Below, piece by piece: positions 1-38,853 of a stretch of DNA of 38,853 nucleotides. Numbering within the stretch: the stretch's first letter is position 1; every line of letters begins with the position of its first letter. The notes beneath the pieces are model-generated. The model worked only from the letters and a program-made list of their open reading frames with translations, did no database searches and was not told the origin of the DNA. The stretch comes from Gemmatimonadota bacterium. Lineage in GTDB: Bacteria; Gemmatimonadota; Gemmatimonadetes; Longimicrobiales; RSA9. A program made the translations under genes and the position numbers. The stretch lies in the NCBI GenBank assembly GCA_007126035.1, contig SLCC01000057.1:1-38853 (forward strand), written 5' to 3'.

Positions 1-48
1 CCCGGCGGTTTTCAAGACCGCTGCCTTACCAGTTAGGTCTAGCCCTCC
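1..48 (-). tRNA. tRNA-Ser(UGA), 3' part cut off by the window edge
   Basis: Read on the minus strand, the segment starts with acceptor bases GGAGGGC, then UA, a D-arm containing the GG of the D-loop, and a five-pair anticodon stem GCGGU/ACCGC enclosing loop CUUGAAA. The loop centres on UGA, the anticodon for serine codons UCA and UCG. The variable arm, T-arm and acceptor 3' strand lie beyond position 1. The D-stem appears to have an A-G mismatch (GAC against GGC), so the arm is weaker than usual. Identity rests on the anticodon loop and the serine-like 5' half, because the long variable arm cannot be seen. Confidence 0.8.
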
Positions 49-305
49 AGATTGTTGCCCCCCCCTGGCTGCGTCTTCCGGCATGCGCCTGGCCAGTCGG
101 CCAGGTTCGGCGTGACTGCACAAACCTGATAGGCAGAAAACTACAGCCCGAGCGGCTACTGGCAACTGGCTTGTCCTACCCCGGACGCGTGTGGGGGAGC
201 CACTCAGAGTCTCTCACCGCCCTCGCCTCATCCCCGGCGGCCGCGCCGTGGTTTGATCGAGCGCGCGCGGACCGGTAGCTTTCGCACGTTCCGGGGGAAT
301 AAGAG

Positions 306-725
306 ATGAATCACCTGTCGCTTGCCCGCCTCCTGGCTCCCGCCTGGATCGCCGCGCTGGTCCTGGGGCTCGGCGCGGGTGCCTTGTTGTGGATCATTGC
401 GGCCATTGCGCCGGCGCTCAGCCGTCCCTCCTGGGCCGCCACGCTGGACGTCGTGGCCATGGGCACCATGGTCGGCATCGTCGGCGGCACGCCCTACCTT
501 CTCCTCAGGGCGCTGACCCGGGCGGGCGGGGCCTGGGCTGGTGCCATCCTGGGCCTGCTGGTCCTGGCCGTCCTGGCGGCGCTCCTGCCCGACACGCTGC
601 GGACGGCCGCGGTCATGGCCGGTCGCGCCCGCCCGCTCGTCACCACCATGTTGGTCCTCGCCTTGTTCATCGGCTGGGGCATCGCACTCGAGAAGATCGC
701 CGCGCGCGTCGGCCGAGGAACTTAG
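306..725 (+). CDS. Small multi-pass membrane protein of unknown function
   Basis: A 139-residue hydrophobic protein. Four membrane segments can be drawn at about residues 12-36, 46-68, 76-95 and 108-127, separated by short charged loops (RALTRAGG, RARP). The C-terminus is basic (EKIAARVGRGT) and probably cytoplasmic. A purine-rich GGGGGAA lies just before the ATG. It stands alone between a partial minus-strand tRNA and a convergent hydrolase gene, so context gives no function. I recognise no family motif. The coding call rests on the consistent alternation of hydrophobic segments and loops in this frame. Confidence 0.65.
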   Translation: MNHLSLARLLAPAWIAALVLGLGAGALLWIIAAIAPALSRPSWAATLDVVAMGTMVGIVGGTPYLLLRALTRAGGAWAGAILGLLVLAVLAALLPDTLRTAAVMAGRARPLVTTMLVLALFIGWGIALEKIAARVGRGT

Positions 726-752
726 CGCCGAAAGTAGCGCGAGTACGGCGGT

Positions 753-1754
753 CTACCGTAGCGAATGGACGAACCTCTCCAGCTCGGTGAAGAAGCGCTC
801 CGGCTCATCGGCGAAGAGGCTGTGGCCCGACCGCTCGAAGAAGAGCAGCTCGGCGTTCGGGTGCTCCCCGTGGAACAGCGCCGGCTTGTCCGCGCCCCAC
901 GTGAGATCCCACTTCGCCTCCATGATCAGCGTCGGAACCGTGAAGTCGTGGAACGCGCCCTCGAGATCCACGTCGGCCAGACTCTCGATGATCCCGGGGC
1001 GAAACGCCCGATCGTGCACCCACTCGTAGCGCGCCTGCTCCGCCAGCCGCTCCCGCGTGGGGCGGTAGAAGTTCTGGCGTTTCCAGTCTCCGTTCAGATA
1101 CCGGTTGTACATGCGCTGCGGGCCGTTCAGGCCGGGCATCTCGTTGATCTCCTGCATGCGCGCCCGTTCCTCGTCGCTGATATACTCGTACTGGCGCGAC
1201 GGCTGAGCCTGGAGGTGTGGGCCGAACGCCGACGCCACGAGCACCAGCCCCGCAAGGTGCTCCTCGTGCTTCGTCGCATAGACTTGCGCCAGCAGCCCGC
1301 CATAGGAGAAGCCGACGACGACCCAGCGGTCGATCCCCAGCGCCTGCCGCAGCCTGTCCAGATCTTCCACAGCCTGCGCGATGGTGTAGCCGCCGCCAGG
1401 CTCGCGACACGATAGCCCGCACCCCCGCTGGTCATAGTAGATGACCCGGGCGGACCCGGCGGCGCGGGAGAAATGCGGGTGGAAGTAGTGGTGGGTCCCG
1501 CCAGGACCTCCATTGATGAGAACCAGCGGCGTTCCCTGGCCCTCGACCTCCACGTACAGCTCACAGTCACCGACATCGACCCGCATGGCTTCGAAGTCCA
1601 GTCGCTCGCACCAGCGCTCCACTTCGGGCACCTCGAAGATCTCGTCGTAGGTGGTGGTTATGCCGTCCAGCACCGTCTCGCGCGGCGGCTGATGGGCAAC
1701 GCACGCGGTGAGCATCACGACGGCGGCGACCGCCGAGACCAGGTGAAACCTCAT
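753..1754 (-). CDS. Alpha/beta hydrolase lipoprotein, proline iminopeptidase-like
   Basis: A 333-residue serine hydrolase of the alpha/beta fold. The start chosen is the ATG at 1754, preceded by AGGAGGT at good spacing and opening a lipoprotein signal with lipobox LTAC (Cys about residue 18). The mature enzyme is therefore probably lipid-anchored in the cell envelope. Further upstream in-frame starts lack a ribosome site. It has an oxyanion-type loop NGGPGG, the nucleophile elbow GFSYGG, a candidate acid in EAKWDLTWG and the catalytic His in RSGHSLF. The GGPG loop with GxSxGG is typical of prolyl aminopeptidase (S33) and related hydrolases. The substrate cannot be told from sequence; release of N-terminal proline or hydrolysis of a small ester are both possible. 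It is convergent with the membrane protein and divergent from the next lipoprotein. Confidence 0.88.
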   Translation of the reverse strand: MRFHLVSAVAAVVMLTACVAHQPPRETVLDGITTTYDEIFEVPEVERWCERLDFEAMRVDVGDCELYVEVEGQGTPLVLINGGPGGTHHYFHPHFSRAAGSARVIYYDQRGCGLSCREPGGGYTIAQAVEDLDRLRQALGIDRWVVVGFSYGGLLAQVYATKHEEHLAGLVLVASAFGPHLQAQPSRQYEYISDEERARMQEINEMPGLNGPQRMYNRYLNGDWKRQNFYRPTRERLAEQARYEWVHDRAFRPGIIESLADVDLEGAFHDFTVPTLIMEAKWDLTWGADKPALFHGEHPNAELLFFERSGHSLFADEPERFFTELERFVHSLR

Positions 1755-2011
1755 GACCGCACCTCCTGGGGACAGGTCTCTGATGTCTTCGTGGCCACGT
1801 ATCCCGCTTCCGCCACTGGGATACTGGCGAGCAGCCCAGGGTTGGAATGGTGTTGGACCGCAAGCGCTGACAACCCGCCACGCCCGGCACGCAACCTGCT
1901 GCCCGAAAAACACCTGTTTGCCCGGCGGGGGGCAACGCCGGCCTGGCTGTTGGACAGTCGGCAGGAGGAGCCCTGGACCCGCCGGATCTCGAATTGTAAG
2001 CGGAGGTGATT

Positions 2012-2449
2012 ATGAGCAGGCTGGTGTGTCTCGTGTTGTGCAGCGTGGTCCTGGTGGGTTGCGATACCACCACGACCCAGCCGTTGGAGCGGGTCTGGCA
2101 GGGTCAGTTGGAGGGTGAGCCTGGCTGGGAGCACCTGAGCGGCGAGACGGCGGTGCACTTCGTGGAGGGTACGGCTTCGTTCATTGCCGCGGCCCAGATC
2201 GCGGGCGACGAGCCTGGCGAAATTCGTCCATGGCACGTCCACTTCAACACCTGCGCCGAGGGCGGCGGCATCGTGGGCGAGGACGGTGATTATCCGCGGC
2301 TGGTGGTGGACACGGACGGCACGGCGGTGGCGTCCGCCACGGTCCCGCAATCGGTGGAGCCTGGTGCTGACTACCATGTGAACGTGCACCTGTCGGAGGC
2401 GGAGATGGGCACGATCATCATGTGCGCCGACCTGGAGCTGGTCTTCTGA
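2012..2449 (+). CDS. Lipoprotein with a Cu/Zn superoxide dismutase-like fold
   Basis: A 145-residue lipoprotein. The start is the ATG at 2012, six bases or so after GGAGGT; the GTG at 2006 overlaps that ribosome site and is less likely. The signal ends in lipobox LVGC, so it is predicted to be membrane-anchored. The mature part has the order of a Cu/Zn-SOD beta barrel: strands leading to PWHVHF, a Cys- and Gly-rich loop, DYPRLVVDTDG, then YHVNVHLSEAEMG and a final CADLEL strand. HVH and VNVH resemble copper-ligand positions of SODs, and the two Cys could form the usual disulfide. Several zinc-loop histidines appear to be missing, so dismutase activity is doubtful; metal binding or a purely structural role are alternatives. 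It is divergent from the hydrolase and convergent with pgm. Confidence 0.7.
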   Translation: MSRLVCLVLCSVVLVGCDTTTTQPLERVWQGQLEGEPGWEHLSGETAVHFVEGTASFIAAAQIAGDEPGEIRPWHVHFNTCAEGGGIVGEDGDYPRLVVDTDGTAVASATVPQSVEPGADYHVNVHLSEAEMGTIIMCADLELVF

Positions 2450-2456
2450 CCTGGTG

Positions 2457-2486
2457 CCGGCAGGCGCCCGTCCGTGCCTGTGCCGG
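2457..2486. terminator. Hairpin between the convergent SOD-like and pgm genes
   Basis: CCGGC-AGGC pairs with GCCT-GT-GCCGG, a GC-rich stem with a 2-base bulge and a 10-base loop, starting 7 bases after the SOD-like stop. No T-tract follows on either side, so it is at best a weak or Rho-assisted bidirectional terminator. Confidence 0.35.
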
Positions 2487-2517
2487 GCGCGGGTTGTTCC
2501 GGGGTGCGGGGCTGCTG

Positions 2518-4188
<1,671 letters not shown>

Positions 4189-4310
4189 GCCTCTCCTGGG
4201 ATGCAGCACCCGCGCCAGTCCGGTCTGGCGCTATCCGTGCGGTCTGCCTTTCGTTGCCGATGATGCCAGGTTGTTGTACATCGGGCACGACGTGACACGC
4301 GGGAGGGAGC

Positions 4311-5564
4311 ATGACGCGCCAGACGCCGCGGGTGGAGCGGATCATGGAATCGTTCGGCGAGCGCACGGGCCTGACGGCCGATCGTCCGCCCAGGCGGTAC
4401 CTGTGGACCGACGCCTTCGCGGCGTCCAACTACCTGGCACTCCACCGGCAAACGGGCGACGCGAGGTGGCGTGACCGCCTCCGCGCCCTGATCCACCAGG
4501 TCCACCATGTGCTGGGCCGACACGCGGAGAACAGCGACCGGACCGGCTGGATCAGCGGGCTGCCGGACGAGGACGGAGAGCGGCATCCGACCATCGCCGG
4601 ACTCCGGATCGGCAAGCCTCTACCGGAGCGGGGGCCGCACGAGCCGTTCGACGACGAGCTGGAGTGGGAGCGGGACGGCCAGTATTACCACTACCTGACC
4701 CGTTGGATGCACGCCCTGGTCCGGTCCGCGGAGGAGCTGGGCGACCTGGAGCTGCTCCGCTACGCCGCGGAGCTGGCCCGCTCCGCCCACGCCGCCTTCG
4801 CGCACCCGGCCCCGGAGGCGCCCGGGGGCAAGGCGCTCTATTGGAAGATGAGCATCGACCTGTCGCGCCCCCTTGTCCCGTCCATGGGACACCACGACCC
4901 CCTGGACGGGCTGGCCGTGGCCGCCGAGCTGGATACGCTGGCCCGCTCCATGGCGGCGCCCGGCAGCGCGGGCCGAGGACTGAGCCCTGAGGTCAACGAT
5001 CTGAGCGAGATGTGCCGGGGCCGCTCCTGGGTCACGTCCGACGCCCTGGGGATCGGCGGGCTCCTGGCCGCCGCCTGGCAGCTCGCGCGAGTCGGCGCCT
5101 CGGAGTCCACTCAGGACTCGGCGGTCAGGACGGTGCCACCGGGCCTGGTGGGACGGGCGCTGAGCGACGCGGCCAGGAGCCTGGAGCTGACGGCCACGGG
5201 CCGCTTCCCTGAAGGGCCGGCCCACAGGCGGCTGGCGTTCCGTGAGTTGGGACTGAGCCTCGGACTGGCGGCGGCGGAGCGGCTACGGGAACACGCGGCG
5301 GTCGCCAGGTCGGGAATTGACGACGACGCACGGGCGGCCCTGGACCGCATCGCGGCCCACATCCCACTGAAGGACCGTATCCTGGGTTTCTGGGTCGACC
5401 CGGCCAACCAGGAGTCGCCCACCTGGACGGAGCACGAGGATATCAGCTCCGTGATGCTCGCCACCGGCCTGGCACCCCACGGCTATCTGGGGAGCGCCGC
5501 CACGTTGGGAGCGGCCGACAGCGCCCTCTCGAGCGGGCACGAGGGGGTCGCTCCGCAGTCGTAA
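4311..5564 (+). CDS. Uncharacterised protein, probable six-hairpin (alpha/alpha) toroid fold
   Basis: A 417-residue soluble protein with no signal peptide or membrane segment. The start is well supported by GGGAGGGAGC just before the ATG. The sequence is a run of amphipathic helices with aromatic motifs at regular spacing, such as YLWTDAFAASNYL, DGQYYHYLTRWMHAL and ALYWKMSIDL, plus a late LGFWVDPANQESPTWTEHEDISSVMLA. This pattern, with Trp/Tyr/Asp/His at helix ends, recalls the (alpha/alpha)6 barrels of glycosidases and epimerases. I cannot identify catalytic residues with certainty. It is divergent from pgm with about 120 bases between starts, which suggests shared control and a role with sugars, but this is inference. 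Confidence 0.75.
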   Translation: MTRQTPRVERIMESFGERTGLTADRPPRRYLWTDAFAASNYLALHRQTGDARWRDRLRALIHQVHHVLGRHAENSDRTGWISGLPDEDGERHPTIAGLRIGKPLPERGPHEPFDDELEWERDGQYYHYLTRWMHALVRSAEELGDLELLRYAAELARSAHAAFAHPAPEAPGGKALYWKMSIDLSRPLVPSMGHHDPLDGLAVAAELDTLARSMAAPGSAGRGLSPEVNDLSEMCRGRSWVTSDALGIGGLLAAAWQLARVGASESTQDSAVRTVPPGLVGRALSDAARSLELTATGRFPEGPAHRRLAFRELGLSLGLAAAERLREHAAVARSGIDDDARAALDRIAAHIPLKDRILGFWVDPANQESPTWTEHEDISSVMLATGLAPHGYLGSAATLGAADSALSSGHEGVAPQS

Positions 5565-5600
5565 CGCGGGTGTACGGACCCCGTGCACAAATGTGGCGAC

Positions 5601-5630
5601 GCGGGGCACTTTTTGCCCGCTCCGGCGGGC
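5601..5630 (+). other. Overlapping, mutually exclusive hairpins upstream of the permease gene
   Basis: GCGGGGCA (5601-5608) can pair with TGCCCGC (5614-5620) around a T-rich loop. The same GCCCGC (5615-5620) can instead pair perfectly with GCGGGC (5625-5630) around TCCG. The arrangement resembles a small attenuator, or a terminator of the upstream gene, but there is no T-tract after the second stem. Confidence 0.3.
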
Positions 5631-5773
5631 GGCCGGGCGACCCTCCCGGTGCGGGCTACAGGCAGGACTCAACGCGACCGTGGCGGCCCGTGGTGTGCAT
5701 GGGTTTCAGTGGACCGAATGGCGCCAGCGCGGGTATTGTTTCCCGACGCTGGTTCACCTTCGTTGGAACGTGG

Positions 5774-6880
5774 ATGACTCCGGTAAACGCATCTGCTGGC
5801 ACTCGATTCCTGCTGAGTGCGGCCGGGCTGGTTGTCCTGGTCGCCGGGCTGAGAGCGGCGGCGCCGATCCTGGTGCCGCTGGTGCTGGCCGTGTTCATCA
5901 CCGTGATCAACTTCCCGCTGCTCCAGTGGCTGCGGCGGTTGCGCGTGCCGACGCCGCTGGCGGTCCTGCTGGTGGTGCTGGCCACGTTCACGTTCCTGGG
6001 CCTGGTGATCCTGGTGGGCTCGGCTTCATTGACGGACATCCGGACGGTCCTGCCCGTGTACGTGGAGCGGCTACGGGAGTTGGAGTTCTCGACGTTGGCC
6101 GCGCTGGACGCGCGGGGCGTCCCGGTCCCTGACGGCTTCTACTCCACCATGCTGTCGGAGCCGGAGCGGATCATGGACCTGCTCGGCGGTTTCGTGGTCC
6201 GGGCGGCGGGCCTGCTGTCGTCCACCGCTATCGTGGTCCTCTTCACTATCTTCATGCTCTCCGAGGCCACAGGCTTCCCGGCCAAGCTGCGGGCCGCCAT
6301 CGGCCGCGGAGACGCGGACCTGAGCCGGTTCGGCAGCGCGGTCCGGGATATCCAGCGGTACCTGGCAATCAAGACCGCCATCAGCCTGACCACGGGCGTG
6401 CTGGTGGCGCTCTGGCTCTGGTTCATCGGGGTGGACTTCCCGGTGCTCTGGGGCATGATGGCGTTCCTGCTGAACTTCGTTCCGAACGTAGGCTCACTGA
6501 TCGCCGCGATCCCGGCAGTCCTGTTCACCATGCTCCAGCTCGGCCCGTGGAGCGCCGTGCTGGCGGCGGGCGGCTACCTGGCGGTCAACATCATGCTGGG
6601 GAACCTGATCGAGCCGCACCTGATGGGTCGACGTTTCGGTCTGTCCACCATGGTTGTGGTGATATCCCTGGTGTTCTGGGGCTGGTTGTGGGGGCCGGTC
6701 GGAATGTTGCTCTCCGTGCCGCTCACTGTGGTGGTCCGCATCGCCCTGGAGTACACCGACGACTTCCGCTGGCTGGCGGTGATGCTGGGCAACGAGGCCA
6801 CACCCATCGAGGCGCCCCTCGGAGCCGAGCCGGCGCCCGATCCCGTGCCCGCCGCCACCGACCAGGGGGTGCCGGCTTGA
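5774..6880 (+). CDS. AI-2E/PerM family membrane permease
   Basis: A 368-residue inner-membrane protein of the AI-2E family transporter (PerM/YdiK/TqsA) group. Known relatives move small molecules such as autoinducer-2 or act in Na+/H+ exchange; the substrate here is unknown. Two N-terminal membrane hairpins (LVVLVAGLRAAAPILVPLVLAVF and a following VLLVVLATFTFLGLVILVGSAS) precede a soluble segment, then a bundle of C-terminal segments with GVDFPVLWGMMAFLLNFVPNVGSLIAAIP and GNLIEPHLMG. NFVPNVGS and the NxxEPxLMG signature are diagnostic of the family. I chose the ATG at 5774, preceded by GGAA; the frame is open back to 5570, and an ATG at 5699 is possible, but upstream codons read as non-coding. 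The C-terminus is Pro/Ala-rich and probably cytoplasmic. Confidence 0.88.
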   Translation: MTPVNASAGTRFLLSAAGLVVLVAGLRAAAPILVPLVLAVFITVINFPLLQWLRRLRVPTPLAVLLVVLATFTFLGLVILVGSASLTDIRTVLPVYVERLRELEFSTLAALDARGVPVPDGFYSTMLSEPERIMDLLGGFVVRAAGLLSSTAIVVLFTIFMLSEATGFPAKLRAAIGRGDADLSRFGSAVRDIQRYLAIKTAISLTTGVLVALWLWFIGVDFPVLWGMMAFLLNFVPNVGSLIAAIPAVLFTMLQLGPWSAVLAAGGYLAVNIMLGNLIEPHLMGRRFGLSTMVVVISLVFWGWLWGPVGMLLSVPLTVVVRIALEYTDDFRWLAVMLGNEATPIEAPLGAEPAPDPVPAATDQGVPA

Positions 6881-6971
6881 TCGAACGGGGGACCGGACAT
6901 AACGCTGACCAGACCAGTGGCCCGCCACCGAGTCCGTCCCCCCGTACGCGACCCACTAGCGCATAGATCGA

Positions 6972-8219
6972 ATGAAGGTACTGGCACGCATCCGCGGCGC
7001 TTTAGGAGACCCCTGGCTCGCCATCCTGGTCCTGGGGCTGGCCCTGTTCGGCGTGGCCATGATCTATTCCGCAGGAGTGCTGGACACTCCCCGCCTGGCC
7101 ATCAGAGGGCTCTGGCAGCGCCAGCTCCTCTGGCTCGGGATCGGCAGCGTCATGGCCGTCATTATCATGTGGCGAGTCCAGCTGCGTTGGGTGGAATGGG
7201 CCGCCTGGCCGTTCTACATCCTGACCATCGGGATGCTGGTGGCCGCGCTCTTCATCGGGACCGGTTACGGTACCGGTCAGGCTACTCGCCGGTGGCTGGA
7301 CCTGGGGCCGCTGCTGCTTCAGCCGGCCCAGTTCGCCAACCTGGCGGCCGTCATCCTCCTGGCCCGCATCGTGGGCGGCTGGCGGGCGCCACCACAGTCG
7401 GTCTTCGACCTGTGGCTGCCCATCACCCTCGTGGTGGTGCCCATGGCCCTGGTCGTGGTGCAGCCGGACCTGGGCACGGCCCTGGTCTTCATCGTGGTCC
7501 TCCTGGCGGCATTGTTCTGGGGCGGCACACCCTATGGCGTCCTCTTCATGCTGGTCAGCCCCGCCATCGGCCTGCTCCTGGCCTTCGAGCCCTTGATCTT
7601 CAGCGTCTACATGTTCGGGCTCATCGGCTTCCTTCTGCTCTACCGCCCGGCTCTCAGGGACACGGTGTTCGTCCTGGCCACCAACCTGGCCGCGGGGACC
7701 ATTGCCATACCACTGTGGGAGTCCCTGGCGCCTTACCAGCGGAACCGGCTCCTGGTCTTCCTGGACCCCGCCATGGACCCCCAGGGAGCGGGCTACCAGC
7801 TCATCCAGTCCCAGGTGGCGATTGGCGCCGGCGGGCTGACCGGCCAGGGCTTCACCCTGGGCACGCAGAAACGGCTCGACTTCCTGCCCGAGCAGCACAC
7901 CGACTTCATCTTCAGTGTTATAGGCGAGGAGCTGGGCTTCGTGGGAACCACGGCCGTGCTGCTGGTCCTGGGGGCGATCTTCCTGCGCATCACCCGGATC
8001 GCCGAGCGGACACCAGACCCCTTCGCGGGGATCCTGGCCTTCGGCATCCTGGCCGTCTGGTTCACCCATTCGGTGGTCAACATCGGCATGACGGTCGGCG
8101 TCATGCCCATCACCGGGATACCGCTGCCCTTCCTCAGCTACGGCGGCTCCTTCCTCCTGGTCACCATGCTGGCGTTCGCGATGGTCCAGAGGGCGGCCCT
8201 GGAGTACGGGAAGCGATAG
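6972..8219 (+). CDS. rodA: Rod shape-determining protein RodA (SEDS glycosyltransferase)
   Basis: A 415-residue SEDS-family membrane protein, the peptidoglycan glycosyltransferase that polymerises lipid II for side-wall growth with a class B penicillin-binding protein. About ten membrane segments are visible. Family signatures include RWLDLGPLLLQPAQFANLA, QPDLGTALVF, the periplasmic loop FLDPAMDPQGAGYQLIQSQ with the conserved catalytic-loop Asp, GFTLGTQKRLDFLPEQHTDFIF, and the C-terminal GIPLPFLSYGGS. The QKRLDFLPEQHTDFIF form favours RodA over FtsW. The usual QPSE motif reads QPAQ here, losing the acidic residue. No good ribosome site precedes the ATG, so the exact start is uncertain. No mreBCD or PBP2 gene is beside it in the window. 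Confidence 0.92.
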   Translation: MKVLARIRGALGDPWLAILVLGLALFGVAMIYSAGVLDTPRLAIRGLWQRQLLWLGIGSVMAVIIMWRVQLRWVEWAAWPFYILTIGMLVAALFIGTGYGTGQATRRWLDLGPLLLQPAQFANLAAVILLARIVGGWRAPPQSVFDLWLPITLVVVPMALVVVQPDLGTALVFIVVLLAALFWGGTPYGVLFMLVSPAIGLLLAFEPLIFSVYMFGLIGFLLLYRPALRDTVFVLATNLAAGTIAIPLWESLAPYQRNRLLVFLDPAMDPQGAGYQLIQSQVAIGAGGLTGQGFTLGTQKRLDFLPEQHTDFIFSVIGEELGFVGTTAVLLVLGAIFLRITRIAERTPDPFAGILAFGILAVWFTHSVVNIGMTVGVMPITGIPLPFLSYGGSFLLVTMLAFAMVQRAALEYGKR

Positions 8220-8362
8220 AAGGCCCGCTTCCCGATTCCAACCGGCGGTCTCGCAGCTTCCTGTCCCGGCCGTGTAACCTGCATCGTCGCGGCTTGCGAC
8301 CGCCGTGGGAACGCTCTGGCGGGTCGACTGCCGGGCACACCGATTGCGCGACCTGACTGGAC

Positions 8363-8394
8363 GGGCGGGGCTCGCCACGCGGTGAGCTCCGCCC
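8363..8394 (+). terminator. GC-rich hairpin downstream of rodA
   Basis: GGGCGGGGCTCGCC and GGTGAGCTCCGCCC form a 14-pair stem with two G-U pairs when read as RNA on the plus strand, closing on ACGC. Only a weak T-rich run (TCGGTTTG) follows. It lies 143 bases after rodA and about 50 before the methyltransferase start, so termination or a leader structure are both possible. Confidence 0.45.
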
Positions 8395-8445
8395 TCGGTT
8401 TGCCGACCATTCCCGCCGCGTGCCGCGGGTGACCGCAGGAGGAGC

Positions 8446-9237
8446 ATGGACTTCGAAGGATTCATGGGATCGTGCAAGGAGCAATGGGGAGACACTGACG
8501 GCGACACTATCTCCGACGCGCCTCACCCCGCGGATCGGCGACTGGCCGATCTGCCCGATTGGGTCCCCGGCTTCGCCACGGAGAACAAGCTCATGCTCCT
8601 GAACCTGGCGGTCCAGCACATGGAGCCGGGAGAGGTATACGTGGAGGTGGGCACGTGGCAGGGGCTCAGCCTCATCGGCGCGAGCAGGGGCAATGACCGG
8701 AAGCACTTGGTCGCGTGCGACGACTTCTCCAAGCTGGGCGCTTGCCGGAGGTCGCTGGACCGGCACCTGGCTGTCCACTGCCCGGACAACCAGGTTGACG
8801 TCTACGCCAGTGACTTCCGGGAATTCCTGGACGCCGCCCCGTGGCAGCCCGCCCGTGTGGGCGCCTACTTCTACGACGGGTCACACCGGTTCCGCGACCA
8901 GTTCGACGCGCTCCGGCTGATCCGTCCCTGGCTCGCTCCCGACGCCGCCATAATCATCGACGACACCGATGACCAGCCCGTCCGCGCCGCGAACCAGCTC
9001 TTCGAGCGGCACGTGCCCGCCCTCGAGCCGGTGCTGGACATCCGGGCGCCGCATTACAAGGACGCGGCCTGGTGGAACGGCGTCCAGGTCTACCGGTGGC
9101 GCTCCGACGCGCCGCCGCCCGACCTGCCCATCTCCCGGCTCGTTTACCTGCCCAGGCTCCTGCTGTGGAACCGGCTGGTGGTATACGGCCAGAGGACGCT
9201 GGATCTGGCAACGGCGGCCCTGCGCGGACGACGCTGA
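8446..9237 (+). CDS. Class I SAM-dependent methyltransferase (family-24-like)
   Basis: A 263-residue protein with a Rossmann methyltransferase core. The start is firm: AGGAGGA lies four bases before the ATG. Motif I reads VYVEVGTWQGLSL (about 65-77), the acidic end of strand 2 is LVACDDFS, and YFYDGSHRFRDQFDALRLIRPWLAPDAAIIIDDTD gives the DGSH strand 4 and the IIIDDTD strand 5 typical of Methyltransf_24 proteins. Such proteins often modify sugars, polyketides or cell-surface glycans; the acceptor here is unknown. The C-terminal 60 residues (DAAWWNGVQVYRW, then basic helices ending RGRR) look like a family-specific cap. It is flanked upstream by a hairpin and is convergent with the cupredoxin gene, so it is probably a single-gene unit. 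Confidence 0.87.
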   Translation: MDFEGFMGSCKEQWGDTDGDTISDAPHPADRRLADLPDWVPGFATENKLMLLNLAVQHMEPGEVYVEVGTWQGLSLIGASRGNDRKHLVACDDFSKLGACRRSLDRHLAVHCPDNQVDVYASDFREFLDAAPWQPARVGAYFYDGSHRFRDQFDALRLIRPWLAPDAAIIIDDTDDQPVRAANQLFERHVPALEPVLDIRAPHYKDAAWWNGVQVYRWRSDAPPPDLPISRLVYLPRLLLWNRLVVYGQRTLDLATAALRGRR

Positions 9238-9256
9238 GCGGTATCACTGCACGCAT

Positions 9257-9294
9257 CGCCCCCGCAGGGCCGCTATCGGTGGTCAGCGGGGGCG
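9257..9294. terminator. Hairpin between convergent methyltransferase and cupredoxin genes
   Basis: Perfect 9-base arms CGCCCCCGC (9257-9265) and GCGGGGGCG (9286-9294) with a 20-base loop. They lie 20 bases after the methyltransferase stop and about 36 bases beyond the cupredoxin stop. No T-tract follows. A bidirectional terminator for the two convergent genes is the simplest reading. Confidence 0.45.
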
Positions 9295-9330
9295 GACGAT
9301 GTCCGGCTCCACTCCCCGTGCCGCTCGGGC

Positions 9331-9732
9331 TCAGGAGCCCGGGGCCACCACCTTGACCTTGGCCTTGAGCATGTTGTGCCCGCACATGAGCTGGTAGGTG
9401 CCCGGCTTCTCCGGCGTCAGGGATACGGTCTTCGGCTCTCCCTGCGTCAGGTCGGTCCGTTCTACACCCAGCTCCGGGATGTGGACCTGCGCCGCGCAAC
9501 CTGACGGCGTGGTGCGGGTGAACACCAGGTCCACCTTCTCCCCAGCCACCAGCTCAATCTCGGAGGGCACGAAGCCCCGGGCCCCGACCTCGATCTCGAT
9601 CCGGGTCACCGGCGGATCGTCCGCCGCCGGGACCGCCGCCCGGGCGTTACCAACCGCTACGGCCATTCCCGCCATTGCCATCACGGCTACCACCGCCGCT
9701 CCCGCCAACCCGCTCCGACTCACTCTCATCAT
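9331..9732 (-). CDS. Secreted cupredoxin-domain copper protein
   Basis: A 133-residue exported protein. An N-terminal signal (about 1-33, ending AVGNARAA) precedes one cupredoxin domain of the EfeO/plastocyanin-like type: IEIEVGARGFVPSEIELVAGEKVDLVFTR, the TPSGCAAQVHIPELG loop, and the C-terminal copper loop PGTYQLMCGHNMLKAKVKV. Cys, His and Met in CGHNM are candidate copper ligands together with the His of QVHIP. The protein should bind copper in the periplasm. It is the last gene of the cus-like unit, 60 bases after the pump stop and on the same strand, so a role as a periplasmic copper carrier or buffer for the efflux complex is likely but inferred. GGGGGT lies about 6 bases before the first of two adjacent ATGs, either of which may start the protein. 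Confidence 0.87.
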   Translation of the reverse strand: MMRVSRSGLAGAAVVAVMAMAGMAVAVGNARAAVPAADDPPVTRIEIEVGARGFVPSEIELVAGEKVDLVFTRTTPSGCAAQVHIPELGVERTDLTQGEPKTVSLTPEKPGTYQLMCGHNMLKAKVKVVAPGS

Positions 9733-9792
9733 ATCGACCCCCTTGTTTTGGATTTGCTGCTATCTCAAACCTGCTACCGACCTCTCCGTCAC

Positions 9793-12700
9793 TCAGCCAT
9801 CCGTCTCCATTGCGCGGAGCAGCTTCCGCTCTTCCGCCCAGGCGAAGAGCACCGGCACGGTGAACATGGTGAGCAGCACCAGGCTCATGCCCCCCACGCT
9901 GGGGATGGCCATGGGGATCATGATGTCCGCGCCCCTGCCGGTGGCGGTCAACACCGGCAGCAGTGCCAGGATGGTGGTGGCGCTGGTCATGAGGCATGGC
10001 CGCACGCGTCGCAGCCCCGCCTGGACCGTGGCCTCCCTGATGCCCTCCACGGAATCGGTCGGCTGCTCCTCCGAGCTCTGGCGCAGGTAGGTCATCATGA
10101 CCACGCCGTCGTCCACGGCTATCCCGAACAGGGCGAGGAACCCGACCCAGACCGCCACGCTCAGATTGATGGCCTGGAGCTGGAACAGCTCCCGCATGTT
10201 CGCGCCAAAGATGTCGAAGTTACCGAACCAGCCCTGGCCGTAGAGCCAGATCATGACGAACCCGCCGGCCCACGCCACGGCGATGCCGCTGAAGACGATC
10301 AGCGTCCTGGGCACGCTCCTGAACTGGAAGAAGAGGATCAGGAAGATCAGCATCAGGGCCACGGGCAGCACCACCCGCAGCGTCTTTGCCGCCTGGAGCT
10401 GGTTCTCGTAGGCGCCGGCGAAGGTGAAGCTCACGCCGCCGGGCAGGGACAGCCGTCCCTCCCTCATCTGCTCGTTCAGATACGCCTGCGCCTGCTCCAC
10501 CACCTCCACTTCGGCCATGCCCGTCCGGCCGCCGAACGTCACGTAGGAGACGGGGAACGTGTTCTCGGACCGGATCATCTCCGGCCCCCGGACGTACCTG
10601 ATCTCCGCCACCTCGGAGAGCGGGACCTGGATGGGTCCGCCGGAAGCGGACGTGAGGCGCGCCGCCCCGCCGCCGGCGGTGGCCATGGGGCCCATGCCGC
10701 CGCCCGTGCTGGAACCCGCGGCCACTAGGATCCGGCTCATCTCCTCCGGGTCGCCTCGCAGCTCCCGGGGGTAGCGGACGCGGATGTTGTAGCGCTCCCT
10801 CCCCTCCACCGTCGTCGTCGCTTCCAACCCGCCGATGGCCATGGCGATGGTGTTCTGCACGTCCGCCACGCTCAGGCCGTAACGAGCCGTCCGCTCCCGG
10901 TCCACGTCGATCTCCAGGTACGGCTTGCCCACTATGCGCTCCGCGTTGACCGTGGCCGCTTCCACGGCGGGCACCTCCCGGAGCAGCCCCTCCAGCTGGA
11001 TCGCCACCCGCTCCAGGGTCTCGATGTCCGGACCCCGGACCTTGATGCCCATGGGCGCGCGCATCCCGGTCTGGAGCATGACCAGGCGCGTCTCGATGGG
11101 CTGGAGCCTGGGCGCGCTGGTGGTCCCGGGGATCCGCCCCGCCTCGACGATCTCGTCCCAGATGTCCTGGGACGACCTTATGTGGTCGCGCCACTGGCGG
11201 TACGGCCGACCTCGCCGGTCCGGGATGAGCTCGCCCTGGTCGTCCCGGACGAAGTCACCCGTGCCACGGTCCCAGGCGAAGCTGAGCCGCCGACCAGCGT
11301 GGTCGGTGACGTACTCGGGGTGGTAGTTGATCACCGTCTCGATCATGGAGACGGGTGCCGGGTCCAGGGCGCTCTCCGCCCGCCCGATCTTGCCCACCAC
11401 CGACTCCACCTCCGGGATGGCCTCGAAGGCCATGTTCTGGTACGCCATCACCTCCAGGACCTCGCCGATGGAGGCGTGGGGCATGGTGGTGGGCATCCAC
11501 AGGAACGAGCCCTCGTCCAGCGCCGGCATGAACTCCCGGCCCAGACCGGGGAAGGCATGCATGGCCCACGAATACGGGCCCCACGTCCGGACCACGGACT
11601 CCTGGACCCCGACCACACCCGCGGCGCGAGGGACGAACCCGAAGACCCGGTCGAAGCCGAGCCAGACGTTCAGACCCAGCATCACGAGCAGCGCCGGCAT
11701 GGCCAGGAATGCCCGGCGGTTGGCCAGCGCCCAGCGGAGGATGCCCTCGTACTTCCGCTCGAACAAAAGGAACGCTCCCAGCAAACCGCCCACCAGCAGG
11801 GCCACGAAGATGAGGTTGATGACGAACGCCCTCTCCGGGCCCAGCGGCTCCCACACGTAGGCCAGCGCCCACGTCACCGCCAGCGCCGCCGCCACGCTGC
11901 CCACGCGGGTATGATGGCCCTGGAGCGCGGGCGGCAGCCGGTGGCCGTAGACGCGGTACGCCGACAGCAGCGCCAGGGCCAGCGCCGCACCCGCCGCGAT
12001 GAGCCAGCCCATGACCAGGCTCAGGGCCAGCAGCGCGCCGCCGGCCACCATGAGGCCGAACGACCCGGCCCGACCGGCGCCGGGCCCCACCAGCGCCGTC
12101 AGACGCACCCGAGCACCGACGCCGTGACCGCCCCTGCCCCGCCCCGACCCACCGCTCCCACTACCACGCCGGGCCACCGCCGCGTACATGACCGCTGGGA
12201 CGAGCGTCAGGGCTATGAGCACCGCCGCTATCAGGACGAACGTCTTGGTATAGGCCAGCGGGGTGAACAGCTTGCCCTCGGCGCCGGTCATGGCGAACAC
12301 GGGCAGGAACGAGATCACCGTGGTGGCGATGGCCGTAAGCACCGCCGACCCCACCTGGCTCGCGCCACGGTAGACCACGTTGATCCTGCTCTCCTCCGGC
12401 GGCGCCTCGTCCAGGTGGCGGATCACGTTCTCCGAGATGATGATGCCCATGTCCACGATGGTGCCGATGGCGATAGCGATACCAGCAAGCGCCACCACAT
12501 TGGCGTCCACGCCGAAGAGTTTCATCCCCAGGAACGTCAGGAGCACCGCCAGCGGCAGCATGGCGCTCACCACCAGCGACGTCCGCAGGTGCATGAGCAT
12601 GACGATGACGATTATGATCGTCACCAGGATCTGCTGGAGCAGCGCGTCGTTGAGTGTGCCGAGTGTCTCGTAGATCAGACCGGTCCGGTCGTAGAACGAC

Positions 12701-13926
12701 TCCACGCTGACCTGGCTCGTGGTGACCCAGCCCGGCCATTCGTCGTGAGGCGAGGCGCCGAGCCAGCCGAGCCAGCCGTCCTGGTTGAGCCCGGCGTCAA
12801 GGAAGGCATCGAAGCCCTGGCTCCAGGCGAAGTCCTCCACCTCCCGCGACGTGGTCCGGGTCCAGTCCACCACCGCCCGGGTGGGCATGCCCGGCGCGAT
12901 CTCCTCGATCTTGGACTTCACGTTGTTGATGGCCTGGAGGGGGTTATAGCCCTCACGCACCACCACCACACCGCCCACAGCCTCGGCGCCGCCCCGGTCG
13001 AGGGCGCCTCGCCGCTCCGCCGGGCCCATGGACACGTGGGCCAGGTCCGACACCCGGATCGGCGTGAACCCGGCGCCGGAGCGCACCACTGCCGCCTCGA
13101 TGTCCGAGACGTCCTTCACGAACCCGGTGCCCCGGATCACGTACTCGACTCGGTTGATCTCGGTGGTGCGGGCGCCCACGTCCAGGTTCGAGCCCTGGAC
13201 CGCACGGAAGACCTCCTCCAGAGAGACGCCGGCCGCGCGGAGGGCGTCCGGGTCCACGTCCACATGGTATTCCCGGACGAAACCGCCCACGCTGGCCACC
13301 TCGCTGATCCCCTCGGCAGCCAGCAGCCCGTAGCGGACGTAGTAGTCCTGGATCGACCGGAGCTCGTGGAGGTCCCAGCCACCCACGGGCATGCCCTGTG
13401 GGTCACGGCCCTCGAGCGTGTACCAGTAGACCTGACCCAGACCCGTGGCATCGGGACCCAGACCCGGCTGCACCCCGGCCGGCAGCGTGCCCGCCGGCAG
13501 GCTGTTCAGCTTCTCTATTATGCGGCTGCGAGCCCAGTAGAACTCGATGTTGTCGTCGAAGATCACCGAGATGGTGGAGAAGCCGAACATGGAGGTGGAC
13601 CGCACCTCCCGCACACCGGGCAGCCCCATGAGCTGGACCGTGAGCGGGTAGGTGACCTGGTCCTCCACGTCACGGGGCGAGCGACCAGGCCAGTCGGTGA
13701 ACACGATCTGCTGGTTCTCGCCCAGGTCCGGGATGGCGTCCACCGCCACAGGGTCGCGGGGCAGCCAGTCCAGCTCCCAGTCGAACGGCGCCACCGCCAG
13801 CCCGCCCAGGACCACCAGCACGGTGGCAATACCCACCACCAGCCGCTGCTCCAGGACGAACCGGATCAGCGCCGCAATGGCGCCCGGCCGCCGCTCTGTG
13901 ATCCTGTCTTCCCTGTTCCGCATCAT
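9793..13926 (-). CDS. cusA: CusA/CzcA-family heavy-metal efflux RND pump, enlarged
   Basis: A 1377-residue inner-membrane proton-driven pump that, with CusB- and TolC-like partners, exports metal ions (probably Cu+/Ag+). Family landmarks include DAIPDLGENQQIVFTDWPGRSP (about 63-83), VTYPLTVQLMGLPGV, FWARS-like FYWARS, the membrane proton-relay segment GTIVDMGIIISENVIRHLDE (about 488-507), the repeat-2 counterpart LFGIAVDDGVVMMTYLR, and GLRRVRPCLMTSATTILALLPVL. It is roughly 330 residues longer than a typical CusA (about 1050). Extra material lies at about 366-415 (Trp-rich), 586-735 (a Gly/Arg-rich stretch followed by about three extra hydrophobic segments), 760-798, 880-945 and a Gly/Met-rich loop at 1070-1098. 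The start is one of two adjacent ATGs; GAGGAG abuts the first, so the second (13923) may be used. It begins 4 bases after the cusB stop. Confidence 0.95.
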   Translation of the reverse strand: MMRNREDRITERRPGAIAALIRFVLEQRLVVGIATVLVVLGGLAVAPFDWELDWLPRDPVAVDAIPDLGENQQIVFTDWPGRSPRDVEDQVTYPLTVQLMGLPGVREVRSTSMFGFSTISVIFDDNIEFYWARSRIIEKLNSLPAGTLPAGVQPGLGPDATGLGQVYWYTLEGRDPQGMPVGGWDLHELRSIQDYYVRYGLLAAEGISEVASVGGFVREYHVDVDPDALRAAGVSLEEVFRAVQGSNLDVGARTTEINRVEYVIRGTGFVKDVSDIEAAVVRSGAGFTPIRVSDLAHVSMGPAERRGALDRGGAEAVGGVVVVREGYNPLQAINNVKSKIEEIAPGMPTRAVVDWTRTTSREVEDFAWSQGFDAFLDAGLNQDGWLGWLGASPHDEWPGWVTTSQVSVESFYDRTGLIYETLGTLNDALLQQILVTIIIVIVMLMHLRTSLVVSAMLPLAVLLTFLGMKLFGVDANVVALAGIAIAIGTIVDMGIIISENVIRHLDEAPPEESRINVVYRGASQVGSAVLTAIATTVISFLPVFAMTGAEGKLFTPLAYTKTFVLIAAVLIALTLVPAVMYAAVARRGSGSGGSGRGRGGHGVGARVRLTALVGPGAGRAGSFGLMVAGGALLALSLVMGWLIAAGAALALALLSAYRVYGHRLPPALQGHHTRVGSVAAALAVTWALAYVWEPLGPERAFVINLIFVALLVGGLLGAFLLFERKYEGILRWALANRRAFLAMPALLVMLGLNVWLGFDRVFGFVPRAAGVVGVQESVVRTWGPYSWAMHAFPGLGREFMPALDEGSFLWMPTTMPHASIGEVLEVMAYQNMAFEAIPEVESVVGKIGRAESALDPAPVSMIETVINYHPEYVTDHAGRRLSFAWDRGTGDFVRDDQGELIPDRRGRPYRQWRDHIRSSQDIWDEIVEAGRIPGTTSAPRLQPIETRLVMLQTGMRAPMGIKVRGPDIETLERVAIQLEGLLREVPAVEAATVNAERIVGKPYLEIDVDRERTARYGLSVADVQNTIAMAIGGLEATTTVEGRERYNIRVRYPRELRGDPEEMSRILVAAGSSTGGGMGPMATAGGGAARLTSASGGPIQVPLSEVAEIRYVRGPEMIRSENTFPVSYVTFGGRTGMAEVEVVEQAQAYLNEQMREGRLSLPGGVSFTFAGAYENQLQAAKTLRVVLPVALMLIFLILFFQFRSVPRTLIVFSGIAVAWAGGFVMIWLYGQGWFGNFDIFGANMRELFQLQAINLSVAVWVGFLALFGIAVDDGVVMMTYLRQSSEEQPTDSVEGIREATVQAGLRRVRPCLMTSATTILALLPVLTATGRGADIMIPMAIPSVGGMSLVLLTMFTVPVLFAWAEERKLLRAMETDG

Positions 13927-13930
13927 CTCC

Positions 13931-15817
13931 TCAACCCGCGATCCGGCCCTGGACCTCGCCGCACTCGAACATCTCAGCGCCCCAGTACGGATTCTCCACC
14001 GCCTCGACCCGCGTCAGCCAGGTCCCTTCCGCCCCGTTGACCATGGGACACATGGCCCGGAACAGGGGGCCCACCTGGTCGGAGGGGAACGACCGCACCG
14101 CTTCTTCCAGCAAGTCGCTCAGCGCCTGGAGCTCGCCACGGAGCCCCGCCAGGTCGTCCGCGCCCGCCATGGCCGCCGCTCGACGACGCATCTCGGTCCG
14201 GATCCGGTTCCAGTCACGACCCGCGTCCCGGTCCAGACCCCCCAGCTCGGCGCCTCGCAGTACCTCCTCCAGCCCTGTAGCCGCCGACCGGGCCCCGGCG
14301 GGGTTGTCCCGCGACAGGGCCTCCGCCACACCCAGGTACGCCACTACCACCGTCTCCAGTTGACGGCCCGCGGCGGCGGAGAGCTCTACGGGCACCCTGC
14401 CCGTGTCCCCATGCGGCGCTTCGTGAGCGTCGTGATCATGCGGGGCCGCCGGGCCATGGTCATGGCCGCGGACAGGGGCGGGCGCGGCGCCAGCCATCAT
14501 GCTGGACCGCCCCCGGATCTGGAGCTCGGAATCGATCCGGAACCCGCCGTTCACCACCACCAGGTCCCCCTCCGACAACCCCGACACCACCTCCCGGTAG
14601 GCACCGCTGCGAGCGCCCAGCGTCACCTCCCTGGGCTCGAACGTGGGCCGGTCGTAGCCCGGCAGCTGCACGTAGACCAGCGCCCGCTGCCCCGTCACCA
14701 GGGGCGCGCTGGCCGGGATGACCAGCGCCCCGTTACTGGCGGAACCCGTCGCTTGGCCTCGCGCCAGCATGCCCGGCTTCAGCCGACCGCCCGGGTTGGC
14801 CACCTGGACCCGCACCCTCGCCGTCCGGCGGCCGCCGTCCACCACCGGGTCGATGAAGGACACGGTCCCGTCGAAGATCTGGCCCGGGAACGACTCGACC
14901 GTGAAGTGGAGGGGCTGCCCCACCGCCAGCCGGCCCAGGTCACGCTCGTAGGCGTCGAACTGGGCCCAGACCCGGTTGATCCCCGCCACCCGCATCAGGC
15001 GTCCGCCCGCGGGAAGCCACTCCCCCTGGCGGGCCACCAGGTCGGCCACCACGCCGTCGCCAGGGCTGTAGAGCGTGTAGCTCCGGGCCGGCTGGCCAGT
15101 GTCCAGGATCCGGTCGACCTGGGACCGGGACACGCCCAACGACAGCAACTGGGCCGCCGCCGCCTCCACCAGGTCGGTGCGTCCCCCTGCCTCCGCCGCA
15201 CGCCGCGCCTGCAACAGCTCCTGCGAAGCCGCCAGAATGGCCGGGCTGTATATCTCCGCCAGGGCCTGGCCCCGGCGAACCGTCGCCTGCTCGTAGTTCA
15301 CACGCAGCCGCTCGACCTGGCCCTCGATCCGGAGCACCACGTCGTCGACCTGGGTCTCGTCGTAGTCGATCACGCCGGACAGCCGGACCTCGCTCGCCAG
15401 GTCCCGGCGCTCTACCGGCCAGACCTGCACCGCCATCAGCGCCGCCGCCCGCTCGCTCACCGTCAGGCGAGGAAGGTCGCCGTGCTCCCCGTCGTCGTCA
15501 CCCATGCTCACCGGGATCAGGTCCATGCCGCAGATGGGGCACTGCCCGGGGTTGGGCTGCCGGATCTGGGGATGCATCGAGCAGGTCCACTCCACCCCAT
15601 CGCCGCTGTCCGGGTCGCCAATGGCGGCGCCGATGCCGTCCCGGCCGTCGCCATCGGGCGCGGTGGTCCGGCTCAGCACCGTGGACCCGATGAAGAGGCC
15701 CACCATGAGCACCACCACGTAGGGAGTGAGCTGCTGGGCCCGGGCGGGCAGCCGCCGCCAGCGGGCCAGGCCTCGCTCCCGTACGCCGTGAATCAGATGT
15801 GCGATTCTGTCCTTCAT
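13931..15817 (-). CDS. cusB: CusB-type membrane fusion protein with metal-binding and DUF3347-like domains
   Basis: A 628-residue periplasmic adaptor linking the RND pump to the outer-membrane channel. The start at 15817 has GGTGAGGAG five bases upstream; the open frame extends further back without a site. In order: a membrane anchor at about 31-49; a heavy-metal-binding domain with WTCSMHP (Cys79, His82) and CPICGM (Cys93, Cys96); the HlyD-like barrel and hairpin (SGVIDYDET to about 435, with GQVERLRVNYEQATVRRGQ and LYSPGDGVVADLVARQGEWL); a His-rich linker at about 452-470 (GHDHGPAAPHDHDAHEAPHG); and a C-terminal helical domain with MCPM, WL and NPYWGAEMFECG, typical of DUF3347. The metal-binding and His-rich parts suggest it hands periplasmic copper to the pump. 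Confidence 0.95.
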   Translation of the reverse strand: MKDRIAHLIHGVRERGLARWRRLPARAQQLTPYVVVLMVGLFIGSTVLSRTTAPDGDGRDGIGAAIGDPDSGDGVEWTCSMHPQIRQPNPGQCPICGMDLIPVSMGDDDGEHGDLPRLTVSERAAALMAVQVWPVERRDLASEVRLSGVIDYDETQVDDVVLRIEGQVERLRVNYEQATVRRGQALAEIYSPAILAASQELLQARRAAEAGGRTDLVEAAAAQLLSLGVSRSQVDRILDTGQPARSYTLYSPGDGVVADLVARQGEWLPAGGRLMRVAGINRVWAQFDAYERDLGRLAVGQPLHFTVESFPGQIFDGTVSFIDPVVDGGRRTARVRVQVANPGGRLKPGMLARGQATGSASNGALVIPASAPLVTGQRALVYVQLPGYDRPTFEPREVTLGARSGAYREVVSGLSEGDLVVVNGGFRIDSELQIRGRSSMMAGAAPAPVRGHDHGPAAPHDHDAHEAPHGDTGRVPVELSAAAGRQLETVVVAYLGVAEALSRDNPAGARSAATGLEEVLRGAELGGLDRDAGRDWNRIRTEMRRRAAAMAGADDLAGLRGELQALSDLLEEAVRSFPSDQVGPLFRAMCPMVNGAEGTWLTRVEAVENPYWGAEMFECGEVQGRIAG

Positions 15818-15860
15818 GGTCTCCTCACCCTTGACCTCGTCGCCGGTCACTCGTCGCCGG

Positions 15861-17159
15861 TCACTCGTTGCCTGCGGGATGGCGGCCGATGGTCGCGTCC
15901 AGCCGGGCATGCAGCGACGCCTCCCGCACCCTGGCCGCGATCAGGTCCATCTCCACGTCCAGCGCCATCCTCTGCGCGTCCAGCAGCTCCAGGAAGCGGG
16001 TCGTGCCCGCCTGGTACCCCGCCAGGCTCGCGTCCAGGACCTGGCGGACCTGCGGCCTCAGCCGGTCCTCGTACCGGGCGACCCGGTCCTGGACCCGGCT
16101 CAACTGCGTCAGCACGTCGTCCAGCTCCGTCTCCAGGGCCAGCAGCGCGTCCGCCGTCTCCAGCTCCCGCTGACTCGCCCGCAACTCCGCCTCCCGGATC
16201 TCCGCCCGGACGCCGCCCCGCCAGAGCGGCAGGCTCAGCCCGATGGACGGCATCACCGGCTCCTGACCGTACATCCGGTCGAAACCCATCCTGGACAGGT
16301 TGAGGTTCAGCCCCACGCTCAACTCGGGCCGGAGCATGGTCCGACGCATGTCTGCAAGCGACTCCTCGGCCGACACCATGGCGCGACCCGCCTCCACCAG
16401 CGGGTGCCCGGCCACCTGCGCCAGGTACTCCGCCGGGTCCGGCGCGCCGCCCCGGGCAGCCGGCGACGCCAGCCGGTCGTCGCCGCCGATCCGGACCTGG
16501 CCACCGGTGAGCGACTCGATCCGCGCCACCAGCGCCGCCCGCTCCTCCGCCAGCGATTCGAGTCGCTGGCCCAGGACCTCCGTCTCCACCTCGATCCCCA
16601 GCACCGCCTGCAGGGGCGTCCGCCCCGCCGCGTACTGGGCGAGCGCCGCCTCACGATAGAGGTCCAGTTGGGCCATGTACTCGCCGATCAGCGACCGCCG
16701 CTCCTGGACACCCCACAGCTCGCTGTAAGTGGTGCGGGCCAGCAGCACCAGCTCCAGGTCCATGGCCTCGACCTCCAGGGCCGTGGCCGACGCCATGCTG
16801 GCCCGAGCGGCACGGTCCGCCGCCAGACGACCCGGCCACGGGATGGCCTGGCGCGCCATGACCTGGGCACCGGCCTCACCATCCGCGATCATGGCCACCA
16901 TGGGCATGACCTCCACCATGGGGAACGGCCAGCGGACCTGGCCCGGTCGCTCCGCATCCGCCGCCGCACCGGCCCGGGCTGCCTCCAGCCTCAGGTTCCG
17001 GCCGCGGACGGCCGCAACGACCTCCGCCTCCGTGCGCGTGGGCTGCGCGGCGACATCCATCCTCGCCACCGCGGCTTCCTGGGCACCGGCCATCCCCGGC
17101 AGCGACACCGCGCCAGCGATCACCAGCCCCAGCAGCCATCTCGATCTATCCTGGTTCAT
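15861..17159 (-). CDS. cusC: TolC-family outer-membrane efflux protein (CusC-like)
   Basis: A 432-residue outer-membrane factor, the exit duct of the tripartite metal pump. The start at 17159 is chosen because it opens a clean signal peptide (basic NQDRSRW, hydrophobic LLGLVIAGAVSLPG, cleavage near MAGAQ); the frame extends 18 codons upstream. Two OEP repeats of long heptad-rich helices follow, with RPELSVGLNLNLS, GLSLPLWRGGVRAEIREAELRAS and YQAGTTRFLELLDAQR as the family signatures. The segment at about residues 77-105 is Met-rich (PFPMVEVMPMVAM and QVMAR), which could bind copper. It is the first gene of the minus-strand unit, 43 bases before cusB, so the promoter should lie in the gap up to 17428. 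No strong ribosome site is seen. Confidence 0.92.
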   Translation of the reverse strand: MNQDRSRWLLGLVIAGAVSLPGMAGAQEAAVARMDVAAQPTRTEAEVVAAVRGRNLRLEAARAGAAADAERPGQVRWPFPMVEVMPMVAMIADGEAGAQVMARQAIPWPGRLAADRAARASMASATALEVEAMDLELVLLARTTYSELWGVQERRSLIGEYMAQLDLYREAALAQYAAGRTPLQAVLGIEVETEVLGQRLESLAEERAALVARIESLTGGQVRIGGDDRLASPAARGGAPDPAEYLAQVAGHPLVEAGRAMVSAEESLADMRRTMLRPELSVGLNLNLSRMGFDRMYGQEPVMPSIGLSLPLWRGGVRAEIREAELRASQRELETADALLALETELDDVLTQLSRVQDRVARYEDRLRPQVRQVLDASLAGYQAGTTRFLELLDAQRMALDVEMDLIAARVREASLHARLDATIGRHPAGNE

Positions 17160-17428
17160 ACCGAGTTCTCGATTCCGCAGCCGTCCCTCAGCTTCCGACA
17201 CAGCAATTCTCACATGTGTGGAGTGAAATCAGGGTGAACATCACATGAAGGTTCGTTCAGAAATCCCGAGTCGGCACCCGGCGCCGGGGGTCATCGGGGC
17301 CGACCGTGCTCTCCCCGTACGGCTATGGGGTGGCGGCCGGAAGGCGAAGCGCCGAAAATTGGTGGAGCTGGGCGGTTCCCGGACGGTGGTGTACTCGTTC
17401 CGTTTGGCCTCTGGAAAGGAGTTGGCAG
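17160..17428. other. Divergent promoter region, cus unit and Pro-rich lipoprotein
   Basis: A 269-base gap between the divergent cusC-like and lipoprotein genes. It holds a perfect palindrome CACATGTG (17211-17218) with a second half copy CACATG at 17242-17247, 31 bases away, and a perfect 12-base palindrome CCCGGCGCCGGG at 17277-17288. The first pair could be an operator for the metal unit, but I can place no -35/-10 elements with confidence. Confidence 0.35.
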
Positions 17429-18079
17429 ATGCGGATTGCGTTGCTGGTATCCTTGGCAGGCCTGCTGTTCGCGGCATCGTGTGAGCCCCCGCCGGAGCCG
17501 GCGCCACCACCGGAGCCGGTGCCCGGGCCGGAGCCGGTGCCCGATCAGGAGCCCGTCTTCCAGGTGGAGTTGTGGCCCGAGGAGGGCATCCCGCAGTTCC
17601 ACGCCACAGGCGCGGCGCTGGCGCTCCACGAGGATCCAGCCAGGTCGATCCCGTTGGCCCGTGTGGTGCGTGACGTGGAGGCGGGCACGCCGATCCAGTT
17701 CGATGCTACGAGGTACCAGACACTCCGGCCTGGTCGGATAGCGGTGCTGGAGGCGGACACGATCCGAGGTCGCAACCTGGGCACCATCAGCTATCTCAGC
17801 CGCGAAGAGTACTATGGCCAGCATCCGGCGGAAGAATGGCCGGTCATGCCGGGCGATACCATCGACTACCTCCAGTACCGCGCCGAAGGTACCTGCTTTG
17901 TGCGGATCGACGGCACGGTGGTCGACGCGGAGCAGTGTCCTGCCCTTTTCGGAGATTCTTTCGAGCTCACCAGCGAGCCGCTGCTCGACTGGTGGATCAG
18001 GGTGGTGCTGGACCACTCGCCGGCTGGCTGGCTGCTGGTCGATAATGCCGTGGTCACCGAGGTGGGACGCGGCTTCTGA
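17429..18079 (+). CDS. Lipoprotein of unknown function with Pro/Glu-rich linker
   Basis: A 216-residue lipoprotein. The start at 17429 follows AAAGGAG by 7 bases and opens a signal ending in lipobox FAASC (Cys about 18); the open frame runs further upstream without a site. After the Cys comes a Pro/Glu repeat (EPPPEPAPPPEPVPGPEPV) of about 25 residues that probably spans part of the envelope. The rest is an acidic, mostly beta globular domain with YQTLRPGRIAVLEADTIRG, YLSREEYYG, a pair of Cys in GTCFVRIDGTVVDAEQCP that may form a disulfide, and DWWIRVVLDHSPAGWLLVDNA. The last motif resembles SH3-type wall-associated strands, but I recognise no named family. It is divergent from the metal-efflux unit. 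Confidence 0.75.
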   Translation: MRIALLVSLAGLLFAASCEPPPEPAPPPEPVPGPEPVPDQEPVFQVELWPEEGIPQFHATGAALALHEDPARSIPLARVVRDVEAGTPIQFDATRYQTLRPGRIAVLEADTIRGRNLGTISYLSREEYYGQHPAEEWPVMPGDTIDYLQYRAEGTCFVRIDGTVVDAEQCPALFGDSFELTSEPLLDWWIRVVLDHSPAGWLLVDNAVVTEVGRGF

Positions 18080-18178
18080 GGCAGCCCGGGTCGCCTCGGA
18101 GGCGTCGGCGCCCGACCGCGTGGGCCAACCGCAGCGGGGTGCGATGCTTGGCGCCCCCGGAAAGAAGACGTAGCGCAG

Positions 18179-18922
18179 ATGCCGAACCCAACCGCCGCCA
18201 TGCTGGTGATCGGCGACGAGATCCTGGCTGGCCGCACTCGCGACGCCAACCTGGCGCACCTCGCCGTGTCGCTGAGCGAGAAGGGGATCGACCTGCGGGA
18301 GGCGCGCGTCATCCCCGACGTCGAGGACGAGATCGTCGCGGCCCTCGACCACCTCCGGGCGCGCTACACCCACGTGTTCACGTCGGGTGGGATAGGTCCC
18401 ACCCACGACGACGTCACCGCCGACGCCGTAGCCCGTGCCCTCGACGTCCCCCTGGCGGTGCGGGAAGACGCCCGCGCCATCCTGGCCAGCCACTACGCGG
18501 ACACGCCCCATGTCCTGAACGAGGCGCGCCTCCGGATGGCCAGGGTACCCCGGGGCGCGGTGCTCATCGAGAATCCGATATCGAGGGCGCCCGGCTTCTC
18601 CATCGACAACGTACACGTCATGGCCGGCGTGCCCGAAATCTTCGCGGCCATGCTCGATGGGCTCCTGGCCCGGCTGACCGGTGGCCGGCCCCTCCTCAGC
18701 GAAACCGTGCACGTGCCCCTGGTGGAAGGCGAGGTGGCCGGGCCGCTGCGTCGCCTGGTCGACGCGCACCCGGACGTCTCCATCGGCTCCTACCCCTTCC
18801 ACCGGGTCGGCGAGATCGGCTGTACGCTGGTGCTGCGCTCGCAGGATCGCGACGCCCTGGCCGCGGCCCGGACCGACCTGGACCGGATGCTCGCGGACAT
18901 CCGAACCGGACCAGACGACTGA
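18179..18922 (+). CDS. Molybdopterin-binding-fold protein, CinA N-terminal/MoaB-like
   Basis: A 247-residue cytoplasmic protein of the MoCF-binding (MogA/MoaB/CinA-N) fold. The N-terminus MLVIGDEILAGRTRDANLAHLA and the phosphate-binding loop FTSGGIGPTHDDVTADAVA are the defining motifs. The remainder (VMAGVPEIFAAMLDGLL, VHVPLVEGEVAGPLRRLVDAHPDVSIGSYP) matches stand-alone CinA-N proteins. The C-terminal nicotinamide-nucleotide amidase domain of full CinA (about 410 residues in total) is absent. Relatives act in molybdenum cofactor insertion or ADP-ribose/NMN-related metabolism, so the precise role is open. The ADP-ribose macrodomain gene two loci away is suggestive only. It is followed after 29 bases by the AHSA1 gene on the same strand, so the two are probably co-transcribed. 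Confidence 0.86.
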   Translation: MPNPTAAMLVIGDEILAGRTRDANLAHLAVSLSEKGIDLREARVIPDVEDEIVAALDHLRARYTHVFTSGGIGPTHDDVTADAVARALDVPLAVREDARAILASHYADTPHVLNEARLRMARVPRGAVLIENPISRAPGFSIDNVHVMAGVPEIFAAMLDGLLARLTGGRPLLSETVHVPLVEGEVAGPLRRLVDAHPDVSIGSYPFHRVGEIGCTLVLRSQDRDALAAARTDLDRMLADIRTGPDD

Positions 18923-18951
18923 TACCGAGAACGATCACAAGGGAGGCGATC

Positions 18952-19584
18952 ATGGAAATCGATCCAGGAGCACAGATCGACACGGTTGCCCGGACCGTGC
19001 GGCCGGCCGGCGAGCGGGACGGTCAGGAGTTGTTCATAGTGGCTTCGACCAGGCCGTACGCCGTCGATGTGGACGACCTGTGGGACGCCCTGACGAGCCA
19101 GGATCGGCTCCCGCGCTGGTTCCTGCCCATCAGCGGCGACCTCCGGCTCGGCGGACGGTACCAGCTCGAGGGTAATGCCGGCGGTGAGATCCTGGTGTGC
19201 CAGCCGCCGCGTCGACTGGCGGTGACGTGGGAGTTCGCCGGACAGCTGTCGTGGCTGGAGGTGCTGCTGACGGCCGAGAAGCCTGGCTCGACGAGGCTGG
19301 ACCTGGAGCACACCATCCCCGCAGACGACCACTGGCGCCAGTTCGGCCCCGGCGCGACCGGCGTGGGCTGGGACATGGGTCTCACTGGCCTGGCCGAGCA
19401 CCTGGCGACGGGGGCGGCCGCGGACCCCGCGGCGGCTATGGCCTGGCTCGGCTCCGCCGATGGCAGGGCGTTCATCGCCCGGAGCAGCGCGGCATGGGCA
19501 AGGGCGGCCGTGGTGGCGGGGATGCCGGAGCCGGACGCCACCGCCGCCGCGGCCCGGACGACGGCGTTCTATTCCGGCGGCTGA
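18952..19584 (+). CDS. SRPBCC/AHSA1-family protein
   Basis: A 210-residue protein with the START-like helix-grip fold of the AHSA1 (activator of Hsp90 ATPase homolog 1-like) group. GGGAGG lies 5 bases before the ATG. The core reads IVASTRPYAVDVDDLWDALTSQDRLPRWFLPISGDLRLGGRYQLEGNAGGEILVCQPPRRLAVTWEF, the usual order of strand, helix with W(D/E)A(L/F)T, then the WF and GG strands. The C-terminal half has DDHWRQFGPGATGVGWDMGL, the GWxxxL helix that closes the pocket, followed by about 50 extra Ala-rich residues. Bacterial members bind hydrophobic ligands or act with ArsR-type regulators; nothing here shows which. It is downstream of the CinA-N gene and convergent with the macrodomain gene. Confidence 0.85.
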   Translation: MEIDPGAQIDTVARTVRPAGERDGQELFIVASTRPYAVDVDDLWDALTSQDRLPRWFLPISGDLRLGGRYQLEGNAGGEILVCQPPRRLAVTWEFAGQLSWLEVLLTAEKPGSTRLDLEHTIPADDHWRQFGPGATGVGWDMGLTGLAEHLATGAAADPAAAMAWLGSADGRAFIARSSAAWARAAVVAGMPEPDATAAAARTTAFYSGG

Positions 19585-19720
19585 TCGGCTACGAGAAACT
19601 CCGGTCGCCCCGCCCCACCAAGACGCCCAAGGCGGCCGGCCGCCGCCGGGCCGGCGCGTCCGGCTCATGGTCGTCGCTGACCGAGACGGATCTCGATTTC
19701 GCCGCCGCCGCGACCATCGA

Positions 19721-19759
19721 TTACGAGATTGCGCTCGCTTTCCGAGCGGTATCTCGTAA
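19721..19759. repeat. Long hairpin A in a convergent gap
   Basis: TTACGAGAT-TG-CGCTCG (19721-19737) pairs with CGAGCG-GT-ATCTCGTAA (19743-19759): 17-base arms with one 2x2 internal mismatch and loop CTTTC. It lies between the convergent AHSA1 and macrodomain genes. There is no T-tract on either side. Confidence 0.75.
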
Positions 19760-19783
19760 CGAGTCCGCCCGACCACCTTCCGC

Positions 19784-19820
19784 ATCGAGGTTGATCTCGG
19801 TTTCCGAGATCAACCTCGAT
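19784..19820. repeat. Long perfect hairpin B in a convergent gap
   Basis: ATCGAGGTTGATCTCGG (19784-19800) and its exact reverse complement (19804-19820) form a perfect 17-pair stem with a 3-base TTT loop. It starts 24 bases after hairpin A ends. CTCGATTTCG occurs both at its right edge and near 19692, and short GAGAT/ATCTC words recur throughout the gap, so the region is built from related sequence. A bidirectional terminator, a repetitive palindromic element or a structured RNA are possible; no T-tract favours simple intrinsic termination. Confidence 0.8.
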
Positions 19821-19871
19821 TTCGAGTGCCCAGGGGGCGGCCGTTACGAGGTTCTAGACTCGAGGTCCGGA

Positions 19872-20435
19872 CTACTCCGGCCCGCTTTCGCCCACCACTT
19901 CGTCGAGGATCCGCTCGTGCAGTTCCAGCGCGGTCGAATCGTACAGGACGAACCGGATACGCTCCACCGTATCCAACCGGGGCGCCTGCTCCAGGACGGC
20001 CCCCAGGGCTATCCTTGCCGCCGGCTCGGCGGGGAACCCGAAGGCACCGGTGGAGATGGCGGGAAACGCTATGGAGCGGACCTGGTTCTCCTCCGCGAGT
20101 CGCAGAGCCTCACGGTAGCACGAGGCCAGCAGCTCGTCGGACGGTTCATCCCGCCCGTACACGGGTCCCAGGCAATGGATGACGTAGCGGTTGGGCAGCC
20201 GGTGTCCCGACGTAATGACCGCCTCACCGGGCTCGATGGGTGCCAGGGGCCGGCACTCCGCCTCGAGCCCTGGACCCGCGGCGCGGTGGAGGGCGCCGGC
20301 CACTCCGCCGCCAGTGCGCAGCTGGGCGTTCGCCGCGTTCACCACCGCGTCGAAATCTTCCTGAGCCGCGATGTCGCCCACCACCAACTCCAACTCGACC
20401 GGGCTCTGCTCGGTATCGCGCATGTCAACCGTCAT
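19872..20435 (-). CDS. Macrodomain protein, ADP-ribose/O-acetyl-ADP-ribose hydrolase-like
   Basis: A 187-residue single macrodomain of the MacroD/YmdB type, which removes ADP-ribose from proteins or deacetylates O-acetyl-ADP-ribose. Motifs: LVVGDIAAQEDFDAVVNAAN with catalytic-loop NAAN, TGGGVAGALHRAAGPGL (the GGGV.GAIH loop), GEAVITSGHRLPNRYVIHCLGPVYG, and the phosphate loop AFPAISTGAFGFP. All key residues are present, so it should be active. I chose the ATG at 20435; a GTG at 20453 and an ATG at 20423 are also in frame, and none has a clear ribosome site. The PH-domain gene lies upstream on the same strand with a short gap, so they are probably co-transcribed. Confidence 0.9.
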   Translation of the reverse strand: MTVDMRDTEQSPVELELVVGDIAAQEDFDAVVNAANAQLRTGGGVAGALHRAAGPGLEAECRPLAPIEPGEAVITSGHRLPNRYVIHCLGPVYGRDEPSDELLASCYREALRLAEENQVRSIAFPAISTGAFGFPAEPAARIALGAVLEQAPRLDTVERIRFVLYDSTALELHERILDEVVGESGPE

Positions 20436-20474
20436 GTGTCGTGGGTGAATCACCAGACCGCGAAGCCGGGGCGC

Positions 20475-21071
20475 TCATCCGCTCCTGGCCGCTGCCGACA
20501 GAGCGGATTCGATGCGACGCAGCAGGTCCCGAATCTCCGCGAGCGTCTCCATGAGCACAGGGTCGGCTACCTGGGCCGGGGCCGACTGGGCCTGAGCGCC
20601 CTGCCCGGAAGGCGGAGCCGCGATGGCGCCCGCCGGGTCGTCTCGCTCGGCGATCCGGTCTCGCTGCTCCAGGACATCGTCACGGAAGCCGTCGGTGTCT
20701 TCGATTCCTATGACGCTCACCAACGCCGTGCCCATACTGGTCTGGCCGGCCGTCTCCACCTTGATGCCCTTCAGGCCCATGAACCGCATCACCGGGCCCT
20801 GATAGACCGCCAGGTCTGTGATCTGCTCCAGGGGGATCGCCTTCTCTTCCACGACCATGATGCCCCGGGTCACCTTCAGCTCACGGGAGGTGAGGACCAC
20901 CCGGAGCCGACGGTAGTACCGGCTGTAATACCAGTAGACGACGGCCGCCACGAAGGGAATGAACGGTATCCCCACGATGATGACGGCCATGACGGCCACC
21001 GTCGCCAGCACGTGGTATCGGACAGCGGCGGGAGACAGCTCCGCCTCGCGGAGGATTCGTTGACTTCTCAT
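20475..21071 (-). CDS. Membrane-anchored bacterial PH-domain protein (YdbS-like)
   Basis: A 198-residue protein. Residues 17-52 form one long or two short membrane segments (VRYHVLATVAVMAVIIVGIPFIPFVAAVVYWYY). The bPH_2 domain follows at about 53-125, with the typical strand order YYRRLRVVLTSRELKVTRGIMVVEEKAIPLEQITDLAVYQGPVMRFMGLKGIKVETAG. A Pro/Gln/Ala-rich linker (about 147-168) leads to a short C-terminal helix, DPVLMETLAEIRDLLRRIESAL, with coiled-coil character that suggests oligomerisation. Relatives of unknown function occur widely in bacteria. No ribosome site is obvious before the ATG. A tandem 25-bp repeat lies upstream at 21125-21173, where its promoter would be expected. Confidence 0.85.
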   Translation of the reverse strand: MRSQRILREAELSPAAVRYHVLATVAVMAVIIVGIPFIPFVAAVVYWYYSRYYRRLRVVLTSRELKVTRGIMVVEEKAIPLEQITDLAVYQGPVMRFMGLKGIKVETAGQTSMGTALVSVIGIEDTDGFRDDVLEQRDRIAERDDPAGAIAAPPSGQGAQAQSAPAQVADPVLMETLAEIRDLLRRIESALSAAARSG

Positions 21072-21124
21072 AGGCTACACTATTCACCGATATCATCGAC
21101 TGCACAAGCTACCGAGAAAACGAA

Positions 21125-21173
21125 ACGGGATACCTGGTCCCGATGCAATACGGGATACCTGGTCCCGGTGCAA
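21125..21173. repeat. Tandem 25-bp repeat, two copies, each with a small hairpin
   Basis: Two copies of a 24-base unit (21125-21148 and 21150-21173, period 25) differ at one base. Each contains CGGGA-TACCTGG-TCCCG, a 5-pair hairpin. They lie between the glgX stop and the PH-domain gene start, both on the minus strand. Tandem spacing of 25 bases could suit a protein-binding operator upstream of the PH-domain gene; the start of a longer array is also possible, but only two copies are seen. Confidence 0.75.
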
Positions 21174-21191
21174 CAATCCGGTGCCATCCCG

Positions 21192-23309
21192 TTACCGAAT
21201 CAGCACGACCACGGCCCGGTCACGCACCTCGAGCAGCTCGCCCGGCTGATAGGTCCTGTCCTCACCCTCGCCTGTTGCGCTGGCGGTGTCCACCACCATG
21301 CGCCACTCCCCATTGTCGTCATCCGGCATACGGAACGTGGTGGTCCGCGGCTCGGTGTTGAGCAGGAAGAGGAAGTCGTTGTCCATGATGAGCTCACCCT
21401 CGGAGTCAACCTCCCCCAGGGCCTCGCCGCTCAGGCGGAACGCCAGCGCGAGGGACCATTCCGACTCCCACTCCTCGTCGGTCATCTCCCGGCCTTCCGG
21501 CGTGAGCCAGGTGATGTCGGGCACGTCGGATCCCCGTACCTCGACGCCCTGGAAGAAACGCTTCCGCCGCAGCGCCGGGTGCTTCTTGCGCAGCCGGATC
21601 ACGCGGCGGGTGAACTCCAGGAAGTCCCGCGCCCGCTCGTCCAGGTCCCAGTCGAACCAGGAGATCTCGTTGTCCTGGCAATAGGCGTTGTTGTTGCCGC
21701 CCTGGCTCCGGCCGATCTCGTCGCCGCCCAGGATCATGGGCACGCCCTGTGAGCAGAGGAGGGTGGTGAGGAGGTTCCGTTTCTGCCTCTGACGCAGCTC
21801 GTTGATGTCAGGATCGTCGGTCGGCCCCTCGACGCCATAGTTGGCGGAGAGGTTGTGGTCGGTGCCGTCCTCGTTGTCCTCGCCGTTCGCCTCGTTGTGC
21901 TTCCGGTCGTAGCTGACCAGGTCCTCCAGGGTGAACCCGTCATGTGCAGTGACGAAGTTGATGCTGGCGGTGGGTCGCCTACCATCGCCGCCATAGAGGT
22001 CATTGGACCCGGTCAGACGATAGCCCAGCTCTGCCATGCCGTGGCGATCACCCCGCCAGTAGGAGCGGACGGCGTCCCGGTACCTGCCGTTCCATTCCGT
22101 CCACAGCACCGGGAAGTTGCCTACCTGGTATCCACCGGGGCCCAGGTCCCACGGCTCAGCGATGAGCTTGACACCGGAGAGTATCGGATCCTGGTGGATG
22201 ATGTCGAAGAAGGCCGACAGCCGGTCGACGTCGTGGAGCTCTCGTGCCAGCGCGGCCGCCAGGTCGAAGCGGAAGCCGTCAACGTGCATCTCCTCCACCC
22301 AGTACCGGAGGCTGTCCATGATGAGCCTCAGCGCCTCCGGGTGCAGCATATTCAGGCTGTTGCCGGTCCCCGAGTAGTCCATGTAGTAACGGGGGTCGTC
22401 CTCGACCAGGCGATAGTACGAGCGGTTGTCCAGGCCCCGGAACGAGAGGGTGGGGCCCAGGTGGTTGCCCTCGGCCGTGTGGTTGTAGACGACGTCGAGG
22501 ATGACCTCCAGGCCCGCGGCGTGGAGAGCCTTGACCATGTTCTTGAACTCCGCCACCTGGCCGCCGCGGTCGCCACCGCTGGAGTAGCGGGCGTCGGGGG
22601 CGAAGTAGTTCAGGGTGTTGTAGCCCCAGTAGTTGCGCAGGCCCTTCTCCACCAGGTAGTGGTCGTCCAGGATGTGGTGGACCGGCAACAGCTCTACGGC
22701 CGTGACGCCCAGGCTGGTGAGGTGCTGGATGAAGGGCTCAGACGCCAGGCCGGCGTAGGTGCCCCGCAGGTCTTCGGGCACTTCGGGGTGCCTCATCGTG
22801 GCGCCCTTCACGTGCGTCTCGTAGATGATCGTATGGCTCCAGGGCGTGTCGGGGTGGCCGTCGTCACCCCAGTCGAAGGTCGGATCTATGACCACGCCTT
22901 TGGGCGCGCCCGCCGCGCTGTCCCGGTCGTCATGAGCCAGGTCCTCCCGGGGGTGACCGATCCTGTACCCGAAGACAGGCTCGTCCCAATCGACCCGGGT
23001 CGCCACGGCCTGGGCGTAGGGATCCAGGAGGACCTTGGCAGGATTGAACCGGTCGCCCGACTCCGGCTCGTAGGGGCCTCGGACCCGGTAGCCGTAGAGC
23101 AGGCCCGGACCTACCCCAGGCACGTAGCCGTGCCAAACGTGGGCGTCCACATCCCGGAGCCGCAGAGCTTCAATCTGCCGACCAGGCTCTTCCGTGTCGA
23201 AGAAGCAGAGCTCCACCTCCTCCGCGTTCTCCGAGAACACAGCGAAGTTGACTCCTTCGCCATCCCACATGGCTCCCAGCGGAGCGGGCACTCCTCGAGA
23301 CACATCCAT
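21192..23309 (-). CDS. glgX: Glycogen debranching enzyme GlgX (TreX role)
   Basis: A 705-residue GH13 subfamily 11 isoamylase-type enzyme that hydrolyses alpha-1,6 branches of glycogen in the cytoplasm and releases linear maltodextrins. It has an N-terminal CBM48 beta domain ([33 protein letters not shown]), then the barrel with [44 protein letters not shown], nucleophile DGFRFDLA (Asp about 349), acid/base LIAEPWDLG (Glu about 385), [14 protein letters not shown] (His456-Asp457), and [29 protein letters not shown]. All catalytic residues are intact. GGGAGA lies about 9 bases before the ATG. In genomes with treY and treZ this enzyme supplies their substrate; here those genes follow on the same strand past a transporter gene. 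Confidence 0.95.
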
Positions 23310-23647
23310 CGACTGATCTCCCGGTCCCAGAGGTGAGCGACGACAGGCCCTCTGCCGCAGGTGCAGTGATCATGCCGCTCGCCTGCGTCCGGGCACTCAT
23401 GACCGGCAGGATCGTAAGGGATCCTACGGATGCCTTCGATTCCACGGAGGGCGCTGATGTAACGCCTGTCGAAGAGTCCGGCCCTACAGACCCGTAAGGC
23501 GCCGTCCCGACTTGACAGGGCGGGTGTACGCCCGTTCCCCACAGTTGGACCTTCAACCGTTTCCCGACAGCACCGTTACCCCCCGGTCACTATTCTGCCG
23601 CACGTTTCAGTACAGGTGCAGCCTCAAAAATAGAACGGCTACCAACG
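23310..23647. other. Divergent intergenic region, glgX and DASS transporter
   Basis: A 338-base gap between divergent starts. No frame here looks coding on either strand: the minus-strand frames that continue into glgX are overlaps without a ribosome site. It should carry two promoters. TTGACA occurs at 23512-23517 on the plus strand, but no good -10 follows at 16-18 bases. A weak dyad around GGATCC (23408-23423) has CGTA/TACG flanks. I see nothing else. Confidence 0.5.
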
Positions 23648-25171
23648 ATGGTAGAACACGACGAAACACTAGAATTCGAGACGCCCCTCACGACCCGCAA
23701 GCGTGTGGGGCTTTTCATAGCGCCCGTGGTATTCCTGGCGATGCTTGTCCTGCCGGCTCCGGAGGCGATGACGCCAGAGGCATGGCGGACGGCGGCCGTG
23801 GGCATACTGATGGCCATGTGGTGGGTAACGGAAGCGATTCCCATCCCCGCCACGGCCGTGCTGCCCATGGTCCTGTTCCCGCTCCTCGGGATCGTGCCCA
23901 TCGGCGCTGCCACGGCACCATATGCCAACCCTATCATCTTCCTGTTCCTGGGCGGCTTCATCATCGCCCTGGGCATGCAGAAGTGGGAGCTCCACCGCCG
24001 CATCGCCCTGACGGTGGTTTCCTGGCTGGGCACCCAGCCACACCGGCTGGTCCTGGGCTTCATGGTCGCCACCGCCTTCCTGAGCATGTGGGTGAGCAAT
24101 ACGGCGACGGCGGTGATGATGATGCCCATTGGGCTGTCAGTGATCGCCCTGGTGGCGCCCAAGACCGAAACGGGTGAGCTGGGGCAGCTCAACTTTGGCA
24201 CGAGCCTGATGCTGGGCGTGGCCTACGCCGCAAGCGTGGGTGGACTGGCCACGCTGATCGGCACCCCGCCCAACGCGCTGCTCGCGGGGTTCATGAGCAC
24301 CGCGTACGATATCGAGATCGGCTTCGCCCAGTGGATGCTGGTGGGGCTGCCGCTCACGATCGTGGCGCTACCCATTGTCTGGGTGATGCTCACGCGGGTG
24401 GTCTTCCCTATCCAGATCAAGGAAGTCCCGGGCGGTCGGGAGCGGATCCGCGAGGAGCTGGACAAGCTCGGACCGCTGTCCAAGGCCGAGGCGCGGGTAG
24501 GCATAGTCTTCTGTTTGACGGCCGTGGCGTGGGTGACGCGCCCATTGCTGGAAGCCATTCTCCCCGGCCTGAACGATACCAGCATAGCCATTGCGGCGGC
24601 GCTGGTGCTCTTCCTCATGCCGTCGGGTGCGAACGGCAACGGCGGCCGGTTCATCCTGGACTGGGAGACGGCGGAGGAGCTGCCGTGGGGCGTCCTGCTC
24701 CTGTTCGGTGGCGGCCTGAGCCTGGCCAACGCGGTCACCACCACCGGCCTCGCCGACTGGATCGGCATGTCACTCGGTGGTCTGGTGGCGCTGCCAACGA
24801 TCGTGCTCGTGCTGATCGTCGCCCTCGTGGTCATCTTCCTCACGGAGCTGACCAGCAACACGGCGACTGCGGCGGCGTTCCTGCCGGTGCTGGCGCCCCT
24901 GGCGGTGGCACTTGGCCAGAGCCCGTTCCTGCTGGTGGTGCCGGCGGCGCTGGCTGCGAGCTGCGCCTTCATGATGCCGGTGGCCACGCCGCCCAACGCA
25001 ATCGTCTACGGGACCGGCTACGTGACGATCCCGCAGATGGCGAAGGCGGGGATCGGGCTCAACATGATGTTCGTGGTCCTGGTCACGGTGCTGGTGTACT
25101 CGGTGATGCTATGGGCCTTCGGCGTGACTCTGGGCGAGGTGCCCGAGTGGGCCCTCCGGATGAATTCCTGA
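23648..25171 (+). CDS. DASS/SLC13-family sodium:dicarboxylate (or anion) symporter
   Basis: A 507-residue inner-membrane transporter of the divalent anion:sodium symporter family (CitT/SdcS/NaDC type), which takes up C4-dicarboxylates, citrate or similar anions with Na+. About eleven membrane segments can be drawn. The two inverted-repeat SNT signatures are present: SMWVSNTATAVMMMP (about 146-160) and TELTSNTATAAAFLP (about 398-412), with ANPIIFLFLGGFIIALGMQKW, LIGTPPNALLAGF and CAFMMPVATPPNAIVYGTGYV, the last matching the family's signature region. The substrate cannot be assigned. It lies on the plus strand between glgX and treZ, so it interrupts the trehalose genes, and its stop is only 6 bases from the treZ stop. 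The ribosome site is weak. Confidence 0.93.
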   Translation: MVEHDETLEFETPLTTRKRVGLFIAPVVFLAMLVLPAPEAMTPEAWRTAAVGILMAMWWVTEAIPIPATAVLPMVLFPLLGIVPIGAATAPYANPIIFLFLGGFIIALGMQKWELHRRIALTVVSWLGTQPHRLVLGFMVATAFLSMWVSNTATAVMMMPIGLSVIALVAPKTETGELGQLNFGTSLMLGVAYAASVGGLATLIGTPPNALLAGFMSTAYDIEIGFAQWMLVGLPLTIVALPIVWVMLTRVVFPIQIKEVPGGRERIREELDKLGPLSKAEARVGIVFCLTAVAWVTRPLLEAILPGLNDTSIAIAAALVLFLMPSGANGNGGRFILDWETAEELPWGVLLLFGGGLSLANAVTTTGLADWIGMSLGGLVALPTIVLVLIVALVVIFLTELTSNTATAAAFLPVLAPLAVALGQSPFLLVVPAALAASCAFMMPVATPPNAIVYGTGYVTIPQMAKAGIGLNMMFVVLVTVLVYSVMLWAFGVTLGEVPEWALRMNS

Positions 25172-25195
25172 GGGTTCTCAGGAACTAGTCCTGAG
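25165..25195. terminator. Alternating hairpins shared by convergent DASS and treZ genes
   Basis: TTCCTGAG (25165-25172) pairs with CTCAGGAA (25177-25184); the same CTCAGGA (25177-25183) pairs with TCCTGAG (25189-25195). The two perfect hairpins are mutually exclusive and overlap both stop codons. A compact bidirectional terminator is likely, although T-tracts are lacking. Confidence 0.55.
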
Positions 25196-26941
25196 CAGTA
25201 TGGCGGTGGAGGGGCCGGGCAGTGCGACCCGGCCCTCCTCCATGCGCACCCCGTCGCGGCTGGACAGCCGGACCTCGAGAGCCCCTGAGTCACTCGCCGG
25301 CTCCAGCGTCCGCTCGTCCTCGCCCAGGTTGCAGCACACCACCACCCTGCCCCGCTCCAGGACCAGCGTCCGGTGCCGCTCATCCACCCAGACCTTCAGC
25401 GCATCCAACCGTCCGTCCAACAGGCCCGGGGTGGCGCGGCGAAACGCGATCAGCGAGCGATACCACCGCTCGACCTGCTCGTGAAGGGGTGAGCCACGCT
25501 CCTCCCATGGCAGCTTGGACCGCCCGAACGTCTCAAGATTTTGGGGGTCGGGGATGTCCGTCGGGTCCCAGCCGAAGGCGGCGAACTCGCTCCGGCGGCC
25601 TTCCCGCACGGCCTGTCCCAGCTCCTCCTCCTCATGATCGGTGAAGTACTGGAACGGGCTGGACGCCGCCCACTCCTCGCCCTGGAAGATCATGGGTATG
25701 AAGGGCGACGTGAATACCAGCGCGGCGGCCACCTTCTGGGCCTCGGGCCCGGCGAGCTGGCCTATCCGTTCCCCCTGCGCCCGGTTCCCCACCTGGTCGT
25801 GGTTCTGGATGTAGCCGAGGAACCTGTGACCGGAGAGGCCCTCCGCCGGCCGGCCGTGACGGCGACCCCGGTGGCGGGAGTGGGCACCGGCGTAGACGTA
25901 AGCAGACCTCAGGGCCGTGGCGATGTCGCGTACGCGGCCGAAGTCGCGGTAGTACCCGCTGGACTCGCCCGTGAGCGCCGCGTGCAGGGCGTGGTGGAAG
26001 TCGTCGCTCCATTGTGCGTGGAGGCCGAACCCGCCACGCTCCCGGCTCCACAGCAGCCGCGGATCGTTCAGGTCGCTCTCGGGGATGAGCCAGAGGGGCC
26101 TGCCCAGCTTGGCCGCCAGTGCCTCCACCTCCACCGCCAGCTCTTCCAGGATATGGACTGCGGACGTGTCGACGATGGCGTGCACCGCGTCCAGCCGCAG
26201 GCCGTCGATCTCGTAGTCCCGCAGCCACATGAGCGCGTTGTCGATGAAGAAGCGCCGGACCTCGTCGCTGCCCGAGTCGTCGAAGTTCACCGCGGCGCCC
26301 CAGGGGGTGTCATGGCGATGGGTGAAGTACGGGCCGAACTCTCTCAGGTAGTTCCCGCTGGGGCCCAGGTGGTTGTAGACCACGTCCAGGATCACGCCCA
26401 GCCCCCGGCCGTGACAGGCCTCGACGAACCGGCGCAAGCCGTCGGGCCCGCCGTACGGCTCGTGGACGGCGTACAGGGCCACGCCGTCATAGCCCCAGCC
26501 GTGGCGGCCAGGGAAGGCGTTGACGGGCATGAGGGAGACGGCAGTCACGCCCAGCTCCACCAGGTGGTCGAGGCGTTCCGCGGCGGCGTCGAACGTGCCC
26601 TCGGCTGTGAAGGTCCCGATGTGCAGCTCGTAGAGGACGGCGGACGGGAGGTGGAACCCTCGCCACCCGGAGCCCCCGGGCGGCGCCACTGGCTCGACCA
26701 GTCTGCTGGGCCCGTGCACTCCGTGCGGCTGCCAGCGGGATCGCGGGTCGGGACGGGGATCGGAGCCGTCGAGGGAGAAGGCGTAATCGGTACCGGCAGG
26801 CAGGTCGGGAGCGTCCAGCTCCCACCACCCCGAGTCGCCGTTCGCTGGGTCCATGGCCCTCCGCTCCTGCCTCCCCCGCTCCTGGCCCACCACCAGGTCC
26901 ACCTGCTCGGCTGCCGGTGCCCACACCCTGAACCTGCTCAT
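25178..26941 (-). CDS. treZ: Malto-oligosyltrehalose trehalohydrolase
   Basis: A 587-residue GH13 enzyme that cleaves the alpha-1,4 bond next to the trehalosyl end of maltooligosyl trehalose, releasing free trehalose in the cytoplasm. The start is the ATG at 26941, which overlaps the treY stop as ATGA; the frame extends upstream inside treY but without support. It has an N-terminal beta domain (FRVWAPAAEQVDLVVG), the barrel with YELHIGTFTAEGTFDAAAERL, MPVNAFPGRHGWGYDG, DVVYNHLGPSGNYL, nucleophile DGLRLDAVHAI (Asp about 251), acid/base LIPESDLNDPRL (Glu about 288) and YIQNHDQVGNRAQGER. The HIGTFT and PESDLND forms are specific to TreZ. Translational coupling with treY supports joint action. 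Confidence 0.95.
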   Translation of the reverse strand: MSRFRVWAPAAEQVDLVVGQERGRQERRAMDPANGDSGWWELDAPDLPAGTDYAFSLDGSDPRPDPRSRWQPHGVHGPSRLVEPVAPPGGSGWRGFHLPSAVLYELHIGTFTAEGTFDAAAERLDHLVELGVTAVSLMPVNAFPGRHGWGYDGVALYAVHEPYGGPDGLRRFVEACHGRGLGVILDVVYNHLGPSGNYLREFGPYFTHRHDTPWGAAVNFDDSGSDEVRRFFIDNALMWLRDYEIDGLRLDAVHAIVDTSAVHILEELAVEVEALAAKLGRPLWLIPESDLNDPRLLWSRERGGFGLHAQWSDDFHHALHAALTGESSGYYRDFGRVRDIATALRSAYVYAGAHSRHRGRRHGRPAEGLSGHRFLGYIQNHDQVGNRAQGERIGQLAGPEAQKVAAALVFTSPFIPMIFQGEEWAASSPFQYFTDHEEEELGQAVREGRRSEFAAFGWDPTDIPDPQNLETFGRSKLPWEERGSPLHEQVERWYRSLIAFRRATPGLLDGRLDALKVWVDERHRTLVLERGRVVVCCNLGEDERTLEPASDSGALEVRLSSRDGVRMEEGRVALPGPSTAILLRTSS

Positions 26942-29652
26942 TCCGCGCCCCGCCTGGTCAGCAATGCCACGGGGAAGCGACGGAGGATCTGGTCCAGGCC
27001 CACCCATCCCCCGGCGAACTCCTCCCCGGTCAGCTCGTCGGTCCATTGGCCGGCCGGCAGCTCCAGCTCGGTGTCCCGCCACCCGCCGTCCCGCGCCAGC
27101 CGGATCACCAGCCTCGGGACCACCACCGCCACGTCGTGGCCACGGACGAAGCCCAGGACGTGCTCGGCGGCCAACCCACGAGCCTCCAGCGCCTCGTATC
27201 CCCCCGCCCTGCCCATCGCTTCCGGGTAGCGATCCCGCACCCGCAGGGCCTGGCGCACCACCCAGAGCTTGGGCAGTCCGCTCTGCATCTCGGCCAGGAT
27301 GGCTCTGGGGTCGGCGGCAGGCTCCGCCAGCTCGTCCAGCCGGGCCAGGAGCCGGCGCCGCTCCTCCCAGTCGACGGGCCTGCGGTTGTCAGGGTCCACC
27401 AGGCTGTGGTCCCACAGCTCCGTGCCCTGATACACGTCCGGGACCCCGGGAGCCATGAGCTGGACCAGCTTCTGGGACAGGGACACGATCCGCCCCGGCG
27501 GCCCGATGGCCGCCGCGAACCGCTCGACCTCGTCGCTCCACTCGCTCTCCATGACCGCCCGGACGAACGACTCCAGCGCCTGGTCGTAGGAATGGTCTGG
27601 CTCGGTCCATGAGGTCCGTAGCTTCGCCTCCCGCGACGCCTTCTCCATGTACCCGACCAGCCGATCGGCATCGATGGGCCAGGCGCCCACCGCCGACTGG
27701 TAGAACAGGTACTCCATGCGCGGATCCCGCTCCACGTCCGGCGCCCAATGGTCGGCGTTCAAGGTCCGCCAGCGCCGCACCAGCTGGCCCCAGCGCTCGG
27801 GGATCTCCGTCAGGGCGAACAGCCGGGCTCGCACGTCCTCACTGCGCTTGGTATCGTGGGTCGAGAGCGTGTTCATCGCCGCGGCCCAGTCCCTGGCCCG
27901 CGTCCGGCACCTGTCGTGGAAGGCCGCCGGGTCCAGCCCCCACCGGCCCGGGTCGCCGCCCACCTCGCACAGGGCGCTGAGCCGCAGGTATCGGTAGAAG
28001 GCCGTGTCCTCCTCACCCTTGGCCGCTACGGGGCCGGTGAACTGCTGGAACCGCATGCGCAGCCCCCGCGCCTCGTCGCCGGGGACGTCGCCTGCCAGGA
28101 TCGACCCGAGGAACTCGAGTAGCTCGCCGTCCAGCTCGGGACGCCGTTCCGCGGCTCTGGTCACCGCGTCTCCGATCACGGCGCGGTCTGCCTCCAGGGC
28201 CTCCCCTTCCTCCGTCACGTAGCTGCGATACACCGGGAACGACGCCGCTACCTCCTCCAGGGCATGTCCCAGCTCCCGCCGGGTGTAGTCCCGGAACCGG
28301 CGGGTTCCCTCGCAGACCTGGACGAACACGTTCGCCAGCCGCCTCAGGTCCGACCCCAGCACGTCCCGGAGCACGTCCTTGCGCGCCTCGTACGACACCT
28401 CATGGAACGACCGGTCGTCGCCCGTCAGGTCCCGCCACAGCTCGGTGAACGGCTCCTCGCCCCGCGGGTCGACGAACACGCCGCCAACGTAGGTCATTAT
28501 CTCGTAGCCGGTGGTACCGTCGACTGGCCAGGCCGGCAGCTCCTCGTCCGGCATGAGGATCTTCTCCGCCACGATCCACGCCGATGGAGCGGCGTCCCGC
28601 AGTCGCTGGAAGTACTCCGCCGGCCGCCGCAGCCCGTCGGGGTGATCGATGCGCAGGCCATCCAGCACGCCAGCGCGCAGCCACTCCAGGACACGGTGGT
28701 GGACGGCGGCGAAGACCTCCGGCCGCTCGGTCCGGAGCCCCGCCAGCGTGGTGATGTCGAAGAAGCGCCTGTAGTCCAGCTCCTGCCCACCAGTCCGCCA
28801 GAAGGCGAGGCGATAGTTCTGATGGGCCAGGACCCGGTCCAACGCATCTGGGTCCTGGTTCAGGCCGGCGACAATGCCATCGATGGCGTCCCGGACCTCG
28901 GCCCGCTCCCGGGCCAGCGTCTGGAGCCGCCGGTCCAGCACCTCCAGGTCACGCTGCCGGTCCGCCACCGCTTCCGGTTCCAGATCCGCGGATGGCTCCG
29001 GCAGCGCGCCGTAGGCCCGGGCCAGGAAGCCCAGCTCCGCCAGCGCCGCCCGGGCCTCTTCGCCAGTGTCGTCCCCCCCTCCCGCCTCCCCTTCGGACGC
29101 GGCCCGAACGAGGGGCTCGCCCAGCGATCGAGGCGCGACGGGCAGGACGTTGTCGTAGTACCGGATTTGGAAGACGCCCAGCTCGTGCTCCAGCCGGATC
29201 CGACCCGCCTCCAGCTCACGGCCGTAGTGGTCGCCCAGGATGGGCATGAGGACGATGTCACGGAGCTTCGATTCCGGCGGGTCCCAGTCCACGTCGAAGT
29301 AGGCGGCGAAGGCACTGGCGGGGCCGCTCCGGAGCACGTCCTCCCACCACCGGTTCTCCGGCCCGCTGATGGCCATGTGGTTCGGCACGATGTCAAGCAC
29401 CTGGCCCAGCCCCGCCCGGCCCAGGGCGTCGCAGAACCGGGTATGGCCCTCCTCGCCGCCCAACTCCTCGTTCACCCTGCCCGGGTCCACCACGTCGTAG
29501 CCGTGGGTGCTACCGGGCGCCGCCTGGAGGTAAGGTGAGGCGTACAGGTGGGAGACGCCCAGGGCCGCCAGGTAGTCGGTCAGGCTGGCAGCATCGTCGA
29601 ACCCGAAGTCGGGCCGGAGCTGCAATCGGTATGTGGCGCGAGGGACAGGCAT
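26938..29652 (-). CDS. treY: Malto-oligosyltrehalose synthase
   Basis: A 904-residue GH13 intramolecular transglucosylase that converts the reducing-end alpha-1,4 bond of maltodextrins into an alpha,alpha-1,1 bond. The start at 29652 has AGGGGCAGG upstream; an ATG 5 codons earlier overlaps that site. Motifs: RATYRLQLRPDFGFDDA, HLYASPYLQAAPGSTHGYDVVDP, LDIVPNHMAISGPENRWWEDVL, nucleophile DGLRIDHPDGL, acid/base IVAEKILMPDEELP, and the STHDTKRSEDVRARL loop. These are diagnostic of TreY. A long charged helical insert follows the first barrel strands (about 225-265), as in many bacterial TreY. It overlaps treZ by 4 bases and starts 63 bases after the hypE stop on the same strand, so it may be read from the hyp promoter. 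Confidence 0.96.
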   Translation of the reverse strand: MPVPRATYRLQLRPDFGFDDAASLTDYLAALGVSHLYASPYLQAAPGSTHGYDVVDPGRVNEELGGEEGHTRFCDALGRAGLGQVLDIVPNHMAISGPENRWWEDVLRSGPASAFAAYFDVDWDPPESKLRDIVLMPILGDHYGRELEAGRIRLEHELGVFQIRYYDNVLPVAPRSLGEPLVRAASEGEAGGGDDTGEEARAALAELGFLARAYGALPEPSADLEPEAVADRQRDLEVLDRRLQTLARERAEVRDAIDGIVAGLNQDPDALDRVLAHQNYRLAFWRTGGQELDYRRFFDITTLAGLRTERPEVFAAVHHRVLEWLRAGVLDGLRIDHPDGLRRPAEYFQRLRDAAPSAWIVAEKILMPDEELPAWPVDGTTGYEIMTYVGGVFVDPRGEEPFTELWRDLTGDDRSFHEVSYEARKDVLRDVLGSDLRRLANVFVQVCEGTRRFRDYTRRELGHALEEVAASFPVYRSYVTEEGEALEADRAVIGDAVTRAAERRPELDGELLEFLGSILAGDVPGDEARGLRMRFQQFTGPVAAKGEEDTAFYRYLRLSALCEVGGDPGRWGLDPAAFHDRCRTRARDWAAAMNTLSTHDTKRSEDVRARLFALTEIPERWGQLVRRWRTLNADHWAPDVERDPRMEYLFYQSAVGAWPIDADRLVGYMEKASREAKLRTSWTEPDHSYDQALESFVRAVMESEWSDEVERFAAAIGPPGRIVSLSQKLVQLMAPGVPDVYQGTELWDHSLVDPDNRRPVDWEERRRLLARLDELAEPAADPRAILAEMQSGLPKLWVVRQALRVRDRYPEAMGRAGGYEALEARGLAAEHVLGFVRGHDVAVVVPRLVIRLARDGGWRDTELELPAGQWTDELTGEEFAGGWVGLDQILRRFPVALLTRRGAE

Positions 29653-29715
29653 CGGCCTGCCCCTCATGCAGAAACCGTACTCGGAACGAAGAAGCGGTAC
29701 CTGGAGCCGGCGAGC

Positions 29716-30783
29716 TCAGCAGATGCGGGGCAGCTGCTCGCCGGAGAGCATCTCCACGATCCGGATCCCGCCGACCCGGCTGCGCATGAACACGCGTCCC
29801 GGGTGGTCGGACACCACTGTTCCGATGCGGGCTGCCCTCCTGCATAGCGGATTGCTCTGTAAGGCCGCCAGCGCCTGGTCGGCCCGGTGCTCCGGCACCA
29901 CCGCCACCAGCTTACCCTCGTTGGCCACGTAGAGGGGGTCCAGGCCCAGTATCTCGCAGGCGGCCTTGACCTCCTGCTCCACTGGTATGGCCGTCTCGTC
30001 CAGCAGCACCCCCACACCGGCGCTGGCCGCTATCTCGTTCAGTGCGCTGGCCACCCCGCCCCTGGTGGGGTCGCGGAGCACGTGAAGCTCATGGCCCAGG
30101 CTCGTGAGCAGCGACTGTACCGGAGCCCAGAGCGCCGCCGAGTCCGTCTCCAGCGCCGTCTCGAACTCCAGCCCCTCGCGCACGCTCATGATGGCGATGC
30201 CGTGGGTGCCGATGGGTCCGCTGACCAGCACCGCGTCCCCGGGATGGGCCCGCCGGGGAGAGATGTCCACGCCCTCCGGGACGAATCCGATCCCGGTGGT
30301 GTTGATGAACACGCCGTCGCCCTTGCCACGGTCCACCACCTTGGTGTCACCGGTGATGATGCGGACGTCGGCGGCCCGGGCGGCCTGGCCCATGGAGACG
30401 GCCAGGCGCCACAGGTCCGCCATTGGGAAGCCTTCCTCCAGGATCCAGCCGACTGCAAGGCTCAGTGGCCTGGCGCCGCACATGGCCAGGTCGTTCACCG
30501 TCCCGTGCACCGCCAGCGAGGCGATGTCCCCGCCGGGGAAGAACAGCGGATGGATGACGAAGGTGTCCGTGGAGACCGCCAGTCGCCCACCCTCCACCTC
30601 GATCACCGCGCCGTCGTGCAGCTCCGCCAGCTCCTCGCCCCCGAACGCCGGCAGGAACACCTGCTCGGTGAGCATGCGGGAGAAGGTGCCGCCTCCGCCG
30701 TGGGCCAGTACCACCGTGGGGTAGTCGTCCAGCGGCAGGGGACAACTCATGAGTGTCGGGTCCCGCACCATCTCGTCGGTCAT
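29716..30783 (-). CDS. hypE: Hydrogenase maturation protein HypE
   Basis: A 355-residue PurM/ThiL-fold enzyme that dehydrates the thiocarbamate made by HypF on its own C-terminal Cys to a thiocyanate, the source of the CN ligands of the NiFe site. The start at 30783 overlaps the hypD stop as ATGA. Motifs: [13 protein letters not shown] near the N-terminus, [59 protein letters not shown] (ATP site), [16 protein letters not shown], and the strictly required C-terminal PRIC with Cys at the last position. All are intact. In the cytoplasm it works with HypF and passes CN to HypC-HypD. It is the last hyp gene before treY. Confidence 0.97.
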
Positions 30784-31904
30784 GAACCGCCCCCGTGTGC
30801 CGTAGCTTCGGAAACCGCCTCCCCGCGGCGGTAGTTGTAGTAGGCCGCGCACGCGCCTTCCGAGCTCACCATGGGCGCGCCCAGAGGGTGCTCAGGCGTG
30901 CAGGCGACTCCGAACGCCGAGCACTCGTGCGGCTTCTTGAGACCTTGCAGGATTAGGCCAGCGATGCATTCAGGGCTCTCCTCCGCCGCCACCGCCGACA
31001 CGTCGAACCGGCGCTCAGCGTCGTATGCGACGAACTCGGGCCGGAGCCCCAGCCCGCTGGCCGGGATACCGCCGATGCCGCGCCATTTCCGGTCCACGAC
31101 ACTGAACATCCGGGCCACCAGCTCCTGCGCAGACCTGTTCCCCGCCCGGCTCACGGCCCGGGCGTACTGGTTCTCCACGCCCCAACGCCCCTCCTCCAGC
31201 ATCTCGACGGCCATGAGCGTGCCACGGAGCAGGTCCGTGGGCTCGAAGCCGGTGACGACGATGGGCACCTGGTACCTCTCCGCCAGTGGCTCGTACTCGT
31301 GATAGCCCATGACGGCGCACACATGTCCGGCGGCCAGGAAAGCCTGTACCTGATTGTGCTCCGATCCCAGGATAGCCTCCATGGCCGGCGGCACCAGCAC
31401 GTGGGCGACGAGGATGGAGAAGTTCTCCAGTCCTCGTCGGTGGGCCTCGAACACGGCGGCGGCGTTCGCAGGCGCCGTGGTCTCGAAGCCCACGGCGAAG
31501 AACACCACCTGGCGGTCGGGATGCTTCTGGGCGAGCTGGACCGCGTCCAGCGGGCTGTAGACGATCCGCACGTCAGCGCCCGCCGCCTTGGCCGACAGCA
31601 GGTCACCCCTGGTGCCTGGCACCCGGAGCATGTCACCGAAGGAGGTGAAGATGACCTCCCGCCGCCGGGCGATCTCCAGGGCCCGGTCGATCAGCTCCAG
31701 CGGCGTCACGCATACCGGGCAGCCCGGCCCGTGCACCAGCGTCACCTGCTCGGGCAACATCCGGTCGATACCGAACCTCACGAACGTGTGGGTCTGCCCC
31801 CCGCAGATCTCCATGATAGACCAGGGCCGGGTGATCCGGCGACCGATGGCGTCAAGCAACCGCCGCGCGTCCGCCTCGTTCCGGAACTCGTCCACGTACT
31901 TCAT
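30780..31904 (-). CDS. hypD: Hydrogenase maturation protein HypD
   Basis: A 374-residue iron-sulfur protein that, with HypC, forms the scaffold on which Fe receives two CN and one CO before insertion into the hydrogenase large subunit. Visible motifs: [17 protein letters not shown] (Cys about 34), [18 protein letters not shown] (Cys62 and Cys65, redox/thiol residues), [13 protein letters not shown], and the C-terminal [4Fe-4S]-binding region with [37 protein letters not shown]. The Cys set is complete. The start overlaps the hypC stop as ATGA and its stop overlaps hypE in the same way, so hypC-hypD-hypE are translationally coupled. Confidence 0.97.
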
Positions 31905-32167
31905 TGCGCCTCGTCCGGCTGCGGGACCTCCAGCTCCTCCAGCTCGCCCATCTGGCGCAGGTACTCCAGGGTCCGCTCCGCCTCCGCCTCATCCATTACG
32001 CTGATGGCGAACCCCACGTGCACCACCACGTAGTCCCCCACCTTCGCCTCCGGGACGCAGGCCAGACACACGCCCCTGGTTAGCCCGTCGAAGCTGACCT
32101 TGCCCATGTTCATCCCATCGGCATTCTCCTCGATGGAAATGACCTTCCCCGGTACACCCAGACACAT
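31901..32167 (-). CDS. hypC: Hydrogenase maturation chaperone HypC
   Basis: An 88-residue HypC/HybG/HupF-family chaperone that partners HypD during Fe(CN)2CO assembly and then delivers the iron centre to the hydrogenase large subunit. The required N-terminus [14 protein letters not shown] is intact, with Cys2 available after Met removal. The body is the OB-like barrel ([52 protein letters not shown]). GGAGGT precedes the ATG, overlapping the hypF stop region by proximity (3 bases between). The stop overlaps hypD as ATGA. Only one hypC-like gene is present here. Confidence 0.96.
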
Positions 32168-32170
32168 GCC

Positions 32171-34600
32171 CTACCTCCGTTCTCCCCCGCGCAGGGCCGC
32201 GGCGGCCACCGCCACCTGGCCCAACGCGAGTCCGCCGTCGTTCGCCGGTACCCGCCGGTGCAGGACGGGGCGGAACCCGCCACGCCGGAGCGCCGCGGCC
32301 GCGCCGTCCACCAGCAGGCGGTTCTGGAAACACCCCCCCGTCAGTGCTACCCGCTCGCAGCCGACCCGCTCCGCGACCTCCAGTATGACACCCACCAGAC
32401 CGGCGTGGAACCGTCCCGCCAGCACCGCCGTCGCCACACCCGCTTCGTAATCCGCCAGGAGCTCCACCAGCGCCGGTACCCAGTCCACCATCAGCGGGAC
32501 CCCGGCCGCGTCACCCCTCTCCACCTCCTCATGATTCTCCTGGCCAGCGTGGCCAGTTCGACCCGCCCGACCGGACTGGCCCTCCTCGCCGGCCACCACC
32601 GGGAACGCGTAACCTCCGCCGCCCGGCCCCCGGGCCACGAACTCCAGCGCCATGGCCGCCTCGCCCTCGTGGTCGACCCGCTGCCGCAGGCCCACCAGCG
32701 ATGCCACGCCGTCGAACAGCCGCCCCGCGCTCGTGGTCCAAGGGGCCCGGAACCCGGTCTCCAGGACCCGCTCCAGCACCCGGAGCTCCGACGCCTGGAA
32801 GGCGCCGCCCGCAGCCGTCGCCGCCAGACGATCCGCCGCCACGGCGCCGGTAGCGGCCGCCGCGTGCATCAGGGCCAGGGCCATCCGGCGAGGCTCCTTG
32901 ACGGCCGCATCGCCGCCGGGCAGGCGGAACGGCCGCAGGTGTGCCACCCGCTGGTAACCCGTGGCGTCGCCCAGCAGGAACTCGCCCCCCCAGATCGTAC
33001 CATCCGGGCCCAGTCCTGTGCCATCCCATACCACGCCCAGCGCCGGGCCCGCATCGTCGGCTTCACCCCCGTCCGCCGCGTCCGCCAGGCAGGCCGCCAG
33101 GTGGGCGTGGTGGTGCTGTACCACCACGCGCTCGCCCGGACCCGAGCTGGCGGCCCAGATGCTGGACGCGTAGTCGGGATGCAGGTCGTGGGCGGTGGCA
33201 TCGGGGTCCACCTCGTACAGGCGGAGGAAGTCGGCGACCACGCGCTCGAACGTGGCCTGGGAGGTGGGAGAGTCCAGGTCGCCCACATGCTGGCTCATGA
33301 ACACATCCGCCCCGCGAGCCAGGGCGATGGCGTTCTTGATGTGTCCGCCCACGGCCAGGATCGACGGCACCGGCTCCCCGAGCCGGAGCGGGAGCGGCGA
33401 GTAGCCCCGGGACCGCCGGGTCAGGGCCGGCGCGCCGTCAAGCCATTGCACCACGCTGTCGTCCACCGGCCGCTCGATGGGGCGGTCGTGGAGCAGGAAC
33501 AGGTCGGCTATGTCGCCCAGCCGCTCCAGCGCCTCCTCGTTGCCGATACAGATGGATTCGTCGCTCAGGTTCCCGCTGGTCGCCACCACGGGCCGGCCCA
33601 CCCTGGCCATCACGAGATGGTGCAGCGGCGTGTAGGGCAGCATGAGCCCCAGGTACGGGTTACCGGGCGCCACCGAGTCGGAGACCCCTGTGCCCGCTCG
33701 CCGCGGGAGCAGGACTATGGGCGCTTCCGGCGCCGACAGGAGCGGGGCCGCGGCCGGGGGAAAGTGGCACAGCTGCTCCGCCATCTCGAGTCCCGTCACC
33801 ATCACCGCCAGTGGGCGTGTCGGCCGGCGCTTCCGCTCACGCAGGCGCGCCACCGCCCGGTCGTTGGTGGCATCCACCACCAGGTGGAACCCGCCCAGCC
33901 CCTTCACCGCCACCACCTGCCCGTTTAGTATGGCCGCCGCCGCCAGCTCCAGCGCCTGACCGGCCCGGGCCGCCTCCCGGCTCGGGTCGCCGGCCGCTAC
34001 CGCCATGAGCTGGGGCCCGCACCGGGGGCAGGCGGTGGGTTGGGCGTGGAAGCGCCGGTCCAGGGGGTTTTCGTACTCGGCCCGGCACTCGGCGCAGAGC
34101 TCGAACCGGGCCATGGTGGTGTTCGGGCGGTCGTAGGGCAGCGCCCTGATGATGCTGAACCGCGGGCCGCAATCCGTGCAGTTGGTGAAGGGATAGCCCA
34201 GCCGCCGATCTGCACCGGCCTCGCCCTCGGGGCCCGCGCCGATGTCCACGAGGCAGGCCTGGCAGGTGGCCAGGTCCGGAAGCACCGACGCCAGCCGCTC
34301 GCCACGCGGGTCGCTGGCCACTATGGAGAGCCCGCTCAGCCCGATTGCCGGCAGCCACTCCTCCCGCACCTCGTCGACCACCGCCCGCGGCGGCGGCGAG
34401 GTCCGAACCCGCTCCAGGAAACGGTCCAGTGCGGGCCCCGCACCCTCCAGCTCCAGGGTGACGCCCCGGGTATCGTTCCGGATCCAGCCCTGAAGCGCCT
34501 GCTCAGTGGCGATCCGGTAGAGGAACGGCCGGAACCCGACGCCCTGCACGGCGCCGGAGACCTCCAGTCGGAGACGACGCTCGGCGGCGGCAGTCCTCAC
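32171..34600 (-). CDS. hypF: Carbamoyltransferase HypF
   Basis: An 809-residue protein that uses carbamoyl phosphate and ATP to carbamoylate the HypE C-terminal Cys. I chose a GTG at 34600 with AGGGG upstream because it lies just after the hypB stop; the frame runs on to 34723 inside hypB. Domains in order: acylphosphatase (SGAVQGVGFRPFLYRIA, Arg about 24), two zinc-finger-like Cys pairs sets (Cys113/116 with 141/144, and Cys169/172 with 191/194), a YrdC-like domain (VVAVKGLGGFHLVVDATND, TRPLAVM), and the Kae1-like carbamoyltransferase domain with VVQHHHAHLAACLAD and VALTGGCFQNRLLV. A Gly/Asp/Glu-rich loop near DAADGGEADDAG and another near GRAGRTGHAGQENHEE are lineage inserts. The GTG start is the least certain part. 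Confidence 0.95.
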   Translation of the reverse strand: MRTAAAERRLRLEVSGAVQGVGFRPFLYRIATEQALQGWIRNDTRGVTLELEGAGPALDRFLERVRTSPPPRAVVDEVREEWLPAIGLSGLSIVASDPRGERLASVLPDLATCQACLVDIGAGPEGEAGADRRLGYPFTNCTDCGPRFSIIRALPYDRPNTTMARFELCAECRAEYENPLDRRFHAQPTACPRCGPQLMAVAAGDPSREAARAGQALELAAAAILNGQVVAVKGLGGFHLVVDATNDRAVARLRERKRRPTRPLAVMVTGLEMAEQLCHFPPAAAPLLSAPEAPIVLLPRRAGTGVSDSVAPGNPYLGLMLPYTPLHHLVMARVGRPVVATSGNLSDESICIGNEEALERLGDIADLFLLHDRPIERPVDDSVVQWLDGAPALTRRSRGYSPLPLRLGEPVPSILAVGGHIKNAIALARGADVFMSQHVGDLDSPTSQATFERVVADFLRLYEVDPDATAHDLHPDYASSIWAASSGPGERVVVQHHHAHLAACLADAADGGEADDAGPALGVVWDGTGLGPDGTIWGGEFLLGDATGYQRVAHLRPFRLPGGDAAVKEPRRMALALMHAAAATGAVAADRLAATAAGGAFQASELRVLERVLETGFRAPWTTSAGRLFDGVASLVGLRQRVDHEGEAAMALEFVARGPGGGGYAFPVVAGEEGQSGRAGRTGHAGQENHEEVERGDAAGVPLMVDWVPALVELLADYEAGVATAVLAGRFHAGLVGVILEVAERVGCERVALTGGCFQNRLLVDGAAAALRRGGFRPVLHRRVPANDGGLALGQVAVAAAALRGGERR

Positions 34601-34613
34601 GGCCCCTGGTCGG

Positions 34614-35285
34614 TCAAGCCGCGCCGACGCCAGTGCCCAGCGCCGCCAGGCGCTTCTCGAGCCACGCGGTCCACGAGTCCAGCCCGGCCCCGGTCCGGCA
34701 GGACGTCCGGAAGATCTCCACATCCGGGTTCACCATCCGGATCCCCCGCTCGTACTCCGCGTGATCGAACTCGAAGACGTCCGCCAGGTCATCCTTGTTC
34801 AGCACCACCACGTCGGCGCCGGCGAATATGCCGGGATACTTGAACGGCTTGTCGTGGCCCTCGGGCACGCTCCCGATCACCAGCTTCAGGTCCTCCCCCA
34901 GCCGGTAGTTGGACGGGCAGATCAGGTTGCCCACGTTCTCGATGAACAGGAGGTTCACCTCGGTGAGATCCAGGTGCGACATGGCCGCCCGCACCATGGG
35001 CGCGTCCAGGTGACAGTTGCCGCCCGTGTTGATCTGCACCACCGGCACGCCCTCCTCGGCGATCCGGTCAGCGTCGATGCTGCTGGCGATGTCGCCTTCT
35101 ATGACCGCCGGCTCGATCCCGTCGCTGAGACGGGCCAATGTGCCCAGTATCAGCGACGTCTTGCCGGCGCCCGGTGACGCCATGACGTTCACCACGCCCA
35201 CGCCAGCGCCACGGAACAGCTCCCGGTTCTCAGTCGCTACCTGGTCGTTCGCCTTCAGGATCTCCGTTACCACGGGCACCTTCAT
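34614..35285 (-). CDS. hypB: Hydrogenase nickel-incorporation GTPase HypB
   Basis: A 223-residue SIMIBI-class GTPase that delivers nickel, with HypA, to the hydrogenase precursor. Walker A reads MASPGAGKTSL (about 35-45), VIEGDIASSIDADRI follows, the G-domain metal site is GGNCHLDA (Cys91, His92), LLFIENVGNLICPSNYRLGED holds switch residues and another Cys, and the base-specifying loop is VVLNKDDLADVF. The N-terminus lacks both the CxxCGC high-affinity site of E. coli HypB and a His-rich nickel-storage tract, so only the G-domain site binds metal. The start at 35285 overlaps the end of hypA by 56 bases, implying translational coupling. Confidence 0.96.
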   Translation of the reverse strand: MKVPVVTEILKANDQVATENRELFRGAGVGVVNVMASPGAGKTSLILGTLARLSDGIEPAVIEGDIASSIDADRIAEEGVPVVQINTGGNCHLDAPMVRAAMSHLDLTEVNLLFIENVGNLICPSNYRLGEDLKLVIGSVPEGHDKPFKYPGIFAGADVVVLNKDDLADVFEFDHAEYERGIRMVNPDVEIFRTSCRTGAGLDSWTAWLEKRLAALGTGVGAA

Positions 35286-35628
35286 CAGCCACCTCGATGC
35301 TTTCCACGTAGAATTCCTGGCCGCCAGTCACCGACAGACCCAGCGCGCCGCAGCCCGGACAGCTTCGCGTCAGCGGCGGCCTCACCTCGAAGGCGTGGCG
35401 GCACTCGTCGCACCGACCCAGCGCCGGCTCGCGCCGGAACCGGAGTCGCGCGCCCGCCGCGAGCGTGTCACGGCTGAGCATGTCGAAATAGAACTGTACC
35501 GAGTCGTCTACGATACTGGTAAGTTCCCCTACAACGATGTCTATGGCCAGGATAGGGGGGCTCCCCGCCCGGGCCGCAGCCTCCAACGCCACGTCCAGGA
35601 TGCCCTTGGTCGCGGGCAACTCGTGCAT
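35230..35628 (-). CDS. hypA: Hydrogenase nickel-incorporation protein HypA
   Basis: A 132-residue nickel metallochaperone, first gene of the hyp unit. The N-terminus MHELPATKGILDVALEAA has the Ni-binding MHE (His2) of the family. The zinc site is two CxxC pairs, RCDEC (Cys73, Cys76) and SCPGC (Cys90, Cys93). The C-terminal tail after QEFYVESIEV (about 20 residues, Gly/Glu-rich) is longer than usual and overlaps hypB. GGAG lies about 6 bases before the ATG, and TAATAT just upstream of it could be a -10 element, though I see no matching -35. It is divergent from the first saccharopine dehydrogenase-like gene. Confidence 0.95.
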   Translation of the reverse strand: MHELPATKGILDVALEAAARAGSPPILAIDIVVGELTSIVDDSVQFYFDMLSRDTLAAGARLRFRREPALGRCDECRHAFEVRPPLTRSCPGCGALGLSVTGGQEFYVESIEVADEGARGNGDPEGERPGSD

Positions 35629-35826
35629 GCTCTACTCCATATTACCGTTCCTGATTCGGGACACTACCGGGCGCTGGAGGTTCCGCGCCGGAGCACCCCC
35701 CAGGGCACCGCGCCGTAATGGCGCCCGAGCGGCAGCCCCGCCCGAGCCGGAGCCGGTGAGACAATGGCCAGGCGCGACGCCGGGCGCCATATTCCCTCAG
35801 CGCTTCGAACCCTCCGACCCCGAGGA

Positions 35827-36972
35827 ATGATGCCTCGTGTCATAGTGCTGGGCGCCGGCCGGGTCGGCGCCGCTGTCGCCCGGGATTTGGCGGCAGAGCC
35901 AGGTGTGGAGCTCACTGCCGTGGACTCGAGACAGAACGCCCTCGACGCCGTTTCGGAGTCGCGGGAAGGCTCGGCGATCCGGACCGTTCGTGCCGACGTC
36001 TCGGACCCGGCCACCGTGGCCGAGCTTGCCCAACGCCAGGACCTGGCCGTGGGCGCGGTGCCTGGCCCCATGGGCTTCCGGACACTGCGGGCGTTGATCA
36101 CTGCCCGGGTCCCGACCGTGGACATCTCCTTCTTCGAGGAGGACCCGTTCCAGCTCCACGAGCTGGCTCGGGACCATGGTGTCCCGGCCATTGTCGACGC
36201 CGGGGTGGCTCCCGGGCTCAGCAACCTCATCCTGGGCCACCACGAGGCCCGACTCGAGGAGACGCGCCGCTTCGAGTGCCTGGTGGGCGGCATCCCGGCG
36301 GAGCCGACCCCGCCATGGGAGTACAAGGCGCCGTTCTCACCCATCGACGTCATCGCCGAGTACATCCGCCCCGCCCGCTTCCGCCGTGACGGGCAGGACG
36401 TGATCCTCCCGGCACTGGCGGAGACGGAGGAGCTGGAGCTGGACGGCGCGGGCCGCGTGGAGGCGTTCCTGACGGACGGCCTGCGGACCATCCTCCGAAC
36501 CAGCAAAGCACCGGACCTGATCGAGAAGACGGTGCGCTGGCCGGGCCACGCCGACAGGATCCGCGTCCTCCGGGAGAGTGGCTTCCTCGACCCGGAGCCC
36601 CGGGAAGTAACCGGGCAGAGGGTCGCCCCCCTCGATCTGACCAGCGCGCTCCTGTTCGATGCCTGGCTCTACGAGCCAGGGGAGCCGGACCTGACGGTGA
36701 TGCGCGTCATGGTGACGGGGATGGACGAGCGGGGCCCGGTCATCCACAGCTATCACCTGCTGGACCGCTACGACCCGGACAACGGTATCTCGTCCATGGC
36801 CCGGACCACCGGTTACACCGCCGCCGCCCTGGCCCGCCTGGTCCTCGACGGCCGGGTCAACGAACCAGGCATCGCACCGCCCGAGACCCTGGCCGCCGCC
36901 GACGGCGTCCTGGATTTCGTCCTTGCCCACCTCCGGGAGAGAGAAATCCGGATCACCCACTCCCGTGCTTGA
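35827..36972 (+). CDS. Saccharopine dehydrogenase-like NAD(P)-binding oxidoreductase
   Basis: A 381-residue cytoplasmic oxidoreductase of the LYS9/saccharopine dehydrogenase-like family. The N-terminal dinucleotide fold reads VIVLGAGRVGAAVARDLA, followed by the acidic strand end AVDSRQNALDAV, ADVSDPATVAELA, and VDISFFEEDP. The catalytic/C-terminal part has DAGVAPGLSNLILGHH, the conserved APGL(S)N segment, GGIPAEPTPPWEYKAPFSPIDVIAEYIRPA, and GMARTTGYTAAALARLVLDG-like SSMARTTGYTAAA near the end. Family members act in lysine metabolism or reduce related imines; the substrate is not evident. Either of two adjacent ATGs may start it, with GAGGA just before. An intrinsic terminator follows. Confidence 0.88.
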   Translation: MMPRVIVLGAGRVGAAVARDLAAEPGVELTAVDSRQNALDAVSESREGSAIRTVRADVSDPATVAELAQRQDLAVGAVPGPMGFRTLRALITARVPTVDISFFEEDPFQLHELARDHGVPAIVDAGVAPGLSNLILGHHEARLEETRRFECLVGGIPAEPTPPWEYKAPFSPIDVIAEYIRPARFRRDGQDVILPALAETEELELDGAGRVEAFLTDGLRTILRTSKAPDLIEKTVRWPGHADRIRVLRESGFLDPEPREVTGQRVAPLDLTSALLFDAWLYEPGEPDLTVMRVMVTGMDERGPVIHSYHLLDRYDPDNGISSMARTTGYTAAALARLVLDGRVNEPGIAPPETLAAADGVLDFVLAHLREREIRITHSRA

Positions 36973-37051
36973 CGACCCTTGCGGCGAAGATTGTGGTCCG
37001 GAACGTGGTCCGATTCGGCCACTGACGCTGATCGGGACCACGCACCACCGT

Positions 37052-37081
37052 GCGGCCGCCCGCCGGGGCGGCCGCTTTTTT
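37052..37081 (+). terminator. Intrinsic terminator after the first saccharopine dehydrogenase-like gene
   Basis: Perfect 10-base arms GCGGCCGCCC (37052-37061) and GGGCGGCCGC (37066-37075) around loop GCCG, followed at once by six T. This is a textbook Rho-independent terminator on the plus strand, 79 bases after the upstream stop. It separates the two saccharopine dehydrogenase-like genes into different units. Confidence 0.93.
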
Positions 37082-37099
37082 GCGTAGATCCGGAGCGAT

Positions 37100-38185
37100 A
37101 TGACGCGGACCGTTCCCTCTCTCGTGGTGATCGGCGCCACCGGCTACACTGGTCGCCTGGTGGCCCGGCAAGCCCGGGACTCAAGACGACCGTTCGTCGT
37201 GGCGGCCCGGAAACCCGACAAGCTGGAAGAGTTGGCCGCGGAGCTGGGCAAGCTGGCTACACCCAGGGTGGTGGACGTCACCGACCGCGAGAGCCTGGCC
37301 TCCTTGCTCATCGACGGTGACGTGGTCATCAACTGCGCCGGACCGTTCGTCCGACTGGGTACACCCGTGGTGGAGGCTTGCGTCAACGCCGGCGCTCACT
37401 ACCTGGACACCACCGGCGAGCAGGTCTTCATGCACGATGTCTACACCCAGTTCCACGACCCCGCCAGGGAACGGGGTATCACACTGGTGCCGGGCATGGC
37501 CTTCGAGTATGCCCTGGGCGACCTTGCCGCGGCACTGGCGGCACAGGAGCTAACCCGCCCCCTAAGGAGCGTGGACGTGATCTACGCCTGGCAGGGCTCC
37601 GTCAGCTCCCGGGGAACGCGCAGGACCGCGGTGCGCATCATCGGCCGCCGGGGATGGATCCTCGACCAAGGGGAGCTCCGCCTTCGAGCCCAGGGCGCGG
37701 CGCGACGCACCGTCCGCATCTCATCCGGCGAGCCGTTCCAGGCGGTGCTGTTCACGTCGGGCGAGGTATTGACCCTGCCACGCCACCTGTCGGTGGATTC
37801 GGTGCACGGCTGGGCCGTGGTGGGCAGAGCCATCGCTACCCTGGCGCCTCTCATCGCGCCGATCCTGCCGTTCACTGCCACGCTGCTGAGGCCGGTGCTG
37901 CGGGCTATTGCCACCCGCCGGCCAGACCCTGAGCCCGCCCAGCGGGAGGCTAGCAGGTTCACCATCCGCGTCGAGGCCCAGGACCAGACAGGCATACGAC
38001 GGGCTGTCGAGCTGCGGGGACGTGATCCCTACGCGCTCACCGCCGCCGTGGCGGTGATGGGCGCCCGCCGCACCCTCGAGCCGGGCGTTCCCCGTGGCGC
38101 CATCGCTCCGGCCCAGCTGGTGGAGCCGCGGTCGTTCCTCACGGCCCTGGCCCCCATGGGTCTGAGGCTGGTCGAGAACGTTTGA
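37100..38185 (+). CDS. Saccharopine dehydrogenase-like NADP-binding protein (enoyl reductase type)
   Basis: A 361-residue oxidoreductase of the saccharopine dehydrogenase/trans-acting enoyl reductase-like group. GGAGCGAT precedes the ATG. The N-terminal fold begins VVIGATGYTGRLVARQA (GATGYTG, the NADP-type loop), with AARKPDKLEELAAELG giving Arg/Lys after strand 2 for NADP preference, DVVINCAGPFVRLGTPVVEACVNAGAHYLDTTGEQVFM, and LVPGMAFEYALGDLAA, all typical. The C-terminal half has a hydrophobic stretch, VVGRAIATLAPLIAPILPFTATLLRPVL, that may be a membrane-associated helix. Related proteins act on lipid or polyketide chains; the substrate is unknown. It starts 19 bases after a strong terminator, so it needs its own promoter in a very short space or relies on read-through. 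Confidence 0.87.
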   Translation: MTRTVPSLVVIGATGYTGRLVARQARDSRRPFVVAARKPDKLEELAAELGKLATPRVVDVTDRESLASLLIDGDVVINCAGPFVRLGTPVVEACVNAGAHYLDTTGEQVFMHDVYTQFHDPARERGITLVPGMAFEYALGDLAAALAAQELTRPLRSVDVIYAWQGSVSSRGTRRTAVRIIGRRGWILDQGELRLRAQGAARRTVRISSGEPFQAVLFTSGEVLTLPRHLSVDSVHGWAVVGRAIATLAPLIAPILPFTATLLRPVLRAIATRRPDPEPAQREASRFTIRVEAQDQTGIRRAVELRGRDPYALTAAVAVMGARRTLEPGVPRGAIAPAQLVEPRSFLTALAPMGLRLVENV

Positions 38186-38204
38186 TCCCATCAGGTCCAG
38201 GAGT

Positions 38205-38226
38205 TCCAGTGCCCGGAACCACTGGA
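38205..38226 (+). terminator. Hairpin after the second saccharopine dehydrogenase-like gene
   Basis: Perfect 7-base arms TCCAGTG (38205-38211) and CACTGGA (38220-38226), 8-base loop, 20 bases after the stop. An alternative pairing GTTCC/GGAAC shares the same bases. No T-tract follows, so termination is uncertain. Confidence 0.35.
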
Positions 38227-38291
38227 TGAGCCGCGTGTAGGCCCCATTCCTGCAACCGTCCCACGGACCAGCACACCACACTGGAGGAGAT

Positions 38292-38723
38292 GTGGCACAG
38301 AAAGCGACACAGGGTGACACCGTAGCCGTACACTACACCGGCAAGCTCGACAGCGGCGAGGTCTTCGACAGCTCCCGGGACAGGGATCCCATCGAGTTCC
38401 AAGTCGGGGCGGGCCAGGTCATACCCGGCTTCGATCGCGCAGTCGAGGGCCTGGGGGTGGGCGAGAGTCGAGAGGTACGCCTCGCGCCGGAAGAGGCCTA
38501 CGGGGAGACTCAGGAGAACCTGATCATCGACGTGGCGCCCGATCAGTTCCCGCCGGAGATGGAGCCCACCGTCGGCCAGCAGATCCAGGTCCAGGTGGCG
38601 CCGGGCCAGCAGCACGTGGCCAGGGTCACCAAGGTGGAAGACCAGGCGGTCCAGCTCGACCTGAACCACCCGCTGGCTGGCGAGGCCCTCAACTTCGACC
38701 TCGAGTTGGTCTCGATCCACTAG
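38292..38723 (+). CDS. FKBP-type peptidyl-prolyl isomerase, SlyD-like
   Basis: A 143-residue cytoplasmic prolyl isomerase and chaperone. The start is a GTG with GGAGG four to five bases upstream; an ATG two bases earlier (38290) is in another frame and leads nowhere. The FKBP core is VAVHYTGKLDSGEVFDSSRDRDPIEFQVGAGQVIPGFDRAVEGLGVGESREVRLAPEEAYGE, then an insert-in-flap chaperone domain (about 74-120), then LDLNHPLAGEALNFDLELV, the closing strand. This order is that of SlyD. The His/Cys-rich nickel-binding tail of E. coli SlyD is absent: the protein ends SIH. A link to hydrogenase maturation is therefore not supported by sequence, though the hyp genes lie within 3 kb on the other strand. Confidence 0.93.
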   Translation: MAQKATQGDTVAVHYTGKLDSGEVFDSSRDRDPIEFQVGAGQVIPGFDRAVEGLGVGESREVRLAPEEAYGETQENLIIDVAPDQFPPEMEPTVGQQIQVQVAPGQQHVARVTKVEDQAVQLDLNHPLAGEALNFDLELVSIH

Positions 38724-38769
38724 TCGTCCCGCCACGATGGTTCTGACGAGCACCGAGAGCGTCGAAGCG

Positions 38770-38841
38770 CCGCGCTGGCAAGGCGCGAAGCCGAGGAATA
38801 GCAGCGCTATTCCGCAGTGCTGAGCAACGTAGCCAGCGCGG
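38770..38841. repeat. Nested palindromic element at the right edge
   Basis: Outer perfect 10-base arms CCGCGCTGGC (38770-38779) and GCCAGCGCGG (38832-38841) enclose an inner perfect hairpin GGAATAGC (38795-38802)/GCTATTCC (38806-38813) with loop AGC. It begins 46 bases after the FKBP stop and may continue past the window. The shape suggests a repetitive extragenic palindromic element or structured RNA; I see no other copy in this window. Confidence 0.65.
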
Positions 38842-38853
38842 ATGCGGCGGGGC

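Follow-up and report, generated by a model that had tools for sequence, protein, structure and literature searches.

The two hairpins that lie between convergent genes in a Gemmatimonadota contig (SLCC01000057.1; the window here means the whole stretch of 38,853 nucleotides that was analyzed) are the middle of an element of about 180 bp, near-palindromic as a whole, in which six 14-17-bp sites have starts 42/19/43/19/42 bp apart and orientations -,+,-,+,-,+ (Table 1). This element is probably a dispersed, non-autonomous MITE/BIME-like DNA repeat, carried within one order of Gemmatimonadota, with sites that are read by a putative protein.

The original prediction described hairpin B as a perfect 17-pair stem with a TTT loop, and its arms are indeed complementary throughout. 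Hairpin A has the 17-base arms and CTTTC loop attributed to it, but two adjacent mismatches rather than one. In a short-distance inverted-repeat scan of the whole window, hairpin B was the sole 100% arm pair among the seven listed, and the imperfect hairpin A was not among them. Words common to the hairpins and their flanks had also been noted, and one of these, CTCGATTTCG, does occur twice (19692-19701 and 19815-19824). The flank words are accounted for by sites 1 and 6 together with site 5; they belong to further sites, which makes the unit one of about 180 bp rather than two hairpins. Neither site 1 nor site 6 has a hairpin partner, and the two are inverted copies of each other, as terminal inverted repeats of a MITE would be, although they match each other no better than other site pairs do (24-base test, 26 copies). 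Site 6 of the window copy has a 2-nt insertion by eye and was missed by a scan allowing three mismatches; it is intact in the copy on contig C23 of the same genome and degenerate in that on C37 too. The predicted convergent gene setting was confirmed, with an AHSA1-like gene on the left and a Macro-domain gene on the right. Elsewhere in the window, at 21125-21173, a 25-bp sequence (ACGGGATACCTGGTCCCGATGCAAT) stands twice in tandem, in near-perfect copies, between a bPH_2 gene and a glycogen-debranching-type gene.

Table 1. Coordinates of the element, its parts and its neighbors in the window, and of a direct repeat around one other copy.
Feature	Position	Strand	Remarks
Whole element (half-site / hairpin A / hairpin B / half-site)	19678..19864	+	R2 covariance-model match
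Site 1 (left half-site)	19682..19695	-	CGAGACGGATCTCG
Hairpin A	19721..19759	.	sites 2 + 3; arms 19721-19737 / 19743-19759; 15/17 pairs
Site 2	19724-19737	+	in hairpin A
Site 3	19743-19756	-	in hairpin A
Hairpin B	19784..19820	.	sites 4 + 5; arms 19784-19800 / 19804-19820; 17/17 pairs
Site 4	19786-19799	+	in hairpin B
Site 5	19805-19818	-	in hairpin B
Site 6 (right half-site)	19847..19860	+	degenerate; placed by layout
Left neighbor, AHSA1-like protein	18955..19584	+	PF08327, E 6.6e-13; stop 19584; start codon provisional
Right neighbor, Macro-domain protein	19872..20453	-	PF01661, E 6.8e-43; stop 19872
Direct repeat at C138 copy	L031 4021-4030 and 4218-4227		only two places of the word on the contig

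Copies were sought with two models, both with rough E-values. R1, the first and sequence-only, gave strong matches in a small number of genomes, on top of a wide background of weak ones (120/154 genomes of the order at E<=0.01). R2 separates better, and is based on A2, a gapless alignment of 23 copies and 187 columns. A2 omits five of the 28 candidates that were measured: C138 and 68_C150 (1-bp spacing differences), C37 (last spacing fitted as 43 at its degenerate site 6), 97_C57 (cut by a contig end) and 350_C151 (doubtful). A further copy, 350_C168, ran off its contig and is outside the 28. The window element scored 126.5 bits against R2 on the plus strand (E 6.4e-25) and 82.2 bits on the minus strand, being itself one of the 23 training rows. 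Outside the training rows are the matches in G046, G068 and G075, C138 and C37 of the window's own genome (G000), two in G067, eleven in G097, and C168 of G350.

The geometry of the element is nearly constant while its sequence is not. Spacing was exactly 42/19/43/19/42 in 24/28 candidates, the doubtful 350_C151 among them, in a fit whose penalty favors this layout; a penalty-free motif scan gave the same spacing in all eight G097 copies with six detected sites. In nine copies outside the training rows, spacing fell within 2 bp in every case by a penalty-free fit within bounded ranges near the model matches: four were exact, one (97_C125) was exact in a shifted register, and four (68_C30, 68_C150, 75_C1 and 46_C165) were off by 1-2 bp. 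Spacing thus shifts by no more than 0-2 bp, and it is the site word that differs between genomes (CGAGATTNNNCTCG; CGACATTTTGCCCG; others). The word is of the CGAGAT type in G000 and G067, CGACATTTTGCCCG in G097 and CTACCTTTCGCTCG-like in G350, with further words in G046, in G075 and in two clearly different G068 copies. Within one element the six sites are non-identical versions of one word, with mean pairwise identities of 0.50-0.88 among the candidates (all 28 minus the truncated 97_C57) and 0.58-0.86 among the nine copies outside the training rows. Pooling the 23 aligned copies (138 sites) gives the common core CGA(G/C)ATTTNNCTCGG, and TCG tends to stand seven bases out.

The suggestion that both arms be searched for in the genome and its relatives, on the view that a lack of other copies would leave a chance or local structure, yielded further copies: there are at least four full ones in the window's own genome and at least 40 places in eight relatives. 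The former stand in different intergenic places on contigs C14, C23, C37 and C138, and a search of the genome with 19660-19870 gave C138 at 83%, C23 at 81% and C37 at 72%. In these own-genome copies a 14-base site recurs with starts 42, 19, 42 or 43, 19 and 42 bp apart. With R2 at E<=1e-4 and both strands merged, there were at least 44 places in nine genomes (at least 4 in G000, 2 in G009, 1 in G046, 13 in G067, 2 in G068, 2 in G075, 1 in G085, 17 in G097 and 2 in G350); these counts of 1-17 are lower bounds, the genomes being drafts and the scoring being capped at 150 candidates per genome. Contig ends truncate eight of the 17 places in G097; truncation of this kind is to be expected, since repeats break assemblies. 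Two decayed copies were also seen in the own genome: a truncated second copy on C37 (L033 2171-2250), about 300 bp from the full one and consisting by eye of hairpin B and the right half, and a right-end fragment on C11 (L133 6957-7041) that comprises sites 5 and 6 with the spacer between them and resembles the C138 copy.

Carriers number nine among 395 sampled genomes of the phylum (R2, E<=1e-5), each in the window's order, of which 154 genomes were searched. Presence is patchy even within genera (two of the five listed members of g36 and one of the six of g22). An exact pattern scan of genome contigs gave six stretches, five of them in Gemmatimonadetes MAGs (four in one, one in another); the sixth, in a Pseudorhodoplanes MAG, showed no site cluster and was taken as chance. 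A pattern holding the layout of six 5-base words, with up to three mismatches, hit 2/395 phylum genomes, and its reversed control none. Phage and plasmid collections gave no match in a distant blastn search with 19600-19950, nor did viral contigs with one exact pattern. No description of such a Gemmatimonadota repeat appeared among the literature matches listed, a search to which most subscription papers and ISfinder were external.

The genes that flank the copies vary: AHSA1/Macro, nucleotidyltransferase, PD40/Lhr helicase, a DUF5615 protein, GDPD/M50, GGDEF-FHA/TPR, FtsH-like, aldehyde dehydrogenase and others, with 9/30 neighbor proteins lacking a Pfam family on crude gene calls. Among the seven copies with Pfam families on both sides, three are in convergent, two in divergent and two in co-directional settings (crude gene calls again, and one Pfam match below cut-off); copies therefore also occur where no gene ends. 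By eye, three G067 copies (L064 ~1644-1682, L072 ~4613-4657 and L067 ~1042-1089) lie close downstream of the 3' ends of apparently paralogous genes. Beside the copy on C37 (L033 2833-3593), a small gene is followed by a DUF5615 gene, possibly a toxin-antitoxin-like pair.

Comparison of copies within one genome points to sharp ends in most cases. Of 78 pairs among the 13 G067 copies, 38 were matched by blastn; the longest piece ended within 10 bases beyond the element in 30 of them. The element is thus short, non-coding, dispersed and mostly sharp-ended, as a MITE is, with eight pairs reaching further. In these eight, flank beyond the element is shared, once over 430 bp: the two degenerate copies concerned, C18 and C4 (L114, L189), have 430 bp in common at 90% identity and were therefore duplicated along with their flank. 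Four G097 copies likewise have more than 400 bp in common, including another repeat, so some copies stem from larger duplications.

Signs of insertion were sought in several ways. Across 33 copies, the best matches between a copy's own flanks equaled cross-copy matches, giving no general signal of target duplication, and for 23 copies the best of 448 offset/length choices was a 2-base match in 7/23 (3.1 expected). The C138 copy is bracketed by a perfect 10-bp direct repeat, GGCCGCCCCC, 4-5 bases outside the end sites, a candidate target duplication; about 0.1 such repeats would be expected among 33 copies, whose flanks are GC-rich. A half-element pattern was scanned over four draft genomes, and in G000, the one in which separation was judged, no separated halves that could mark an autonomous copy were found: matches lay inside known copies, apart from a stray two-mismatch match on C92. 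No empty site was seen, because neighbors are not kept at the relatives' loci (at the 6/8 non-own family loci that were checked, the other window genes were not seen within ~1.5 kb of Macro relatives). A candidate mobilizing enzyme was not found either. We infer mobility from the dispersal of the copies, their ends, which are sharp in most cases, and their patchy occurrence, set beside these negative results for a general target duplication, an empty site and an autonomous partner. The proposal of a mobile palindromic repeat is largely upheld in that a dispersed palindromic repeat with copies elsewhere is what was found, its mobility being the inferred part.

A mechanism consistent with this anatomy can be outlined for the MITE/BIME-like element. 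A lineage-specific protein, perhaps a transposase or recombinase-like factor supplied in trans, would bind the sites as duplex DNA, and its preference would co-evolve with the site word. With spacing nearly fixed, and 42 bp being close to four turns of the helix, bound subunits would lie on a fixed face, and each half (-,+,-) could serve as an end of a small transposable element. On this view the hairpins would be a by-product of inverted neighboring sites and would not have to be transcribed or folded for function.

The main rival to this reading makes the element a platform on the chromosome to which a host protein binds (one of nucleoid, segregation, gyrase-like or regulatory type). Duplication or recombination would have spread it, and the phased arrangement of its six sites would be the reason why it is kept. 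The constancy of spacing within 0-2 bp though the spacers diverge, and the single word common to the six sites of each element, would suit such a platform. Presence in only 9/154 genomes of the order would be odd for a housekeeping structure, however, as would at least 1-17 places per carrier with varied neighbors, and we regard this explanation as the less likely one, at perhaps one chance in a handful.

Readings that give the hairpins a role in RNA, as a structured RNA or bidirectional terminator between convergent genes, are weaker still, and we consider them improbable. They draw on the convergent setting in the window and on strong folding on both strands: 53-nt stretches gave z-scores of -5.23/-5.19 for hairpin A and -7.11/-8.02 for hairpin B, and 0/200 shuffles folded equally well in each case. 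Neither hairpin is followed by a T-tract on either strand, as had been noticed, so the hairpin-then-T-run form of an intrinsic terminator is lacking, and of four terminator-like sites reported for 12000-31900 none is at the hairpins. Moreover, 4/7 copies stand in divergent (2) or co-directional (2) settings. The idea of a paired structural RNA found no support in Rfam, which gave no match in the window at gathering score; the best match at E<=1 in 19600-19950 was Chloroflexi-1, at 17.2 bits against a gathering score of 80.

Nor do the arms covary as arms within genomes. In those genomes that have at least two copies, arms 2:3 and 4:5 were no more complementary than arms swapped between same-genome copies (p 0.86 and 0.40, 21 copies), and a second such test agreed (p 0.77 and 0.59, 26 copies). 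Of the 15 site pairs in the second test, 3:5 stood out (z 3.65, p below 0.001), likewise 1:4 (p 0.039); sites 1:6 had p 0.03 in the first test and 0.82 in the second. The hairpins therefore look like by-products of inverted copies of one site, of which hairpin B's perfect stem is the extreme case. Across lineages, changes on both sides of a pairing exceeded column shuffles for the hairpin fold (122 vs 63.4 cells) and exceeded slid versions too, which folded nucleic acid would also give. A rival tandem fold (1:2, 3:4, 5:6) behaved alike (109 vs 61.7), and the two were close in paired cells (hairpin 77.1%, tandem 76.1%) and in covariation (0.245 vs 0.222). RNAalifold on alignment A1 returned a third pairing (1:2, 3:6, 4:5) with a covariation term of -0.05, and standard pairs numbered 423 for this third pairing, 411 for the hairpin fold and 408 for the tandem fold. 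Since the swap tests were null and the folds nearly equal, the cross-lineage changes are as expected from six sites changing together, and arm-specific covariation of the kind that marks a structured RNA was absent within genomes.

Among known systems, REPINs are paired inverted REPs, and the element resembles them in being made of inverted pairs dispersed as a unit; it differs in having three inverted pairings in one 180-bp unit, and no RAYT was found. Transposon ends with several transposase sites occur in phage Mu and Tn7. The -,+,- halves of the element would be compatible with three recognition sites at each end; in contrast, it has no gene between the halves and no identified transposase; the likeness is one of site number, drawn apart from spacing and orientation. 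BIMEs are described (PMC2817692) as extragenic, palindromic, regularly spaced and of alternating orientation, all of which applies to our dispersed element. Its palindromes, however, are each formed by two neighboring sites, with six sites at near-fixed spacing, and its at least 1-17 places per carrier fall short of the >100 that the same source gives as usual for REPs. In RAYT-associated REPs the palindrome is described as carrying an unpaired GTAG or CGTC tag on one of its ends (PMC3733652). The overall motif, TCGNNNTCGA(G/C)ATTTNNCTCGG, as read by itself rather than from a tag scan, shows no constant GTAG/CGTC at the arms. The descriptions of RU-1 (127 bp) and RU-2 (168 bp), bacterial intergenic multi-copy repeats compared to MITEs (PMC2759123, PMC2229807), match the element in shortness, intergenic position and copy multiplicity; compared by description, the difference is that they belong to another host group and that for our element neither a general target duplication nor a parent insertion sequence was found.

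The original prediction also pointed to a REP-associated transposase of the RAYT type, a link that received no support: Y1_Tnp (PF01797) was found at E<=0.1 in 0/7 carrier genomes tested, the own genome included (drafts 87-98% complete; G046 and G075 stood outside the test), while the same search was positive in 8/14 control genomes. That the element is a REP, REPIN or BIME moved by a RAYT (TnpA-REP) transposase is thus very unlikely, for all its BIME-like anatomy (PMC2817692), in view of these 7/7 negative carriers, the low copy number and the presence of six sites in every examined copy that is neither cut nor decayed. Given the negative search for the RAYT domain and the low copy number, the element does not count as a tested member of the REP/BIME-with-RAYT group, but its construction, judged by anatomy, is that of a REP/BIME.

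A bolder reading, which we put forward tentatively, is that of an undescribed mobile or chromosome-organizing system in which a lineage-specific protein recognizes its own site in six phased copies, the geometry being kept to a base or two, protein and word co-evolving, and spread proceeding without RAYT and as a rule without detectable target duplication. Each genome would then have its own site 'language' on a common scaffold; in G068 the two copies have clearly different words. Dispersed palindromic repeats are commonly put down to RAYT transposases or RNA hairpins; the six-site family sits in genomes in which no RAYT domain was found (7/7 tested), and its hairpins bear no sign of selection as hairpins. 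Were the cognate protein found, the family would become a clear example of a protein and its DNA site co-evolving while the scaffold stays fixed, and would warn that conserved 'hairpins' may be paired binding sites. As a separate observation, the flanks of three copies in G097 (L119, L120, L121), a draft in which Y1_Tnp was not found, carry GTAGGGGCGCCC/GTAGGAGCGCCC-like repeats that resemble GTAG-tagged REPs.
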